A stretch of 64,000 bases of DNA, taken from contig NZ_SOEZ01000076.1 in assembly GCF_004402215.1 (NCBI RefSeq), forward strand, positions 1 through 64,000, read 5' to 3'. The notes below the pieces were generated by a model, which was not told the DNA's origin, made no database searches, and saw only the letters and a program-made list of their open reading frames with translations. Below, piece by piece: positions 1-64,000 of the stretch (position 1 is the stretch's first letter; each line of letters begins with the position of its first letter). Made by a program: the position numbers and the translations under genes. The stretch is from Cryobacterium tagatosivorans. Its GTDB lineage: Bacteria; Actinomycetota; Actinomycetes; Actinomycetales; Microbacteriaceae.

Positions 1-84
1 GGCAGGCGCGCAGGCGGGCAGGCGCGCAGGCGGGCAGGCGCGCGCGGGGCGCAGGCGGGCAGGCGCGCAGGCGACGCAGGCGGG
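1..84. repeat. GC-rich tandem repeat at the window edge
   Basis: An 8-16 bp unit (ggcaggcg / cgcgcagg) is reiterated imperfectly about nine times. It runs to the base before the stop codon of the exporter gene at 85. The array may continue to the left of the window. No coding potential is evident. The unit count could be length-variable between strains, and it occupies the place where the exporter's terminator would be expected. Confidence 0.8.
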
Positions 85-1551
85 CTACGACCGCCGGATG
101 AAGAACGCCGCGGGGATCGCGAAGAGCGAGATCACGGCTCCGCAGAGGAAGGCCGCGTGGATCCCGGTCGCGGCGGCAGCGACATCCGTTGCCCCGCCGG
201 CCAGGCTCGTGGCGGCGACGGATGCCATCACGGTCACGAACAGGGCCGTGCCGACGGCGCCGGCGAGCTGCTGCACGGTGCCGACCATGGCGCTGCCGTG
301 CGAGTAGAGCTCGGGGCGCACGGCGGCCAGGCCGGCGGTGAACAGCGGGGTGAAGAGCAGGGCCAGGCCGAAGCTCAGGGTGACGTGGGCGGCGAGCACC
401 AGCCAGGGCGAGCTGTCGGCGCCGAGCATGGTCATCGCCCAGAACACGGCGCTGACGATCGCGGCGCCGGTGATCAGCAGCCGGGTCGGGCCCGAGCGGT
501 CGTAGAGGCGTCCGACCGTCGGGGCGAGCAGGCCCATCACGAGGCCGCCGGGCAGCAGGAGCAGGCCGGCCTGCAGGGAGCTGAGGCCGAGCACGGTCTG
601 GGTGTAGATCGGCAGCAGGATGATGGTGCCGAAGAGGGCCATCATGCTGATCGCCATCATCACGATCGCGAACGTGAAGGTGCGCGAGCTGAAGGTGCGC
701 AGGTCGAGCAGGGCGCGGTCGGTGCGCTGCAGCCGGAGCTGGCGCAGGATGAACAGGGTCAGGGCGCTCGCGCCGACGGCCAGCGGCAGCCAGCCGGCGA
801 CCGAGCCGAGGCCGCCGGATGCCGCGCCCAGGTTGCTCAGGCCGTAGACGAGCCCGCCGAAGCCGAGGGCCGAGAGGATCACCGAGAACACGTCGATCGG
901 GGTCTTGCGCGGGGTGGTCACGTTCTTCATCAGGGTGCCGCCCACGACCAGGGCGGTCAGGGCGATGGGGAGCACGAGGATGAACATCCAGCGCCAGTCG
1001 AGCACGCTGAGGATGGCGCCGGAGATGGTCGGCCCGATCGCCGGGGCGACCGAGATGACGATGGAGATATTGCCCATCATCCGGCCGAGGTGCGCCGGCG
1101 GGACGAGCGTCATCACCGTGGTCAGCAGCAGCGGGAACATGATCGCCGTGCCGGTGGCCTGCACGACGCGGGCGGCCAGCAGCACCTCGAAGCCCGGCGC
1201 GAGCGCCGCGATCAGCGTGCCCGTGCTGAACAGGGTCATCGCCGCGATGAACACCGGGCGGGTGTTGAAGCGCTGCAGCAGGAATCCGGTGACCGGGATG
1301 ACGACGGCCATCGTGAGCATGAACGCCGAGGTGAGCCACTGCGCGGCGCTCGCCGTGATGCCGAGGTCGGTCATCAGGCGCGGAAGGGCGACGCCCATGA
1401 TCGTCTCGTTGAGGATCACGACGAAGGTCGAGATCAGCAGCAGGGTGATGACCAGGCGGTTGCGGGTGTTGAGGGCTTCGTCGGCGGCGGATGCGACGGC
1501 CGGGTGCGCGGGGTTCGTGTCGGTGGTGTTGGCGGTGGCGGTTTCGGTCAT
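85..1551 (-). CDS. MFS drug exporter, DHA2 (EmrB/QacA) family
   Basis: The 488-residue protein is a proton-driven efflux permease of the major facilitator superfamily. It starts with a ~33-residue cytoplasmic leader and then shows the DHA2 first-helix signature LNETIMGVALPRL (near residue 47). The helix 2-3 region (GFLLQRFNTRPVF) and the antiporter motif-C region (APAIGPTISGAI, near 170) follow. The length and number of hydrophobic blocks fit 14 membrane segments. Family members expel drugs or dyes; the substrate cannot be predicted. No regulator is adjacent. The upstream gap 1552-1740 holds only the hairpin at 1692-1722. The gene ends in a GC-rich tandem repeat. The family call is firm, the substrate unknown. 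Confidence 0.9.
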   Translation of the reverse strand: MTETATANTTDTNPAHPAVASAADEALNTRNRLVITLLLISTFVVILNETIMGVALPRLMTDLGITASAAQWLTSAFMLTMAVVIPVTGFLLQRFNTRPVFIAAMTLFSTGTLIAALAPGFEVLLAARVVQATGTAIMFPLLLTTVMTLVPPAHLGRMMGNISIVISVAPAIGPTISGAILSVLDWRWMFILVLPIALTALVVGGTLMKNVTTPRKTPIDVFSVILSALGFGGLVYGLSNLGAASGGLGSVAGWLPLAVGASALTLFILRQLRLQRTDRALLDLRTFSSRTFTFAIVMMAISMMALFGTIILLPIYTQTVLGLSSLQAGLLLLPGGLVMGLLAPTVGRLYDRSGPTRLLITGAAIVSAVFWAMTMLGADSSPWLVLAAHVTLSFGLALLFTPLFTAGLAAVRPELYSHGSAMVGTVQQLAGAVGTALFVTVMASVAATSLAGGATDVAAAATGIHAAFLCGAVISLFAIPAAFFIRRS

Positions 1552-1691
1552 GCGAAGGTCCCGTCGAGGTGCGCGGTCAAGAAGTGCGGTCCAGAAGTGG
1601 TGCGGCAGGCGGGGCGTTCACCGGCTGTGCATGGGAGTAACCGGTCGGGCGCCCGATGCATTCCGAGAGTACAGAATCGGGGACGAAACGG

Positions 1692-1722
1692 GCCCACGGC
1701 GACCGGAGAGGCCGCCGTGGGC
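1692..1722 (-). terminator. Hairpin after the 102-residue protein gene
   Basis: A perfect 9-bp inverted repeat (gcccacggc / gccgtgggc) with a 13-nt loop lies 18 nt beyond the stop of the minus-strand gene at 1741. No U-tract follows, as is usual in high-GC actinobacteria. It also sits between that gene and the downstream exporter and would separate their transcripts. Confidence 0.55.
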
Positions 1723-1740
1723 ACCGAACGTCACTGTCGC

Positions 1741-2049
1741 TCATCGGAAGGGCACTGTCATCCGGTATCTGAGCAGGTCGACGTGCAGGCGTTCCATGGC
1801 CCGCTCGCGTTGCTCGCGGACACGGAGGACGGCCTCCCAATCCGCGGTCTCCACAGCAACGCGGGAGGCGGGCCGCGCCACGCCAGGGCGCCGTCCCCAC
1901 TTGATCAGGGCGACGCCCACGTGCAGGGCAATGCGATCGATCGGGCCGACGCGCCGCGGCCGAGGCTGCGAGCGTTCCGGCGCTTGTCCGGGCCGCGGTT
2001 GCGGCGGGTGGTCGTGGCGACCGGGCTTGGTCGACAAGGTTGTATTCAT
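1741..2049 (-). CDS. Small basic actinobacterial protein, function unknown
   Basis: The 102-residue protein has a proline/arginine-rich N-terminus, then a block RRVGPIDRIALHVGVALIKW near residues 31-50, and a charged C-terminus rich in R and E ending near RYRMTVPFR. Small proteins with this RVG-(I/L)-DR-AL-hydrophobic-W-G-RR pattern are common in Microbacteriaceae (recalled family knowledge); their function is unknown to me. The hydrophobic stretch is short and may be an amphipathic helix rather than a true membrane span. GTGAGG lies about 10 nt before the ATG. A leader peptide and a strong hairpin lie upstream, which suggests regulation in the 5' region. Confidence 0.6.
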   Translation of the reverse strand: MNTTLSTKPGRHDHPPQPRPGQAPERSQPRPRRVGPIDRIALHVGVALIKWGRRPGVARPASRVAVETADWEAVLRVREQRERAMERLHVDLLRYRMTVPFR

Positions 2050-2081
2050 GGTGATTGAGCCTCACTGTGACGGTGCAGGCT

Positions 2082-2105
2082 CGACGGATGCGATTGCATC
2101 CGTCG
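2082..2105. promoter_or_regulatory. Perfect 10-bp hairpin between leader peptide and 102-residue gene
   Basis: Arms cgacggatgc / gcatccgtcg flank a 4-nt loop. The hairpin lies 33 nt upstream of the start at 2049 and 168 nt downstream of the 22-codon leader's stop. Read on the minus strand it would form in the 5' untranslated RNA and could act as an attenuator or a processing site. This is inference from position and perfect pairing. Confidence 0.4.
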
Positions 2106-2272
2106 TGCGCACCGGCGGGGCCGCCGGAGGCGGCACAGGGACGACATCGTCAACTGCGCGATGTCAGGGAAGCGATCGCCGGAGCGATCAGACCGAAGGC
2201 GCGGAGTGCGCCGGTTTCGGCACGGGCGTCGAGGGCGTCACCGCCGGACGGGCGGCGGAATCTCGCGGCCGG

Positions 2273-2341
2273 CTAGTCGGTGGTGACGCCGACGAGGCCG
2301 GCGGTCATGCAGGTCAATCCTGCAAAATCTGAACGAATCAT
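2273..2341 (-). CDS. Possible 22-residue leader peptide
   Basis: An ATG at 2341 is preceded by AGAGGAG six nt upstream, one of the best ribosome sites in the region, and opens a 22-codon frame ending in TAG. The peptide starts MIRSDFAGLTC, contains one cysteine (residue 11) and ends GLVGVTTD. It resembles no family known to me. A strong ribosome site on a tiny frame about 220 nt ahead of a gene, followed by a hairpin, is the layout of a regulatory upstream frame. A chance frame remains possible. Confidence 0.4.
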   Translation of the reverse strand: MIRSDFAGLTCMTAGLVGVTTD

Positions 2342-2480
2342 GTGCGGCTCCTCTCGTCGTTTGGCGTAGGACCCACGGTATCGGGCACACAGCCGGCCAC
2401 ACAAGCATTCCGGCAAATGGGCATCGCGGTCCGGGTGCCGTACGGCTACTTGGCCCAACTGGCTTCTGGCGCGGCTTGCC

Positions 2481-2819
2481 CTACGCAATCCCGAGCTGCA
2501 CCAGCAGCCGTGGGAAGTCGGTGACGAGGGCCTTCCAGACAATCTGATAGTCGGTGTTCGCATAATCGCGCGCGAGGTAGTTGCGCATGGCGCGCAGCTC
2601 CGCCCACGCGACCTCCGGGTGCCGGTCCCGATATCCCTGCGGCAACCGCTCGACGGCGGTCTGGAGGTCGATCACGATGGCTTTGGCGGCGAGCTGCTGG
2701 GTGCGATCGGCCCGGTCGAAGAACACCTCCCGGCCGCGGGCCGTGATGAGGTTTGCGTGACGCACCAGGTCACGGACGTCGGCCAGCAGCGCATCCGTTC
2801 GGTCGAATTCGTGAGTCAT
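2481..2819 (-). CDS. HepT-like (HEPN) toxin with altered RX4HXY motif
   Basis: The 112-residue protein has the size and helical pattern of HepT, the HEPN partner of MNT nucleotidyltransferases. The family's RNase motif R-x4-H-x-Y appears as R79-NYLA-R84-D-Y86, so the catalytic histidine is arginine (CGC, one base from CAC). The tyrosine that the MNT partner AMPylates in studied pairs is kept. It lies 10 nt downstream of the Xre-MNT gene, in the order antitoxin then toxin. The protein may therefore be an inactivated toxin, a binding-only variant, or a non-RNase HEPN. The family is fairly certain; activity is doubtful. Confidence 0.75.
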   Translation of the reverse strand: MTHEFDRTDALLADVRDLVRHANLITARGREVFFDRADRTQQLAAKAIVIDLQTAVERLPQGYRDRHPEVAWAELRAMRNYLARDYANTDYQIVWKALVTDFPRLLVQLGIA

Positions 2820-2829
2820 CGGCCCGCGC

Positions 2830-3282
2830 TCACAGCGGCACGGCTTCGGCGACGGCCCGGTCCCGGATGGCGCCCTCGGCCCGGTCGCTCATCACATCGA
2901 CGTGCACGCCGAGGAGTTTCTCGAGGTCGAGGACGAGTCCGGCCGCATCGAGGATGGAGGCCTCGGGAGTGAAGGAGACCAGGAGGTCGATGTCGCTGCC
3001 GACGACGTCCGTGCCCCGGGCGACGCTGCCGAAGACCCGCACGTTACCGGCGCGGCGACGGCCGGCCAGTTCAAGCACCCGGTCGCGGTCGCGACGCAAC
3101 ACGGCTGACGGCCGTTGGGCGGTGGCGGCCAGGATGCGGGCGAGGGTCTCGGGGCGCGGCTGCACGCGGCCGGCTTCGTAGGCGGAGAGATTCGGCTGCG
3201 GCACTCCCGCGCGCGCGGCCAGCTGGCTCTGCGAGAGTCCGACCCGTGCGCGCGCTTCGAGAAGGCGGGTTGACGTGCTCAT
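2830..3282 (-). CDS. Xre-MNT antitoxin (HTH plus minimal nucleotidyltransferase)
   Basis: The 150-residue protein fuses an Xre helix-turn-helix (residues 15-52, GLSQSQLAARAG...) to a minimal nucleotidyltransferase domain. The latter shows GSVARG at 85-90, the metal-binding pair D97-I-D99 and a third acidic residue near D129. MNT proteins of this type AMPylate and silence HepT toxins, and the HTH would autoregulate the operon. The start at 3282 is chosen because a TATGAT box ends exactly 6 nt before it and a 15-bp palindrome overlaps the promoter. Longer upstream readings lack family similarity. HepT follows after 10 nt. Confidence 0.85.
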   Translation of the reverse strand: MSTSTRLLEARARVGLSQSQLAARAGVPQPNLSAYEAGRVQPRPETLARILAATAQRPSAVLRRDRDRVLELAGRRRAGNVRVFGSVARGTDVVGSDIDLLVSFTPEASILDAAGLVLDLEKLLGVHVDVMSDRAEGAIRDRAVAEAVPL

Positions 3283-3306
3283 GCCGGGATCATAGCTCGC
3301 AGCTAT
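3283..3306 (-). promoter_or_regulatory. Leaderless promoter and operator of the Xre-MNT/HepT pair
   Basis: A perfect palindrome, atagct-cgc-agctat, spans 3292-3306 and overlaps the minus-strand -10 box TATGAT (3294-3289). Six nt separate the box from ATG, so the transcript probably begins at or next to the start codon. An autoregulating Xre domain bound here would block RNA polymerase. Confidence 0.6.
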
Positions 3307-3418
3307 AGGTGGGCACCCTGATCCGCAGAAGAGGAGCGCGACGCACTCTGGCAGTCCGCTGCCGAAGAAGTGCCAGCGGGTCTTGCACAACACTATAGCA
3401 AGTGCTTTACTTTAGTAC

Positions 3419-3742
3419 ATGCTTAAGGAATCACCCGACCTCAACCTCATGTTCCAGGCGCTGGCCGACCCCACGCGGCGCGCGATGGTGGACCGGATGA
3501 CGCGCGGGCCGGCATCCGTTTCTGACCTCGCCCGGCCGTTCGCGATGACCCTGGCCGCCGTGATGCAGCACCTCAAAGTGCTCGAGGAGAGCGGGCTCGT
3601 GCGCACGCAGAAGGAGGGCCGGGTGCGCACCTGCCGGATCGACCCGGCCGCGCTGCGCACCGCCGAGGACTGGATCGCCGAGCGCCGCACGACCTGGGAG
3701 AGCCGGCTCGACCGGCTCGGGGCGTTGCTCGACGAGGACTGA
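3419..3742 (+). CDS. ArsR-family repressor
   Basis: The 107-residue winged-helix protein carries the HTH block SVSDLARPFAMTLAAVMQHL (about 33-52) and the following wing KEGRVRTCRI. It lacks the Cys pairs of metal-sensing ArsR proteins. It belongs to the branch usually paired with an SRPBCC protein, and such a gene follows after 31 nt. No Shine-Dalgarno is visible before ATG. The AT-rich stretch actttagtac immediately upstream suggests a leaderless or very short-leader transcript. It probably represses itself and the neighbour; the ligand is unknown. Confidence 0.85.
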   Translation: MLKESPDLNLMFQALADPTRRAMVDRMTRGPASVSDLARPFAMTLAAVMQHLKVLEESGLVRTQKEGRVRTCRIDPAALRTAEDWIAERRTTWESRLDRLGALLDED

Positions 3743-3773
3743 CCGACAATCGCACCACGAGAAGGAGAAAACG

Positions 3774-4256
3774 ATGACATTGCCAACCGAACGCCCGCTG
3801 ACCGAGCGCAAGCTCACGCACTCGACCTTCGAACTGGAGCGCGAGTACAAGGCCCCCGTCGCGAAGGTGTTCCAGGCCTTCGCCGACCCGGCGATCAAGG
3901 CGAAGTGGTTCGACGGGCCCGAGCCGTGGCGTCCGATCGAGTCGGCCCTGGACTTCCGGGAGGGCGGACACGAGATCAACGAGGGCCAATTCGGTGAGGG
4001 AGGCCCGGTTTCCCGCTTCGACGGCACCTACCACGAGATCGTCGAGAACCTGCGGATCGTCTACAGCTACGAGATGCGCGTCGACGGCGCCCGGCTGTCG
4101 GTGTCGCTCACCTCCATCGTGCTGACGCCGACGGATGCCGGCACCCGCCTCACCCTCACCGAGCAGGGCGTCTACTTCGACGACCTCGAAGACCCCGAGC
4201 TGCGGATCGAGGGCATGCGGGAGGCGCTGGAGATGATCGCGCCGGTGGTGGAGTAG
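3774..4256 (+). CDS. SRPBCC (AHSA1-like) protein
   Basis: The 160-residue protein has the START-like fold typical of AHSA1/SRPBCC proteins: an N-terminal strand with REYKAPVAKVFQAFADP, the W-F-D-G-P segment near 43, GTYHEIVENLRIVYSYEMR, and a C-terminal helix ending in PVVE. Such proteins bind a hydrophobic ligand in a cavity, and when downstream of this type of ArsR gene they form a two-gene unit of unknown physiological role. GAGAAGGAG lies ahead of the ATG. A 50-bp stretch near the 3' end (4140-4189) recurs unchanged in a gene remnant at 7203. Confidence 0.85.
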   Translation: MTLPTERPLTERKLTHSTFELEREYKAPVAKVFQAFADPAIKAKWFDGPEPWRPIESALDFREGGHEINEGQFGEGGPVSRFDGTYHEIVENLRIVYSYEMRVDGARLSVSLTSIVLTPTDAGTRLTLTEQGVYFDDLEDPELRIEGMREALEMIAPVVE

Positions 4257-4400
4257 TCGCGGATGCTCGACCACCACGTCACGTTTTTATCACCGATCGG
4301 CGACGTGGGCGTGACGAATCCGGGCCCGGGCCCGTCTTAACAGTGACGGCTGCCCCAGCCCTCGACCGCCCGAATCTGCAGGACGATAGGATTCCCGCAC

Positions 4401-5249
4401 ATGAACCCCAAGGAAACCCCCGTGACGAGCACCGACCGCGCGAGTGCCGAACGACGGAATGCAGCCGCCGTGACTAACCGTGGCCGCAGCACGGAGGTGG
4501 ATGGGCATCAGTTCACCGTGCACTCCATGGCAAGCACCTCGCGTTCTCCGGAGGTGCCGACCTACCTGTTGGTGCACGGGATCGGGGCCTCCCATCGTTA
4601 CTACCGCCGGGTGCAGAAGAGCCTGGCCGTCACCGGGCACACCCTGTCGCTCGACCTTCCCGGTTTCGGCGGTACCCGCAGGCCCGAGCAGCCGCTCGCG
4701 GTCGAAGAATACGGAGCCCTGCTCGGCCGGCTTCTGGATCAGCTCGAGGTGCCGCGGGTGGTCGTGATCGGCCATTCGATGGGCGCCCAATTCGTCACGG
4801 AGCTGGCCCGGCAACGCCCGGATGCCGTCTCTCACCTGGTGCTCATCGGCCCCGTCACCGATCCGCGCCGGGCGACGGCCGTGCAACAGGCGCTGGGACT
4901 GACCCGGGATGTGGTCAAGGAGCCGCCGTCGGGCATCCTGATCGTCTTCCGCGACTACCTCGAGTGCGGCCCGCGCTGGTTCTCCACCGAGCTCGCAGTC
5001 ATGCTCGACTACCGCACCGACCTGGCACTCCGCGAGGTGCGCTCCCCCACCCTCGTGATCCGAGGCGCCAACGATCCCGTCTCGGGCAGCGACTGGTGTG
5101 CCTCCCTGGCCGCTGCCGCGCCGGACGGGCATTTCCTGGAGGTCGCGGGGCACCGCCACCTGGTGCACCACAGCGCCGCCGTGCAGACGGCCGCCTTCAT
5201 CGAGGGGCACGCCCGGCGGCATCCGTCGGTCGCTCATCCGGCCTCATGA
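4401..5249 (+). CDS. Alpha/beta-fold hydrolase
   Basis: The 282-residue protein shows the oxyanion-hole segment LLVHGIG (57-62), the nucleophile elbow GHSMGA with S126, an acid near GANDP and a C-terminal GHRHLVHH histidine cluster: a complete Ser-Asp-His triad. No signal peptide is present, so it is cytoplasmic. The natural ester or haloalkane-like substrate is unknown. Two starts compete. ATG at 4401 lies 8 nt after a TAGGAT box. GTG at 4422 has AAGGAAA five nt upstream. The stop overlaps the next gene by 4 nt, implying translational coupling to a second hydrolase. Confidence 0.8.
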   Translation: MNPKETPVTSTDRASAERRNAAAVTNRGRSTEVDGHQFTVHSMASTSRSPEVPTYLLVHGIGASHRYYRRVQKSLAVTGHTLSLDLPGFGGTRRPEQPLAVEEYGALLGRLLDQLEVPRVVVIGHSMGAQFVTELARQRPDAVSHLVLIGPVTDPRRATAVQQALGLTRDVVKEPPSGILIVFRDYLECGPRWFSTELAVMLDYRTDLALREVRSPTLVIRGANDPVSGSDWCASLAAAAPDGHFLEVAGHRHLVHHSAAVQTAAFIEGHARRHPSVAHPAS

Positions 5250-5995
5250 GGCAACGTCTGCTGAGGCACCGTGTGCTGAGCCCCCGTTTGCTGAGTCGCC
5301 ATCTGCGCGAGGGCAGGTGGTGGATGCTCGACTACGTCTACGCGGCGACCGGGCAGACCCGCGCCTTCCTCTCCCGCGCCCGGCCGGCGGACTTCCGCTC
5401 CGGTTCCGGCGCGCCGATCGTCATCATCCCCGGGGTGTACGAATCCTGGCAGTTCATGCGACCGCTGATCCAGACTCTGCACGACCACGGGCATCCGGTG
5501 CACGTGGTGGCGGCGCTGGGCCGCAACCGGCGTTCTCTGACGGATGCCGCCGCAACCGTGGCCGCCTACCTCGAGCGGGAGAACCTGAACGACGTCATCA
5601 TCGTGGCGCACAGCAAGGGCGGCCTGATCGGTAAACAGCTCATGACGACCGCTGACCCCGACCATCGGGTGCGCGCGATGACCGCGATCAGTGCTCCCTT
5701 CGCCGGCTCCCGCTATGCGCGCTACCTGGTCGTGCCGAGCATAAGTGCCTTCGCCCCTGCCAACGTCGCCCTGCACGACCTCGGCCTGGACCACCGGGTC
5801 AACGACCGGATCGTGTCCATCTACGGAGTGTTCGACCCGCACATCCCCGAGGGCAGCGAACTTGTCGGCGCCCGCAACATCCAGCTCAGCGTCGGCGGGC
5901 ACTTCCGCATACTCGGCGACCCGAGGACCGTGCGGGCTGTCCTCGACGCTGTGACGGATGCCACGGCGCCGGATGCCGCGACGCCGGTGGTCTGA
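5246..5995 (+). CDS. Alpha/beta hydrolase, lipase-like
   Basis: The 249-residue protein starts at an ATG overlapping the previous stop (ATGA). It has the strand-turn IVIIPGVYESW (58-68) and the nucleophile motif VAHSKGG with S123, as in triacylglycerol lipase/PGAP1-like enzymes. A histidine near SVGGHF close to the C-terminus completes a likely triad. No signal peptide is obvious; the N-terminus is arginine-rich. Coupled to the preceding hydrolase, it may act on the same lipid or ester substrate. The substrate is unknown. Confidence 0.75.
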   Translation: MRQRLLRHRVLSPRLLSRHLREGRWWMLDYVYAATGQTRAFLSRARPADFRSGSGAPIVIIPGVYESWQFMRPLIQTLHDHGHPVHVVAALGRNRRSLTDAAATVAAYLERENLNDVIIVAHSKGGLIGKQLMTTADPDHRVRAMTAISAPFAGSRYARYLVVPSISAFAPANVALHDLGLDHRVNDRIVSIYGVFDPHIPEGSELVGARNIQLSVGGHFRILGDPRTVRAVLDAVTDATAPDAATPVV

Positions 5996-6034
5996 CTCCA
6001 CTGACACGAACCGGTTCGGCCACCGTCCCGGAGT

Positions 6035-7066
6035 TCACCCGGCCAAAACGTCGATCAGCACCTTCCCGACGACGCTGCTCTCTACCAGGGCATGGGCATC
6101 CGCCGTGTGCGCCAGGTCCACCCGGTGCAGGGGCAGCCCCGCCTCCTCCCCCACGGCCAGGGCGCCATCGGTGAGGGCGGCATTGATGTCCTCGGCCGCC
6201 GCCCGAATCACGTCGGCGCCCACCGTGTAGAGCAGCAGGAACTGGTAGCGCACGTTGAGGCTGAAGTGATTGCGCACGTCGAGCGTCATCTGGTCGCCGC
6301 CGTTGTTGGCGTAGACGGCGATCGACCCGCGATTGCGGATGACCGCGAGGTCGAGCTGCGAATTCTGGGCGGGGGCGACCTCGACCACGAGGTCAACGCC
6401 ATCCGGGGCAATCCGCCGGATCTGGGCGACGATGTCCGAGTCGGTGTAGTTCAGCACGTGCTGAGCGCCGGCGGCCGTGGCGAGCGCCGCCTTCGCCGGT
6501 CCGCTCACGGTCGTGATGACGGATGCCCCCGCCCACCGGGCGAGCTGGATCGCGGCGTGCCCGACCGCACCGGCACCGCCGGCCACGAGCACGATCTTGC
6601 CGGCCAAGGCGCCCGGGTGAAGCCGGCGCGGCCCGTCCTCGGCCACGGTCAGCGCGCGGTACGCCGTGATCGCCGGCACCCCGAGGCTCGCGCCCTGGTC
6701 GAAGCTCGCATTCGCCGGCAGAGCGAAAACGCGATCGGCGGGCATCACCGAGCGTTCCTGGGCCGTGCCGCTGTGCGCGCGCTGGTACGCGGCGAGCGCC
6801 AGCCAGACCCGGTCGCCGACCATGACGTGCTGCACTCCGGCGCCGACCGCCTCCACGATACCGGCGCCGTCCTGGCCGGGCACGACCTCGTCGAACGGCA
6901 GAGCCTCGCCCGGCGCTGAGCCTCGGCGGGACTTCCAGTCGGTGGGGTTCACCCCGCTGACCACGATCCGCACCCGCACCTCGCCGGCTTCGGGTTCGGC
7001 CACCGGCCGATCGACAAGTTCAAGCACGGACGGGTCACCGGTCTGGCTGTACACAATGGCTTTCAT
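6035..7066 (-). CDS. Zinc-free NADPH:quinone oxidoreductase (MDR family)
   Basis: The 343-residue protein has the medium-chain dehydrogenase layout of zeta-crystallin-type quinone reductases. An N-terminal GroES-like barrel contains SGVNPTDWKSRRG and VPGQDGAGIVEAVG. A Rossmann domain contains GGAGAVGHAAIQLARWAGA. No catalytic or structural zinc cysteines are present. It would reduce quinones or enones with NADPH in the cytoplasm. The start at 7066 (MKAIVYSQTG) matches the family N-terminus; a longer frame to 7114 has no similarity. It converges with the lipase-like gene at 5995. Confidence 0.85.
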   Translation of the reverse strand: MKAIVYSQTGDPSVLELVDRPVAEPEAGEVRVRIVVSGVNPTDWKSRRGSAPGEALPFDEVVPGQDGAGIVEAVGAGVQHVMVGDRVWLALAAYQRAHSGTAQERSVMPADRVFALPANASFDQGASLGVPAITAYRALTVAEDGPRRLHPGALAGKIVLVAGGAGAVGHAAIQLARWAGASVITTVSGPAKAALATAAGAQHVLNYTDSDIVAQIRRIAPDGVDLVVEVAPAQNSQLDLAVIRNRGSIAVYANNGGDQMTLDVRNHFSLNVRYQFLLLYTVGADVIRAAAEDINAALTDGALAVGEEAGLPLHRVDLAHTADAHALVESSVVGKVLIDVLAG

Positions 7067-7522
7067 GTCAGGCACAACGCGCCCGGGGGTGGAATGTTCC
7101 CTGGACTCCAGCAAGCGCGACCGCCACGTGACTGTTGTCGGCGTGCGTGAGTGCCAAACCCGCCCGGATGGCCGACCTCCTCGAGCGGATCAGCACGGGG
7201 AAGGCACCCGCCTCACCCTCACCGAGCAGGGCGTCTACTTCGACGACCTCGACAACACCGAGCAGCGGATCGCGGGCAGGCGGGAGTTGATGGAAGCAAT
7301 TGTGCCGGTCGTCGAGGTAAGGCAACGGCGGGCCAGCCTTGGTCTACGCTGGCCGGGCTCACTGCCAGCCACACGCACTTCGCTCCCCCACTTCGGGACC
7401 GAACGCACCGCAAGACGCCTGGCCTGAATCGTCGGCGTCCAGCCCGACCCCCAAACCTCCCAAACATCACTTCGACCGGCTGTTACGCTGACTCAACTGC
7501 TCAAGTCCATGGGGGGGCTGCG
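7067..7522. other. 456-bp gap holding a gene remnant
   Basis: The gap between the quinone reductase start and the HNH gene holds a truncated SRPBCC copy (7203-7316, listed separately). Before it, 7150-7200 keeps a short readable stretch (SAKPARMADLLERISTGK) that I cannot assign. The part after 7317 reads on without a stop for some distance but resembles nothing. It looks like a recombination junction at the island's left edge. Confidence 0.5.
7203..7316 (+). pseudogene. 3' remnant of an SRPBCC gene
   Basis: The translation begins GTRLTLTEQGVYFDDL and ends VPVVE, matching the last ~38 residues of the SRPBCC protein encoded at 3774-4256. The first 50 bp are identical to 4140-4189, after which the copies diverge (DNTEQRIAGRRELMEAI against EDPELRIEGMREALEMI). 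There is no start and no stop at the homologous point. It is a leftover of a duplicated or second SRPBCC gene, cut where the defence-like island begins. Confidence 0.8.
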
Positions 7523-9013
7523 TTGCCTGTTCTCGCAATCTACGTGCCAAACACTGTTCAGGGCCATCAGAACCTTGAGCACGCAATCAAGACGCGTCGG
7601 TGGGGCTTCCGTAAGGACAGGCCCGAGTACACCGGGGTGGAACCACGTACCCTCGTTCTGATTGCCACCGGATACAGCCACTCAACGATGGGCAACAGCC
7701 CTCGCAAACAGCCTGAGCAGTACGTGCAGGGATCGATCGCCCGCATAATGGTGTTTCGCGCCGAGTCCCGGGTGACTGATCAAAACACGTTCCACTGGCC
7801 CGATGAGGTCCAGGAGCGTCAGGTGAAGTACCCGCACCGACTCACCCTCACGCCGCTCTATGAGATCCATAACGTCGAGCTCGCCAAGATTCCCTTCGAA
7901 CTCGCGGATGCTTTCCGCTATTCGGCTCTCACGCAGGGCGCAGGTAGGCCCGTGTTGGACTCCCCTTTTACTCTCGCGATCGAACAGGGTCAGCTCCCGC
8001 CGGAGGTGTCCCTCAGCCTTTCCCAATGGCCGGAAGACCTTGCCGGCATCGGTGCCTACCTGGCGCGAACCGACAACTCGTGGGTGCAAACACTTCGCGA
8101 GCAGGCCGTGGCTCATGCGGAGATCGCGCATTGGCGTCCGGTCGGCTCCCAGCATGCCCCGCTCCCGATTGGGCCCGGCGAGCCGTACGTGTTTGCGCGC
8201 ACGCCTGAGCCCGGATCCGCAACAGGCATACGCGCGGCAGTTGGTGCCGGAGTCTTCTCGGGCGTCTCTCGGATGCTGCTGTCAGAACTGTGGGAGTGGT
8301 TCCAACTCGAATGCGGGGCGCGCTCACACAGGGAACTCCGCACCCAGTATGCGACTCGCACCGGTGCACCACTTGAAGCCGCAGCCGACCCCGAAGTCGA
8401 AAGCCTGCTACTACGCGATGTTCGGTTCTTCTCTGAAACGGAAGAGCTCACAGTTCAGGTCGATGAGTCGGATTTCGTGCTCAGCGGTGGCAGATATTTC
8501 GACCTCGGCACGTTGGCCAACGAGCATCCTATGATGCGCGCAGTCCTCACCTATTTTCATCCGACGGCCGACGACACGGATGACGAAGTCACTCAGCTTG
8601 TCCTGACTCGCATCCGGGGTCAGGCGAAGCTTGTTGCCCCGCGGCTCGGGCAGGGCGCTTTCCGAGCGATGGTCTCCGAGGCCTACAACCATCGCTGCGC
8701 GCTCACCGGCGAGAAAGTCCGCCCGGTGCTCGAGGCTGCACACATCAAGTCGTTTTCCTCCGGCGGTGAGTACCGAATGGACAACGGGCTTCTCCTCCGC
8801 AGCGACATGCACACGCTCTATGACCGTGGGTACATCTCGTTCGACGTCGACCGAAGCCTCATGGTCAGCCCCCAACTGCGTGAGAAGTTCGGAAATGGCG
8901 ACTGGCTCTACTCACGCGCGGGGACGCCGATTTCGATCCCCACGAAGGCCGTGGATCGTCCGAACCTTGAGTTCCTGGAATGGCACCGGGACAGCGTGTT
9001 TCTCGGCGCTTGA
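7523..9013 (+). CDS. HNH restriction-type endonuclease with probable EVE/PUA-like N-terminus
   Basis: The 496-residue protein ends in a typical HNH nuclease (residues ~375-440): RLGQGAFRAMVSEAYNHRCA, then EAAHIKSF, NGLLLRSDMHTLYDRG. This domain architecture is known from putative restriction endonucleases. The first ~145 residues (IYVPNT...WGFRKD...YPHRLTL...) look like an EVE/PUA-type fold that reads modified bases. The central part (~150-350) matches the domain usually preceding this HNH. A modification-dependent (type IV-like) role is inferred, not shown. The start is a TTG preceded by a G-rich ribosome site (ggggggg); an earlier in-frame start is not supported by similarity. No methyltransferase is nearby. 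Confidence 0.75.
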   Translation: MPVLAIYVPNTVQGHQNLEHAIKTRRWGFRKDRPEYTGVEPRTLVLIATGYSHSTMGNSPRKQPEQYVQGSIARIMVFRAESRVTDQNTFHWPDEVQERQVKYPHRLTLTPLYEIHNVELAKIPFELADAFRYSALTQGAGRPVLDSPFTLAIEQGQLPPEVSLSLSQWPEDLAGIGAYLARTDNSWVQTLREQAVAHAEIAHWRPVGSQHAPLPIGPGEPYVFARTPEPGSATGIRAAVGAGVFSGVSRMLLSELWEWFQLECGARSHRELRTQYATRTGAPLEAAADPEVESLLLRDVRFFSETEELTVQVDESDFVLSGGRYFDLGTLANEHPMMRAVLTYFHPTADDTDDEVTQLVLTRIRGQAKLVAPRLGQGAFRAMVSEAYNHRCALTGEKVRPVLEAAHIKSFSSGGEYRMDNGLLLRSDMHTLYDRGYISFDVDRSLMVSPQLREKFGNGDWLYSRAGTPISIPTKAVDRPNLEFLEWHRDSVFLGA

Positions 9014-9052
9014 GAAAAGCCCGGAGACGGCTTCGTGTCGGAGCTCTCGTGC

Positions 9053-9415
9053 TCAACCTAGGTCGTTGTACTTAGTCGAGACCCCTTTGGCCTTCTCAAT
9101 GGGGTACTTCGCCCCGTTCTTGCCCAGCTTCGCGTTGAAGGCCTCTTCGACATCAATCCCGAGGCCGTCGGCCAGCTGAAGGAGATAGGCCAGCACGTCA
9201 GCGATTTCGTCGCGCGCTGCTTCGCGGTTGGCGGGGACCGTCATCCAGTCCTGGATATTGTCCGCTTCGACCCACTGGAGCAGCGCGTTCAGCTCCCCCA
9301 CCTCACCCGTGAGCGCCATGACGAGGTTCTTCGTCGAGTGGAACTGTTGCCAGTCGCGCGCTCGCGCGAACGCGCGCAGGTTGGTCTGCATCTCAGGTAT
9401 CCCCATGCTCCCCAT
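9053..9415 (-). CDS. MazG-like nucleotide pyrophosphohydrolase
   Basis: The 120-residue protein has the all-alpha NTP pyrophosphohydrolase signature: EVGEL near 37-41 followed by DEIADVLAYLLQLAD near 69-83, giving the Mg-binding E-x-x-E...E-x-x-D arrangement. Family members convert (d)NTPs to NMP plus pyrophosphate, either as house-cleaning enzymes or to starve phage of nucleotides. AGGAG sits six nt before the ATG at 9415; an ATG three codons inside is also possible. It lies between two defence-like genes and is divergent from the HEPN-STAND gene, so a defence role is plausible but unproven. Confidence 0.8.
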   Translation of the reverse strand: MGSMGIPEMQTNLRAFARARDWQQFHSTKNLVMALTGEVGELNALLQWVEADNIQDWMTVPANREAARDEIADVLAYLLQLADGLGIDVEEAFNAKLGKNGAKYPIEKAKGVSTKYNDLG

Positions 9416-9633
9416 TCTGTCTCCTGGGCGCGTGCTCAGCCGCCTCGGGTCCGTGACACTCAGTCAGAAACCCAAGACTCGTCGCATGGGGGCTCGCGAC
9501 GGGCCCACATTCGCCGGCACGGAACACCCCCCGAATTGGTGCCACAGCCGGGTCGCGCAGATGGAACCTCCGGAAAAAGGCCCCGATACTCTGTTGAGAC
9601 GTGGAGTCACGGCCCGCCCGGAAGGGGCTTGGA

Positions 9634-12138
9634 ATGAGTTTCAACGCAACGAGATTGACATGTTTTGCACTCATCGCGGCGATCGAAGGCGATTGCCGCG
9701 AGTCGATATTGAATCTGCAATCGGGCTCCGCCGAAGCGACCGTCACGTGGCCGGAAAACGCTGCCCGTCGTGCGCACGAGCGACTGGAACGTGAAAAGGG
9801 GGTAAGGCCCGATCCCTCGCGCAGCGCGCTCGTGGACTACCTAGATTTTGCAGATGGTCATGAAATTCTGCTTGCAAACAAATCTCTGCTCACCGATGAC
9901 CATCGGAAATCGCTTTCCGCAGCAGCACCGCACCTCGGACGGATTGTCGCGATCCGGAATCGAGTTGCGCATACTCGACCGATGGAGATTGATGATCTCG
10001 TGGAGCTTTACGACGTTGCCCGAGACCTGGTTCGCCTGTCGCGTGAAAGCTGGAAGACAATCGATGAGACGCTCCAGCGACTTGAACGAAACCCCGAATT
10101 CGTCCTCGGCCTGACGATTCAGCTGCCGGCTGATCCTTCGTCACCCATATCGCACAATCTACCGATTCCGGATTTTGACGAAACGGGATTCTTCGGGCGC
10201 GCCAAGGAACTTCAACGGATAAAGAAGGCTCTCTTGGGCCCATACCCGGTCGTATCCATCTTGGGCGATGGCGGACTCGGCAAGACCTCACTTGCGCTCA
10301 AGGCCGCGTACGATCTGCTGGACGACTCCCGAACAGAGTTTGAGGCAATTGTCTGGGTGTCTGCCAAGGCCACCACGCTCACCTCCAGCGAAATTCGAAA
10401 CATTGGCGGCGCAATCCAGGACTCGCTTGGCCTGTTCGAAGCTGCGGCGACTGAGCTTGGTGCCGTGGCTTCCGCTGGAAACGACCCCATGAGCGAGGTA
10501 CTGCAATACCTTGAAAGCTTTCGCGTCCTCCTGATACTGGACAACCTGGAGACTGTAACCGATCAGCGTCTGCGCGACTTTCTACTCGAACTTCCAAACG
10601 GCAGCAAAGTGTTGATCACCACTCGGATCGGGCTGGGAATTGAGAACCCCGTGAAACTTGAACCCCTCTCGGCGGCGGAATCTCGAACGCTGCTGCGGGC
10701 GCTCGCCTCGATTCGAAACGTCCCGACATTGAAGTCATTGGATGAGGACGGAATGGCCATCCTGGTCGCGGCGGTCAAAGGTCACCCGCTGTACATCAAA
10801 TGGCTGGTTGCCGGCGTTCAAGCCGGGAGAAGGCCTTCAGAGCTGGTCAACGACAACAGCCTGCTCCTCGAGTACTGCATGTCGAATGTCTACGACCAAT
10901 TGAGCGGAGATTGTCGACAGGTTCTACAGTCAATGCAGGTCATGAGGGGCGCACGAGGACAAGGCGAACTGGCATACCTCAACGAGATGTCGGCAGATCA
11001 AATACAAGCCACGCTCCTGGAGCTCATGACAACGAACTTCGTTGCGATGCGGCAATCCAAAGTCCATTCGCTGGAGGCGAGTTACGAGACCTCTGACTTT
11101 GCGAGCCAGTACCTGGCGCGGACCAACCCGGTCCTGCAGGCGTTCAGGGAACACATCACAGCTCGATCGACTGACTTAGCCAAAATCGGACTGCGACTGA
11201 CTGCCGACGGGCGGGCGAAGAAATATGATTCGCACACTGTCGATGTTCGAGGGCAGCATGATGTTCCGGCCGCTCGCTTGCTCATTGATGCGTTCAAACG
11301 CGCGGATGAAGGCAGCGTTGACGCAGCGATTGATCTCTGCCGTGAAGCTCAGACACTTTCGCCGACGTATCACGAAGCCTGGAGAGTCGAAGCGACGATA
11401 CAGGCAAAGCGACAGGATCGCGATGCCGCTATTTCTGCATTCGAACGCGCACATGAGATCGCCCCCGACTCGGCCGTCGCCAGCTACCATTTCGGTGCCT
11501 ACTTGGCAGGGGGCGCCAGCGAACCCGCCTGGGGCTTGAGAGTTCTGCAGGCCTCCGCCAGCGCAGGAGGAACCGGGCCACAGCTCCTCGCGGAAATTGC
11601 AGCAACCCACCTTCTACTAGGGAACTACATCGAATGCCTGGATACCTACCTGAGTCTCGCGCAGTCATCTCAGCCAGGGGCCGACAAGTTGGCGATTTTG
11701 CACTTGGCCTTGCGAGGTGGCTCCCAGGGGGCGGTCGCGTTGCGCGAGCGCGGCGAACTCTCCAACTCGCTGCAGGTAATTGAAGCCGCGTTCGGAATCG
11801 CCACGGAGATCGACGTTCAACATATTGATGCAGAAGCAACAGACTGGCTTCTCGACCTCGGGTATTCCACGTTCGCCGTCGCAACAGCAGCCGAGGGTGA
11901 CGAGTACCTTGTCAAGCGAGCAAACGAGTACGGCTCAGCGATCGCAGACCGCGTTCGAGTCGTCGATTCGGAAGCGATGACTCGTGTGTTCGGCTATGTG
12001 AAGAATGTTGAAGAACTCAAGCATTTCGGCTTTGTAAGGCATGCCGGCGCGGATTACTTCTTCCACCACAATGACCTTGCCCGACGCCAGGACTGGCCCG
12101 ACATGCTCCCGGGTGTTCGCGTGTGCTTCCAAATTTGA
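9634..12138 (+). CDS. HEPN / NB-ARC STAND ATPase / TPR / cold-shock-domain protein
   Basis: The 834-residue protein has four parts. Residues 1-160 are helical and carry R108-NRVA-H113, the R-x4-H motif of HEPN ribonucleases (Swt1-like). An NB-ARC/STAND ATPase follows, with Walker A GDGGLGKTS (211-219), Walker B VLLILDN (298-304) and sensor VLITTR (326-331), then a winged-helix region. Residues ~560-740 read as TPR-like repeats. Residues 785-834 match a cold-shock domain with both RNA-binding motifs (KHFGFV, DYFFHHND). STAND proteins oligomerise on sensing a trigger and release an effector; here the effector is probably the HEPN RNase and the cold-shock domain an RNA sensor or guide. Start chosen for the GGAAGGGG ribosome site. 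Codon use is more AT-rich than neighbours. Confidence 0.8.
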   Translation: MSFNATRLTCFALIAAIEGDCRESILNLQSGSAEATVTWPENAARRAHERLEREKGVRPDPSRSALVDYLDFADGHEILLANKSLLTDDHRKSLSAAAPHLGRIVAIRNRVAHTRPMEIDDLVELYDVARDLVRLSRESWKTIDETLQRLERNPEFVLGLTIQLPADPSSPISHNLPIPDFDETGFFGRAKELQRIKKALLGPYPVVSILGDGGLGKTSLALKAAYDLLDDSRTEFEAIVWVSAKATTLTSSEIRNIGGAIQDSLGLFEAAATELGAVASAGNDPMSEVLQYLESFRVLLILDNLETVTDQRLRDFLLELPNGSKVLITTRIGLGIENPVKLEPLSAAESRTLLRALASIRNVPTLKSLDEDGMAILVAAVKGHPLYIKWLVAGVQAGRRPSELVNDNSLLLEYCMSNVYDQLSGDCRQVLQSMQVMRGARGQGELAYLNEMSADQIQATLLELMTTNFVAMRQSKVHSLEASYETSDFASQYLARTNPVLQAFREHITARSTDLAKIGLRLTADGRAKKYDSHTVDVRGQHDVPAARLLIDAFKRADEGSVDAAIDLCREAQTLSPTYHEAWRVEATIQAKRQDRDAAISAFERAHEIAPDSAVASYHFGAYLAGGASEPAWGLRVLQASASAGGTGPQLLAEIAATHLLLGNYIECLDTYLSLAQSSQPGADKLAILHLALRGGSQGAVALRERGELSNSLQVIEAAFGIATEIDVQHIDAEATDWLLDLGYSTFAVATAAEGDEYLVKRANEYGSAIADRVRVVDSEAMTRVFGYVKNVEELKHFGFVRHAGADYFFHHNDLARRQDWPDMLPGVRVCFQI

Positions 12139-12178
12139 CCTCACGAGTCCGAAGGGAAGCCGAGCCGCCAACGTGAGG
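12139..12178. terminator. Inverted repeat after the STAND gene
   Basis: Arms cctcacg (12139-12145) and cgtgagg (12172-12178) flank a 26-nt loop, directly after the STAND stop codon and in the gap between convergent genes. Pairing is short for the loop size, so this is a weak candidate. Confidence 0.3.
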
Positions 12179-12238
12179 TTGATGAAATAGTGCTTGGCCG
12201 GGTGACTGTCGCAGTCCCTTGCCCCTAGCTGGGGCCGG

Positions 12239-12823
12239 TCATGGCATCTGGAAACGCCTAACAAACTCTCGAACGTCAGGAAACTCCTGTCCGGGAGCAA
12301 AATGGTGACACAGTCCGAGCTTGGCGGGCGTGCCATCGGCGCTCACAACCACGGTTGGGATAGCACTGCTTTGCCAGAGGCCCACAACGCCTGGATTGTC
12401 GTCGATCGCCAGACCGATAGCGTTTGTGCGCGATAGGGAGGCGAGTATGTCCGACTTGACGAGCACACCGGAACGATTGTCACGGTTCCTACGAAAATGA
12501 ATCTGGTCATACGGAACTCCGTGTTCGGCGAGCCAAAGAGTTGTGAGAAAGGACCAACGCTCCTCTCGCGCCGTCACGATCCCGATTGCCCACCCTTCAA
12601 CTGAAAGCAGACGAACAAGCTCAACCACCCATGCGTTCGCTGGGCAGTCGATCGATTGAGAATGGAACCGTCCGAAGTCGCGCTTGCCGGAAAATCCTTC
12701 CAGCAGGGGATCAACGTGATGTCGAATTGTGCGCACATCACATAGAGTCCCGTCTACGTCGCAGACGACCATCCGAGGCTTTGCGAGCGCGATTTGCACC
12801 GGTCCCCCACTCAGCTCATTCAC
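12239..12823 (-). CDS. HAD phosphatase of the T4 polynucleotide kinase (Pnkp) type
   Basis: The 194-residue protein is a HAD phosphatase with the catalytic DVDGT motif (D-x-D near 22-26) and IVTARE (motif II). It also has K-S-D-I-L (motif III lysine) and AIDDNPGVVGLW (motif IV). The insert GKRDFGRFH followed by a proline and a W-L-x-x-H-G-V-P-Y-D segment is characteristic of the 3'-phosphatase half of T4 Pnkp; the kinase half is absent. It would remove 3'-phosphates from RNA or DNA ends, making them ligatable. It lies 60 nt downstream of the GHKL ATPase gene on the same strand, so the two probably form an operon. Confidence 0.75.
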   Translation of the reverse strand: MNELSGGPVQIALAKPRMVVCDVDGTLCDVRTIRHHVDPLLEGFSGKRDFGRFHSQSIDCPANAWVVELVRLLSVEGWAIGIVTAREERWSFLTTLWLAEHGVPYDQIHFRRNRDNRSGVLVKSDILASLSRTNAIGLAIDDNPGVVGLWQSSAIPTVVVSADGTPAKLGLCHHFAPGQEFPDVREFVRRFQMP

Positions 12824-12883
12824 TGTGTCATTCTGCGCCCAATGGGCGTCGACTCTCAGCTCCGTCGATGCACCGCAATGCTC

Positions 12884-14836
12884 TCACACGAGTTTCGCAT
12901 CATCACGGTTCTCGAGAACGCCGAGGGCGGACAACCCTCCTGGCAGTGCGTGCGCCACCAACAGCTCCGCAATGACGTTCTTCAGGGAGATCACGTTGAA
13001 ATGGGTTGAACTAGCATCGTCGTGCCAAATGTAAGACACGGCGCGAAAGGGCCGGGCATGCTTCCATTTCCCGTATGTCGGTTCAAGCCGTCCGACCCGC
13101 AAGTTCAGGTCCGTGCAATCCCAACAGACGACAACGTCAACCTCAGACGGAATCTTGACTTTTGCTTCGAAGTCGCTGATCAAAGAATCGAAGGACACTT
13201 TGAATTCAAGGACGGCATTTTCCTTCGGGGCGTAGTCGGGAGAAACCGCCGCCAGGGATCCCGTGGGCGTCATCGCATCATCACCGATCGTGGCCAAGGC
13301 GTCGTAACGGTTGTAACCGGAGAGTGCTTTCATGGCAAATCCCGGCAGCTCGGCCGTGGTCACGAGTGCGGTCCAGAGTGCTATTACCTCCTGCTCATCA
13401 TTCGGGTCCACCCGCGCTGGCGGTGTGGCACCAAGCGCCGCGAAGAGCGCAGGCAGCGAGGAATTCCCGGCCCGCTCGTCCACGCTTTTGATCCACTCTG
13501 CGAGGTCAGTCTCGATTGGAACCCGGTCTTTGATCTTCAAAGCCCAGCGATAATCCTTGAGCTTCGTGACCACTCTCTGGTTCACCTTATTTATCGCGTG
13601 CAGTATTTTCTCGTTGGATACAAATTTTCTGCCTGTGTCCAGTTCGAGTTCGCTGAAGCCCAAAACAATGTGCGTCTGCCTATCAAGCCCTTGATCACTA
13701 GTCAACGACAGGTCTAAGGGGCGGCCCTGCGGTGCGCCGTCCACCGCAAGACGCGCGCCATATCTAACCGCAGGGCCCCGGGTTCCCATGTTCTTTTTCA
13801 CTTGCTTCATGACATCGGTGCTGTAGCAGAGGTAGCCACGAACCCAATGCAGATGCTTCAGTAGAAGGGTCTTCTCATCGTCGTCCAGCACCATTTCTTC
13901 TATGAACTCGGGGCCGGACCACTCATGGAAAACTGCCTGATGCCGACGAGCATGCTTCAAATTGTGCTGGCTAACCGGAGTGCTGTCGATGGTGTTCGTA
14001 TCGACGCCAACAACAAACACAGTCTCCGGAAATGGATAGCCCAACTTCCCTTGATCGGGGGCGTAGACATCTCGAATGAACGGCTCCTCGAATACGACGT
14101 CATCCCCGCGATCAACAATGAACTGCACTTTCATAGGATTCGACTGCTGAACCAAGGTAGATGTCGCCAGGCCAAGAGGGGTCTTCGCACAAAGAAAACC
14201 AGCCCAGTAGCGAAGTTCCTTCTCAATGCCATCAGTCACGATGACGAGATTATCGAGGCTCTTTGGGTCTGAGCCTGAGTGGAACTCGAAATAGACGCCG
14301 GTCCCCCGGGTGATCCCGTCTGCCAGTCCCTTGACGAGTTGGGGTGCCGAAAAACTGTCGTCCACGGTCGGCTGCGGCTTTTCGCTGTCAGTCACCCAGT
14401 CATTCGTGTGCAGAATCGTGCGATCCGTGGGCAAACCTTCTTTGACGGATCGGATGGCAATGTGGTCGGATACGGCCACGATGTAGGACATCCCGACTCC
14501 CTTGTATCCAATTGACTTCCCGTGTTTCTTGCCAAAGGAGTAACCCGGAATGAATACGCGATCCACCAGTTCCTCGCTCATACCCACGCCATCGTCTTGC
14601 ACGTAGAGGTAGTGAGCATTGTCCGTCCGGCGCCCAACGACAATAGTGAGATTCCCGCCGTCGGGGTTCGCGATCGGGTCTCGAAGGGCGATGGCATCGA
14701 TGGCGTTCTGGAGCACCTCAGTGAATACATCCGATTCATCGGAGTAAGAGGTCGTCAGGTTCATCAGATGCTTTCGCACCAGTTCTCGCTGGTGCTCTAC
14801 GTCCAATGAGCCAATTCCGAAAATATCCACTGACAT
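12884..14836 (-). CDS. GHKL/MORC-like ATPase with C-terminal nuclease-like domain
   Basis: The 650-residue protein opens with a Hsp90-type GHKL ATPase: N-box EVLQNAIDAI (40-49), G1 DDGVGM (81-86), and a lysine-containing glycine loop SIGYKGVGMS (108-117) of the MORC kind. The middle (~200-500) resembles no family I recognise. The C-terminal ~110 residues contain LEFK (E544, K546) and DVVVCWD (near 567-573), patterns seen in PD-(D/E)xK-like nuclease domains of bacterial MORC relatives; this part is inference. Such ATPases clamp DNA and occur in defence islands. Start 14836 is chosen for GGGGGA four nt upstream; ATG 14845 is an alternative. The Pnkp-like phosphatase follows. Confidence 0.75.
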   Translation of the reverse strand: MSVDIFGIGSLDVEHQRELVRKHLMNLTTSYSDESDVFTEVLQNAIDAIALRDPIANPDGGNLTIVVGRRTDNAHYLYVQDDGVGMSEELVDRVFIPGYSFGKKHGKSIGYKGVGMSYIVAVSDHIAIRSVKEGLPTDRTILHTNDWVTDSEKPQPTVDDSFSAPQLVKGLADGITRGTGVYFEFHSGSDPKSLDNLVIVTDGIEKELRYWAGFLCAKTPLGLATSTLVQQSNPMKVQFIVDRGDDVVFEEPFIRDVYAPDQGKLGYPFPETVFVVGVDTNTIDSTPVSQHNLKHARRHQAVFHEWSGPEFIEEMVLDDDEKTLLLKHLHWVRGYLCYSTDVMKQVKKNMGTRGPAVRYGARLAVDGAPQGRPLDLSLTSDQGLDRQTHIVLGFSELELDTGRKFVSNEKILHAINKVNQRVVTKLKDYRWALKIKDRVPIETDLAEWIKSVDERAGNSSLPALFAALGATPPARVDPNDEQEVIALWTALVTTAELPGFAMKALSGYNRYDALATIGDDAMTPTGSLAAVSPDYAPKENAVLEFKVSFDSLISDFEAKVKIPSEVDVVVCWDCTDLNLRVGRLEPTYGKWKHARPFRAVSYIWHDDASSTHFNVISLKNVIAELLVAHALPGGLSALGVLENRDDAKLV

Positions 14837-14982
14837 ATGGTCCCCCATCGTTGCTGTCGCCTGGGGCTTGTGGTTTATTAACCGATGAGCATTCCCCAAC
14901 CCTTGAATCGTAATGCTTTGGAGCGAAATGAAGGTCCCCAAAAAGCCGACGGGGACCAGATGGTCTGAACCCCTTGGGGGAC

Positions 14983-15135
14983 CTTGAACCCACGGACGGA
15001 AACGAATCGAGGGCCTCCGATGGCGTTAGCGCCCACGATGGTTAGTGGGAACGATTCCGCCATCCGGGACCAGTTCCGTAAGGAAGGGAGACTTCGGTTC
15101 TTGATCGTGAATAGAACCACACACCGCGCCGGGTA
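14983..15135 (-). pseudogene. Decayed 3' fragment of the UvrD-like helicase gene
   Basis: Read on the minus strand, this stretch gives VLFTIKNRSLPSL...PLTIVGANAIGGPRFVSVRGF, clearly related to the helicase C-terminal segment VLLVTIKNRESPFL...ITLTNAIGEALDSI encoded near 20935-21090. At DNA level the blocks around tcgagggcctcc and cggttcttgatcgtga align with small indels. The zinc-finger part is lost and no start exists. The rest of the 14837-15243 gap holds no gene I can support. The fragment marks the island's right edge and implies duplication or recombination between here and 20.9 kb. Confidence 0.8.
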
Positions 15136-15232
15136 CGTGACAGGACCACTAGGAGTGTCTCCACTCCTCGGCTCGCGTGTCGGCCTTGGCGGCGCGCATC
15201 CCTGGCGGAATCGACCAGTGCGAAATTCCCCT

Positions 15233-15257
15233 GGGACAGGCTGCTATACCCTGTCCC
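15233..15257 (-). terminator. Inverted repeat at the end of sbcC
   Basis: gggacag (15233-15239) and ctgtccc (15251-15257) pair across an 11-nt loop. The hairpin overlaps the last codons and stop of sbcC. It is a plausible but modest terminator for the sbcDC operon. Confidence 0.4.
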
Positions 15258-18216
15258 GCCCCGCTTCGATCGTGCTGTGCCCCTGGTCGGTGACGACGAT
15301 GCTGAGCTTGGCCGGGATCTGCTCCTTCATCGAGTCGACGTGGCTGATCAGGCCGATCGTCCGGCCGCCGGCGCGGAGGGTATCGAGCGTGCTCATCGCC
15401 GTTTCGAGGGTTTCGCTGTCGAGGGAGCCGAAGCCCTCGTCGACGAAAAGCGTGTCCAGGGTGATGCCGCCGGCCTGACTCGTGACAACCTCTGCCAGGC
15501 CGAGCGCCAGGGCGAGGGAGGCGAGGAACGTCTCGCCTCCGGACAGCGAGTTCGTCGCCCTCGTGCGGCCGGTGAACACGTCGCGAATGCCGAGGCCGAG
15601 GCCGGACTGGGTGGCGCGGAATTCCAGGGAGTCGTCGTGCTCCAGCGTGTAGCGCCCGCTTGTCATCGTGCGCAGCCGCGTGTTCGCGGCGGCGACGATC
15701 TCTTCGAGCTGGGCGGCGAGCACGTAGGTTTCCAGGCGGATCCGCTTCGTGTTCGGCTCGTCGCCGTGCACGACGTCGGCGAGCTGGCGCACCTGCGTCT
15801 GCGTCGTCAGCAGCGCAGCGGATGCCGCGAACTGCGCCGTGACCTCGGCCACGAGGGCGCCGAGCTGGGTGACGCGCTCGTCCACCGAGCTGCGGGCGGT
15901 GATGGCGTCATCACGCGCCACGCTCGCGAGGTCGAAGGCCTCGCGAGCCGGATCCCGGTTGATCGGTTCGGCGGGCAGGTCGGCGAGTTCGGGGTCGGCG
16001 AGCGCTGCCCGCGCCGCGGCGATCTGATCGTCATGGGTGCGCAGGGCCGATTCCCGGCGCTGGGCCTCGGCATCGCCAACCCGGGCCGCTTCGGCAGTCG
16101 CCTCGTCGGCGAAGTCCTCCTGCAACAGCTGCATGGTCATTGCCGCGATCGCGGCGACGCGTACGGTGCCGCGCTCTCGGCTGACGCCCAGGGCCTCATA
16201 GAGGGCGCGTGCGGCGCCGAGTTCGTCGTTCAGTCGGTCCACGTGTTCGGTGACCGTTTCGTAGTCGCCGCGCTGGGCGGTCACGCGATGGACGAGTGCT
16301 TCGCGGTGAGCGGCCCGGTCGGTGTGCTCGGCGGCCGAGGTATCGCGAGTGGCACGGAGTCCGATGAGGCCGGTGGTCGCGTCTGCCAACCGGCCACGCA
16401 GGCCGACCAGATCCTCCACCAGCCGGGCCAGGAGCCTGGCTGCGGTTTCGGAATCCTCAAGTGCGGTTCGGGCGGTCGCTCGCTCCGCCAGGAGTTCCTC
16501 GACGGAGCGGTTCCCGGCCCGGGCCTCGGCCTGCGCCAGGCGCGTGCGTGCGTCCTGAACGGCGGTGCCGGCCTCGGCCAACGCCTGCTGCCGCAGGGTC
16601 ACTGCTTTCCGGGCGGAGGTGAGGTCACCCTCGGAGACCGGGTCAGCCTCGCCGATGCTTGGGGCGGGGTGGCTCTCCGAGCCGCAGACCAAGCACGGGG
16701 TGCCGTCCTCCAGCTCGGACGCGAGCTCGGCGGCGTACCCGGCAAAGCGCCGGGTAAGCAGGGCGTCGTAGTGGGCCGCGGCGGCGGCATTCTCGCCGCT
16801 CGCGACGAGTTCGGCCTGGGATGCTTCGAGCACCTCGGCGGCGTGAACCACTACGGATTCTGCGGCCGAGAGGGCGGTTTCGGCTCGTTCGAGGGCCGCG
16901 GCGGCCTCGTCCTTGCGCGCGGCCCCGAGTGCGGCCGCGGCGTGTTCGACGCCGGCGGACTCGATCTGCTGCGGGAGGGCATCGATCACTGCCTGGGCGT
17001 CGTCGAGAGCTGCCGTGTGCTCCTCGACCAGACCGTGCAGCCGGGTGAGCTCGAGGTCGAACTCGGGAAGCTTCTGTTCGTCGCCGAGCGCATCGGCGAG
17101 GGTCCCGAGCCGACCGAGCAGCGCATCTGTGACGAGCTTGAGCGACGCATGGGTCTCAGGCTCGGCACCGGCCGGGCGGAAGTGCTGCCAGGCGGCGCGG
17201 GCATCCGTTTCGTCGGTCTGCGCCTCCTCGAGGGCGACGGTCGCCTGCTGCCCGGCACGGATCTGCGGCCAGACGCGGGCGGCCCGGGCGGCCGCGTGGA
17301 GGGCCGTTCGCTCGGCGGCGATGGCTTCTTCGCGATCGGTGAGCGCGGCCAGCTGGGCGAGGGCGGTGTCCCGGCGGGCCTGGCGCCGCGCAACTTCTCC
17401 CAGCACCTGGTGATGGTCGGCCGCGGCAGTGAATTCGGCGGCGGCCAGCTCGGCGCGCTTGGTTGCCTCGTGGAGCTGTCGCTCGAGGTCGGTCAGGCCG
17501 GAGGTGAACCAGTCGAGGCCCGGGTCTTGGGGCACGTCGTCGTCGCCCAGCCGCAGCTGGTTCGCCGCGATCCGGGCCCGGTCGGCGATGGCTCGCTGGA
17601 CGTCGCCGAGCTGGCTGTCCAGTTTTTTGCGCCGAGCGATCAGGGATTGCTCGAGTTGATCGAAGCGGGACGTGCCGAAGAGGGTGCGCAGCACGGCGCG
17701 ACGTTCGTCGGTCTTGGCGAGCAGGAACTTCTGGAAGCGGTTCTGCGCCAGCAGGATGACCTGGAGGAACTGGTCCTCCTTCAACGGGAGGATCCGGGCC
17801 AGCTCGTGGCCGACATCCACCGGCTTCGCCGCGACGCCCTGCCAGTCGTCGCCGTCCTTGACGAACAGCCGGACCTCGGGCTGGGACGTGGTGGTGCCCT
17901 CGCCGCGTTTCTTCGGCCGTTCGAATTTGGGGGTTCGGAAGATGCGGTAATCGCGCTCGTTCATGCTGAAGTCGAGTTCGACGAAGCTGGGGTCATCCGG
18001 TTCGCAGTGATCGCTGCGCAGCTGCAGCTCGGTGCCGTCGTAGCGCGGCACGTGGCCGTAGAGGGCGAAGCAGATGGCGTCGAGGATGCTGGACTTGCCG
18101 GCGCCGGTCTTGCCGGTGATCAGGAAGATGCCGTCGCTGTCGAACTTCTCGAAGTCGATCAGCTGCTCGTTCTTATACGGGCCGAAGCCGGCCAGTCTGA
18201 CGCGTTTGATCTTCAT
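15244..18216 (-). CDS. sbcC: DNA double-strand-break repair ATPase SbcC (Rad50-like)
   Basis: The 990-residue SMC-like ATPase shows Walker A GKTGAGKSSILDA near residue 34 and long charged coiled-coil arms. The central zinc hook is PCLVCGSESHP (Cys-x-x-Cys), the ABC signature NSLSGGETFLAS, and Walker B TLFVDEGFGSLD near the C-terminus. With SbcD it forms the Mre11-Rad50-type complex that cuts hairpins and protein-blocked DNA ends. The start ATG at 18216 overlaps the sbcD stop (ATGA). Long upstream frame extensions are shadows of sbcD. Long perfect palindromes in this window are potential substrates of this nuclease. Confidence 0.95.
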   Translation of the reverse strand: MKIKRVRLAGFGPYKNEQLIDFEKFDSDGIFLITGKTGAGKSSILDAICFALYGHVPRYDGTELQLRSDHCEPDDPSFVELDFSMNERDYRIFRTPKFERPKKRGEGTTTSQPEVRLFVKDGDDWQGVAAKPVDVGHELARILPLKEDQFLQVILLAQNRFQKFLLAKTDERRAVLRTLFGTSRFDQLEQSLIARRKKLDSQLGDVQRAIADRARIAANQLRLGDDDVPQDPGLDWFTSGLTDLERQLHEATKRAELAAAEFTAAADHHQVLGEVARRQARRDTALAQLAALTDREEAIAAERTALHAAARAARVWPQIRAGQQATVALEEAQTDETDARAAWQHFRPAGAEPETHASLKLVTDALLGRLGTLADALGDEQKLPEFDLELTRLHGLVEEHTAALDDAQAVIDALPQQIESAGVEHAAAALGAARKDEAAAALERAETALSAAESVVVHAAEVLEASQAELVASGENAAAAAHYDALLTRRFAGYAAELASELEDGTPCLVCGSESHPAPSIGEADPVSEGDLTSARKAVTLRQQALAEAGTAVQDARTRLAQAEARAGNRSVEELLAERATARTALEDSETAARLLARLVEDLVGLRGRLADATTGLIGLRATRDTSAAEHTDRAAHREALVHRVTAQRGDYETVTEHVDRLNDELGAARALYEALGVSRERGTVRVAAIAAMTMQLLQEDFADEATAEAARVGDAEAQRRESALRTHDDQIAAARAALADPELADLPAEPINRDPAREAFDLASVARDDAITARSSVDERVTQLGALVAEVTAQFAASAALLTTQTQVRQLADVVHGDEPNTKRIRLETYVLAAQLEEIVAAANTRLRTMTSGRYTLEHDDSLEFRATQSGLGLGIRDVFTGRTRATNSLSGGETFLASLALALGLAEVVTSQAGGITLDTLFVDEGFGSLDSETLETAMSTLDTLRAGGRTIGLISHVDSMKEQIPAKLSIVVTDQGHSTIEAGRDRV

Positions 18217-19376
18217 GCGTTGGCCTGCCGGATTCCCTGTTCGTTCAGCACTTCGGCGATGAGTTCGCGCTCGAACTCGGTGGGGCCTTCGCCATTGCGC
18301 ACGTACTCGAGGAAGCCCGCGATGATGTCGGGATCGTTCTTCTCCTTGATGCGCTCGGCGTAGGTGGCGACTTCGGCGTCGACGACGATGGCCGGCCGGT
18401 GTTCGAGCATAACGCAATGCGGGAAACGGCCCTGCAGCTTCTTCATGCTGTCGAGCGGACGCACCTGGTCGGTCACGATGGCCTTCACCCAGTCGCCTTC
18501 GTTGTCGGCGAAACGCGCGTCGCCGAGCAACTCGTCCATCGGGGCCTTGAGCTCGCTGAGTCTCCGCGGCACGGGGAGGTCGATCCACTCGACCGGGCCG
18601 AGCCCGTCGGCGCCCAGCTCCACCAGCCACCCACCCCGGGGCTTGCCCGCCTCGCCGAACGAGTAGTGCAGCGGTGCGCCGGAGTAGCGGGCGCGCTCGG
18701 AGAGTTCCGACCGGCCGTGGATGTGGCCGAGCGCGACGTAGTCCGGCCCGTCGAACACGCTCAGCGGCACGACGTCGAGGCCGCCGGCGGTGATGTCTCG
18801 CTCCACGTCGCTCGCCTCGGCGGCCGGGGCAATTCCGGCGGCGAAGCAGTGCGAGAGCACGACGCTCCGCCCGCCGCGGGCTGCGAGGTCGGCACGCACT
18901 TGGTCCATCACGAAACCGAGCACCTGCTCGTGCGTCTTCAGCACCACGTCGGGGTAATGGTGACGGATCAGCACCGGCTCAAGGTACGGGATGCCATAGA
19001 AGTGAACCGGGCCCTGGGCATCCGGGATCGTCACCGGATCGCGGTACTGGTCGTGCCGGGTGATGACGTGGATGCCGGCGAGGCTCGCCCACTCCGCCTG
19101 GAAGCCGAGGCGCGCGGCCGAGTCGTGGTTGCCGCTGGTCATCACGACCGCGGCCCCCGCCGCCTTGATGTCCCGCAGCGTGGAGGCCAGCAGGGTGAAG
19201 CTCTCCTTGGACGGCATGGCCGAGTCGAAGACGTCACCGGCGACGGCGACGACATCGATCTGGCGCTCCCGCACGACCGCGACGAGCGCGGCGAGGACCT
19301 GGCCGAGGTGCTCCAGGGTCGAGTGCGTGTGGAACGTGCGCCCGATGTGCCAATCCGAGGTGTGCAGGATCTTCAT
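18213..19376 (-). CDS. sbcD: DNA repair exonuclease SbcD (Mre11-like)
   Basis: The 387-residue metallophosphoesterase carries all phosphodiesterase motifs in order: HTSDWHIGR (4-12), VAGDVFDSA, TSGNHDS, VLSHCFAAG and ALGHIHGR. It is the Mn-dependent nuclease subunit of SbcCD, acting on DNA ends and hairpins. The start at 19376 (MKILHTSDWH) is the standard SbcD N-terminus. It is translationally coupled to sbcC by a 4-nt overlap. Confidence 0.95.
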   Translation of the reverse strand: MKILHTSDWHIGRTFHTHSTLEHLGQVLAALVAVVRERQIDVVAVAGDVFDSAMPSKESFTLLASTLRDIKAAGAAVVMTSGNHDSAARLGFQAEWASLAGIHVITRHDQYRDPVTIPDAQGPVHFYGIPYLEPVLIRHHYPDVVLKTHEQVLGFVMDQVRADLAARGGRSVVLSHCFAAGIAPAAEASDVERDITAGGLDVVPLSVFDGPDYVALGHIHGRSELSERARYSGAPLHYSFGEAGKPRGGWLVELGADGLGPVEWIDLPVPRRLSELKAPMDELLGDARFADNEGDWVKAIVTDQVRPLDSMKKLQGRFPHCVMLEHRPAIVVDAEVATYAERIKEKNDPDIIAGFLEYVRNGEGPTEFERELIAEVLNEQGIRQANA

Positions 19377-19416
19377 GTCTTCACGGTAGTGGGGACGGGT
19401 GACAGGTAGGACCCCG

Positions 19417-19719
19417 TCACGATTGCTGCATGCCAGCAGCACGGGACATTTCCAGCGTCGCGCCGAGAAAGCACGCCGACTCCGTGAACCGCGCCATTCG
19501 CAGTTCCCGCGTCTGCGGCGGGGATCCTGTCGCAACAGTTCCTCGATAACCGACCGAACATGCAGCTGCCGAGGCTATCTCGTCGCCGTCCGAATCCAGC
19601 TTCGACGTTACTTTCGGTCCGCGCTTGAGCGCCTCAAGACTCGTGTAACGGGTGGCACGTTCAAGCTGCTCACGGATGAGTTCGCCGACTCTCCGAACGT
19701 CTGCGTGCGCTGATTCCAA
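19417..19719 (-). CDS. Doubtful 100-residue frame
   Basis: A minus-strand frame starts 5 nt from the palindrome at 19724 and would give a 100-residue hydrophilic protein (VGELIREQLERATRY near the start). No domain is recognised, the second half looks random, and no good ribosome site is seen. It is kept because the palindrome between it and the NucS-like gene would suit divergent regulation. It may equally be non-coding. Confidence 0.25.
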   Translation of the reverse strand: MESAHADVRRVGELIREQLERATRYTSLEALKRGPKVTSKLDSDGDEIASAAACSVGYRGTVATGSPPQTRELRMARFTESACFLGATLEMSRAAGMQQS

Positions 19720-19723
19720 TTCA

Positions 19724-19740
19724 ACTTGTGTGACACAAGT
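19724..19740. promoter_or_regulatory. Perfect 17-bp palindrome upstream of the NucS-like gene
   Basis: acttgtg-tga-cacaagt is perfectly symmetric (7-3-7) and lies 33 bp before the ATG at 19774. It does not match the actinobacterial LexA box. The size and position fit a dimeric repressor operator; the regulator is unknown. Confidence 0.6.
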
Positions 19741-19773
19741 ATCGTGGAGTCACTTGATGTGGAGGAGCGTTAG

Positions 19774-20859
19774 ATGCCCGTAGAGATCGGTCTGTGGAGA
19801 GTGGATGACAAGCCCGTCCGGATCTCCCCACATGCTATGCCGCTGGAAGCCAAGCTCGAACAGCTCATTTTGGACGACCCGGAGATTCTTGAGTCCAAAC
19901 TGCTTCTACTCGGCAGTCAGGTACTCACGAAATACGGAAAATACATTGACCTGCTCGGAGTTGATTCGGAGGGTGTCCTTCACATTCTCGAGCTTAAGAG
20001 GGACCGGACGCCGCGCGAGGTTGTGGCGCAGGCACTCGATTATGCCTCATGGGTGCAGGAGCTCGGCAATGATGACATCCGAAACATTTTCGACACGAAC
20101 CGCCCGGGTGACAACTTCGACGAAGCGTTCGCCAAGAGATTTGACGGCGCGCCAGTTCCTGATGAACTCAATCCCAGTCACGTCATGACGATCGTCGCTA
20201 GCGACTTGGATCCCGGGACTGAACGCATCGTCGCCTATCTGAATAAGTCGCACGGTGTCCCAGTCAACGTCATGATCTTTCGATACTTCACCGACAACGG
20301 CCACGAGTACCTTGCGCGAACGTGGCTCATCGACCCGGGGATCCCCGTTGCTTCGACCGGCGGTGGTAAAGGCAAGTCAACTAAAGCTAACTGGAACGGA
20401 CTTGACTGGTACGTCTCTTTTGGCGTTGACGGAGGTTCTCGCGATTGGGCTGACGCCCGAAGCTACGGTTTCGTGTCTGCCGGCGGCGGCGACTGGTATT
20501 CCAGGACCCTCAGGGGCCTTCCGGAAGGGGGCCGCATTTTTGTCCATGTGCCGCAGCACGGATATGTCGGTGTTGGCATAGTCAAAGGGCACGCGATGCC
20601 AGCAGACGAGGTAATTCTCGACGTTGGAGGGCCGCGACACTTCCGTTCGCTGGATTTGCGAGGAACGTACCGCCATCCAGAGGTCAGTGAAGCAGCCGAC
20701 GCAGCGGAATACGTAGTTCCAGTCGAGTGGATAGAGACGGTTCCTCTCGAAGAGGCGCACTGGCGTGTGGGCATGTTCGCCAATCAGAACAGCGCCTGCA
20801 AGCTTCGAAATCAATTCACACTTGACGAGCTCTCCAAGGCGTTCGAACTCACCGACTGA
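19774..20859 (+). CDS. NucS-like (DUF91-type) nuclease domain protein
   Basis: The 361-residue protein begins with a region like the catalytic domain of NucS/DUF91 nucleases. It reads IDLLGVDSEGVLHILELKRD (about 57-76), then TPREVVAQALDYASWV: the D...E-x-K...Q order of a PD-(D/E)xK nuclease. The C-terminal ~150 residues (SFGVDGGSRDW...YGFVSAGGGDWYSR...GRIFVHVPQHGYVGVG) form a separate domain. A PUA/YTH-like nucleic-acid-binding fold is my guess. GGAGGAG lies before the ATG. It is AT-richer than sbcD beside it and ends 6 nt from the convergent helicase. A role in DNA repair or restriction is inferred from the nuclease motif and neighbours. Confidence 0.7.
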   Translation: MPVEIGLWRVDDKPVRISPHAMPLEAKLEQLILDDPEILESKLLLLGSQVLTKYGKYIDLLGVDSEGVLHILELKRDRTPREVVAQALDYASWVQELGNDDIRNIFDTNRPGDNFDEAFAKRFDGAPVPDELNPSHVMTIVASDLDPGTERIVAYLNKSHGVPVNVMIFRYFTDNGHEYLARTWLIDPGIPVASTGGGKGKSTKANWNGLDWYVSFGVDGGSRDWADARSYGFVSAGGGDWYSRTLRGLPEGGRIFVHVPQHGYVGVGIVKGHAMPADEVILDVGGPRHFRSLDLRGTYRHPEVSEAADAAEYVVPVEWIETVPLEEAHWRVGMFANQNSACKLRNQFTLDELSKAFELTD

Positions 20860-20865
20860 TCCCCG

Positions 20866-23586
20866 TCACGGCAACGCAAGCGTCCCCTTGCATCGCGGAT
20901 ACCGCCGGCAGCCGAGAAACGCCCCGCGCTTGCTGGTGCGCTCGACCATGAACCCGCGGGAGCACTTCGGGCAGACGATCGAGTCGAGGGCCTCCCCAAT
21001 GGCGTTGGTGAGCGTGATCCCGTGGTCCCGAATCAGCTCCATCAGGAACGGCGACTCGCGGTTCTTGATGGTGACCAGGAGCACCCCGCGCCGGGCTCGG
21101 GTCAACGCCACATAGAACAGCCGCCGCTCCTCGGCCCGCTTGAAGCCCTCGGCGGCGGGCATCGCCATGCGCAGCACCGGGTCGTTCGGGATGGTGCTCG
21201 GAAAGCCCCACTGACCCGACACCATGCCCGGGATCACGATGTAGTCGGCTTCAGCGCCCTTGGATGCGTGGATCGTCGAGAACCGCACGTCCAGGGCGTC
21301 CGCGAAGTCGCGGCAGTCCGGAAGATAGTCGCTGTGGTGCCGATACCGGCCGAGCACCAGAACGGAGAGCTTTCGGCCAGCGGCCGACGGGATGGCTCCG
21401 CTGCGCACGTGCGTGGCCAGGATCCTTAACCGGTGCCGCATGGCCGCCTTCACGGCCGTATCGGTGTCGACGGAGAGCGCGCCGATCGTCGGCGGGAATT
21501 CCTGGGTAGAGGACACGACGTTCTTGACCAGTTGGCTGGGGTTCTGCAGCACAAACTGGCTGGAGACATCCGCCAGCGACTGCGGGAACCGGAACGTGCG
21601 CTCCAGCCTCAGCACCTCGCTCGGCCCGAACAACTCCTCGAAACCCGTCATCACCGACAGGTCGGCGCCGGCGAACCGGTTGATGCTCTGCCAGTCGTCG
21701 CCGACGGCGAAGAGGTGACGCCCCGGCTTGGCCACCAGGGCGCGGGCGAGCCTGGCCCGGGCATGGCTGGCATCCTGGAACTCGTCGACCATCACCAGCT
21801 CGTACGGGCTCTCCCAGTCGCCGGCCTCCAAGTGCTCGGCCGACAGGTTGAGCATGTCCTCAAAGTCGATGCAGCCCTCTGCCGCCAGCTTCAGCTCCCA
21901 CTCCCGGCGGATGGGCGTGAACAGCCGCAGGAATGCCGCGTCGCGAAACCGCACCTCGCCTTCGGCCAGCTCCTCGAGGCGTTCTCGGAGCTGCTGGTCG
22001 TTCAGCTGGTTGCTCTTGGTATGGGTCAGGAAGCTTCGGAAGGTCTGCAGCAGTCGCTCGTTCTCGATGGGTTTCTGCTTCGCGATGATCCGGTCGGGAT
22101 TCGGGCGCAGGCGGATGCCCCGCTGGGTCAGTTCCTGCGCCAGATTGTGGAGCCCACTCCCGCTCCAGAGCTCGGCCATCGTCGTCTCGATGAGCGTGGT
22201 GCCGTGTTCCTGGTGCAGGTCCCGCTTCCAGTGGAGGCTCTCTAGGTACCCTTCGAAGGGCGCCTGGCCCTCGGCATCAAGCGCCACGTGCTCGTGGTAG
22301 ATGTCGATCGCCGGGTAGTAGAAGTCGGGGCGGTATTGCACGTGCTCGGCGTCGACCGTGTCGATCTCGTAGGGCTTCTCGTGGACGTAGTCGACACTGT
22401 GGAAATACAGCCAGTCGGCGATCATCCGCTCGGCCCCGCTCTTCACCACCTCACCCTGGGCTGTGCGCAGCTCGGAACTCGGCTCCCAGGCGTCGTCGGC
22501 GTCCACGTCGGGGTAGTCATTGGCGAGCACTGCCCGGAAGAAGTCCCACTGCGTGCGGAATCCGGGGTCGGCGGCGCGCAGCCCGTCGACGATCCGACCC
22601 AGCTGCTTGATGTCTCCCCCGCCGTCAAGCCAGGGCGCCAGCGACGGCTTCCGGCCGGTGGCCTTCCCGATGATTTCGAGTCCGAAGGCATGGAACGTCT
22701 TCGCCACGACCTTGTCGGCGTCGAGCCCAAGGGGCGTCAGCCGTTCCCGGGTGCGCGTTTGCAGTTCCTTCGCCGCGGCGGCATTGAAGGCGAGCATCAG
22801 GATCTTGTCGGCGGGGATGAGGCTGCGATGGAGCGCGTAGCCGGCCTTCGCGACCATCGTCGAGGTCTTGCCGGACCCCGCCGACGCGACGACGAGCATC
22901 CGGTTGTCGAAGCAGACGACCGCGCGCGCCTGCTCCGGTGTCAACGGCGACTTCTCGACCGTCTCGAAGAAGTCGCGGCAGGCCTCGAGCTCGGTGGCGA
23001 GATGGTGGTCGTTTTGCTGGGAGATGAAATCCGCGAGGTCTTGACCCCATAGCCGGATGCTCGGGCTCCCGGCTTCGGTCTCTGCCTGTACCCGGGCCCG
23101 GAGCTCGGGCTCCGCGAGCAGCCGATCGAAGCCGATCGCGGCCTTGCTCGCCGCCCAGGCCTCGGCGAACTCACGAGTGAGCCATCCGCTTGTCCGCAGG
23201 TGGGTGGCGGCCGCTTCTTCCAGGCTCGTCACCCAGAGCAGAACCGCGGCGGTGGCGGCGTCGAATCCCGTGTGCAGCGCCTGCACCCTGAGCCGGTGGC
23301 GGAGATCGGCCTGAGCAGCGCCGACGGTCTTCGCCAACTTCCTGGCGCGCAGGTTGGGGATTCCCCGCAAACGGATGCGCCGCTCAGGGTGAGGGATCTC
23401 AACAGTCGACCAGACGAAACCGGGGCTGACCGTCACCTCACCGATGTCGCCGACGTCGAAGCTGAACGGCACGCTGTCGAGGTCGATGGCGAGTCGATCT
23501 CCCTCAAGCCGCAGCGCCCAATCGCTGCACTTGGCGACGCGCCTGCCCCAGTACGACGGCCGCCAGCTCGTTCCGTTTCTGCCCAC
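20866..23586 (-). CDS. UvrD/helicase IV-like DNA helicase with inserted nuclease-like segment and C-terminal zinc finger
   Basis: The 906-residue SF1 helicase shows motif I VVASAGSGKTSTM (~230), motif II ELVMVDEFQD, motif III FAVGDDWQSINRFAGAD, motif V STIHASKGAEADYI and motif VI ALTRARRG. Between motifs I and II, YRPDFYY...IYHEHVALDAEG...WKRDLHQEHG resembles the PD-(D/E)xK segment of helicase IV (HelD) relatives. The tail CPKC...GCRRYPRC is a topoisomerase-type zinc ribbon. It probably unwinds DNA from nicks or ends. It is the last gene of an operon with the NERD protein and a tiny membrane protein (9 nt between frames). A decayed copy of its 3' end lies at 14983. Confidence 0.88.
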   Translation of the reverse strand: MGRNGTSWRPSYWGRRVAKCSDWALRLEGDRLAIDLDSVPFSFDVGDIGEVTVSPGFVWSTVEIPHPERRIRLRGIPNLRARKLAKTVGAAQADLRHRLRVQALHTGFDAATAAVLLWVTSLEEAAATHLRTSGWLTREFAEAWAASKAAIGFDRLLAEPELRARVQAETEAGSPSIRLWGQDLADFISQQNDHHLATELEACRDFFETVEKSPLTPEQARAVVCFDNRMLVVASAGSGKTSTMVAKAGYALHRSLIPADKILMLAFNAAAAKELQTRTRERLTPLGLDADKVVAKTFHAFGLEIIGKATGRKPSLAPWLDGGGDIKQLGRIVDGLRAADPGFRTQWDFFRAVLANDYPDVDADDAWEPSSELRTAQGEVVKSGAERMIADWLYFHSVDYVHEKPYEIDTVDAEHVQYRPDFYYPAIDIYHEHVALDAEGQAPFEGYLESLHWKRDLHQEHGTTLIETTMAELWSGSGLHNLAQELTQRGIRLRPNPDRIIAKQKPIENERLLQTFRSFLTHTKSNQLNDQQLRERLEELAEGEVRFRDAAFLRLFTPIRREWELKLAAEGCIDFEDMLNLSAEHLEAGDWESPYELVMVDEFQDASHARARLARALVAKPGRHLFAVGDDWQSINRFAGADLSVMTGFEELFGPSEVLRLERTFRFPQSLADVSSQFVLQNPSQLVKNVVSSTQEFPPTIGALSVDTDTAVKAAMRHRLRILATHVRSGAIPSAAGRKLSVLVLGRYRHHSDYLPDCRDFADALDVRFSTIHASKGAEADYIVIPGMVSGQWGFPSTIPNDPVLRMAMPAAEGFKRAEERRLFYVALTRARRGVLLVTIKNRESPFLMELIRDHGITLTNAIGEALDSIVCPKCSRGFMVERTSKRGAFLGCRRYPRCKGTLALP

Positions 23587-23595
23587 GGCTGACCG

Positions 23596-23763
23596 TTATC
23601 GGCGTCGCCGGCGGCGCTTGGCTGGCGGCGAGAAGGCGTTGAGCAGGATGGCAATCACGACTATGCCCAAGAGCAAGGGGTTGGAAACGATAGCGTCGAC
23701 CATCGGGGTGACGACGTCGACAGGCACGGGCGCGTCGGTTGGGCTCGGCAGGGAACCGGTCAC
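23596..23763 (-). CDS. 55-residue single-pass membrane protein between NERD and helicase
   Basis: A GTG at 23763 overlaps the NERD stop as GTGA and opens a 55-codon frame. It has a short proline-rich start, one strong hydrophobic helix (NPLLLGIVVIAILLNAF, ~28-44) and a tail of six arginines after PPAK. The arginine tail predicts a cytoplasmic C-terminus (N-out/C-in). It is too short to assign to a family. Tight coupling on both sides suggests it belongs to the same functional unit, possibly anchoring it to the membrane or contacting nucleic acid with the basic tail. Confidence 0.6.
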   Translation of the reverse strand: MTGSLPSPTDAPVPVDVVTPMVDAIVSNPLLLGIVVIAILLNAFSPPAKRRRRRR

Positions 23764-24578
23764 GGCGTGCCGCCCGTCAGGACGGCGCCGATTACGGTCG
23801 GCAGTAGCTGCCACGCCACGAAGACTGCTGCGCAGAGGGTCAGCGAGCCGAAGAAGCTCCACACCCTCCGTCGCGTCCGCGCCGTGCGCACCTCGACGTC
23901 GAGCGCCGCGAAGCGCAGCATCGAGTCCTCTGTCGGTGGGAACAATGCCGTCGGCCAGGTCGTCGGGTCGTCGATGAGCGCTGTCAGCTGTCCCAGCTCG
24001 GCCACCTCCAAGACGGCAGGACGCTTCAGCAGCCAGCGCCGCAGCCCGGTGTCGGCGACGACCTTCACCTGCTCGGGCTTCGTCCTGATGGTCAGCGTCT
24101 TGGGATTGACCAGCGCGAGCACCGGTTGCGCGGCCGGGAGCAGCGGCATCCGCTCTCGGAGCAGTTTCGTGACCCGGCCGGCCTCGTATTCGGCGTTGCG
24201 GATGTACGGCTGCTTCTGGCCGGACACCATGACGGTGCGCGTGCCGACCCAGACCGGTTTGCCCGCGTGGTGCTTGGTGTTGATCGTGAAGACGCCGCCG
24301 GGGCCGATGACGATGTGGTCGATGTCCGCGCCCTTCTTGCCGATCGGGAGCGCGTGGAAGGAGGTCCATTCCGGCGGCAGGGTCGCGAGGATCCGGCCGA
24401 CGGCGATCTCGCCGGTGGCGCCCAGGTACCAGCTGACGCTCTCCTGGCTGAGCGGCGAGTATCCGAAGAACCTCGCGAAGGCCGTGCGAGGCGGCGTGCC
24501 GGCGTGCTGCCGCAGCAGCTCCTCGATGACCGCCTGGGCCGCGAACTGCTGCCTCATGGCTGGCGCCTGAATGGTCAT
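23760..24578 (-). CDS. NERD-domain protein with C-terminal membrane helix
   Basis: The 272-residue protein contains a NERD (nuclease-related) domain at ~50-165: GEIAVGRILATLPPEW, then KGADIDHIVIGPGGVFTINTKHH, with the D...(T-x-K) core of that family. The C-terminus has one hydrophobic segment (SLTLCAAVFVAWQLLPTVIGAV). NERD proteins are thought to process DNA and are often joined to UvrD-like helicases; here they share an operon, in the order NERD, tiny membrane protein, helicase. The start at 24578 is preceded by a GGGGG-rich ribosome site; longer frames run into the repeat at 24700. Confidence 0.8.
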   Translation of the reverse strand: MTIQAPAMRQQFAAQAVIEELLRQHAGTPPRTAFARFFGYSPLSQESVSWYLGATGEIAVGRILATLPPEWTSFHALPIGKKGADIDHIVIGPGGVFTINTKHHAGKPVWVGTRTVMVSGQKQPYIRNAEYEAGRVTKLLRERMPLLPAAQPVLALVNPKTLTIRTKPEQVKVVADTGLRRWLLKRPAVLEVAELGQLTALIDDPTTWPTALFPPTEDSMLRFAALDVEVRTARTRRRVWSFFGSLTLCAAVFVAWQLLPTVIGAVLTGGTP

Positions 24579-24699
24579 GGATCCCCCGTCCCCCGGGTCG
24601 AACCTAGCGGGTGGGGTGGTTAGGGGTGCAGCCCCAGAACGGGCTGGGTCGGCGGTCCCGGTACGCGTCCGGTATCGGTTGGGGGCCAGGGAATCGTGT

Positions 24700-24795
24700 G
24701 TGGCTAACGCAGGAGAAGCCGTGGCAGCCTCGGTGACCGCCCGCAGGATTCCGGGCCGCGGCATCCACTGACACCGGATCTCCTGAGTTAGCCAC
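24700..24795. repeat. Palindromic repeat, family A (copy 1)
   Basis: A 96-bp element bounded by 16-bp inverted arms: gtggctaacgcaggag (24700-24715) and ctcctgagttagccac (24780-24795), one mismatch. Copies lie at 28204 and 54825, and a single arm at 40772. The inner region (ccgcaggattccggg...cgcggcatccrc) is shared with the 28204 copy. Similarity with that copy continues past the element to cctgcgagaatagg-ccaatc (to 24876), which at the other site is the yccF promoter region. The rest of the gap 24579-24925 holds nothing further that I can identify. Confidence 0.75.
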
Positions 24796-24925
24796 CGGGC
24801 GGCACGTGACCGCACTCCGCAAGGCGGTCCGGATGCCTGCGGCCGATGAACGCGGCCTGCGAGAATAGGGCCAATCGCCATCGAGTCGATGAAGGGCGAC
24901 CAGGTCGTGACCGGCGCCGCCGAGG

Positions 24926-26248
24926 TTACGGCGCTTCCGGACCGGACCGTTTCGGGGCAGGTGCGCCGGGCGATGGCGTGCCCAGTCTGGGCATGAGGAT
25001 CGGGGGCATCGGGGTGTCGAGGCGCGCCGGCTTTCCCGCTGCCAGATTCTGCGCCTGGCCGCGAATGTAGCCCGGGACATGTGTCGAGATCGACTCGTGT
25101 GCGGGGAGCTGCCTCGTCGCTTCGATCACGGCATCCAGGGTCTGGGCAATGACCTCGCGGGCCCGCGATGACTCGACACCCCAGGTGCGGGCCTCGTCGA
25201 CGAGGTGATCGACGGTGACCCTCGTGATGAAGCGTTCGCCGCTGATCGACATGGCCAGGTCCAGCGGCGCCTCAAAACCGAGGGTGAGCGGTGCGGCATC
25301 GTAGAAAGGCGCCAGCCGTGAGCGGCCATCGTCGAATCGGAGAAGGGAGAGATTCTTCGCATGGGCGTCGGTGTTTCCCGCTGCGACATTGAGCACCGTG
25401 TATCGAAGCAGCTTCTCGCGGTCCGGCTCGCCGCGGTCGAAAATACTGCGGTCGCGATCGAGGGCGGCGGCAACCGCCGCCAGGCTGGCTCCGGGGTTGC
25501 CTCGTTCGAACTTGTCGTCCCCGCCCCAGGGAAGCGCAAGCGCCTGGGCCAGATCCTCCTGGTGAATGCGTTCAATGCCCGTAGCCGTCACGCGTCGGTC
25601 GTATCGCTCGATGACCAGCACCGGCGACCTGCCGATGGTCTCCACCCACGAATCGAAGTGGAGGAGCCGCAGCGAGCGAGCGATGCCCAGCACGTAATTC
25701 TCACCCTCGACGAGATGGCGATCCGCTTCGGAGACAGGCTTGAGGATATGGGTCGACGCCAGCGTTCCGTTCCCCGCGATCCAGTCGCCTGCGGCATGCG
25801 TCAAGGTGAGTTTTCGCTGGGAGCCGGGCAGTGCGGAGCCGCCCCCGCCGAGGACGTACCCAGCCGCCTGGCTGAGCAACTCCACGAGTTCGGCTTCGCC
25901 GAGCATCCGGGGTTCGCCGGCCGTGCGGCCCGCACCTATCGTGAGTGCGCCGGCGAGGTCGGCCCCGACCGCGTCGAAAATGCCGACCAGGTCGTTACTC
26001 CCAACGTGCAGGGCGTTGGCCAGTCGGTCGAGCCACCGGCCCTCAGGCAGCAAGGCGCCGAAGAACGACTCCGTGGTTTCGACGCTCGAGGTGCCGACGG
26101 GGAGGGACGCCGACAGGGGCGTCGACCGCAGCGGCCAGCGTGCAATGGCATCGTTGCTCCAGGCGAACAGTGCCCGCCCCCGGGATGCACGCGTGAGTTC
26201 GCCCACGTGGGTTCCATAGAGCTCGACGCGCAGCGCGGGATCAGGCAT
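24926..26248 (-). CDS. hipA: HipA-family serine/threonine kinase toxin
   Basis: The 440-residue protein has the HipA layout. An N-terminal subdomain (VELYGTHVGELTRA) is followed by a glycine/serine loop with the potential autophosphorylation serine (LPGSQRKLTLT), ILKPVSE (ATP-anchoring lysine), the catalytic GNTDAHAKN and the Mg-binding APFYDAAP. HipA kinases phosphorylate aminoacyl-tRNA synthetases and induce dormancy; the target here is not predictable. It starts at 26248 inside the end of hipB (8-nt overlap), the normal hipBA arrangement. A ~35-residue proline-rich tail (PMPPILMPRLGTPSPGAPAP) after the kinase fold is unusual. Confidence 0.88.
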   Translation of the reverse strand: MPDPALRVELYGTHVGELTRASRGRALFAWSNDAIARWPLRSTPLSASLPVGTSSVETTESFFGALLPEGRWLDRLANALHVGSNDLVGIFDAVGADLAGALTIGAGRTAGEPRMLGEAELVELLSQAAGYVLGGGGSALPGSQRKLTLTHAAGDWIAGNGTLASTHILKPVSEADRHLVEGENYVLGIARSLRLLHFDSWVETIGRSPVLVIERYDRRVTATGIERIHQEDLAQALALPWGGDDKFERGNPGASLAAVAAALDRDRSIFDRGEPDREKLLRYTVLNVAAGNTDAHAKNLSLLRFDDGRSRLAPFYDAAPLTLGFEAPLDLAMSISGERFITRVTVDHLVDEARTWGVESSRAREVIAQTLDAVIEATRQLPAHESISTHVPGYIRGQAQNLAAGKPARLDTPMPPILMPRLGTPSPGAPAPKRSGPEAP

Positions 26249-26474
26249 GGTCGCCTGGCGACGTCGACTCCGCCGTGAGGGCAATTCCGAGCCGTGCCAG
26301 AATCTCGAAGTACCGTTCGTCGGCTCTCTTGGGCCTTCCGGCTTCGAGTTCTGAGACGTACCGCTGGGTCGTGCCGAGCGCCGCCGCCAGCTGTCCCTGC
26401 GTCATGCCGTGCTGAAGACGGATGCGGCGAATGAAGTCGCCGAGGTCGGCCGCCGACCTGATTTGAGCGATCAT
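26241..26474 (-). CDS. hipB: HipB-like Xre antitoxin
   Basis: The 77-residue protein is a single Xre helix-turn-helix: RRIRLQHGMTQGQLAAALGTTQRYVSELEAG. It would bind and repress its own promoter and neutralise HipA. The start at 26474 is chosen because longer readings run through the operator array and have no similarity. Three palindromic operators directly upstream support autoregulation. Confidence 0.88.
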   Translation of the reverse strand: MIAQIRSAADLGDFIRRIRLQHGMTQGQLAAALGTTQRYVSELEAGRPKRADERYFEILARLGIALTAESTSPGDHA

Positions 26475-26490
26475 CGCGCCTCCCGTCGTT

Positions 26491-26562
26491 ATTACCGAAC
26501 GGTAGTAGCCTAGCGGACTATTACCGAAAGGTAATGGACGTTGACGGATTACCCTTCGGTAA
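26491..26562. promoter_or_regulatory. Triple palindromic operator of hipBA
   Basis: Three related palindromes: taccg-aa-cggta (26493-26504), ttacc-gaaa-ggtaa (26521-26534) and ttacc-cttc-ggtaa (26549-26562). Their centres are 29 and 28 bp apart, close to integral helical turns, so HipB dimers could sit on one DNA face. The array lies between hipB and the divergent HNH gene and might also control the latter. Confidence 0.75.
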
Positions 26563-26734
26563 TAGCTCCTTGCACCGCGGATACGCCCACAACCCAGGAA
26601 CGACCTGGCAGCGGCACCCGGAGTCACCACGATTCCGCCCCGTATTGGGGCCCTGACCGGGAGGTCCGTTGGCCTGTAGCGCTGCGCTGCGCGCCTAGGT
26701 TTGAGACGCACGCCGTGTCAGCCAGAGGAGCCCC

Positions 26735-28078
26735 TTGCCCAACCCCGCATCGCCCCGTGATTCAGCCAGCCCTCGCCGCTTCCGGCCACGCCCGGGCACC
26801 GTGATTGTCATCTCCATCATCGCGTTCTTCGTTCTTGTTGGCGGCGCCTCCGCAGGCTTCCCCGGGATGCTGATGATGGCCGGTCTGGCCGGCCTCGGCA
26901 CAGCCCTGTATTCACTGGTGACCGGTCGCAAGTCCTGGGCGAGGATCCCGTCCCGGGGCATCGCCGCGGCCGCACTGGTCGTCGCCCTCGTCACGACGAG
27001 CATTGGCGCCTCCGCCTACGACGCTCCCGTTGACCTCGCCGGCAGTGGCGCTGGCGCGACAACGTCCCTCACTTTGCAAAGCGCCCCCAAGCCGACGGCG
27101 ACGAAGAAACCGGGACCTCAGGCTGCGTTCACCGCCGAGGCGCCGGTCGATCCGGACGTCACTGCGGCATCCGCCCAGCCGGCATCCGTCGTCATCACCG
27201 ATCGCACCGCCACCCGCACCAGCGCGCAGGCCCTGCTGGCGACACTCCAGGTCAAGGGCAGAGCCCCGAAGACCGGCTACGCGCGGACGGCCCAATTCGG
27301 CAGCGCCTGGCTCGACGTCGACCGCAACGGATGCGACACCCGCAACGACATCCTCACCCGCGACCTGACCAGGACCCTTCGCTCCGGCCCCTGCAAGGTG
27401 CTGAGCGGCGCCCTCGCCGAGCCGTACACGGGCAAGGCCATCAGCTTCGTGCGCGGGAACACGACCTCGATGCTGGTGCAGATCGACCACGTCGTCGCGC
27501 TCTCGAACGCCTGGCAGACCGGCGCGCAGCTCCTCACCCCCGCGCAACGCATCTCGCTCGCGAACGATCCCCTCAACCTTCTCGCCGTGGACGGCAGGAC
27601 GAACGCCCAGAAGGGCGACGGAGACGCGGCCACGTGGCTGCCCCCGGTCAAGTCCTACCGCTGCCAGTACGTCGCGCGACAGATCTCGGTCAAGGCAACG
27701 TATGGCCTGTGGGTTGTCCCAGCCGAACTCGCCGCCATGACGCGCATCCTGTCGACCTGTCCGAATCAGCCGGCGCTGACTTCGGCATTCGCGCCCGCGC
27801 CCAAGCCAGTGGCCAAGCCGGTCGCGACGGTGGCCCCTGCGCCGGTCGTGGTCGTCCCCGTGCCGGTTCCGGTGCCGGCTCCGGCCCCGCAGCCCGCCGC
27901 ACCGGCCCCAGCGCCTGCGCCTGCTCCGGCTCCCGCCCCGGCGCCCGCGCCCAATGTCGTCCACCCCGGGGCATTCTGCGCGCCGGCAGGCGCAACCGGT
28001 GTGACGTCCATCGGGACGCCCATGATCTGCGGCACCACTGCGAATAGCCCGGACCGGGCTCGCTGGCACAAGCGGTAG
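26735..28078 (+). CDS. Membrane-anchored HNH nuclease (DUF1524/GmrSD C-terminal-like)
   Basis: The 447-residue protein starts at TTG after AGAGGAG. Hydrophobic segments near 22-60 and 75-95 make an N-terminal membrane anchor. A 60-residue Ala/Thr/Pro linker follows, then an HNH nuclease domain at ~170-330 with DVDRNGCDTRNDIL, QIDHVVALSNAWQTGA and DPLNLLAVDGRTNAQKGD. The D-H and N...N-x-x-K patterns fit DUF1524 nucleases. A long Pro-Ala/Pro-Val run (PAPAPAP) and a C-terminal cysteine module (FCAPAG...PMICG) end it. It is probably exported and acts outside or at the cell surface on DNA. Secreted nucleases with this layout are common in actinobacteria. It is divergent from hipBA. Confidence 0.78.
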   Translation: MPNPASPRDSASPRRFRPRPGTVIVISIIAFFVLVGGASAGFPGMLMMAGLAGLGTALYSLVTGRKSWARIPSRGIAAAALVVALVTTSIGASAYDAPVDLAGSGAGATTSLTLQSAPKPTATKKPGPQAAFTAEAPVDPDVTAASAQPASVVITDRTATRTSAQALLATLQVKGRAPKTGYARTAQFGSAWLDVDRNGCDTRNDILTRDLTRTLRSGPCKVLSGALAEPYTGKAISFVRGNTTSMLVQIDHVVALSNAWQTGAQLLTPAQRISLANDPLNLLAVDGRTNAQKGDGDAATWLPPVKSYRCQYVARQISVKATYGLWVVPAELAAMTRILSTCPNQPALTSAFAPAPKPVAKPVATVAPAPVVVVPVPVPVPAPAPQPAAPAPAPAPAPAPAPAPAPNVVHPGAFCAPAGATGVTSIGTPMICGTTANSPDRARWHKR

Positions 28079-28203
28079 CGCTGAGGGAAAGCGCCAGGGC
28101 CGCGCGCCGTGGTAGGACTGCTCCGGCGAGGATCAGCTGGCCGGAGATGCGCCCACGATCGGCTTGGTGCGGCGACTCGAACGCGAGGTCTCGGAAGTGG
28201 CGT

Positions 28204-28300
28204 GTGGCCAACTCAGGAGAATCCGTGGGAACCCGCGCGACCACCCGCAGGATTCCGGGGCCGCGGCATCCGCCGGCACCAGATCTCCTGAGTACGCCAC
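28204..28300. repeat. Palindromic repeat, family A (copy 2)
   Basis: A 97-bp element with arms gtggccaactcaggag (28204-28219) and ctcctgagtacgccac (28285-28300), three mismatches. It is the only family-A element so close to a gene start: the following ~110 bp, similar to the stretch after copy 1, form the upstream region of yccF. The rest of the 28079-28411 gap shows no gene. Confidence 0.75.
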
Positions 28301-28411
28301 AGGGCGGCACCGGCGCGCGCTCCGCACGAGGCTGCGCGGATGCCTGCGGCCGCCGGACCGCCGCCGCCGAACGCCCGCCGCCGGCCGCGACCTGCGAGAA
28401 TAGGACCAATC

Positions 28412-28786
28412 ATGAAGACCCTCCTCAACCTCATCTGGCTCGTGCTTTCGGGCTTCTGGCTCTTCCTCGGCTACATGCTGGCCGCGCTCATCATGTGCGT
28501 GCTCATCATCACGATCCCCTGGGGAATCGCGGCGGCGCGGATCGGCGTCTACGCGCTCTGGCCGTTCGGCAAGACCGTGGTCGACAAGCCAGGCGCGGGC
28601 GTCGGGTCCCTGCTCGGCAACGTCGTCTGGGTGGTGCTGGCCGGCTGGTGGATCGCCCTCGGACACCTCCTCTCGGGCGTCGCGCTCTGCATCACGATCA
28701 TCGGCATCCCGTTCGGGATCGCCAACTTCAAGCTGATCCCGGTCGCGCTGATGCCGCTCGGCAAGCAGATCGTGGACATGCCGTAA
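28412..28786 (+). CDS. yccF: YccF-family inner membrane protein
   Basis: The 124-residue protein consists of two copies of the YccF (DUF307) unit: NLIWLVLSGFWLFLGYML...ITIPWGIAAARIGVYALWPFG, and NVVWVVLAGWWIALGHLL...IIGIPFGIANFKLIPVALMPLG. There are four hydrophobic segments. Function is unknown in the family. The start follows agaatagg-accaatc; no Shine-Dalgarno is visible and a short leader or leaderless start is likely. The upstream 200 bp is duplicated around 24.7 kb without the gene. Confidence 0.88.
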   Translation: MKTLLNLIWLVLSGFWLFLGYMLAALIMCVLIITIPWGIAAARIGVYALWPFGKTVVDKPGAGVGSLLGNVVWVVLAGWWIALGHLLSGVALCITIIGIPFGIANFKLIPVALMPLGKQIVDMP

Positions 28787-28822
28787 ACGATCATCGGGAC
28801 GCCGCCCTCACCCGTGCGCGGG

Positions 28823-28867
28823 CCGCGGAGGGACGTTCCGGTTCAGCCGGAAGAAGTACTCCGGGGC
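28823..28867 (-). pseudogene. Remnant of an FAD oxidoreductase C-terminus
   Basis: The minus strand reads APEYFFRLNRNVPP, matching the BBE-domain ending DPENFFRLNQNIRP of the FAD oxidoreductase encoded at 29586-31013. The DNA is also similar (gttccggttcagccggaag against gttctggttcaaccggaag). No further homology is visible, so only the last ~15 codons of a former copy remain, just beyond the membrane protein gene. Confidence 0.5.
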
Positions 28868-28881
28868 CGAGGTAACTTGGG

Positions 28882-29574
28882 TCAACCGGCGTGCGACGCG
28901 CTCCGGCGGCCCCGGCGCCGCGTGTCAGGAGCGGTTGCCGGAGCAGCAGCAGAATCAGCAGCCGTCGGCCGCTTGCGCAGGTGCAGGCCGAGCATGACGA
29001 ACCAGAAGGGCCAGGCGAGCCAGACCCCGCCCGCGATGAAGATGCCGAGGCCGAGGATGAGCACCTGCGCGATGGTCAGCCAGCCGAACATCGCGCTGAT
29101 GCCCACGGTGAGCAGGCCCATCCAGAGTCCGGCTCCGACCAGCTGGCCGCAGCGGCTGAGCAGCCGACTGAAGACTCCGAGGTCGTAGAGGCGGGTGTTC
29201 ACCCACAGCATCCAGGAGGCCTGCAGGAGGATCACGGCGATCGAGATGCCGGTGGAGACCTCGAACGCGATCAGGCCGAAGGCGAGCAGGATCGAGCAGA
29301 CCGCGGCGACGACCGACGCGGCAGCGACGATGCGCACGAAGGCGCGTGACCGGCCGGGGCGCTCGGCCGGCCGGCTGACGTGCAGCACCAGCGCCGCGAT
29401 CAGGACGTTGCCGAGTGCGGCAAGCGCGTCGTTGGCTCGGCCGAAATTGTAGGGCCCGTTGTAGGGCGCCTCGAGGACGAACATGGCGATGAGGAACGCC
29501 CCGGCCGTGAGGGTGACGCCCGCCGTCGCGAACGCGACCCAGGACATCCGTGCATTCGTCGGCGTGGTGATCAT
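28882..29574 (-). CDS. Six-helix membrane protein, function unknown
   Basis: The 230-residue protein has six hydrophobic segments: near 10-30 (WVAFATAGVTLTAGAFLIAM), 45-62, 85-105, 108-125, 143-165 and 172-195. The C-terminal tail is basic and alanine-rich. The motif APYNGPYNFGRANDALAALGN between helices 1 and 2 is distinctive. Hypothetical proteins of this type occur in actinobacteria, with no known role. It lies 11 nt downstream of the FAD oxidoreductase and may be co-transcribed. The start at 29574 (MITTPTNARMSW) precedes the first helix closely. Confidence 0.65.
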   Translation of the reverse strand: MITTPTNARMSWVAFATAGVTLTAGAFLIAMFVLEAPYNGPYNFGRANDALAALGNVLIAALVLHVSRPAERPGRSRAFVRIVAAASVVAAVCSILLAFGLIAFEVSTGISIAVILLQASWMLWVNTRLYDLGVFSRLLSRCGQLVGAGLWMGLLTVGISAMFGWLTIAQVLILGLGIFIAGGVWLAWPFWFVMLGLHLRKRPTAADSAAAPATAPDTRRRGRRSASHAG

Positions 29575-29585
29575 GCTCAAGGTTC

Positions 29586-31013
29586 TCACCCCGAAGCTGG
29601 CAAAGGCCGGATGTTCTGGTTCAACCGGAAGAAATTCTCCGGATCCCAGGCGCGCTTGAGCGCGCGGAGGCGGGTGTATTTCGCCTCGCCGTACGCCTGC
29701 CGCACGCGCTCCTCGCCCTCGTCCATCAGGAAGTTCACGTAGACACTGGTGTGGAACGGCTCGAGGTCCGACCAGAAGCTGCGCACCCAGTCGCGTTCCC
29801 GCTCGAAGCCGTCGGCGCCCTCGGTGGCGGCAGTGATGTTGAACGTGTGGCCGGCCGCGCGCCCGTGGAAGGCGGTGTCGTCCTCGCCCACTCGCGCCGC
29901 CGCTCCCCCGCCCTGCCAGATCGGGAAGGCGGTCAGCGGGGACGTGATCCTCGCCGCATGGTCGGCGGTGATGTCGATGACCTCGTCGCTGAGCTCGGCG
30001 ACATCGCAGGAGCGCATGTAATACCACCAGCCCGGCGGGTAGCTCGCGTCGAACATGGCCTGGTGCTCCAGGAACGGCTTCGGCCGGCACAGGTCCAGCA
30101 CCGGGGAACCGAACGCCTGCAGCGGCCGGATCACCTTTTCGCCGTCATCGACCGGCCCCGCGTAGCAGCTGATCACGGCGACCACGGGCTGCCCGCGCAG
30201 CTCGGCCGGGACATAGGGGACATCGGCGGCTCGGCGGTGCACGACCATCGTCATCAGCTCGTCCGGCGCCTCGGCAATCCAGTCGCGGTAGAAACGCAGC
30301 ACCTTCGCCGAATCGGCCCCGGGCCAGAAGACCGGCCCGGCCATGACGATCGGGCCGACCTGGCTCAGCCGGAACTCGAACTCGGTGACGATCCCGAAAT
30401 TGCCGCCGCCCCCGCGGACGCCCCAGAACAGCTCCGGGTTCTCGGTGGCACTCGCCCGCACGAACCCGCCGTCGGCTGTGACCATGTCCACGGACAACAA
30501 CTGGTCGATGGACAGCCCGTACTTGCGCATCAGCCAGCCCAGGCCGCCGCCGAGGGTCAGCCCGGCGACACCGGTGTGGGTCACGATCCCCGACGGCGCG
30601 GCCAGCCCGTGCTGCTGCGTGGCGCGGTCCAGGTCGCCGAGCAGCGCGCCGGCCTGCACGCGCGCCGTGCGCGTTTCGGGATCGACCCGGATGCCGTTCA
30701 TCGGCGAGAGGTCGATGACCAGTCCGTCGTCGCAGACGGAGGATCCGGGGAAGCTGTGCCCGCCGCCGCGCACGGCAACGAGCACATTGCTGCTCCGGGC
30801 GAAGCGCACCGCGGCGATCACGTCGTCCCGGGTGGCGCAGCGTGCGATCAGGCCCGGGAAGCGGCTGATCGAGCCGTTCCAGACCCGCCTGGCCTGGTCG
30901 TAGGCCGCGTCTCCCGGTCGGACCAGCTCGCCGCGCAGGCGTTTCGCGAGGTCGGCGACCGCGCGCTCATCGACGTCGACGCGGCCGCTGCCAAGCGTCG
31001 CCAACATGGTCAT
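29586..31013 (-). CDS. FAD-linked oxidoreductase, berberine-bridge-enzyme type
   Basis: The 475-residue protein has a VAO-type FAD domain (VAVRGGGHSFPG at ~78-90, where the histidine is the usual covalent FAD site), GLTLGGGLGWLMRKYGLSID, and VRGGGGNFGIVTEFEF. A C-terminal BBE segment ends in DPENFFRLNQNI. Such enzymes oxidise sugars, alkaloid-like or phenolic substrates and pass electrons to O2. The cysteine for bicovalent FAD linkage is not in its usual place, so a single linkage is likely. There is no signal peptide. A short remnant of a second copy lies at 28823. Confidence 0.88.
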   Translation of the reverse strand: MTMLATLGSGRVDVDERAVADLAKRLRGELVRPGDAAYDQARRVWNGSISRFPGLIARCATRDDVIAAVRFARSSNVLVAVRGGGHSFPGSSVCDDGLVIDLSPMNGIRVDPETRTARVQAGALLGDLDRATQQHGLAAPSGIVTHTGVAGLTLGGGLGWLMRKYGLSIDQLLSVDMVTADGGFVRASATENPELFWGVRGGGGNFGIVTEFEFRLSQVGPIVMAGPVFWPGADSAKVLRFYRDWIAEAPDELMTMVVHRRAADVPYVPAELRGQPVVAVISCYAGPVDDGEKVIRPLQAFGSPVLDLCRPKPFLEHQAMFDASYPPGWWYYMRSCDVAELSDEVIDITADHAARITSPLTAFPIWQGGGAAARVGEDDTAFHGRAAGHTFNITAATEGADGFERERDWVRSFWSDLEPFHTSVYVNFLMDEGEERVRQAYGEAKYTRLRALKRAWDPENFFRLNQNIRPLPASG

Positions 31014-31129
31014 GGAGTCCTCCTCCTCGCGTCCCCGTGACCATGGTAGAACTGGGCTGCGCCCTGCAACAGGGCCGGTCGTGACTCGTAGCGATCCGCT
31101 CCCGCCCGACGGCAGGCCGCCCCAGGCGC

Positions 31130-31642
31130 CTAAAGTCGATCCGTGCGACCACCGGCACGGATGCTCCGCTCCAGCGCATCCAGGATCGCCCCCTGCCCGC
31201 GCACCACCTTCGCCCTCGCCTCCTCCACCGGGAACCAGCGGGCGTCATCGACCTCGGGGAACTCCCGCAGCCGGCCGGAGCCCCTCGGCCACTCCAGCGA
31301 GAAGGTGTTGCTGTGGATGCTGTCCGGGCGGAAGTCGGACTCGGCCGCGAAGACGGTGACGATCTTGCCGGACGACTGCCGGAACGAGCCCAGGCCGACC
31401 AGCGGGACGTCGGGGACCGGCAGGCCCACCTCCTCCTCGAACTCCCGGCGGGCAACGGCCAGGATGTCCTCGCCCTTGTCGTATTCCCCCTTGGGGATGG
31501 TCCAGGCGCCGTCGTCCTTGCGCGCCCAGAAGGGTCCGCCCATATGGACCAGCCAGACCTCCAGCGCGGGGGCATCCGCGGCACTCAGTGCCGCGGCATC
31601 CGCGAACCGGTAGAGCAGGATGCCGGCGCTCTGTTTGGACAT
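31130..31642 (-). CDS. Nudix hydrolase
   Basis: The 170-residue protein has a full Nudix box, G-EYDKG-E-DILAVAR-REFEEEVGL, after an N-terminal SAGILLYRF strand and GPFWARKDDGAWTIPKG. This branch (DUF/NUDIX, ~150-170 aa, with W-x-I-P-K-G) includes diadenosine-polyphosphate or dinucleotide hydrolases; the substrate is not fixed. The start at 31642 has GGAGGCGG upstream. The gene stands alone between the FAD enzyme and the diguanylate cyclases. Confidence 0.85.
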   Translation of the reverse strand: MSKQSAGILLYRFADAAALSAADAPALEVWLVHMGGPFWARKDDGAWTIPKGEYDKGEDILAVARREFEEEVGLPVPDVPLVGLGSFRQSSGKIVTVFAAESDFRPDSIHSNTFSLEWPRGSGRLREFPEVDDARWFPVEEARAKVVRGQGAILDALERSIRAGGRTDRL

Positions 31643-31671
31643 CCGCCGCCTCCGTTCGCCGCTGCCGTCAC

Positions 31672-31735
31672 GCCCAGTTTGCCCATTCCGGTCGAGTTTG
31701 GCAGGCACACCCCTGGCAAACTCGGCCGCAACAGC
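31672..31735. repeat. Imperfect palindromic repeat with agtttggc arms
   Basis: Four related blocks of cagtttgcc/cgagtttggc in both orientations: cagtttgcc at 31676, cgagtttggcag at 31693, ctggcaaactcg at 31713 and ccaaactcgg near 31735. They can fold into a hairpin between the convergent-spaced Nudix and GGDEF genes. They may be a local palindromic repeat or a terminator. Confidence 0.4.
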
Positions 31736-31816
31736 CAAACTCGGCGAAGGGACGGCGGCCGCCGAGCCAAGGAACTACCAACGAACGACCCAGCGAGAGA
31801 CGAGCGGCCGAGCGAC

Positions 31817-33472
31817 CTACCCCTGCGCCGCGCTGACGCGGTCGCGACCGCCGCGCTTGGCCTCGTAGAGGGCACCGTCCGAGCGGGCGAGCCACTCCGA
31901 CACGACCTCGAACGGCTTGAGCTGGGATACGCCGGCGCTCACCGTGCAGGTCAGGCCGGGGGCGATGGTCTCCCACGGGTAGTTGCGCACCGAGGCGAGC
32001 AGCCGCTCGCAGACGAGCTCGGCCTGCTCGAGGCTGGTGTGCGCGAAGATGAGCAGGAACTCCTCGCCGCCCACCCGCACGGCCATGTCGGTGTCACGGG
32101 TGACCGCGCGCAGCAGGTTCGACATCGCGGTCAGCACCTGGTCGCCCGTGGCGTGGCCGTACTCGTCGTTGACCCGCTTGAAGTGGTCGAGGTCGATCAT
32201 CGCCGCGCAAAGCGGCTTGGCGCGCTCGTCGCCCATCAGCGGCGGCAGCTCGCGGTCGAGGGCCCGCCGGTTGGGCAGGCGGGTAAGCGGGTCGGTGTGC
32301 GCCTCGTGGTCCAGCTCTTCGGCACGGATGCGTTCCATCTGCGCCTCGATCCGCGACCGCTCCGCCTCGTGGTGGGCGTGTTCGATCTCGATGGTGTTGA
32401 TCAGCATCTGGGACTGCAGCCCGGCCGTCTGCACGGTCATGTCGAGCATCCGGGCGTCCATCTGCTCGTGATGCGCCAGCGCCCGCTCGAACCGCCCGCA
32501 CTCCTTGTGCATCTCATACAGCGACCGGTGCAGCTTGATGATCAGGGCCGGATCCTGCTCGGCGTCGGGGTCGGCCAGCTGGGCTTCCATCATCGTCGTG
32601 GCCTCGTCGAGGTTTCCCTCGGCCCGGACGATTTCGGCCAGCTGCGCGTCGTTGCCCAGCTCCATGTACCGAGAACTCTGGGCCTGGGCGAGGCCCTTGA
32701 CCAGGCCGGCGTGCTCGCGGGCCTCCACGTAGCGTTTGAGCACGATCAGGATGCTCACCATGTTGGTCCGGGCGATCATCTCCCAGAAGGAGTGAGCCTG
32801 CTCGTGGGCCATGTGGACGGACTCTTCCACGAGCGCCAGCGCCTCCTGCAGGGCCAGCGACGCGCTCTGGCCCTGGGCAAGCTGGGCCCGGGCCACGGTC
32901 AGGCAGGCGTCGCCGAGATTGTTCAGTCCGGCGAAGCGCGCCTCGGGGTCGTCGAGCGTGCGGGCCAGGGCGAGGGCCTGCCGGCCGAGTTCCAGCCCGT
33001 ACTGGGGGTCGCCGAGCGCCTCGTGCACCATGCCGGCCCGGCTGAGCGCCCAGAACTCCAGGGTCGGGCTGTCGCAGGCTCGCGCCGCGTCGAGCGCCGA
33101 CACCGCGTGGCGGAGCGCGGTCTCGTTCAGGTGCGTCTCGGTGAACGCCAGCGCCAGGATGCAGTGCAGCTTCGACTGCCTGACCAGGTCGCCGCTGCCG
33201 GTGAGGAACTCCAGCGCGAGCAGGCCCTCCTTCACCGAGGCTTCGTGCTCGCCGAGGCGCAGCCGGTGCAGCGACAACAGGTGCCGGGCGTACGCCTGCT
33301 CGGTGGGCGTGACGCCGGGCCTGAGTAGGACTTCCTCGGCTTGTTCGGCGCCTTCGCGGTGCCGGCCGTCCATGCTGGACACCTCACAGGCGGCGAGCAG
33401 TTCGTCGATGCTCGGCTTCGGGGCGAGGGCGACGGATGCCGCGGCATCCGCCGGGTTCGACACGGGGTTCAT
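31817..33472 (-). CDS. Diguanylate cyclase (GGDEF) with TPR-like sensor region
   Basis: The 551-residue cytoplasmic protein has a ~350-residue helical N-terminus with TPR-like repeats (HREGAEQAEEVLLRPG, DPEARFAGLNNLGDACL), a short coiled coil, and a C-terminal GGDEF domain. The domain shows LTRLPNRRALDRELPP, DLDHFKRVNDEYGH, and the active site VGGEEF. RDTD lies five residues before GGEEF, matching the inhibitory I-site RxxD. It should make cyclic di-GMP and be product-inhibited. Its start overlaps the stop of the paralogous gene (ATGA), so the two are coupled. The N-terminal ligand is unknown. Confidence 0.9.
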   Translation of the reverse strand: MNPVSNPADAAASVALAPKPSIDELLAACEVSSMDGRHREGAEQAEEVLLRPGVTPTEQAYARHLLSLHRLRLGEHEASVKEGLLALEFLTGSGDLVRQSKLHCILALAFTETHLNETALRHAVSALDAARACDSPTLEFWALSRAGMVHEALGDPQYGLELGRQALALARTLDDPEARFAGLNNLGDACLTVARAQLAQGQSASLALQEALALVEESVHMAHEQAHSFWEMIARTNMVSILIVLKRYVEAREHAGLVKGLAQAQSSRYMELGNDAQLAEIVRAEGNLDEATTMMEAQLADPDAEQDPALIIKLHRSLYEMHKECGRFERALAHHEQMDARMLDMTVQTAGLQSQMLINTIEIEHAHHEAERSRIEAQMERIRAEELDHEAHTDPLTRLPNRRALDRELPPLMGDERAKPLCAAMIDLDHFKRVNDEYGHATGDQVLTAMSNLLRAVTRDTDMAVRVGGEEFLLIFAHTSLEQAELVCERLLASVRNYPWETIAPGLTCTVSAGVSQLKPFEVVSEWLARSDGALYEAKRGGRDRVSAAQG

Positions 33473-35118
33473 GATGCTGCGACCTCTCCCCGGCTGACCT
33501 GGTCACGTCCGCCGTGCTTGGCCGCGTAGAGGGCGGCGTCGGCGCGCGCGAGCCAGGCGGAGACGCTTTCGGAGGGTTCGAGTTCGGCCAGGCCCGCGCT
33601 GACCGTGCAGGTCAGGCCGGGGGCCAGGGTGTCCCAGGGGTAGCTGCGCACCGAGGCCAGCAGGCGTTCGCAGACCACCGCCGCGCCTTCCAGGGTGGTG
33701 TCGCCGAAGACGAGGAGGAACTCCTCGCCGCCGACGCGGACGGCCAGGTCGGTGTCGCGGGTGACGGCGCGCAGCATGGTGGCCATGACGGTGAGCACCT
33801 CGTCGCCCTTCGCGTGGCCGTGCACGTCGTTGACCCGCTTGAAGTGGTCGAAGTCGATCATCGCCGCGCAGAGCGGCTTCACGCTGTCGTGGGCGCGTCC
33901 CATCATCGGCGGCAGCTGACGGTCGAGGGCGCGCCGGTTGGGCAGCCGGGTGAGCGAGTCGGTGTGCGCCTGCAGGTCCATTTCCTCGGCGCGGAGGCGC
34001 TCCATCTGCACCTCGAGCTGGGACCGCTCGGCCTCGTGGTGGGCCTGCTCGATCTCGATGGTGTTGATCAGCATCTGCGACTGCAAGCCGGCGGTCTGCA
34101 CGGTCGAGCGCAGCGCCAGGGCGTGCAGTTCCTCGTGGTGCAGCAGGGCCTGCTCGAACCGCCCGCGTTCCTTGTGCATCTCGAACAGCGCCTTGTGCAG
34201 CCGGGTGAGCAGGGCGGGGTCGTCCTCGACGTCGTGGTTGGTCAGCTGCGAGGTCATCATCGTGGTCGCTTCTTCGAGGCGGCCCTCGGCCCGGACCACG
34301 TCGGCCAGCTGGGCGTCGATGTCGACCTCGAGGTTGCGGAATCCGTGCGCCTTGGCCAGGGCCTTGGCCAGCCAGCCCTGCTCGCGGGCCTCGCCGTGCT
34401 GCTCGAGCCCGATCAGCACGCTGACGAGGTTGGTGCGGGCGATCGTCTCGTAGAAGTAGTGCCCCTGCGCCGCGGCGACGGCCACGGATTCGCGCACGAG
34501 GACGAGCGCTTCTTCCAACGCCGCCGTCGCATCCAGGCCCTGGGCGTGCTGGCCCCGGGCGATCTGCAGGAAGCTATCGCCGAGGTTGTTCAGCCCGACG
34601 AAGGCGGACTCGGGGTCGTCCAGTGTCTGCGCGAGGGCCAGCGCCCGCCGTCCCAGCTCAATGTCGCGCGTCGCGTCGCCCATGGCGCCGTGCACCATGG
34701 AGGAGCGGCTGAGCGCCCAGAATTCCGCGACCGGATCCCCGGATTCTCGCGCCGCCGAGAGCGCCCCGAGCACGTGCTGGAGCGCGGTCTCGTGCAGGGC
34801 GGTGTCGGCGAACGCCAGCGCGAGGGTGCAGTGCACCCTCGACTGCCGGAGGAAGTCGCCGTGTGCCGTGAAGTACTCGAGCGCCAGGAGGCCCTGGGAG
34901 ACGCAGGCTTCGAAATCGCCCAGGCGCAGCCGATGGAGCGAGAGAAGCTGGCGCGCATGCGCCTGCTGTCGGGCGGTCAGGCCCGGCCGGACGAGGGCCT
35001 TCTCGGCCTGCGCGGCGCCTTCGCGGTGCCGTCCGCTGCTGTTGGAGAGCTCGGATTCCTCGATCAGATCGTCGATGGAGGGCAGGGTCACAGCGACAAC
35101 GACATCGTGTGCGTTCAA
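33469..35118 (-). CDS. Diguanylate cyclase (GGDEF), paralogue of the downstream gene
   Basis: The ~549-residue protein matches the neighbouring cyclase along its whole length: HREGAAQAEKALVRPGLT, HARQLLSLHRLRLGD, then LTRLPNRRALDRQLPP, DFDHFKRVNDVHGH and VGGEEF. The RDTD inhibitory motif is present. A tandem duplication is evident. The start is placed at TTG 35118, after a run of seven G, because alignment with the paralogue begins there; an ATG-initiated longer frame (from 35511) has no similarity upstream. TAGGTT about 30 nt before it could be the -10 box. Both lack membrane segments. Confidence 0.85.
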   Translation of the reverse strand: MNAHDVVVAVTLPSIDDLIEESELSNSSGRHREGAAQAEKALVRPGLTARQQAHARQLLSLHRLRLGDFEACVSQGLLALEYFTAHGDFLRQSRVHCTLALAFADTALHETALQHVLGALSAARESGDPVAEFWALSRSSMVHGAMGDATRDIELGRRALALAQTLDDPESAFVGLNNLGDSFLQIARGQHAQGLDATAALEEALVLVRESVAVAAAQGHYFYETIARTNLVSVLIGLEQHGEAREQGWLAKALAKAHGFRNLEVDIDAQLADVVRAEGRLEEATTMMTSQLTNHDVEDDPALLTRLHKALFEMHKERGRFEQALLHHEELHALALRSTVQTAGLQSQMLINTIEIEQAHHEAERSQLEVQMERLRAEEMDLQAHTDSLTRLPNRRALDRQLPPMMGRAHDSVKPLCAAMIDFDHFKRVNDVHGHAKGDEVLTVMATMLRAVTRDTDLAVRVGGEEFLLVFGDTTLEGAAVVCERLLASVRSYPWDTLAPGLTCTVSAGLAELEPSESVSAWLARADAALYAAKHGGRDQVSRGEVAAS

Positions 35119-35353
35119 GGTGGAGCCCCCCCCAACTGCTATCTGTACGTTGAACCTAGCAGCGCCCCGACGGTGTCCTTGGCAGATACGCGCGCGGGCC
35201 TCGCCCCCGTGCAAGGGGTGGACAGGCTGACGTTTTTTCGGTGCCGGGACGGGTGCTCGCGGCGGGCTTGCGGCGGGTTTGTGGCCGCTCTCGGGCGAAA
35301 ACACTGGGCTGTGGCCGGTGGCGACTCCCAGGGAAACAATAAATGCGTACGCA

Positions 35354-35365
35354 TAAGATCGGTTC
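35354..35365 (+). promoter_or_regulatory. -10 box and zero-leader start of the mycoredoxin-like gene
   Basis: TAAGAT (35354-35359) ends six nt before the ATG at 35366. No ribosome site is present, so the mRNA probably starts at the ATG. The palindrome atgcgtacgcat (35343-35354) abuts the box and could bind a regulator. Confidence 0.5.
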
Positions 35366-35689
35366 ATGACCGATTCCGTTGTTTCTGCTGTTCCTGCTGT
35401 TCCTGCTGTCGCCGCTTCCGGCGACTCGGCTGCCGACGCTGCCGACCGCATCACGATGTTCGGCGCGGAGTGGTGCGGCGACTGCCGCCGCTCGAAGCGC
35501 CTGCTCGACACCCTCGGCGTGGACTACGACTACGTGGACCTCCTGGCCGTCGAGGACGGCGCCGACCGCGCCGCCGCGATCAGCGGTCGCACCCAGATCC
35601 CCGTCGTCGTCTTCCCCGACGGCACCCACGTCGTTGAGCCGAGCGACTCGGTCCTGCACGCGAAGCTGACGGAGCTCGGCCGGATCTAG
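35366..35689 (+). CDS. Mycoredoxin/glutaredoxin-like protein
   Basis: The 107-residue protein has a ~27-residue Val/Ala-rich start, then a thioredoxin fold with the redox motif WCGDC (37-41), TQIPVVVFPDG (cis-proline region) and a C-terminal helix. Mycoredoxins use this type of motif to reduce mycothiol mixed disulfides. The second cysteine suggests dithiol chemistry. The N-terminal extension is unusual for a cytoplasmic glutaredoxin, yet it is not a clear signal peptide. An internal ATG (ITMFGAEWC, residue 31) could give the core domain alone. Confidence 0.85.
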   Translation: MTDSVVSAVPAVPAVAASGDSAADAADRITMFGAEWCGDCRRSKRLLDTLGVDYDYVDLLAVEDGADRAAAISGRTQIPVVVFPDGTHVVEPSDSVLHAKLTELGRI

Positions 35690-35733
35690 GGCGTATCTCC
35701 GAATTCGGTGGTGCGGGCAGGATGCGCGGGCTG

Positions 35734-35775
35734 TACGCCGCTACGCGGGCGATGCGCGGCGCGCGCAGCGGCGTA
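35734..35775 (+). terminator. Hairpin after the mycoredoxin-like gene
   Basis: tacgccgct (35734-35742) pairs perfectly with agcggcgta (35767-35775) over a 24-nt GC-rich loop that can itself pair. It lies 45 nt after the stop codon and before the cupin gene. Confidence 0.5.
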
Positions 35776-35817
35776 TCGCACGCGTAGCTCAGAATGATGC
35801 CCGGCGCCGCCGAGGTC

Positions 35818-35829
35818 TAACGTGAAGTC
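35818..35829 (+). promoter_or_regulatory. -10 box and zero-leader start of the cupin gene
   Basis: TAACGT (35818-35823) lies exactly six nt before ATG 35830, with no ribosome site between. This gives the same geometry as the mycoredoxin-like gene. Confidence 0.45.
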
Positions 35830-36156
35830 ATGGAGACTCCCGCCGCGCCCACCACCTTTGTTGCCGATGTCCGCGCCGGCACCGCACCCGGACCGAGCGG
35901 CCTCGGCCATTCGACGGTGCTCAGTTCCCCGGCCGTCCGCGTGGTGGTGCTCACGTTCGAGGCCGGGCACGTGATGAAGGAGCACCGGGCGCCGAAGACC
36001 CTGCTGATGCAGGCGCTCGACGGGCGCCTGCGGATCACCGCCGGCGGTGAGGTCACCGAGCTCGTCCCCGGGTCGCTGCTCCGGCTGGACCAATCGCTGA
36101 TGCACGAGGTCGAGGCGCTCGAGGCATCCCGGCTGATGCTCACCCTGGTCGGCTAG
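35830..36156 (+). CDS. Small cupin protein
   Basis: The 108-residue protein folds as a single cupin: VVVLTFEAGHVMKEHRAPKTLLMQALDG (motif 1 region with H and E), then LRITAGGEVTELVPGSLLRLDQSLMHEVEAL (motif 2 with H). Metal ligands appear to be H52, possibly E51, and the C-terminal H. Small cupins of this kind are often of unknown substrate and may bind metal and protect against oxidative stress; nothing in the context assigns a role. Confidence 0.75.
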   Translation: METPAAPTTFVADVRAGTAPGPSGLGHSTVLSSPAVRVVVLTFEAGHVMKEHRAPKTLLMQALDGRLRITAGGEVTELVPGSLLRLDQSLMHEVEALEASRLMLTLVG

Positions 36157-36237
36157 CGCGGGCCCATCCTGCGCGGCCAGCCAGGGGCATCCGCCCGGCC
36201 CGGCCGGGGGCATCCGCCCGGGATAGCCGCGGCCGGT

Positions 36238-36307
36238 GATCATTCCCAGCTGTGAGGCAGCCCGGCCTCCTGTGGGCGACGGATGCCGCCAGGGCTGGGG
36301 ATCGTCG
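36238..36307. repeat. Palindromic repeat, family C (copy 1)
   Basis: Arms gatcattcccagc (36238-36250) and gctggggatcgtc (36294-36306) flank an inner sequence sharing cggatgccgccagggctggg with the copy at 51494. The element lies in the 370-bp gap 36157-36526. The gap also has a direct repeat of gggcatccgcccgg at 36184-36222. No gene is seen there. Confidence 0.55.
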
Positions 36308-36526
36308 CCCCGGGCGCGCCATTCCCGCGGGTTCAGGCCGCGTAGCCGGCTTACCAGCGGCCACCTGCTCGCCCAGGCGCGCCGCCGAGGCACGTCCGCG
36401 CCGCGAAAACCGGATGCGACCGGCTGCGAACCGCAGAAAGTCCGGCACTCGACTACTCGCGCGCAATTTCTCCGGATTGCGGGCGCAGCCCGCCTGCACC
36501 GCAGACGCAGCCGCAGCCGCAGCCCC

Positions 36527-38038
36527 CTACGACAGCCGCTGCAGCGAATCCTCGCTCACCGCCAGCGTCCCCGTCCCGGCGCCCGCGGCCGCGAGCAGCG
36601 CGGTCCGGAAGCTCTCGATCGGGTCCGCATACGGGAGCACGCGCCGGATCTCGGCCAGCGCCTCATCCGCCGGCACGCCCAGGTGCCGCACGGCGTAGAG
36701 GGCGGCGACCGCGGGGGTGCGGCTGATCGCCTGCACGCAGTGCAGCAGCACGGTCTTGCCCTCGGCCCGGAGCGCGGCCACGGCATCCGCCGCTTCGGTG
36801 AGCACGAAGTCCAGGTTGGGGTTGTCGCCGTCGCGGTCGATCAGCCGCATCTCCACGTGGTCGGCCGGCGGGATCGAGTCGTCCAACACGCCCACCCGGC
36901 AGAGCGACACGACCGCGTCGACGCCGTCCGGCAGCGCCTCGAACCGTCCGACGCCGCCGAGCCAGACGCCCGGGTCGTGCGGGTGCGCGGCGAGCCGCGT
37001 CACGTCGCCGGAGCCGGAGTAGTCGACCACGGGCGCGGCCGGCCAGCCGGAGGCATCCGACCGCCCGCCCGCCACGGCCAGCGCGCCTAGCCGCACCAGC
37101 TCGCCGGACCGCTCGCCCGGCCAGCCGTGCAGCACCCGGCGCCAGCGCACCGGCACGGCGGATGCCCCCCAGCGCGCCCCGAGGAGCCCGCCGGCGATCG
37201 CCGCGACGGTGTCGGTGTCGCGTCCGCCGCGCACCGCAGCCTCGAGGGCGGCCGCGAAGTGGCCGCAGGGGAACCGGTCGACGGCCGGGTCCAGTTCGGG
37301 AATCGGCGTGCGGGTGATCGCCGACCAGGCGCCCTGCAGCGCCTCGACCACCCAGCCGTTGTGGTTGAACCGGGTCGGCGGGTTCTCCTCTGCCTCGTCG
37401 AGCCGCTCGGCCCAGAGCGCGGCGCGGTCGGCGGGCAGCCGGCCCAGGGCCGCGCGCACGCCGTCGAACGTGCCGTGCAGCACCGCGTGGCGGATGCCGA
37501 GGCTCCAGATCACGCAGGCCTCCACGGCATCCGGATGCGTGTGGGTGAGCTGCGAGAGCGCGGTCGCGGCCTCGACCAGGGCGTCGGGGTCGTCGAGGTA
37601 GGCCAGGGCGACCGGGCCGACGCGCATGAGCGACCCGTTGCCGGAGGAGCGGTGGCTTCGGGCGCTGTACGCGACGGCGGCCTCGCGGAGGCCGGCGGCG
37701 GTCGGCGAGGACGCGCGGCGAATCACGGCGCCGATCTGGATGCCGACGTCCTTCGCGTCGTAGGCCCAGTCGGACCAGGTTGCGGCGATCCGGTCGAGCA
37801 CGGCCTCGTCGCGGAGGTCGTGGCCGGCCGCGGCGGCGCGGGCGATCGGGATCGCCATGGCCGTGTCGTCGGTCCACTCCCCCGGTTCCCAGAAGAGCTG
37901 GCCGCCGCCGAACATGCCCACGGCGATCTCGTCGGGCAGCGGCGGCTGGAACTCGTAGCGGGCGCCGAGCGCGTCCCCGGTCGCGAGGCCCAGCAAGACC
38001 CCGGTCGCGCGATCGTTCTGTGCGGACGTGAGCTTCAT
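36527..38038 (-). CDS. ADP-ribosylglycohydrolase fused to a dual-specificity-type phosphatase
   Basis: The 503-residue protein starts with an ARH fold: GVLLGLATGDALGARYEF (12-29), EWTDDTAMAI (metal site), and GRDTDTVAAIAGGLLGARWG (~265-285). From ~340 a second domain follows. GVGRFEALPDGVDAVVSLCR is followed by the phosphatase signature HCVQAISRT (Cys-x5-Arg) near 455, as in dual-specificity/tyrosine phosphatases. The first half removes ADP-ribose from proteins or nucleic acids. The second removes phosphate, or perhaps the ADP-ribose-1-phosphate product or a protein phosphate. AAGGAGG precedes the ATG at 38038. One chain uniting both activities is the notable point. Confidence 0.85.
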   Translation of the reverse strand: MKLTSAQNDRATGVLLGLATGDALGARYEFQPPLPDEIAVGMFGGGQLFWEPGEWTDDTAMAIPIARAAAAGHDLRDEAVLDRIAATWSDWAYDAKDVGIQIGAVIRRASSPTAAGLREAAVAYSARSHRSSGNGSLMRVGPVALAYLDDPDALVEAATALSQLTHTHPDAVEACVIWSLGIRHAVLHGTFDGVRAALGRLPADRAALWAERLDEAEENPPTRFNHNGWVVEALQGAWSAITRTPIPELDPAVDRFPCGHFAAALEAAVRGGRDTDTVAAIAGGLLGARWGASAVPVRWRRVLHGWPGERSGELVRLGALAVAGGRSDASGWPAAPVVDYSGSGDVTRLAAHPHDPGVWLGGVGRFEALPDGVDAVVSLCRVGVLDDSIPPADHVEMRLIDRDGDNPNLDFVLTEAADAVAALRAEGKTVLLHCVQAISRTPAVAALYAVRHLGVPADEALAEIRRVLPYADPIESFRTALLAAAGAGTGTLAVSEDSLQRLS

Positions 38039-38161
38039 GTCGGCCTCCTTCAGAGGGGCGGTACGGATGCATACCGCTGGGTTGATTGAGGATACGCGCG
38101 TTGGGCGCATCCGTCTTGGCCGTGTTCTGGGGGTTTGGGTCTTGGGGGTCCGGGTTTCCTG

Positions 38162-38205
38162 GCGGCGGGAATGCGACGGGAATGCAGCGGGAATGCGGCG
38201 GGAAT
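38162..38205. repeat. Four tandem 11-bp repeats
   Basis: gcggcgggaat, gcgacgggaat, gcagcgggaat and gcggcgggaat follow each other without gaps. The period of 11 bp is about one helical turn. They lie 100 bp upstream of the ring-cleaving dioxygenase-like gene and could be spaced protein-binding sites or simple slippage. Confidence 0.7.
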
Positions 38206-38218
38206 GAAAAGATTGTCC

Positions 38219-38232
38219 TATGCGTTTGCATA
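38219..38232. promoter_or_regulatory. Small palindrome in the mhqO-like upstream region
   Basis: tatgc-gttt-gcata is perfectly symmetric and sits in an AT-rich pocket (to 38250) likely to contain the promoter. It could be an operator. Confidence 0.35.
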
Positions 38233-38257
38233 TATGTCGTCGATAATGGACGAAGAA

Positions 38258-38291
38258 GAATTTGGCAGCGCCCTGAATTTGGAAGCGCCCA
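38258..38291 (+). promoter_or_regulatory. Tandem 17-bp direct repeat abutting the ribosome site
   Basis: gaatttggcagcgccct is followed directly by gaatttggaagcgccca, 15 of 17 bases identical, and then by AGGAGGG of the mhqO-like gene. The placement suggests a regulator or RNA-level control of translation initiation. Confidence 0.5.
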
Positions 38292-38306
38292 GGAGGGACC
38301 CTCAGC

Positions 38307-39281
38307 ATGAACGTCCAGACATCCGGACTGCACCACGTCACCGCGATCGCCGGTGCGCCGCAGCGCAACATCGACTTCTACGTGACCGGCCTCGGGCTGC
38401 GCCTCGTGAAGAAGACGGTGAACTTCGACGACCCCGGCACCTACCACCTCTACTACGGCGACGACTCGGGGCGCCCGGGCTCGCTGCTCACCTTCTTCCC
38501 CTGGACCGGCATCGCCCCCGGACGCCACGGCAGCGGCCAGTCCACCTCGACCGCGTTCTCGGTTCCGGCCGGCAGCCTCGGCTGGTGGTCGGAGCACTTC
38601 AAGTCGCTCGGCGTCGAGTCGCGGCTGACGTCGGTGTCGTCGCACGAGGAGCGGCTCTCCCTGCGCGACCCGGACGGGCTGCAGCTCGACCTCGTGGCCT
38701 CGTCGACGGTGGATCCGCGGAATCCGTGGGATTCGGCATCCGTGCCCGCGGAGTATGCGGTGCGCGGCCAGCACTCGTCGGTGCTCACCGTCGCCGACCC
38801 GGCGAAGACCGTGGAGGTGCTCACCCGCGACCTCGGCATGCACGTGCTCTCGGAGAGCGCCGGCCGCGTGCGGGTGGGCGCCGGGGACGGGCTCGCGGGG
38901 AACATCGTCGATGTGATCGCGGACCCGAACGGCACCGTCGGCCTGACCGCCGGCGGCACCGTGCACCACGTGGCGTTCCGGGTGCCGGACAAGTCCACGC
39001 AGCAGCAGTGGCGTGAGGAGCTCGCGGACCGCGGCTACGCGGTGACGGAGATCCTCGACCGGCAGTACTTCACCTCGATCTACTTCCGCGAGCCGGGCGG
39101 CGTGCTCTTCGAGATCGCCACCGACACCCCCGGCTTCGACATCGACGAGCCGCTGCTCGAGCTGGGCCGCTCGCTCAAGCTTCCGCCGTGGCTCGAGCCG
39201 AGCCGCGAGCAGATCGAACGCAAGGTGGCGCCGATTTCGCTGCCGGCCGAGAACAACCCCGCGCTCGTCGCGGGGGCGTAG
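38307..39281 (+). CDS. Ring-cleaving dioxygenase-like VOC protein (MhqO-like)
   Basis: The 324-residue protein contains tandem vicinal-oxygen-chelate modules. HHVTAIAGAPQRNIDFYVTGLGLRLVKKTVNFDD opens the first, HVAFRVPDKSTQQQW the second, and FEIATDTPGFDIDEP near 280 provides the glutamate metal ligand. This is the MhqO/ring-cleaving dioxygenase branch induced by quinones in firmicutes and common in actinobacteria. It is proposed to open hydroquinone-type rings. AGGAGGG precedes the ATG. A carboxylesterase of the MhqD type follows after 9 nt, so a two-gene quinone-stress operon is likely. Gene symbols are left blank because orthology to mhqO is inferred. Confidence 0.85.
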   Translation: MNVQTSGLHHVTAIAGAPQRNIDFYVTGLGLRLVKKTVNFDDPGTYHLYYGDDSGRPGSLLTFFPWTGIAPGRHGSGQSTSTAFSVPAGSLGWWSEHFKSLGVESRLTSVSSHEERLSLRDPDGLQLDLVASSTVDPRNPWDSASVPAEYAVRGQHSSVLTVADPAKTVEVLTRDLGMHVLSESAGRVRVGAGDGLAGNIVDVIADPNGTVGLTAGGTVHHVAFRVPDKSTQQQWREELADRGYAVTEILDRQYFTSIYFREPGGVLFEIATDTPGFDIDEPLLELGRSLKLPPWLEPSREQIERKVAPISLPAENNPALVAGA

Positions 39282-39290
39282 GGGACGCTG

Positions 39291-39998
39291 ATGAACGCAC
39301 ATCCCGTCGCCACGACCGCTGCTCCGAGCATCGCTCCAACGATCGCTCCGACCGCTGACGCGCTGCCCGAACCCCGGCTGCTCGACCTGGACTGGCCGCA
39401 CGTCTTCCGGCCCGGCTCGTCCGACCGGCCGGTCCTGCTCATGCTGCACGGGACGGGCGGCAACGAGCAGGAGATCGCCGGCCTCGCGGATGCCCTCGAC
39501 CCGGCGGCGGCGGTGCTCGCACCCCGCGGCCGCGTCAGCGAGGGCGGCCTGACGCGGTGGTTCCGCCGGCATGCCGAGGGCGTGTTCGACGTCGACGACG
39601 TGGTCCGCCGCGCCGGCGAGCTGGCCAAGTTCATCGCCTGGGCCAGGCACCGGTACGACCTCGGCGAGCGCCGCATCGTCGCCGTCGGCTTCTCCAACGG
39701 GGCCAACATCGCCCTGGCGACGGCCCTGCTGCACCCGGAGTCCGCGGACCGCGTCGTCGCCTTCTCGGGGATGTTCCCGCTCGACGACCGCAGCGTTTCC
39801 GGCGACCTGTCACGGTCCGAGGTGCTCCTGCTCAACGGTCGGTCCGACCCGATGGCCCCGCTCCCCAGCGTGACCAGGCTCGTCTCGGTACTGACCTCGC
39901 ACGGCGCAGAGGTCGAGCAGGAACTCCGCGACGGCGGCCACGGCATCACCGCAACGGATGCCGCGGCGGCCGCAAGCTGGCTGGCCCGCCACCCGTAG
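39291..39998 (+). CDS. Carboxylesterase/phospholipase-type hydrolase (MhqD-like)
   Basis: The 235-residue alpha/beta hydrolase has LLMLHGTGGNEQE (oxyanion region), the nucleophile motif GFSNGAN, an aspartate in NGRSDPMAP and the histidine in DGGHGIT. The first ~35 residues are Ala/Pro/Thr-rich and poorly conserved. The family includes YpfH and MhqD, the latter linked to MhqO-type enzymes in quinone detoxification. It is the second gene of the operon, 9 nt after the dioxygenase-like gene. Confidence 0.85.
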   Translation: MNAHPVATTAAPSIAPTIAPTADALPEPRLLDLDWPHVFRPGSSDRPVLLMLHGTGGNEQEIAGLADALDPAAAVLAPRGRVSEGGLTRWFRRHAEGVFDVDDVVRRAGELAKFIAWARHRYDLGERRIVAVGFSNGANIALATALLHPESADRVVAFSGMFPLDDRSVSGDLSRSEVLLLNGRSDPMAPLPSVTRLVSVLTSHGAEVEQELRDGGHGITATDAAAAASWLARHP

Positions 39999-40056
39999 CC
40001 CCTCGCGTCCGGGGCTCCCCGAGATTCCCACGCCCCGCCACCACCAGGCCCAGCAC

Positions 40057-40117
40057 AACTGAGTCGCGGACAAAGTACCTTCCCGGGCGAAATGAAGGTA
40101 CTTTGTCCGCAACTCAA
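40057..40117. repeat. Palindromic repeat, family B (copy 1)
   Basis: gcggacaaagtacctt (40066-40081) and aaggtactttgtccgc (40095-40110) form a perfect 16-bp stem with a 13-nt loop; less perfect pairing extends outside. A second copy lies at 40697. The two flank the VOC gene at 40200. Each could also serve as a transcription terminator. Confidence 0.8.
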
Positions 40118-40187
40118 CCGCATCCCGCACGAAACCCCAGCCCAGACCAGCGCTCCCAGCTCCCTTGCGCGTCCCGGTGACCGTTCC

Positions 40188-40199
40188 TACCCTGTGCGC
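40188..40199 (+). promoter_or_regulatory. -10 box and zero-leader start of the VOC gene
   Basis: TACCCT (40188-40193) is followed by exactly six nt and ATG 40200, with no ribosome site. Confidence 0.45.
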
Positions 40200-40778
40200 A
40201 TGAGCGAAAACAGCCAGGGAGAAAGCACAGACCCGAACGACGCCGCCCCCCAGCAGCCCGTTTTCCAGCTGCGGCTGGTCGTCGAGGCGGCCGACTATGA
40301 CAAGGCCGTGCGGTTCTACCGCGACGTGCTCGGCCTGCCCGAGGAGGTCTCCTTCGAGGGCGAGGACGGGGAGCTCGGGATCGTCCTCGACGCCGGCCGG
40401 GCGACGCTGGAGCTGCACAATCCGGCGCAGCGGCAGCTGGTCGACGATCTGGAGACCGACGGGCAACCGAGCGGGCACATCCGCGTGGCCTTCGAGGTGG
40501 CCGATGCGGCGGGCACAACGCGGCAACTGACGGATGCCGGAGCCGTGCTGGTCGCCGCGCCGCGCGTGACCCCGTGGCAGTCGATCAACTCGCGGATGAT
40601 CGCGCCCGCCGGGTTGCTCGTGACGCTGTTCCAGGAGCCGGGTAGCCCGGGGTCCGCTCCGGGAGCCCGTCGGATCGCGAGCCAGGCACGGGATCCCGTT
40701 GAGTTGCGAACAAAGTACCTTCACATCGCGCGGGAAGGTACTTTGTCCGCAGCTCAACGCCTCCTCGGAATCTCCTGA
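40200..40778 (+). CDS. Single-domain VOC (glyoxalase/bleomycin-resistance-like) protein
   Basis: The 192-residue protein has an N-terminal acidic leader, a VOC fold at ~20-150 (FQLRLVVEAADYDKAVRFYRDVLGLP, ATLELHNPAQRQ, HIRVAFEV) and the C-terminal strand GLLVTLFQEPG. The metal ligands resemble the glyoxalase superfamily but the substrate is unknown. From about residue 166 the reading frame runs into the family-B palindrome (PVELRTKYLH...) and ends within a family-A arm, so the last ~27 residues are repeat-encoded. The native stop was probably lost. It is flanked on both sides by family-B repeats. Confidence 0.78.
   Translation: MSENSQGESTDPNDAAPQQPVFQLRLVVEAADYDKAVRFYRDVLGLPEEVSFEGEDGELGIVLDAGRATLELHNPAQRQLVDDLETDGQPSGHIRVAFEVADAAGTTRQLTDAGAVLVAAPRVTPWQSINSRMIAPAGLLVTLFQEPGSPGSAPGARRIASQARDPVELRTKYLHIAREGTLSAAQRLLGIS
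40697..40759. repeat. Palindromic repeat, family B (copy 2)
   Basis: Arms cgttgagttgcgaacaaag...tacctt (40697-40721) and aaggta...ctttgtccgcagctcaacg (40735-40759) pair over ~25 bp with few mismatches around a 13-nt loop. This copy is translated as the C-terminus of the VOC protein. Confidence 0.8.
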
Positions 40779-40787
40779 GTTCGCCAC
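40772..40787. repeat. Single arm of the family-A repeat
   Basis: ctcctgagttcgccac matches the right arm of the elements at 24780 and 54905. No left arm is near. The stop codon of the VOC gene lies inside it. It is a truncated element joined to the family-B repeat. Confidence 0.6.
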
Positions 40788-40846
40788 AGGCAGAGGCGAG
40801 CACCGGGGCAGGCCCGGTCACCGGGCAGCCCTGATCGGGCCGGCGC

Positions 40847-41614
40847 TCAGCCGCCGGAGACGAGGTTGACGTTGCGGGAGATGGACTCCGCGGCTTCGCG
40901 CAGCAGCGGAACGGCGCGTTCGGCGAACGAGTCATCGACTCGGGACACCGGCCCGGAGACCGAGATGGCCGTCGGCGTCGGCGCATTCGGCACGGCCATC
41001 GCGAAGCATCGCACGCCGATCTCCTGCTCCCCGTCGTCGACCGCATAGCCGCGCTCCCGGATGACGTGAAGTTCCGCGATCAGGTCGTCAACGTTGCCGA
41101 TGCTCCGGCTCGTCGGCGTGGGCATCCCGGCCCGGGCGACGATGGCGCGCACGGTCTCGTCGCGCAGCTGGGCGAGGATGGCCTTGCCCACTCCCGTGTC
41201 GTGCATGTGTGCACGCCGACCGGCCTCGGTGAACATCCGCATGGAGTGCCGGGAGGCGACCTGGGCAACGTAGAGCACCATGTCGGAGTCGATGACGGCG
41301 ATGTTCGCCGTCTCCCCCAGCTGGTCGACGAGGCGGGTCAGCTCCCCGCGCGCCATCGCGCCCATCTGCTGGCTGGCCCCCTCGCCCAGGCGCACCAGGC
41401 GCGGGCCGAGGGCGTACCGCCGGTTCGCCAGCTGGCGCACGTACCCCTTCGCTGCGAGCGTGCGCAGCAGTCGGTGGATGGTGGGGCCGGGCAGGCCGGA
41501 TGCGGTCGCGAGTTCGCTGAGCATCATCTGGCCGCCGGCGTCCGTGATGAGCTCGAGGAGATCGAAGACCCGCTCAACGGACTGCACGCCGCCTGGTGCC
41601 GTGCGTTCAGCCAT
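40847..41614 (-). CDS. IclR-family repressor of the glyoxylate operon
   Basis: The 255-residue protein has an N-terminal winged HTH (QSVERVFDLLELI...MLSELATASGLPGPTIHRLLRTLAAKGYV) and a GAF-like IclR effector domain (RHSMRMFTEAGRRAHMHDTGVGKAILA, ISVSGPVSRV). By position it is the counterpart of AllR/GclR-type regulators that sense glyoxylate or allantoin products. It is divergent from hyi. The ATG at 41614 is chosen for GGAGAG four nt upstream and family alignment (MAERTAPGGVQSVERV); ATG at 41653/41647 would overlap its own -10 box. Confidence 0.88.
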   Translation of the reverse strand: MAERTAPGGVQSVERVFDLLELITDAGGQMMLSELATASGLPGPTIHRLLRTLAAKGYVRQLANRRYALGPRLVRLGEGASQQMGAMARGELTRLVDQLGETANIAVIDSDMVLYVAQVASRHSMRMFTEAGRRAHMHDTGVGKAILAQLRDETVRAIVARAGMPTPTSRSIGNVDDLIAELHVIRERGYAVDDGEQEIGVRCFAMAVPNAPTPTAISVSGPVSRVDDSFAERAVPLLREAAESISRNVNLVSGG

Positions 41615-41636
41615 GACGCTCTCCGAATCGGGTTTT

Positions 41637-41657
41637 TGGAAATTCATCTCCATTATA
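41637..41657 (-). promoter_or_regulatory. IclR-gene promoter with overlapping palindrome
   Basis: TATAAT on the minus strand (41657-41652) is the strongest -10 box in the window. tggaaat-tc-atctcca (41637-41652), an imperfect 7-2-7 palindrome of the IclR type (tggaaat...atttcca), runs into it, so self-repression is likely. Confidence 0.6.
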
Positions 41658-41684
41658 CGAAAACGTTGCCCGATCCGATCAAGG

Positions 41685-41714
41685 TTGACGCGGGGGCCTC
41701 GTCGTCCCTACTAT
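41685..41714 (+). promoter_or_regulatory. Promoter of the glyoxylate operon
   Basis: TTGACG (41685-41690), an 18-nt spacer, and TACTAT (41709-41714) fit the housekeeping sigma consensus. The expected start near 41721 gives a ~58-nt leader to hyi. Confidence 0.6.
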
Positions 41715-41734
41715 TTCATAAGACAGAAGATAAC

Positions 41735-41749
41735 TTCCATAATGTGGAA
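41735..41749. promoter_or_regulatory. IclR-type operator downstream of the hyi start site
   Basis: ttcca-taatg-tggaa is a perfect 5-5-5 palindrome with the TTCCA...TGGAA half-sites known for AllR/IclR proteins. A repressor here, ~15 bp into the transcript, would roadblock the operon. Confidence 0.65.
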
Positions 41750-41778
41750 TATCTGAAGATCGCAACCGAAGGACGTCC

Positions 41779-42642
41779 ATGCCGTACACCGTGAACTGCT
41801 CGATCCTCCTGACGGAGCTGCCCCTGCTGCAGCGCCCGGCCGCCGCCAAAGCCGCCGGCTTCGACGCCGTCGAATTCTGGTGGCCGTTCCCCACGTCCGT
41901 GCCGACGGACGCCGAGGTCGACGCGTTCGAGAACGCGATCACGGATGCCGGCGTGCAGCTGAGCGGACTGAACTTCGCCGCCGGGGACATGCCGGCCGGC
42001 GACCGCGGCCTCGTGTCCTGGCCGGCCCGGTCCGACGAGTTCCGCGACAACCTCGCGGTCGCCGCCGGCATCGGCGGGCGCCTCGGCTGCCGCGCCTTCA
42101 ACGCCCTGTACGGCAACCGGGTCGACGGCGTCACCCCCGAGGAGCAGGACGAACTCGCCCTCGAAAACCTCTCCCTGGCCGCCAAGGCCGTGGCCCCGAT
42201 CGGCGGCATCGTGCTGCTCGAGCCGGTCAGCGGCGCACCCCGCTACCCGCTGCTCACGGCCGACGACGTGCTGGGCGTGATCAAGACCGTCGCCGCCCGC
42301 CACGGCGACACGAACATCAGGCTGCTGGCCGATTTCTACCACCTGGCCGTCAACGGCGACGACGTCGACGCCGTCATCGAGATGTACGCCCGCCAGTTCG
42401 GCCACATCCAGATCGCGGATGCCCCCGGCCGCGGGGAACCCGGAACGGGCACCCTGCCGATCGACGCCTGGCTCGAGCGGAGCCGCGAGCTCGGCTACGA
42501 GGGCTACGTGGGCCTTGAATACAAGACTGCGGCCGAGCATCCGTTCGCCTGGCTGGCCAGCGCCCAGCCGTCCGGCAGCGCACGGGCCGGCACCGCCCCG
42601 ACCAACGCCGCACCCACCAACACCGAGGAGTTCACCAAATGA
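41779..42642 (+). CDS. hyi: Hydroxypyruvate isomerase
   Basis: The 287-residue TIM-barrel protein matches the Hyi family: YTVNCSILLTELPLLQRPAAAKAAGFDAVEFWWPF at the start, GRLGCRAFNALYGNR, LLEPVSG (glutamate ligand), ADFYHLAVNGDD, GHIQIADAPGRGEPGTG and EYKTAAE. Hyi interconverts hydroxypyruvate and tartronate semialdehyde. A ~30-residue Ala/Thr/Pro-rich tail after the barrel is unusual. It is the first gene of the operon, with GAAGGA before the ATG. Its stop overlaps the next start (ATGA). Confidence 0.92.
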   Translation: MPYTVNCSILLTELPLLQRPAAAKAAGFDAVEFWWPFPTSVPTDAEVDAFENAITDAGVQLSGLNFAAGDMPAGDRGLVSWPARSDEFRDNLAVAAGIGGRLGCRAFNALYGNRVDGVTPEEQDELALENLSLAAKAVAPIGGIVLLEPVSGAPRYPLLTADDVLGVIKTVAARHGDTNIRLLADFYHLAVNGDDVDAVIEMYARQFGHIQIADAPGRGEPGTGTLPIDAWLERSRELGYEGYVGLEYKTAAEHPFAWLASAQPSGSARAGTAPTNAAPTNTEEFTK

Positions 42643-43523
42643 GCACCGTTGCCGTCATCGGCCTGGGCATCATGGGCCTGCCCATGGCCACCAACCTCTG
42701 CAAGGCCGGCCACGACGTGATCGGCTTCAACCGCAGCCAGGGCCGGATCGACCGGCTCGTGGCCAACGGCGGCCGCGGCGCGACGAGCGTCGCCGACGCC
42801 GTCCGGGACGCCGACGTGATCATCACCATGCTGCCCGACTCCCCCGACGTCGAGAGCGTCGCCGGCGGCGAGGACGGCCTGATCGCCAACGCGAAGTCCG
42901 GCGCCATCTGGGTCGACGCCAGCACGATCCGCCCGGATGTCGCCATCCGCCTCGCCCAGGCGGCGAGCGCCCGCGGAATCCGCCCGGTCGACGCGCCCGT
43001 CTCCGGCGGGGAGCAGGGCGCCATCGAAGCCGCCCTCTCGATCATGGTCGGCGGTGAGGCCGCCGATGTCGAGGCCGCCCGGCCGGTGCTCGAGGCGGTC
43101 GGGAGCACCATCGTGCACGTGGGACCGTCCGGCTCCGGCCAGACCGTCAAGGCCGCGAACCAGCTGATCGTCGCCGGCACCATCCAGCTCGTCGCCGAGG
43201 CGCTCGTCTTCCTCGAGGCGCACGAGGTCGACACCGAATCGGCCATCAGGGTGCTCGCCGGCGGACTGGCCGGCAACCGCATCCTCGACCGGAAGGCCGC
43301 CGCGATGGCCGCCCGCACGTTCGAGCCGGGTTTCCGCGTCGACCTGCACCACAAGGACCTCGGCATCGTCACCGCCGCCGCCCGCGAGGCCGGCGTCGCG
43401 ATCCCGCTCGGCGCCATGACCGCCCAGCTGATGGGGGCGCTCCGCGCGCAGGGCCACGGCTCGCTGGACCACTCGGCGCTCCTGCTGCTCGTCGAGCAGC
43501 TGTCCGGCCGCTCGCGCGACTGA
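42639..43523 (+). CDS. glxR: 2-hydroxy-3-oxopropionate (tartronate semialdehyde) reductase
   Basis: The 294-residue beta-hydroxyacid dehydrogenase has the Rossmann motif [13 protein letters not shown] (7-19), [11 protein letters not shown] (substrate signature), [14 protein letters not shown] with the catalytic lysine, and KDLGIV near the C-terminus. It reduces tartronate semialdehyde to D-glycerate with NAD(P)H. It is translationally coupled to hyi by a 4-nt overlap, and its substrate is the product of the downstream gcl enzyme. Confidence 0.92.
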
Positions 43524-43617
43524 CCCACGGCGCCAGCCGCCTCCGCCAGCGCTAGCCGCCACCGCCAGGCAGCACCGCCATCCCGCACGTCCAGGAACCG
43601 GAACCACAAGGAGAATC

Positions 43618-45405
<1,788 letters not shown>

Positions 45406-45407
45406 TC

Positions 45408-46541
45408 GTGCGGATCGTGCTCGCTCCGGACAAGTTCAAGGGCTCGCTGGGCGCCCCCGACGTCGCCGCCTTCCTCGAGGCCGGCCTGCACTCGGTCGAC
45501 CCGGACCTCGTCGTCGACCGGGTGCCGGTGGCCGACGGCGGCGAGGGAACCCTCGACGCGGCCGTCGGCTCCGGGTTCACCCGCCAGGTCGCCACCGTGA
45601 CCGGGCCGACCGGCCTGCCGCTGCAGGCGGCCTACGCCGTACGGGGCCGGGAGGCCGTGATCGAGCTGGCCACGGCATCCGGGCTCGCCGCGCTGCCGGG
45701 CGGCGTGACGGATGCCCTCCGTGCGACGAGCCGCGGCACCGGCGAACTCATCGCCGCCGCCCTGGCCCGAGGCTGCACGCATATCATCGTCGGCATCGGC
45801 GGCAGCGCCGGCACCGACGGCGGGGCCGGCCTGCTCTCCGGCCTGGGCGCCGGGATGCTCGGCGACACCGGGACCGTCCTCCCCGACGGCGGCGGCTCCC
45901 TTACGGGACTGGCGAAGGTCGACCTGACCGGCCTCGACCCGCGGCTCGCCGCCGCCCGGATCACGCTCGCCAGCGACGTGGACAATCCCCTCCTCGGCCC
46001 GACCGGTGCCGCCGCCGTCTTCGCACCCCAGAAAGGCGCCGGGCCCGGCGAGGTCGAGCTGCTCGAGTCGGCGCTGCGGAACTTCGCGCGGGTCCTGGCC
46101 GCCGAAATCGGCGCGGTCGCCCTGACCGCCACCGAGGCGCCCGGCTCCGGGGCCGCCGGCGGGGTCGGCTACGCCGTGCTGGCCGTGCTCGGCGGGGAAC
46201 GCCGCGCGGGCATCGACGTCGTGCTCGAGTTCTCCGGCCTGCACACGCGCGTGGACGGGGCGGACCTGGTGATCACGGGAGAAGGATGCCTCGACCACCA
46301 GAGCCTCGGCGGCAAGGCCCCCGTGGGTGTGGCCCGGGCCGCGGCCCGGGCCGGCGTTCCCACGATCGCCGTCTGCGGCCAGACCACGCTCACGCCGGAC
46401 CAACTCAGCGACGCGGGCTTCGACCAGACCTATGCGCTGACCGACCTGGAACCGGACACCGCCAGGTGCATGAGCGAGCCCGGCGCCCTGCTCACGCGCA
46501 TCGGGGCGCTCATCGCCACGAGACTGGGCTACGACGGCTAG
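45408..46541 (+). CDS. glxK: Glycerate kinase (GlxK/GarK type)
   Basis: The 377-residue protein starts with GTG and begins RIVLAPDKFKGSLGAPDVA, the family signature. DRVPVADGGEGTLDA, IIVGIGGSAGTDGGAGLLSGLG, DVDNPLLGPTGAAAVFAPQKGA and ITGEGCLDHQSLGGKAPVGVA complete the type-1 kinase motifs. It phosphorylates D-glycerate, normally at C2 in this class, feeding 2-phosphoglycerate into glycolysis. It is coupled to gcl by a 2-nt gap. Confidence 0.92.
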   Translation: MRIVLAPDKFKGSLGAPDVAAFLEAGLHSVDPDLVVDRVPVADGGEGTLDAAVGSGFTRQVATVTGPTGLPLQAAYAVRGREAVIELATASGLAALPGGVTDALRATSRGTGELIAAALARGCTHIIVGIGGSAGTDGGAGLLSGLGAGMLGDTGTVLPDGGGSLTGLAKVDLTGLDPRLAAARITLASDVDNPLLGPTGAAAVFAPQKGAGPGEVELLESALRNFARVLAAEIGAVALTATEAPGSGAAGGVGYAVLAVLGGERRAGIDVVLEFSGLHTRVDGADLVITGEGCLDHQSLGGKAPVGVARAAARAGVPTIAVCGQTTLTPDQLSDAGFDQTYALTDLEPDTARCMSEPGALLTRIGALIATRLGYDG

Positions 46542-46584
46542 CTCGCCGCCACCACAACTTTTCGCTCGAAACAAGGGAGTTTCC

Positions 46585-49521
46585 GTGACTACTACACCTG
46601 ATCTGCTGGGCAGCGCGCTGCCGCACGGCGCAGCGCCGGATGGCGCGCGCGGCGCCGACACGCTCGGTGCCGACGTGCTCGGCGACGACGTGCTCGCCTC
46701 GCTCCACGCGGCCGTGGCCGATCCCGCCCGGGTGAAGACCCGCGCCCTCGACCGCCACGCCAACGCCCACGACGCCTCGCACTTCCTCCTGGTCCCCCGC
46801 GCGGTCGTGGTCGCCCGCGACGCCGGCGAGGTGGGCCGGCTGCTGCAGGCAAGCGCGGCCCAGGGCATCCCGCTCACCTTCCGCTCCGGCGGCACCAGCC
46901 TGAGCGGCCAGGCGATCTCCGACGGGGTGCTGGTGGACGTCCGCCGCCACTTCAAGCAGATCGAGGTGCTCGACGGCGGCGACCGCGTGCGGGTGCAGCC
47001 CGGCGTCATCGTACGGGCGCTCAACGCCCGGCTGGCGAAGTACGGCCGCAAGTTCGGCCCCGACCCGGCCAGCGAATCCGCCGCCACCATCGGCGGCGTC
47101 GTGGCCAACAACTCCTCCGGCATGGCCTGCGGCACGGTGGACAACGCCTACCAGACCCTCGAATCGGTGACCGTCGTGCTGCCGAGCGGCACCGTCGTCG
47201 ACACCGGGGCGGCGGATGCCGACGAGCGGCTGCGCGAGCGGGAGCCGGACCTCTACGACGGGCTGCTACGGCTCGCGAAGCGAACCCGCGAGAACCCGGC
47301 ATCCGTCGCCACCATCAGGCAGCAGTACTCGATGAAGAACACGATGGGCTACGGGGTGAACTCCCTGCTGGACTACGAGCGGCCGGCGGACATCCTGGCG
47401 CACCTGATCGTGGGCAGCGAGGGGACCCTGGGGTTCGTGGCCGAGGCGGTCTTCCGCACGGTGCCGCGACTGCCGCACGTGACGACCGCCCTGCTGATCT
47501 TCCCCGGCCTGGAGCCGGCCACCGCCGCGCTGCCGGCGCTGGTGGCGACCGGCGCGGCGACCCTCGAGCTGATGGACGCGCTCTCGCTCAAGGTGGGGCA
47601 GGAGATGCCCGGCACGCCCGACATCGTGCGCGACCTCGTCGTCGAGGAGCACGCCGCGCTCCTGGTGGAGTACCACGCCGAATCGCCCGAACGCCTCGCC
47701 GAACTGCTGCGGACCGGGCTCGAGGTCGTGGACGGCCTGGGGCTCACCCTGCCGGCCGACTTCACGACGGACGCCGCGATTCGCGGCCAGCTCTGGCACC
47801 TGCGCAAGGGGATCATCCCGGCGGTGGGCGGCACGCGTCCGCAGGGCACGAACGCGCTGCTCGAGGACATCGCCGTGCCGGTGCCGGCGCTGGCGCGCAC
47901 CTGCGTGGCACTCATGAGCCTCTTCGACAAGTACGAGTACCAGAACGGCATGATCTTCGGCCATGCCAAAGACGGCAACGTGCACTTCATGCTCATCGAC
48001 GACTTCGCCAGCCCCGCGGGCACGGCCCGCTTCAGCGCGTTCACCGAGGACCTCGTCGAGCTGGTGCTGCGCGAGGGCGGCTCGCTCAAGGCCGAGCACG
48101 GCACCGGCCGGGTGATGGCGCCGTATGTGCGCCCGCAGTTCGGCGACGAACTCTACGACGTGATGTGCCGGATCAAGCTGCTCTTCGACCCGACCGGCAT
48201 GCTCAACCCCGGCGTGCTCATCAACCCCGACCCCGAGGCGCACCTGAAGGACCTCAAGGCGGTGCCCGCGGTGGCCGCCGAAGTCGACCGCTGCACCGAG
48301 TGCGGCTGGTGCGAGCCGGTCTGCCCGAGCCGGGACCTGACGCTGACCCCGCGGCAGCGGATCGTCAGCCTGCGCGCCATCGAACAGGCCCGGCAGGACG
48401 GAAACCTCGCCCTCGTCGCCGAGATGGAGAAGGACTACGAGTACGACGCCGTGCAGACCTGCGCCGTCGACGGCATGTGCCAGACCGCCTGCCCGGTGAA
48501 CATCAACACCGGCAGCCTGGTCAAGAGGCTCCGCGAAGACGCCGCCGGCCCGGTAGACAAGGGCATCTGGAACGTCGCGGCGAAGAGCTGGGGCGCTGTC
48601 ACGAGCGGCGCGGGCCTGGCGCTGAGCGTGGTGAAGCATGTGCCGGCCGGGGTGCTCGCCGGGCCGAACAAGCTGGCGCGCAAGGTGCTGGGCGCGGATG
48701 CCGTGCCGTTGTACTCCGCGGAGCTCCCCGGCGGCGGCGGCAAACGCAGGCGCCCGGCCCCGGCCGGCGCGGCGCAGGCCGTGTACTTCCCCGCCTGCGT
48801 GCAGACGATGTTCGGCCCGGCGGGTGATGCCACCCCCGGGGTGCAGCTCAGCTTCGAGCAGCTCTGCGAGCGGGCCGGGATCACCCTGCTGGTGCCGCCG
48901 ACCATCGACTCGCTCTGCTGCGGCACGCCCTGGTCGTCCAAGGGCCTGGTCGACGGGCAGGCCTCCATGCGGCGCAAGACCCTGGCCGCGCTGCACGCCG
49001 CGACCAACGACGGCGAGCTGACCATCATCTGCGACGCCTCCTCCTGCACCGAAGGGCTGCGGCAGACCATCGAGAGCGACCCGAGTGTCAACCGCCTGCG
49101 GGTCGTGGACGCGGTCGAGTTCGCGGCCACGAGCATCCTTCCGCAGTTGCCCGAGTACGAGAAGATCGAGTCGCTCGCGCTGCACCCGACCTGTTCCTCG
49201 ACCCGGATGGGCATCAATGCGGCCCTGGACACCCTCGCCTCGGGCGTGGCCGTGAAGGTTCAGGTGCCGGAGAACTGGGGATGCTGCGGCTTCGCCGGCG
49301 ACCGCGGCCTGCTGCACCCCGAACTCACCGAATCCGCCACCCGGGCGCAGGCGGCCGACGTCGTCGCCATGGGCGCCGCGGCGTTCGCCTCCTGCAACCG
49401 CACCTGCGAGCTCGGGATGACCCGGGCCACCGGCAAGGACTACCGCCACGTGCTCGAACTGCTCGAGGAGGTGACCCGGCCCTCGCCCTCGCCAGAAAAG
49501 GCGGACCCCTCGAGTCACTAA
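46585..49521 (+). CDS. FAD/Fe-S oxidase, GlcD-GlcF fusion (glycolate or D-lactate oxidation)
   Basis: The 978-residue protein joins a GlcD-like FAD oxidase and a GlcF-like ferredoxin/cysteine-rich half. The N-terminal part shows PLTFRSGGTSLSGQA, SAATIGGVVANNSSGMACG, VGSEGTLGFVAEAV and GHAKDGNVHF. Two [4Fe-4S] motifs follow, CTECGWCEPVCP and CAVDGMCQTACP. Then come CCG elements, CCGTPWSSKG and WGCCGFAGDRG. Such fused Dld-type enzymes oxidise D-lactate or glycolate and pass electrons to quinone. The setting in a glyoxylate operon favours glycolate to glyoxylate; the permease is compatible with both. It starts at GTG after AAGGGAG. Confidence 0.88.
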   Translation: MTTTPDLLGSALPHGAAPDGARGADTLGADVLGDDVLASLHAAVADPARVKTRALDRHANAHDASHFLLVPRAVVVARDAGEVGRLLQASAAQGIPLTFRSGGTSLSGQAISDGVLVDVRRHFKQIEVLDGGDRVRVQPGVIVRALNARLAKYGRKFGPDPASESAATIGGVVANNSSGMACGTVDNAYQTLESVTVVLPSGTVVDTGAADADERLREREPDLYDGLLRLAKRTRENPASVATIRQQYSMKNTMGYGVNSLLDYERPADILAHLIVGSEGTLGFVAEAVFRTVPRLPHVTTALLIFPGLEPATAALPALVATGAATLELMDALSLKVGQEMPGTPDIVRDLVVEEHAALLVEYHAESPERLAELLRTGLEVVDGLGLTLPADFTTDAAIRGQLWHLRKGIIPAVGGTRPQGTNALLEDIAVPVPALARTCVALMSLFDKYEYQNGMIFGHAKDGNVHFMLIDDFASPAGTARFSAFTEDLVELVLREGGSLKAEHGTGRVMAPYVRPQFGDELYDVMCRIKLLFDPTGMLNPGVLINPDPEAHLKDLKAVPAVAAEVDRCTECGWCEPVCPSRDLTLTPRQRIVSLRAIEQARQDGNLALVAEMEKDYEYDAVQTCAVDGMCQTACPVNINTGSLVKRLREDAAGPVDKGIWNVAAKSWGAVTSGAGLALSVVKHVPAGVLAGPNKLARKVLGADAVPLYSAELPGGGGKRRRPAPAGAAQAVYFPACVQTMFGPAGDATPGVQLSFEQLCERAGITLLVPPTIDSLCCGTPWSSKGLVDGQASMRRKTLAALHAATNDGELTIICDASSCTEGLRQTIESDPSVNRLRVVDAVEFAATSILPQLPEYEKIESLALHPTCSSTRMGINAALDTLASGVAVKVQVPENWGCCGFAGDRGLLHPELTESATRAQAADVVAMGAAAFASCNRTCELGMTRATGKDYRHVLELLEEVTRPSPSPEKADPSSH

Positions 49522-49573
49522 GCGCGCGCACCACGTCTTTCGTTCGACAACATTCCAAAACAAAGGAGTTTTT

Positions 49574-51415
49574 GTGAATACCACCGATGTGCCTTTCCAG
49601 CAGATCATCGACCCGATCTTCGGGTCCCTGGTCTTCTCGGCGATCGTCGCCGTCCTCCCCCTCGTCCTTCTCTTCGTGCTGCTCGGGGTGTTCCGGGTGA
49701 AGGCGCCCAAGGCCGCCCTGGCCAGCCTCGTCCTGTCGATGGCCCTGGCCGTCATCGGCTGGCAGATGCCGTTCGCCCAGATGCTCAGCGCCACCGCGGC
49801 CGGAGCCGTCTTCGGGCTGATCCCGATCCTCTGGATCCTGGTCAACGCGCTCTGGCTCTACAAGCTGACCGTCGCCACGCGCTGGTTCGAGGTGTTGGGT
49901 CGGGCGCTTGGCTCGATCACCAATGACCACCGGATCCTCGCCATCCTGATCGCCTTCTGTTTCGGCGCCCTGATGGAGGCCCTGGCCGGCTTCGGCGCGC
50001 CGGTCGCCATCTCCGCCGCGATGCTGATGACCGTCGGGATGAAGCCGATCAAGGCCGCGATGGCGTCCCTGCTGGCCAACACCGCGCCGGTCGCCTTCGG
50101 CGCCATGGCGGTGCCGATCACCGCGCTGAGCGGTGTGACGGGCCTGCCCGTGCACGACCTCTCCTCGATGGTCGGCCGGCAGACGCCGATCCTGGCGGTG
50201 ATCGTGCCGCTGGTGCTCGTCTTCATCGTCGACGGCAAGCGCGGCCTCAAGCAGACCTGGCCGCTGGCCCTGGTGGCCGGCCTCGTCTTCGGCACCGCGC
50301 AGTTCATCGCCTCCAACTACCTGATCATGGAGCTCACCGACGTCATCGCCGCCGTCGCCACCGTGCTCGCGATCCTGGTCATGCTGCGCTTCTGGAAGCC
50401 CAGCGAGGTCATCGGCGCGTCGCACGATGCCGCCGTGGATCTCGCGGAGGCCGAGGAGTCGCTGGTGGCCGTCGCCTCGAGGACTGCCGTCACTGGGGTC
50501 GGTGGGAGCAGCGCGGCGGGCGCCCGGGTTGGCTCGGGTGTTGGCTCGGGGGTTGGCTCCGGAGTTGGCTCCGGCGCCGGGCGCGGGGCCGCCTCGGGCG
50601 CGGGATCCGGCACCATCTACGGTGCGACATCCGGTGCGTCGGGAGCCATCCCGGTGAACACGCCCCGCCCGTCGGGCCCGGACATCTGGATGTCCATCGC
50701 GCCCTACCTGATCCTCACCGCGATCTTCGCGATCGCACAGATCCCGCCGGTCAAGGCGTGGTTCGCCGTCGTGGGCAGCGTCACCTTCCCGTGGCCCGGC
50801 CTGAACGTCATCGACCCGGCCGGCAACCCGATCGCGGCCCAGCTGTTCAAGCTGGACCACCTCAAGGCCACCGGCACCCTGCTGCTGCTCTCCGGCCTGA
50901 TCACGATGGGCGTCTACAAGATCGGCGTCCGCCAGGGCCTGCGCATCTATCAGGAGACCCTGATGCAGCTGCGCTGGACCATCGTCACGGTCACCGCCGT
51001 GCTCGCCCTGTCGTTCGTGATGAACCTGTCCGGCCAGGCCAGTACCCTCGGCGTCGCGCTCGCCTCGGCCGGCGGATTCTTCGCCCTGCTGTCCCCGCTG
51101 ATCGGCTGGATCGGTGTGGCGCTGACCGGCTCCGACACCTCGTCCAATTCGCTCTTCGGGCAGCTTCAGGTCAGCGCGGCCCACTCGACCGGCCTCTCGC
51201 CGGTGCTGATGGCGGCCGCGAATTCATCCGGCGGCGTGATCGGCAAGATGCTCTCCGTGCAGAACCTCGCGGTGGCCGCGGCGGCCATCGGGATGGAAGG
51301 CGCGGAGAGCACCCTGCTGCGCAAGCTGCTCGGCTGGAGCCTCGGGCTGCTCGCCTTCCTCACCGTGCTGATCCTGCTGCAGTCCACGCCCATCCTCGGC
51401 TGGATGGTTCCCTAA
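49574..51415 (+). CDS. LctP/GlcA-family lactate/glycolate permease
   Basis: The 613-residue membrane protein has ~13 hydrophobic segments and LctP signatures: GFGAPVAISAAMLMTVG, ANTAPVAFGAMAVPI and, in the second half, GSDTSSNSLFGQLQ. It imports glycolate or lactate with protons. The central cytoplasmic loop (~residues 300-360) carries a low-complexity insert, VGSG x4 followed by Gly/Ser/Ala, encoded by four 12-bp repeats. It is the last operon gene, with AAAGGAG before GTG. A strong hairpin follows. Confidence 0.92.
   Translation: MNTTDVPFQQIIDPIFGSLVFSAIVAVLPLVLLFVLLGVFRVKAPKAALASLVLSMALAVIGWQMPFAQMLSATAAGAVFGLIPILWILVNALWLYKLTVATRWFEVLGRALGSITNDHRILAILIAFCFGALMEALAGFGAPVAISAAMLMTVGMKPIKAAMASLLANTAPVAFGAMAVPITALSGVTGLPVHDLSSMVGRQTPILAVIVPLVLVFIVDGKRGLKQTWPLALVAGLVFGTAQFIASNYLIMELTDVIAAVATVLAILVMLRFWKPSEVIGASHDAAVDLAEAEESLVAVASRTAVTGVGGSSAAGARVGSGVGSGVGSGVGSGAGRGAASGAGSGTIYGATSGASGAIPVNTPRPSGPDIWMSIAPYLILTAIFAIAQIPPVKAWFAVVGSVTFPWPGLNVIDPAGNPIAAQLFKLDHLKATGTLLLLSGLITMGVYKIGVRQGLRIYQETLMQLRWTIVTVTAVLALSFVMNLSGQASTLGVALASAGGFFALLSPLIGWIGVALTGSDTSSNSLFGQLQVSAAHSTGLSPVLMAAANSSGGVIGKMLSVQNLAVAAAAIGMEGAESTLLRKLLGWSLGLLAFLTVLILLQSTPILGWMVP
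50528..50575 (+). repeat. Four 12-bp repeats inside the permease gene
   Basis: Units gttggctcgggt, gttggctcgggg, gttggctccgga and gttggctccggc are contiguous and encode (VGSG)4. The unit keeps the frame, so copy-number change would only alter linker length. Confidence 0.85.
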
Positions 51416-51427
51416 CCGGACGAGTGA

Positions 51428-51460
51428 GCGCGAGGGCCCCATCGGACGGGGCCCTCGCGC
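51428..51460 (+). terminator. Terminator of the glyoxylate operon
   Basis: A perfect 13-bp stem, gcgcgagggcccc / ggggccctcgcgc, with a 7-nt loop lies 13 nt after the permease stop. It is the strongest GC hairpin in the window and would end the ~9.7-kb operon. Confidence 0.85.
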
Positions 51461-51493
51461 CGGCACCTGCGCTGGCGGCGGCGGCGGCGGCGG

Positions 51494-51558
51494 TAACTCC
51501 CAGCCCAGACCCATCGCACACCCTTGGGGGCAACGGATGCCGCCAAGGCTGGGAGTTA
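51494..51558. repeat. Palindromic repeat, family C (copy 2)
   Basis: taactcccagcc (51494-51505) pairs perfectly with ggctgggagtta (51547-51558). The inner 25 bp near the right arm (acggatgccgccaaggctgg) is nearly the same as at 36278-36300. It lies between the convergent operon end and ldh. Confidence 0.65.
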
Positions 51559-51615
51559 TCGCCTGCGCGCCCGATCTCGACGGAATCGATCTCCGAACCG
51601 ATCGATCTCCCGGCG

Positions 51616-52569
51616 CTACGGCAGCAGCTTGAGCGACTCCTGGAGGGCCTCGGCGGAGCGGTGCAGCAGCGCCACCTCCACATCGTCCATCGGCACGTCG
51701 ACGACCCGCTCGACGCCGCGGGCGCCCACGATCGAGGGCACACTGAGCGCGACGCCGTCGATGCCGCGGTATCCGTTCAGCACGCTCGACACCGGCAGGA
51801 TCGCGCGCTCGTTGCGCAGCACGGCCTCGACGATGCGGGCGCCGGAGAGCCCGATCGCGTAGTTGGTCGCACCCTTGCCGGCGATGATCTTGTATGCGGC
51901 GTGGATGACGTCGTCGGTGAGGGCCTCGAGCCGCTCGCGCGGGAAGAGCCGGGTGCCGGATGCGTCGGTCCAGTCGCGCAGGGGGGTCTGGCCGATCGTC
52001 GCATCCGACCAGAGCGGGAACTCGCTGTCGCCGTGCTCGCCGACGATCAGCGCGTGCACGTTCTGCGAGGCGATCCCGGCCGCCTCGGCGATCAGCCAGC
52101 GCAGCCGGGCCGAGTCCAGCACGGTGCCGGAGGAGAAGACGCGGCCGGGCGGCAGGTCCACGAGCCGCTGGGCGACGACGGTGAGCACGTCGCAGGGGTT
52201 CGTCACGAGGATGAACACGGCGTTCGGCGCCAGCTCGACCAGGCGCGGCATGAGCTTCTCGAGGATGCGCGCGTTGGTGCCGGCGAGGTCGAGGCGCGTC
52301 TGCCGCGGCTCCTGTTTGGCGCCCGCGGTGATGACCACGACATCTGAGCCGGCGACGAGGTCGATGTCGCTGCCGCCGCTGATCCGGGATGCCCCGGTGA
52401 ACGGGGTGCCGTGCGCGAGGTCGAGCACCTCCGCCTCCGCCCGGGCCTGGTTGACGTCGTAGAGCACGACCCGCTGGGCAGAGTTGCGGATCAGCGCGGC
52501 GTAGGCGAGGGAGGAACCGACGCTGCCCGCGCCGATGACGGACAGTTTGGTCTCGCGCACGAAGGTCAT
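51616..52569 (-). CDS. ldh: L-lactate dehydrogenase
   Basis: The 317-residue enzyme has the NAD motif [15 protein letters not shown], the Asp at the end of strand 2 (YDVN), [14 protein letters not shown] (active-site loop with the substrate-orienting arginines), [20 protein letters not shown] and the catalytic GEHGDSE histidine. NAD-dependent pyruvate/L-lactate interconversion is secure from LDH-specific loop residues (Q in place of the malate-type R). The start is at 52569. It faces the permease operon and is divergent from mscR with a long hairpin between. Confidence 0.92.
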
Positions 52570-52720
52570 TGGTTCATTGTTGCGGGGCGCGGGCCTCTGC
52601 ACGAGCCTCCCCCGCGGATGTCCCGGATGTCCCGGATGCATGGATGCCGGCCCGCCCCGCGCGATCGCGCAGGTGCCGGCCCGCCCCGTTCCGCTGATCC
52701 GCCGGCAACTGTTGCCAAAT

Positions 52721-52758
52721 CGGACATCTGTTGCCGGCACGCGGGCAACAGATGTCCG
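52721..52758. repeat. Perfect 15-bp hairpin between ldh and mscR
   Basis: cggacatctgttgcc (52721-52735) and ggcaacagatgtccg (52744-52758) pair perfectly with an 8-nt loop. A smaller palindrome, ggcaac-t-gttgcc, lies just before it (52704-52716). It occupies the divergent promoter region and is of the same style as repeat families B and D, though only one copy is seen here. Confidence 0.7.
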
Positions 52759-52858
52759 TATGAGGAACAGAAGGCTGCCGGGGACCTCGCCCAGCGGGGT
52801 TGGGTAGTGTGAAGGGAATCCCACACGGTCCTGCCCGGGCCCCAACCGGAGGAGTTTC

Positions 52859-53953
52859 ATGCCCATCACCGTTCAAGGCGTCATTGTTCGTTCGAAGGGT
52901 GCGCCGGTGGAACTCACCGACATCGTGATCCCCGACCCCGGACCCGGCGAGGTCATCGTCGACATCGAGACCTGCGGCGTCTGCCACACCGACTTCCACT
53001 ACAAGGAGGGCGGCATCGGCGACGACTTCCCCTACCTCCTCGGCCACGAGGCCGCCGGCCGGGTCAGCGTGCTCGGCGAGGGCGTCACGCACGTCGCCGT
53101 CGGCGACTTCGTAGTGCTCAACTGGCGCGCGGTCTGCGGCGACTGCCGCGCCTGCAAGCGCGCCGAGCCCTGGTACTGCTTCAACACGTCCAACGCAGGC
53201 CAGAAGATGACCCTCGCCGACGGCACCGAGCTCAGCCCGGCCCTCGGCATCGGCGCCTTCGCCGAGAAGACCCTCGTGCACGAGAAGCAGTGCACGAAGG
53301 TGAACGCGAGCGCCGACCCCGCGGCGGTCGGGCTCCTCGGCTGCGGCATCATGGCCGGCATCGGCGCGGCCATGAACACGGGCAACGTGAGCCACGGTGA
53401 CTCGGTCGCCGTGATCGGATGCGGCGGCGTCGGCAACGCGGCCGTCGTCGGGTCGAAGCTGGCCGGGGCATCCGTCATCATCGCCATCGACCGCGACGCG
53501 AAGAAGCTGCACAAGGCCGAGCAGCTCGGCGCCACGCACACGATCGACTCGTCGGGCCTCGACGAGGCGGGCGTGGTCGCCGCCGTGCAGGCGCTGACCG
53601 GCGGCTTCGGCGCGGATGTCGTCATCGACGCGGTCGGACGCCCAGAGACCTGGCGCCAGGCGTTCTACGCCCGCGACCTGGCCGGCACGGTCGTGCTGGT
53701 CGGCGTGCCGACGCCGGAGATGATGCTCGAGATCCCGCTGCTCGACGTGTTCGGCCGCGGCGGATCGCTGAAGTCGTCCTGGTACGGCGACTGCCTGCCG
53801 GAGCGCGACTTCCCGATGCTCACCGACCTGTACCTGCAGGGCCGGCTGCCGCTCGAACAGTTCGTCAGCGAGCGGATCGGCATCGGCCACATCGAGGAGG
53901 CCTTCGAGAAGATGGCCCGCGGCGAGGTTCTGCGCTCGGTCGTGGTGCTCTGA
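52859..53953 (+). CDS. mscR: S-(hydroxymethyl)mycothiol dehydrogenase (formaldehyde detoxification)
   Basis: The 364-residue zinc alcohol dehydrogenase carries [14 protein letters not shown] (catalytic Cys), [15 protein letters not shown], a structural zinc lobe [15 protein letters not shown], and the NAD motif [18 protein letters not shown]. The sequence matches the mycothiol-dependent formaldehyde dehydrogenase/MscR group, which also reduces S-nitrosomycothiol. This supports a mycothiol-making actinobacterium. GGAGGAG precedes the ATG. The stop overlaps the MBL gene start (TGATG), forming a two-gene unit. Confidence 0.92.
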
Positions 53954-54588
53954 TGGCCGCGCGGATCGAGCACCTCGTCACGTCGGGTACCTTCAGCCTC
54001 GACGGCGGCACCTGGCCCGTGGAGAACAACGTCTGGATCGTCGGTGACGACGCCGAGTGCGTGGTGATCGACGCCGCCCACGACGCCGACGCCATCCTGG
54101 CCGCCGTCGGCGACCGGAAGCTCGTGGCCATCCTCTGCACGCACGCGCACGACGACCACATCGGCGCCGTCGGCGAGGTTCTGGCGGCGCGCGACGCGCC
54201 CGTCTATCTGCACCCGCGGGACGCGATGCTCTGGGATCCGATGTACCCGGATGCCCCGCCTCGCCCGCTCGCAGGCGGCCAGCGGATCGCCGTGGCCGGC
54301 CTCGAGTTCGAGGTGCTGCACACCCCCGGGCACTCCCCCGGCGCGGTCTGCTTCTACGCGCCGGCGCTCGGCGCGTCCGGCACGCTGTTCAGCGGGGACA
54401 CGCTGTTCCACGGCGGCCCGGGCGCGACCGGGCGCTCGTTCAGCGACTTCCCGACGATCATCGAGTCGATCTCGAGCAAGCTGCTGACCCTGCCAGCGGA
54501 CACCGTCGTGCTCACCGGACACGGCGAGTCGACGACGATCGGCGACGAGGCCGGGCACCTCGAGGAGTGGATCGCCCGCGGCCACTAG
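53953..54588 (+). CDS. Metallo-beta-lactamase-fold hydrolase, partner of mscR
   Basis: The 211-residue MBL-fold protein shows THAHDDHIGAVG (H-x-H-x-D-H metal site), HTPGHSPGAVCFY, LFSGDTLFHGGPG and TGHGEST. It is related to glyoxalase II. Coupled by a 1-nt overlap to mscR, it is the likely S-formylmycothiol (or mycothiol thioester) hydrolase completing formaldehyde oxidation to formate, as in other actinobacteria with this gene pair. The substrate assignment is from context. Confidence 0.85.
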   Translation: MAARIEHLVTSGTFSLDGGTWPVENNVWIVGDDAECVVIDAAHDADAILAAVGDRKLVAILCTHAHDDHIGAVGEVLAARDAPVYLHPRDAMLWDPMYPDAPPRPLAGGQRIAVAGLEFEVLHTPGHSPGAVCFYAPALGASGTLFSGDTLFHGGPGATGRSFSDFPTIIESISSKLLTLPADTVVLTGHGESTTIGDEAGHLEEWIARGH

Positions 54589-54684
54589 CGTGCCGCGCAT
54601 CCACCGCCCGGCATCCACCGCCCGGCCTCCGTCGCGCCCCGGCGTCGTGCCCCGACGCGGGCCCCGCGCCCGGCCCGCCCCCGT

Positions 54685-54776
54685 GCATAACTCCTCCTGA
54701 TTGACGGCTGTCGCCGGAACATCCGCGTGATTCCGCGGGTTCGAGACGCGCCGGAGAAGATCTGGAGGAGTTATGC
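54685..54776. repeat. Palindromic repeat, family D
   Basis: gcataactcctcc (54685-54697) and ggaggagttatgc (54764-54776) are perfectly complementary 13-bp arms of a 92-bp element. Only one copy is visible in the window. It lies directly left of the third family-A repeat in the 398-bp gap 54589-54986. No gene is present there. Confidence 0.65.
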
Positions 54777-54824
54777 GCAGAACTTGTGCCGCAACACAGA
54801 AACCCCAACACAAGAGGAGCGCCG

Positions 54825-54945
54825 GTGGCCAACTCAGGAGATCCCGGACGCGCGCCGGACGCGACCGCGTCATTCCGGGGCCGGATGCCGGGGCGCGACC
54901 GATTCTCCTGAGTTAGCCACACGTGCGTGGCGGCTAACCCAGGAG
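54825..54945. repeat. Palindromic repeat, family A (copy 3) plus extra arm
   Basis: Arms gtggccaactcaggag (54825-54840) and ctcctgagttagccac (54905-54920) flank 64 bp sharing attccggggccggatgcc-like blocks with the other copies. A third, left-type arm (gtggcggctaacccaggag, 54927-54945) follows at once, suggesting head-to-tail stacking of elements. It ends 40 bp before the glutamate dehydrogenase stop. Confidence 0.75.
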
Positions 54946-54986
54946 CAGTCGGAACAGCACAGCAGTGCCGCAGGCAGTGCCGCGGG

Positions 54987-57900
54987 TCAGCGGCGCACGA
55001 CGGAGCGCATCAGGCGCAGGGCGACCGAGAGGGAGGCCATGTCGTCCTGTCCGAGGGCGTTGACCTCCTCGAACACGCTGCGGGAGCGGCCGAGCTGTTC
55101 GGCGTTGAGCGCCTCCCAGGCCAGCACGCGGGCCTCGGCGTCGCCGGCATCCGTGTCGGTGTCCTCGAGCACGCGCGTCGTCATGTCCGCCACCGTCGAA
55201 TACAGGTCGTCGCGGAGGGCGGCGCGGGCCAGGGCCTGCCACCGGTCCTTCCGCGGCAGCGCCGTGATCCGTTCGAGCAGGTTGTCCACCCCGAAACGGT
55301 CGTAGATCGTGTAGTACACGCCCGCGACATCCTCCATCGGCGCGCCCGACTGGGTCGCGATCTTGGCCACGTCCAGCAGCGCGAAGGCCTCGAAGAGCTC
55401 GATCCAGCGGCGGCCAAGATCCTCCGGAACGCCCCACTCCTCCGCCTTCTTGTGCAGCGAGTGCATGCGCCTCAGGTCGCCGCCCTGCAGGTAGTTGCCC
55501 AGTTGCGCCCGCAGCTGGTCGATCTGCGGCTTGTACTGCGCCACGACCTCGCCCACCAGCAGCGAACCGCCCTGGTTGACCTGCCAGCGCACCGCACGGT
55601 CGAGCAGGCGGCGCATGTCCAGGTGGATCGCCGTCCAGTGCTCGGTCGGGAACGACGACGGCAGGGCGTTGAGCTGGTCGACCATCATGTCCAGCTCGAA
55701 GATCTCCCGCAGGGCCACGAACGCCCGGGCGATCGTCGCCTGGTTCGCGGATGTCTCCTCCATCGCCCGGAAGGCGAAGGTCACGCCGCCGAGGTTGATC
55801 ATGTCGTTCGCAACCACCGTGGTGATGATCTCCCGGCGCAGCGGATGCGTGTCCAGCTCGGCGTCGAAGCGCTCCGACAGCTGCTTCGGGAAGTACTCCC
55901 GCAGGGTGCCGCCGAACCACGGGTCGTCGGCCAGGTCGCTGTCCCGCAGCGACGTGGCCAGCTCGATCTTGGCGTACGCGGCCAGCACCGACAGCTCGGG
56001 CGAGGTCAGGCCCTGCCCCTGCTCGATGCGTTCCCGCAGCGTCGCCGTCGTCGGCAGCGCCTCGAGGTCGCGCTTGAGGTCCCCGGATGCCTCCAGCCAG
56101 TCCATCAGCCGCTCGTAGCTGGGGCTCCAGCTGCCGACCTTCACCTTGTCATTGAGCAGCAGGATGTTCTGGTCGACGTTGTCTTCCAGTACCAGCCGGC
56201 CGACCTCGTCGGTCATCGAGGCGAGGAACTCCGTGCGCTCCGCCTCGAGCAGCTTGCCCGCCACGACCATCCGGTCGACGAAGATCTTGATGTTGACCTC
56301 GTGGTCGGAGCAGTCCACCCCGGCGGAGTTGTCGATCGCGTCGGTGTTCAGGATGACGCCGTTCAGCGCCGCCTCGATCCGGCCGAGCTGGGTCATCCCG
56401 AGGTTTCCGCCCTCGCCGACGACCTTCACGCGCAGCTCCCGGCCATCCACCCGGATGGCGTCGTTCGCCTTGTCGCCGACCTGCGCGGCCGTCTCGCTGC
56501 TCGCCTTGACGTAGGTTCCGATGCCGCCGTTGTAGAGCAGGTCCGCCGGCGCGGTCAGGATGGCGCGGAGCAGCTCCGGCGGGCTCAGCTTCGTCGTGCC
56601 CTCTGGCAGTCCGAGCGCGGTCCGCACCTCCGCGGAGATCGGGACGACCTTCGCGTGCCGCGGGAAGACCCCGCCGCCGGCGCTGATCAGGCCCTCGCTG
56701 TAGTCCGCCCAGGAGGAACGCGGCAGGTCGAAGAGCCACCGGCGTTCGGCGAAGGAGGCCGCGGCATCCGGGTTGGGGTCCAGGAAGATGTGCCGGTGGT
56801 CGAAGGCGGCGACGAGCCGGATGTGCTCGGAGAGCAGCATGCCGTTGCCGAAGACATCGCCGGACATGTCGCCCACGCCGACGACGGTGAAGTCCTCAGT
56901 CTGGGTGTCGACGCCGAGCTCGCTGAAGTGGCGCTTGACCGACTCCCACGCGCCCCGGGCGGTGATGCCCATGGCCTTGTGGTCGTAGCCGACCGAGCCG
57001 CCCGAGGCGAACGCGTCGCCCAGCCAGAAGCCGTAGTCGGCGGCCAGCCCGTTGGCGATGTCGGAGAAGGATGCCGTGCCCTTGTCCGCGGCGACGACCA
57101 AGTAGGAGTCGTCATCGTCGTGGCGCACGACCCGGGCCGGCGGCACGACCTGTTCGCCGTCCGCGGTCGCGAACAGGTTGTCGGTGAGGTCGAGCAGCCC
57201 GCTGATGAAGGTCTTGTAGCTCTCGACGCCCTCGGCCATCCAGGCCGCGCGGTCGACGGCGGGGTCTGGCAGCTTCTTGGCGAAGAATCCGCCCTTGGCG
57301 CCGGTGGGCACGATGACGGCGTTCTTGACCGTCTGCGCCTTGACCAGGCCGAGGATTTCGGTGCGGAAGTCCTCCCGGCGGTCCGACCAGCGCAGGCCGC
57401 CGCGGGCGACCTTGCCGAAGCGGAGGTGCACCCCCTCGACGCGCGGCGAGTACACCCAGATCTCGTACTTCGGCCGCGGGAACGGCAGCGACTCGATCAG
57501 CGTCGGGTCGAGCTTGATGCTCAGGTAGGGCTTCTGCTGGAAGAAGTTGGTGCGCAGCGACGCCTCGATGAGGTCGATGAAGGTGCGCAGCACCCGGTCG
57601 GCGTCGAGGGTGGCGACCTGCTCCATCGCGGCGGTCAGCTCGGCGCGCACCTGCTCCTCGCGGGCGGTGCGTTCGCCCGCGGCCAGCTCGGGGTCGAACC
57701 GCGCCTCGAAGAGCGCGATCAGGCCGCCGGCGACGGCCGGGTTGGCGAGCAGGGTGTCGGCGACGAACTCGTAGGAGTTCGTGTTTCCCATCTGGCGCAT
57801 GTACTTGGCGTAGCTGCGGAGGATGACGACCCGGTGCCAGGCCATGCCCTCGCGGAGCACCAGTCGGTCGAGGCCGTCGGACTCGACGGCGCCGCGCACG

Positions 57901-59843
57901 GCGGCGCCGAACGAGTCGGCCAGGAGCCGGTCGGTGGCGACCGGGTCGACGCCGGCCGGGTAGTTCAGGCCCAGGTCGTAGAGGAAGAAGTCGCGCCCGT
58001 CGGAGGTGGAGATCTCGAACGGGACCTCGTCGAGCACCTCGAGGCCGAGGTTCTGGAAGTACGGCAGGATCTGGCTGAGGCTCTGCGACTCCATCATGTA
58101 GAGCTTGACCCGGGCGTCCTCGGTACGCTCCCCGGTGTCGGCCGGGAGGTAGACGTGCAGTCCTGGGGCCGTGGGGCCCTCGCCGGATGCCTCGGCCACG
58201 CTGGCCGCGGCGGCGCACGCCTCGAACCTGCCGATGTCCTCGAGCGCGTCCTCGATCTCGTAGTCGACCCGGTAGCTGTCGGGGAACGCCTCGGCCCAGA
58301 GAGCGGACAGGGGCTCCGCCTCGTCGAGCGAGCGGTGTTCGCGGAGTTCCTCGGTGATGCCCTCCGACCAGGAACGCACGGCCATGACCAGGCGGCGCTC
58401 GAGCGCGACGGCGTCGACGCCGGCGACCTGGGCATCCTTCGGCAGGCGGATGCGGAAGAACAGGCGGGCCAGGGCCGATTCGGTCATCCGGGCCTCGAAG
58501 TCGAGCGACTCCGCGTGGAAGGTCTCGCGAAGTTCCTTCTCGATCCGCAGGCGCACGGCCGTGGTGTACCGGTCGCGGGGCAGGAAGACCATCGCGGACA
58601 TGAAGCGGCCGTAGATGTCCGGGCGGAGGAAGAGGCGGGTGCGGCGGCGTTCCTGCAGGCGCTGGATGGCGAGGGCCGTGGTGACCAGGGCGTCGACATC
58701 CATCTGGAACAGTTCGTCGCGCGGGTAGGTCTCGAGGATGCCGAGGAGGTCCTTGTCGCTGTGCGAGCCGACCGGGAAGCCGATCTTCGCCATCACGGCG
58801 TCGACCTTCTCGCGGAGAATCGGGACCGCGCGCACGGAGCTCGTGTACGCGCTGGCGGCGAAGAGGCCGATGAAGCGCTGCTCGCCGTTGACGTTGCCGT
58901 TCTCGTCGAAGCTCTTGATGCCGATGTAGTCGAAGTAGGCGGGGCGGTGCACGCTGGAGCGCGAGTTCGCCTTTGTGATCACCAGGGCGCGTCGCTCGCG
59001 GGCCATCAGGCGGCCGGCTTCGGTGAGGTGCTGGATCTGGTGGCCGTCTTCGGAAGAGCGCAGCAGGCCGAGGCCGCTGCCGTCGCGGATGGTGAGGACG
59101 TCCTCGCCGTTCACCGTGCCCAGGTCGTACTCCCGGTAGCCGAGGAAAGTGAAGTTGTCGCGGTCGAGCCAGCGCAGCAGTTCCTGGGTCTGCTTGAGGT
59201 CCTGGATGCCCTCGGCGTGGGCGACCTTGCCGAGCGCGTCGGCGATCAGCACGGACTTGGCGCGCATCGGCTGCCAGTCCTCCACCGCGGCCCGCACGTC
59301 GCTGAGCACCCGGGTCAGCCCGGCGACGAGCTTGCCCTGCTGCTCGTCGGTGGCGCGGTCGATCTCGATCGCGATCCAGGACTCGAGGTGCGGGGCGTCG
59401 TCTTCGTTGCCCAGCAGGTGGGAGATGTCGGGCATCGCGGAGGTGTCGCCGCTGGAGATGCCGACGCTGGACGGCATCCGGTTGACCTCGATGAGGTCGT
59501 TGGTGACCCGGTTGCGCGTGACGGCCAGGAGCGGGTGGACGACCAGGTGGATGGCCGAGTGCTGGCGCACGAGTTCGGCGTTGACCGAGTCGACGAGGAA
59601 GGGCATGTCATCGGTGACGATGTAGACGACGCTGCGGCCGGACTCGTTGCGGATCTCGACGTTCGCGGTCTTCGGCCGCCGGTTGCGGGCCACCTGCCAG
59701 TGGTAGCCGGCCCGGGCGCGCAGCACGTTCACGTCGTAGGCCTGGGCGTCTTCACCCGCCAGGTGCTCGTAGTAGTCGGCGATGAAGGCCTCGAGCTCGG
59801 TACCTGTCGGGGACTGCCCCGTACGGGTCGATTCTGACGACAT
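54987..59843 (-). CDS. gdh: NAD-specific glutamate dehydrogenase, large (~180 kDa) type
   Basis: The ~1618-residue protein is of the large bacterial/actinobacterial NAD-GDH class. Long regulatory N-terminal ACT-like regions ([30 protein letters not shown]) precede the catalytic core [38 protein letters not shown] (lysine site), [18 protein letters not shown] and [17 protein letters not shown]. It oxidises glutamate to 2-oxoglutarate and ammonium with NAD, mainly for catabolism. The start at 59843 (MSSESTRTG) follows GGAGG; an ATG six codons upstream lacks a site. No regulator is adjacent. Confidence 0.93.
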   Translation of the reverse strand: [1618 protein letters not shown]

Positions 59844-60086
59844 GAAAAGAAACGCCTCCATTAAATGCTCTGATCTTCGCTGATCGGGCCTGCCTATCCG
59901 GCGGTAAACGAGGAGGCCCCTTGCTCAACCCATCGTAGTTTCGTTGAGCAGGATGCGCACATCGAACCACCGCAGGGTCTGCGATCTCGCCGCGGTCGGA
60001 TGCCGGTCGATGTTTCGCAGCCCTGAGGCCTTCCGCACCCCCAGCAGCGATGGACGGTCGCAGGGCTGGGACTTGTTGCCGCCCGT

Positions 60087-60278
60087 CTAGTCGAGATCGA
60101 GCGGATGCGTCCCGTACTCGGTCATCCAGACCGGTCCAGTCCTGTTCCTTGACTTCCTCGCCGCGACTGCTGCTGCTGCTGCTTTACGACGGCCAGAGCG
60201 GATCTTCCAAGCGAGGTAGAACGCCGCAACGACCGCGAAGACTCCAAGGAACAGCAGGAACGTGAGATCAGTCGGCAT
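60087..60278 (-). CDS. 63-residue single-pass membrane protein
   Basis: The frame reads MPTDLTFLLFLGVFAVVAAF, a strong N-terminal membrane helix, then a basic stretch (KIRSGRRKAAAAAVAARKSRNR) and a short tail ending HPLDLD. No family is known to me. A TACGGT box six nt before the ATG and no ribosome site point to a leaderless mRNA, which supports the start at 60278 over a longer frame. It is divergent from the SRA-HNH gene. Confidence 0.6.
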   Translation of the reverse strand: MPTDLTFLLFLGVFAVVAAFYLAWKIRSGRRKAAAAAVAARKSRNRTGPVWMTEYGTHPLDLD

Positions 60279-60290
60279 ACGTTGACCGTA
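60279..60290 (-). promoter_or_regulatory. -10 box and zero-leader start of the 63-residue membrane protein
   Basis: On the minus strand TACGGT (60290-60285) is followed by six nt and ATG at 60278. Confidence 0.45.
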
Positions 60291-60411
60291 CCGGTGCGGG
60301 TCGCCCGGCCGCCAGCCGTCAGTTCGGGGAGCCCGGCTGCCCCTCGAAGTGGCGCCAGACACGCCATACCCTCCGCCATTGCTGCTCGATAGTCTGGCGG
60401 CGGGGGACTAC

Positions 60412-61323
60412 ATGGGCAAATTCTTTGGAACGCCTGACGGTGTCAGAGTAGGTCAGCTCTTTGTCGATCGTCGAGAGCTGAGCGACGCATTCGTTCATCG
60501 CCCGCGTCAGGCAGGAATTCACGGCACGAAAGCTGACGGCGCGGACTCAATCGTCTTGTCGGGCGGATATGACGACCAGGATAGTGGCGATTACATCATC
60601 TACACCGGCCATGGCGGTCGAGCGCCTAATAGTTCGCGACATATCAAGGATCAATCTCCGGACGCTCCCGGCAATGCCGGCCTCATCACGAGCCTCGCCC
60701 AAGCGCTGCCTGTGCGAGTAATTCGGGGAAAGCACAAAGAGTCTCCCTTCGCTCCGCCTGCCGGATATCTCTACTCCGGCTTGTACCTCGTTACCCAGTG
60801 GTGGATGGATGAGGGGCGGGATGGCTTCCAAATCGTACAGTTCCGTCTCGAGCGGATCGATGAACAGACTCCGCTTGAACCCCAGAGCCTCAACATCCCG
60901 GACCCTGAGTTCGCAGACACGATTGTGTCAAGGCGCATTCGGGATTCGCAGCTTGCCCGAGAGGTCAAGCACCTGTACGACTTTCAATGCCAGATTTGTG
61001 ACATTACGGTGCCCACTGGCAGCGGGAGTCCCTATGCAGAGGGGGCTCACGTTCGTGCACTTGGCCGACCACATCTTGGTCGCGACGACCTCAGCAATAT
61101 TCTCTGTCTCTGCCCCAACCATCACACGCAGTTCGACTTTGGCGGAATGGTGATTTCCGACCAAATGGTGGCCATGGAGACTCGAACGATGACGCCCGTC
61201 GCCGCGCTGACGTTCCGGAAGCGACATTTCATTGACGTGGCGAATGCTCGTTATCACCGATTGCAATGGGCTCGCGCGTCAGAAGTATCGACTGGCGGAG
61301 ACCCATTGCTCGCGAGCGCGTAA
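60412..61323 (+). CDS. SRA(YDG)-HNH modification-dependent endonuclease
   Basis: The 303-residue protein begins with an SRA/YDG base-flipping domain (1-~170): FGTPDGVRVGQLF, GIHGTKADGADSIVLSGGYDDQDSGDYIIYTGHGG, and GYLYSGLYLV. It ends with an HNH nuclease (~200-260): CQICDITVP, EGAHVRALG, DDLSNILCLCPNHHTQFDFGG. SRA-HNH proteins cut DNA carrying 5-methyl- or hydroxymethylcytosine and act as type IV restriction. The start at 60412 follows GGGGGA. Codon use is more AT-rich than neighbours, suggesting acquisition. No partner genes are adjacent. Confidence 0.88.
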   Translation: MGKFFGTPDGVRVGQLFVDRRELSDAFVHRPRQAGIHGTKADGADSIVLSGGYDDQDSGDYIIYTGHGGRAPNSSRHIKDQSPDAPGNAGLITSLAQALPVRVIRGKHKESPFAPPAGYLYSGLYLVTQWWMDEGRDGFQIVQFRLERIDEQTPLEPQSLNIPDPEFADTIVSRRIRDSQLAREVKHLYDFQCQICDITVPTGSGSPYAEGAHVRALGRPHLGRDDLSNILCLCPNHHTQFDFGGMVISDQMVAMETRTMTPVAALTFRKRHFIDVANARYHRLQWARASEVSTGGDPLLASA

Positions 61324-61353
61324 CTACCCGAGAGCCATCCGCTCTTGAGTAGT
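61323..61353 (+). terminator. Hairpin after the SRA-HNH gene
   Basis: actacccgagagc (61323-61335) pairs with gctcttgagtagt (61341-61353), two mismatches and a 5-nt loop, immediately beyond the stop. Confidence 0.6.
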
Positions 61354-61459
61354 CAGCTGCCCATCACTACGGGCCGTTGACACAGACGGGCCTCGAGCTC
61401 ATCACCGAATCCCGATCCGCGGTTTTCCATTTCTCTCCACAAACGAAGGATGCTTCCCA

Positions 61460-61921
61460 ATGACTCAGCCCGGCCCCGGATGGTACACAGACCCGCAGGA
61501 CGAGCAGCAAGTCCGTTGGTGGGACGGCGATGCGTGGTCTGACCAACGGCAGGGTCGAGTGCAACAGCCGGTACCAGTCGGCGCACCTACTCCAGCCCCG
61601 GCCTATGTTCCAATGGCCGGCTACGGAGCCACGCGCGTAGTTGAGGCTCCTCCGACGAAGAAGGACAAAGACCGGCAGGTACGAAAGAACAATTCGCTGG
61701 CATACACAGGATGTGTTCTCGCGATCCTTTCGTTCCTCTTCAACCCGTTCGCCATCTTGAGCGTGCTTGGGATCGTCTTCGGGGCGATCGGATTGGCGAA
61801 GTCACACGAGCTTGAGGGTGCGGGCCACAAGATCACTGGGCGAGGCACGGCGATTGCTGCCATAGTGCTGGGGCTTATCGGAATCGCCTTCGCCGGGTAC
61901 CGCATGTCGCAACTCGGCTAG
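61460..61921 (+). CDS. DUF2510/DUF4190-type membrane protein
   Basis: The 153-residue protein begins with a DUF2510 module (PGWYTDPQDEQQVRWWDGDAW, residues 6-26), then a Pro/Ala linker and a lysine-rich patch (KKDKDRQVRKNN). Two membrane helices follow (YTGCVLAILSFLF...ILSVLGIVFGAIGLA and GTAIAAIVLGLIGIAFAGY), the DUF4190 arrangement. The DUF2510 motif faces the cytoplasm and its binding partner is unknown. Proteins of this layout are widespread in actinobacteria. AAGGATG lies before the ATG. Confidence 0.82.
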   Translation: MTQPGPGWYTDPQDEQQVRWWDGDAWSDQRQGRVQQPVPVGAPTPAPAYVPMAGYGATRVVEAPPTKKDKDRQVRKNNSLAYTGCVLAILSFLFNPFAILSVLGIVFGAIGLAKSHELEGAGHKITGRGTAIAAIVLGLIGIAFAGYRMSQLG

Positions 61922-61949
61922 ATCGATAGCATCCGACCGCGACGGGGTC

Positions 61950-62222
61950 GGGCGGCGCGACGCCGCCGGCGTCCACCTGCGCACTCGCCGCTTCAGCCTC
62001 GTTCTGGAACGGCATCCGCAGGTGCGCGTCGAAGGACTGGGCGGTCAGCAGGGTGGAACGGTTGAGGCATCTGCTCGTCGGCCGCGGCGTTGAGGCCCGC
62101 GTAAGGGCCCGCCGGCACGACCGAGCAGGAGAGGGTGTGCGCGGCTGTCCCGCCGAAGTCGGTGCGGACCAGCTCGGGTTCGATCAGGCTGACCTTAATT
62201 CCGAGCGGCCCGACCTCGAAGC
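61950..62222 (-). pseudogene. Short-chain dehydrogenase/reductase remnant
   Basis: The minus strand reads FEVGPLGIKVSLIEPELVRT followed by DFGGTAAHTLSC and YAGLNAAADEQ, the post-catalytic region of SDRs (E-x-x-P-x-G-I-x-V-x-x-x-x-P-G-x-x-x-T). Just after, a frame change yields LTAQSFDAHLRMPFQNEAEA. No start, cofactor motif or catalytic tetrad is left. Confidence 0.65.
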
Positions 62223-62287
62223 GGGGCGCGTCGGTGAGTGGCGGTCGGCTCGTCTTCCCGGTCGGCGGCTACTGCATCACTAGCAGG

Positions 62288-62475
62288 TACGCGGTCGAGG
62301 CGGTCGCCTCGGGGGACTGTCGCGCCACGGGGTCAGCGCGAGACCGAGCTTGGCCTGGAGCACGCCGGTCAAGCGTTCGGCGGGGTCGACGGATGCGCCG
62401 GCAGCGTCACGCGCCTCGGCCAAGCGCGCGTCGAGCATCCGTTCGGTGAGGCGGCGGAAGGCGCCCTCTTTGTTG
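62288..62475 (-). pseudogene. TetR-family regulator remnant
   Basis: The minus strand gives NKEGAFRRLTERMLDARLAEA, then DPAERLTGVLQAKLGLAL, typical of the region just after the TetR HTH. The HTH itself is missing: similarity begins at the edge of the 62479 repeat. The frame then breaks. With the SDR remnant it looks like a lost TetR-SDR pair. Confidence 0.65.
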
Positions 62476-62478
62476 CGC

Positions 62479-62537
62479 GGGTCTCGACAAGCTCGACCAC
62501 CGACTGGGAGGGCGGGTCTCGACAGGCTCGACCACCG
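62479..62537. repeat. Two copies of the ggtctcgacaagctcgaccaccg repeat
   Basis: A 24-bp unit (gggtctcgac-a/g-agctcgaccaccg type) occurs at 62479-62502 and 62514-62537, 35 bp apart, with one difference. Each is itself an imperfect palindrome (ggtctcga...tcgaccacc). This sequence is a common intergenic repeat in Microbacteriaceae and relatives, as far as I know. It truncates the TetR remnant. Confidence 0.75.
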
Positions 62538-62727
62538 GCCGGGCGAGCGGTCCGACTCCGCTCAACCGTTCATTTTGACCGACCCATGGTTGAAGTGAGC
62601 AGTTTTTATGCACATTTCTTGCGTAAGTGCGCAGTGTGTGGCACAGTCATTTCACTTGACAGCATCGTCATGGGTCGGTTACCAGCGGTGAGCGCCTTTC
62701 CGCGCTTTCCAGGATCGGAAGGTTGAA

Positions 62728-64000
62728 ATGGCTTCATTGCGCAAACACACACGAACGGGCGCAGTCCTGGCGAGTGTGGCTATCCTGGGCCTCGGCCTCT
62801 CCGGCTGCTCGCCAGCCGCGGACACGTCCTCCTCCCAGACCAAGGGCGTGACGATCACCGTCGCCCTGTTCACCGCCCCGCCGCCCAAGGCCGCCCTTGC
62901 CGAGTTCACCAAGGACACGGGCATCAAGGTCAAATGGTCGACCATCGACTGGGACAGCCTCCAGACCAAGATCGCTGCCTCATCGGCCGCCAAGACGTAC
63001 TTCGCCGACGCGACGGACGTGGACTGGTCTCGGGTCGGGCAGCTGGGCACGCTGAAGTGGTTCGAGCCCCTCGAGGACTACCTGGACACGGACTCCTACA
63101 AGAAGGACATGCCGCAGCTGGACTCCTTCGTGTCGGACGGGCACGTTGTCGGCATCCCCTTCGACGCCTCTTTCCTCACCACGACGGTGAACACGGAGCT
63201 GTTCCAGAAGGCCGGGATCACGACGATGCCGACCACCATCGCGGAATACACCGCGGACCTGGAAAAGCTGAAGTCGAGCGGCGTAGCTGAGCACCCCCTG
63301 AACATCCCCTTCGCCGCGGCGGAAGGGCTCTCCACCTACTGGTACCAGACCACGGCCGCCTTCGGTGGGACTGTTCTCGACGGCGACGGCAAGCCTCAGT
63401 TCTCTGACCCCGATTCCGCCGGCTACAAGGCGGCCGAGTGGATGGTCAACGGCGTCAAGTCCGGGCTCGTTCCCCCGGGAAACATCAACGTGAGCGACAC
63501 GCAGGGCCAGCAGACGCTCATGGCCAAGGGAGGCGTCGCATCCACGTTCGCCGACTACTCCGGAAACGTCGGCAGCCTCTACGACATCCCCGACACGTCC
63601 AGCGTCGTCGGCAAGGTCGCCTACCTGCCGACCCCCGGCGTCGACGGTGTCGGGCCGAACGTCAGCAACCCGGATGGCATCGGGATTCCCGTCACCGCCA
63701 AGTACAAGGAGGCGGCCGCCAAGTTCATCGAGTGGTTCACCTCCCAGAAGGCCCAGTACGGATTCGCGGGCGGCGAAGGCCCCGAGAACGTATTCCCCGG
63801 CTACTTCCTGCCCTCTCGCCTGAGCGCCATCGAGCAACTCACCGCGGATGGCAAGCTGGCCGGCGGAGACGTGCTGACCTCGATTCTCAAGGACAGCGCC
63901 CGGCCGGTCTTCCCCGAGGGTGCACCCGCCTGGTACCCCGAGTTCTCCCGAGCGGTCAACACCAACCTGCATGCTGCCGCAGCGGGCTCCATGAGCGTCA
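62728..64000 (+). CDS. ABC transporter extracellular binding lipoprotein (sugar type), partial
   Basis: The frame is open to the window edge (at least 424 codons). It has a lipoprotein signal peptide with the lipobox LGLSGC (Cys near residue 27), then a family-1 extracellular binding protein: LFTAPPPKAALAEFTKDTGIKVKWS, VGIPFDASFLTTTVNTELFQKAGI, and PVTAKYKEAAAKFIEWF. It should bind a sugar or similar solute outside the membrane and deliver it to permease genes expected to the right. GGAAGG lies before the ATG. TTGACA near 62656 may be the promoter. Confidence 0.88.
   Translation, partial: MASLRKHTRTGAVLASVAILGLGLSGCSPAADTSSSQTKGVTITVALFTAPPPKAALAEFTKDTGIKVKWSTIDWDSLQTKIAASSAAKTYFADATDVDWSRVGQLGTLKWFEPLEDYLDTDSYKKDMPQLDSFVSDGHVVGIPFDASFLTTTVNTELFQKAGITTMPTTIAEYTADLEKLKSSGVAEHPLNIPFAAAEGLSTYWYQTTAAFGGTVLDGDGKPQFSDPDSAGYKAAEWMVNGVKSGLVPPGNINVSDTQGQQTLMAKGGVASTFADYSGNVGSLYDIPDTSSVVGKVAYLPTPGVDGVGPNVSNPDGIGIPVTAKYKEAAAKFIEWFTSQKAQYGFAGGEGPENVFPGYFLPSRLSAIEQLTADGKLAGGDVLTSILKDSARPVFPEGAPAWYPEFSRAVNTNLHAAAAGSMSV

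Follow-up and report, generated by a model that had tools for sequence, protein, structure and literature searches.

A GHKL ATPase with a nuclease-like C-terminus beside a stand-alone Pnkp-type phosphatase in a defence hotspot of Cryobacterium tagatosivorans

The locus and its accessory cassette

Two genes lie in tandem on the reverse strand of the window, the whole 64 000-nucleotide stretch of Cryobacterium tagatosivorans DNA that was analysed. The first (12884–14836) encodes a 650-amino acid GHKL ATPase with a predicted C-terminal nuclease domain of PD-(D/E)XK type, assigned from the open reading frame, Pfam and a structure model. Its ATG start is at 14836; the mechanically derived frame extends further, to a TTG at 14941. 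The second (12239–12823) encodes a stand-alone HAD_PNKP phosphatase of 194 amino acids that lacks a kinase domain, assigned from Pfam and structure-linked alignments. It starts at a GTG at 12823, a start that is uncertain because no clear ribosome-binding site precedes it. Direct reading gives a gap of 60 nt between the genes (12824–12883, reverse strand), confirming the original prediction of two open reading frames placed 60 nt apart on one strand. Promoter- and terminator-like sites within 12000–15400 show no excess over shuffled sequences.

Both genes fall within a low-GC accessory cassette running from an oxidoreductase gene to sbcC (7317–15243, the left border being approximate), delimited by GC content and by comparison with the nearest relative, genome G051. 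The GC content is 58.5% for 7151–15243, compared with 67.8–70.6% in the flanking genes measured. The individual values for the ATPase gene (55.1%), the phosphatase gene (56.6%) and a HEPN-like/NB-ARC gene (57.6%) are similar, which fits joint acquisition and mildly favours a single unit. In G051, whose SbcC is 91% identical, sbcD, sbcC and the oxidoreductase gene are all present, but the space between the last two is taken up by ∼8 kb of different genes, SIR2-like and Mrr-type ones included. The site between sbcC and the oxidoreductase gene is a defence hotspot. The cassette also holds genes for HNH and MazG-like proteins, together with an NB-ARC/TPR gene whose product weakly matches HEPN, and past it lie sbcC and sbcD as well as a gene resembling NucS_C (E = 5.9e-5, slightly under the Pfam cut-off); the proposed location inside a cluster of defence genes is thus borne out. 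The NB-ARC/TPR gene (9601–12138, forward strand) is convergent to the phosphatase gene and is a possible third partner. Its 845-amino acid product, assigned by Pfam, has HEPN-like, NB-ARC (1.6e-12), TPR and cold-shock-like parts; the HEPN_Swt1 match is weak (E = 0.005, under the cut-off) and is accompanied by the sequence RNRVAH at residue 119.

A GHKL ATPase with a nuclease-like C-terminal domain

The window ATPase belongs to the GHKL superfamily on the combined evidence of Pfam, invariant motifs and model fold. HATPase_c (9.2e-8) and HATPase_c_3 (3e-6) both match above their cut-offs, in agreement with the open reading frame and with the 650-residue GHKL ATPase first read at this position. 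The GHKL (Bergerat) ATP-binding core (14372–14728, reverse strand), located by the HATPase_c_3 match and by invariance in 68 of 68 aligned rows, carries the N box, DxGxG and G-x-KGxG motifs of the superfamily as E40/N44/D47, D81-G83-G85 and G110-K112-G113-V114-G115. Residues E40, N44, D47, D81, E481, Q482, D512, E544 and K546 are the same in all 68 sequences, the window protein counted, and so include the three (N44, E544 and K546) that had been singled out at the start. The alignment, A4, is made up of 60 of the 80 family loci described below, six of seven viral loci, L018 and the window protein; L093, L098, L103 and L105, which are split or truncated, were omitted, as were 16 loci to limit its size.

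A structure model of the whole ATPase has a pLDDT of 82.4 and a pTM of 0.72. Residues 10–435 match known structures with Z values of 15 to 18.7 across the best 50 matches listed, and Hsp90 (18.7), MORC3 (18.1) and topoisomerase VI-B (17.7) are about equal, with 8–16% identity among the alignments listed. The term ‘MORC-like’ is therefore apt at the level of the fold, but not as a specific tie to MORC; moreover the C-terminus of all three differs from that of the window protein. According to its description (PMC2292703), the MORC family proper is defined by a GhXhhpXXRhl motif in the S5 domain.

The C-terminus of the ATPase looks like a nuclease, judging from motifs, topology and weak structural matches. 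The predicted domain (residues 436–650; 12884–13531, reverse strand) carries E481-Q482, Y511-D512 and E544-x-K546, of which E481, D512, E544 and K546 are the catalytic-type residues of an E-D-ExK arrangement. Folded alone it gives a pLDDT of 77.7 and a pTM of 0.78, with a core of helix-strand-strand-strand-helix-strand. Numbered within the domain, E481 lies in helix 46–58, D512 (residue 77) directly precedes strand 78–82, and E544 and K546 lie in strand 103–113, so that the model places these residues on a PD-(D/E)XK-type core. The strongest structural matches are weak, at Z = 4.5 (2vld, rmsd 3.0 over 86 residues; 5gke). In the same structural comparison eight of the ten top rows were named nucleases, all with Z ≤ 4.5, among them NucS and EndoMS type enzymes, BsaWI, Nt.BspD6I, DdmD, MspJI, EcoT38I and McrBC. 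A Foldseek search of the PDB with the domain alone gave no matches at E ≤ 0.001, and its sequence profile gave none against PDB sequences at E ≤ 5. With these structural matches weak, the nuclease-like C-terminus of the original prediction is upheld by the invariant residues and the core of the domain model.

Relationship to known GHKL-nuclease systems

The joining of a GHKL ATPase to a nuclease is an already known design, found in BbrUII/HgiDII and in GHKL-Shedu/paraMORC3, which the present family appears from sequence comparison to match in the ATPase domain only. BbrUII/HgiDII proteins (NF050001) have the same length and order as the window protein, a GHKL ATPase followed by a C-terminal nuclease-type domain. 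NF050001 recognizes the positive controls L120 (797 bits) and L122 (830 bits) as members but gives the window protein 16.5 bits where 550 are required, all within the ATPase part, and membership of this type is rejected. The model is absent at E ≤ 0.001 from six relatives of the window ATPase family, and in a profile comparison of that family with the BbrUII/HgiDII type the GHKL domain alone aligns. Among five plasmid relatives of L120, of which L122 alone was run against NF050001, a cytosine methyltransferase gene lies directly upstream in three and directly downstream on the other strand in a fourth. Pfam revealed no cognate DNA methyltransferase, the neighbour looked for with a BbrUII/HgiDII enzyme, in those cassette genes to which it was applied. 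Linkage to a methyltransferase was also rejected as a rule of the window family, where only 8 and 7 of 93 loci match the L019 and L020 cytosine methyltransferases, respectively, these two loci included.

Iyer et al. (2008) describe paraMORC3 as laterally mobile proteins in which GHKL and S5 domains are followed by a C-terminal restriction-fold nuclease, a subset being stand-alone. VcSduA is reported (PMC12137116) to be a single-gene anti-phage defence of GHKL plus PD-(D/E)xK whose activity is abolished in ATPase or nuclease variants. GHKL-Shedu/paraMORC3 combines GHKL, S5 and a C-terminal restriction-fold nuclease, as is predicted for the window protein, whose architecture and E-D-ExK motif fit paraMORC3 as defined in 2008, a likeness of description rather than of alignment. 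The SduA_C/DUF4263 domain (PF14082) is absent from the window protein at E ≤ 1 and from 10 family members at E ≤ 0.1, a test of limited power because L120, which served for comparison, gives only a weak match of its own (3.5e-5, 24.5 bits, cut-off 27). PF14082 also has no match in 44 ATPase-bearing genomes; in another class 6 of 185 genomes match, L120 among them. C-terminal profiles of the window family and of L120-type proteins do not align (E = 0.86, with six sequences on the L120 side). Without a PF14082 match the window protein is not assigned to GHKL-Shedu, a comparison made with a weak control and through L120-type proteins rather than VcSduA itself.

Spread and neighbourhood of the ATPase family

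Relatives of the ATPase occur in archaea and many bacterial phyla, annotated as ‘hypothetical’ or ‘ATP-binding protein’ among the records listed. A scan of 84,980 species left 80 loci, the highest-ranking among 99 confirmed places, found by peptide patterns of the main clade that may be absent from close kin of the window ATPase. At 33 of these loci, picked for long contigs, the 128 proteins encoded by the four genes closest to the ATPase had matches to 168 PADLOC families (E ≤ 1e-10), compared with 36 for 131 control proteins ∼100 kb away; these figures are not gene counts, because PADLOC models overlap so that one protein can match several, 25 of the 168 and 25 of the 36 families are listed, and the most-matched control model, mad2 with three members, is itself a defence one. 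A simple length rule called the genes in both sets. The family is found beside known defence genes, which supports that side of the original prediction. Mobility genes among the 128 neighbours comprise four integrases and three resolvases.

The window ATPase is by its sequence an extreme outlier of this family, with close kin not found in the sets searched, which leave it the sole representative of its sub-lineage. Its tip branch measures 7.62 changes per column, the median being 0.35, and family-wide traits may therefore not apply to it. Besides its own genome, a search for nearer kin in 281 genomes of the phylum gave one match, at 24%, and an early ATPase profile run on 394 genomes of the class found its own genome only. 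Phage records gave 24 matches, none at 80% query coverage; the best 10 listed cover 14–45%, and some are rIIA genes. When the ATPase, the phosphatase and L120 were each used singly to scan viral contigs, no relatives turned up.

The stand-alone phosphatase and its partners

HAD_PNKP (PF25109) matches the phosphatase at 3.9e-13 and 50.2 bits (cut-off 27.6), and the protein aligns with the phosphatase parts of Pnkp1 (4xrp) and T4 Pnkp (1ltq). D22, D24, T84, R86, D115, K123, D141 and D142 are kept in at least 90% of 11 rows and supply the DxDGT, T/S-x-R, Lys and DD motifs of HAD_PNKP. The HAD part alone is matched in the 194 amino acids and the kinase domain is absent, so that this is not a bifunctional T4-type Pnkp but, as first described, a stand-alone phosphatase half.

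Phage homologues have 40–44% identity in the best 30 of 2398 records, a total that includes partial matches and of which 312 reach 80% query coverage or more, and relatives in 12 genomes of the host family have 39–44%. The stand-alone HAD_PNKP proteins of actinobacteria and phages likewise correspond to the phosphatase half of T4 Pnkp and lack the kinase, but they keep other partners and none of those examined stands beside a GHKL nuclease. At three loci (L131, L142 and L143) the phosphatase relative is in an operon with Dam and DGQHR genes, at L146 it adjoins a TIR gene, and further relatives are found in other settings.

Some of these settings bear on a rather unlikely reading, in which the phosphatase would serve the convergent HEPN-like/NB-ARC gene or general RNA repair, processing 2′,3′-cyclic or 3′-phosphate ends left by HEPN-type RNases, with its adjacency to the ATPase incidental. 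In mycobacteriophage Shaobing the homologue lies 100 nt ahead of an RtcB-like RNA ligase gene, and an RtcB motif is nearby at L151, but these make up only 2 of the 16 phosphatase loci, and at two further phage loci no RNA ligase is annotated within 2.5 kb. The last gene of the L131 operon encodes a DGQHR protein that matches HEPN_Swt1 weakly at its C-terminus (E = 0.0044) and has the sequence RNKISH, comparable to the match and RNRVAH of the window neighbour, whose GC content also agrees. However, both HEPN matches are below the Pfam cut-off, neither L142 nor L143 has the RNxxxH motif in its DGQHR protein, and the two genes in the window are convergent rather than co-directional.

Do the ATPase and phosphatase form one system?

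The original prediction held that the ATPase-nuclease and phosphatase form a two-gene system, in which the phosphatase would heal nuclease-made ends, limit self-damage or block phage repair; we regard this as improbable. In its favour the genes are closely spaced on the same strand, are alike in GC content and share the accessory cassette, and the window ATPase comes from an unsampled sub-lineage. Against this, none of the 91 further loci that carry an ATPase relative has the phosphatase nearby, as judged with the window phosphatase alone as query in flanks that reached 8 kb at most, or 6 kb on viral contigs, and less where a contig ended; among the 91, L021 matches the ATPase domain only, the L020 gene is split and some loci are close to each other. 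Both genes occur together in 1 of 398 genomes of the host family, the window's own, taking the 398-genome sets of the ATPase and phosphatase searches as the same draw, and HAD_PNKP matches are found in 2 of 39 ATPase-bearing genomes, one of them above the cut-off. The nearest relatives of the phosphatase are moreover partnered with other genes. A restriction-like nuclease is expected to leave 3′-OH ends and would have no need of a 3′-phosphatase, which also counts against the pairing. A failure of homologues ever to co-occur had been named beforehand as the result that would speak against a single system, and neither the 91 loci nor, apart from the window's own, the 398 genomes showed such co-occurrence. 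Since they do not travel together, the relatives examined do not support the pairing, although the position of the window ATPase as an extreme outlier leaves room for a lineage-specific pair. As far as the literature searched, available in part, allows, no described system has the pair of GHKL ATPase-nuclease and Pnkp-type phosphatase; the claim of novelty stands to that extent for the pair, but not for the ATPase half, whose design had already been described.

A wider grouping has little probability. The ATPase-nuclease, the phosphatase and the HEPN-like/NB-ARC gene, at 55–58% GC, might have been acquired jointly as a layered module of a lineage unsampled elsewhere, with a GHKL-gated DNase acting on invader DNA, HEPN RNA cutting as a back-up, and the phosphatase editing ends against sealing by a phage or host ligase of RtcB type. 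The phosphatase would then be an anti-repair defence subunit, a role not found in the literature searched. That the ATPase is instead a housekeeping DNA-repair or chaperone-like protein tied to SbcCD, which it follows on the same strand after a 407-nt gap, is very improbable and is rejected because its relatives are rare (2 of 398 host-family genomes, Microbacteriaceae, at E ≤ 1e-8, against 56 of 57 for SbcC within the genus), its GC content is ∼15 points below that of sbcC, and unrelated genes occupy the site in G051.

A candidate single-gene defence nuclease

The explanation that we favour, and consider reasonably probable, is that the ATPase is a self-contained restriction-like defence nuclease, alongside which the phosphatase is an independent mobile end-healing enzyme. 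The N-terminal GHKL ATPase and S5/transducer domain would form an ATP-dependent dimer clamp, and this may control the C-terminal PD-(D/E)XK endonuclease so that invading DNA is cut, with phage as the putative trigger. The phosphatase, probably a 3′-phosphatase or 2′,3′-cyclic phosphatase acting on RNA or DNA, would be a separate enzyme that came to sit downstream of the ATPase within the same defence hotspot, whether or not the two genes share a transcript, and the ATPase family would not require it as a partner.

This ATPase family may well represent a single-gene GHKL-nuclease defence, as yet unnamed, whose design makes it a sister of BbrUII and GHKL-Shedu. Its working in this way would suggest that the GHKL clamp has been joined more than once to different nuclease domains, giving restriction-like enzymes. 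For the phosphatase, the conserved operon with Dam and DGQHR genes is possibly a better place to ask what role a polynucleotide phosphatase plays in defence.

The two genes and their linkage

Both genes of the original prediction are real, each an open reading frame with Pfam matches. The GHKL ATPase (650 aa) is encoded on the minus strand at 12884-14836, with HATPase_c and HATPase_c_3 matches above their cut-offs, and the stand-alone phosphatase (194 aa) lies on the same strand at 12239-12823, with a HAD_PNKP match of 3.9e-13; the gap between them, read directly, is 60 nt. The phosphatase can be aligned to Pnkp1 (4xrp) and T4 Pnkp (1ltq) over their phosphatase parts, and in an alignment of 11 phosphatases at least 90% of the rows conserve the DxDGT, T-x-R, D/R/K and DD positions. 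There is no clear ribosome-binding site upstream of its GTG, and in a site scan promoter- and terminator-like sites occur around both genes at chance level.

Do the two proteins constitute a single new two-gene defence system, as was proposed? This is not supported by linkage. A tblastn search for the phosphatase (E ≤ 1e-3) at 93 loci matched the window's own and one locus that had been fetched for its phosphatase, and 0 of the 91 other ATPase-relative loci. Across 398 genomes of the host's taxonomic family the ATPase is present in 2 and the phosphatase in 13, the window's genome alone having both. HAD_PNKP was found in 2 of 39 ATPase-bearing genomes, over the cut-off in one. By a simple ORF rule, and with some loci stopping short of the next gene, the ATPase is followed on its own strand within 100 nt by another gene at 14 of 80 loci, so that a tight operon is not the rule. 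Because the window ATPase is without close kin in the data searched, the pair may still hold for its own lineage.

The ATPase belongs to a widespread, defence-associated family

The full-length relatives found for the window ATPase are all distant. They include four plasmid records at ~22% identity (query coverage at least 80% in three), seven viral contigs at 23-25% and, over segments, one other genome of the host family (G057) at 28-30%. In a search of 84,980 species the best 80 of 99 confirmed loci have 21-28% identity, and come from archaea, Pseudomonadota, Bacteroidota, Chloroflexota, Bacillota, Cyanobacteriota, Planctomycetota and others. The GHKL motifs, E481, Q482, Y511, D512, E544 and K546 are invariant in an alignment of 68 sequences, that of the window included. 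The end branch of the window protein measures 7.62 changes per column in the maximum-likelihood tree, where the median is 0.35. The protein is a member of the family in motif and architecture, but on a very long branch.

Members of the ATPase family lie near known defence genes. The four genes nearest to the ATPase in 33 genomes (128 proteins) were compared with 131 proteins ~100 kb away in the same genomes, using PADLOC models at E ≤ 1e-10. The neighbours matched 168 PADLOC families and the controls 36; these are not gene counts, because PADLOC models overlap, in the neighbour set as elsewhere. Among the matches listed for the neighbours are GajA, GajB, HamA, HamB, MzaC, mad3, SngC, AriA and BrxH. 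GajB (UvrD-helicase) models, each with a single member, make up 16 of the 25 matches listed for the controls; the model matched most often is mad2 (three members), and others are RtcR, SspA, DndA and similar. Pfam matches in the 128 neighbours comprise Phage_integrase (4), Resolvase (3), HamA (2), Z1 (1) and DUF4420 (1), besides ordinary genes. The family is unnamed, widespread and defence-associated, and the window ATPase is a new variant of a known GHKL-nuclease kind.

The C-terminal domain is probably a nuclease

In the model of the whole ATPase (pLDDT 82.4, pTM 0.72), residues 10-435 matched Hsp90, MORC3 and topoisomerase VI-B at Z 15-18.7, among the 50 matches listed. Modelled alone (pLDDT 77.7, pTM 0.78), the C-terminal domain is predicted to run helix (with E481 and Q482), strand, strand beginning just past D512, strand (with E544 and K546), helix, strand, which is the PD-(D/E)XK order. 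Foldseek returned zero significant matches for this domain alone. With VIA-align 2, named nucleases occupy eight of the ten best rows (NucS and EndoMS type, BsaWI, Nt.BspD6I, DdmD, MspJI, EcoT38I and McrBC), all at Z ≤4.5, a range classed as common by that program; the fourth row is a functionally uncharacterised protein and the fifth a TBP-interacting one, with unrelated chains such as acetyl-CoA carboxylase further down. The nuclease-like C-terminus of the original prediction is probably right: motif and topology together support it well, and structural similarity alone speaks neither for nor against it.

Comparison with known systems

Iyer et al. 2008 (PMC2292703) place MORC and paraMORC GHKL proteins in restriction-modification systems; in paraMORC3, a subset of which stands alone, they report E-D-ExK motifs in a restriction-fold domain at the C-terminus. 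The 2025 Vibrio paper (PMC12137116) reports VcSduA, an anti-phage GHKL plus PD-(D/E)xK (DUF4263) protein whose activity was abolished by ATPase and by nuclease variants alike; the nuclease is proposed there to be under the control of the ATPase. By analogy, the GHKL ATPase of the window protein would control its C-terminal nuclease, perhaps through clamp gating; we infer that gating, as we do the DNA target, the phage trigger and the phosphatase substrate.

The BbrUII/HgiDII restriction enzymes (NF050001) share the architecture of the window family. Two comparison proteins score 797 bits (L120, found via PF14082) and 830 bits (L122, its relative) against NF050001. M.HgiDII and M.BbrUII are described as 5mC methyltransferases, the site of M.HgiDII being GTCGAC (PMC5867850). 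Similarity of the window family to BbrUII/HgiDII and to Shedu-side models and proteins is confined to the GHKL domain; the Shedu comparison is a weak test, because it used L120, which itself reaches just 24.5 bits against SduA_C, and not VcSduA. Searches on GHKL nucleases, on polynucleotide phosphatases in defence and on both jointly, in literature mostly outside subscription journals, listed no paper on this pair, in keeping with the original remark that no described system was known.

The company of the phosphatase

An operon of a HAD_PNKP phosphatase, a Dam-family (D12) methyltransferase and a DGQHR/DndB-like protein is common to 3 of the 12 other phosphatase matches in the host family (L131 6605-10406, L142 6701-10498 and L143 3013-6756). 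The DGQHR proteins are 758-763 aa; they are 68-72%, and the methyltransferases 63-64%, identical to their L131 counterparts. In the L131 DGQHR protein the N-terminus gives a weak Hjc-like match and the C-terminus a weak HEPN_Swt1 match. The operon is possibly an undescribed modification-based defence system. Elsewhere, the phosphatase of L146 adjoins a TIR gene; by eye, a broken copy in G006 is close to an integrase-like ORF, and several remaining loci in the family are ordinary-looking places.

In mycobacteriophage Shaobing (L187 2980-4717) the gene of a stand-alone HAD_PNKP phosphatase is followed after 100 nt by that of an RtcB-like RNA ligase, which suggests a phage RNA-repair pair. An RtcB motif is also close to the phosphatase in L151; RtcB was found at 2 of the 16 phosphatase loci checked, two of the 16 being the same place, and at two other phage loci the annotation lists no RNA ligase up to 2.5 kb away. 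This company fits a mobile end-healing enzyme, with a likely role on RNA in some places at least.

The genomic site is a replaceable defence hotspot

The cassette between sbcC and an oxidoreductase gene has a GC content of 58.5% (7151-15243), against 67.8-70.6% for the measured flanking genes; by gene it is 55.1% for the ATPase, 56.6% for the phosphatase, 57.6% for the HEPN-like/NB-ARC gene, 61.9% for HNH and 61.4% for MazG. Within the genus, 56 of 57 genomes carry SbcC, counting the window's own. The nearest relative (G051), with SbcC 91% identical, retains sbcD, sbcC and the oxidoreductase gene, and has ~8 kb of different genes between the last two. Among them are genes for SMC/AAA, 221-aa and SIR2-like proteins and for an Mrr-type endonuclease (L133 8878-15830), which look like other defence systems. 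Around sbcC in six further genomes of the genus, SbcC and SbcD alone were matched. The site is a replaceable defence hotspot.

A 114-nt direct repeat (4140-4253 and 7203-7316, 85% identical) flanks the genes of 4290-7114. Its counterpart in the nearest relative sits past the oxidoreductase gene, so the repeat may have mediated a rearrangement of the hotspot's left border.

Three nearby proteins may be recorded. That of 9601-12138 (845 aa) has HEPN-like (RNRVAH), NB-ARC, TPR and C-terminal cold-shock-like domains, and a GC content near those of the ATPase and phosphatase genes. The HNH protein (7317-9013) has a C-terminus similar to phosphorothioated-DNA-binding restriction endonucleases, scoring 75 bits with NF045808, whose cut-off is 180. 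A 361-aa protein adjoining sbcD (19774-20859) has an N-terminal match to the NucS C-terminal domain (E 5.9e-5), slightly under the Pfam cut-off.
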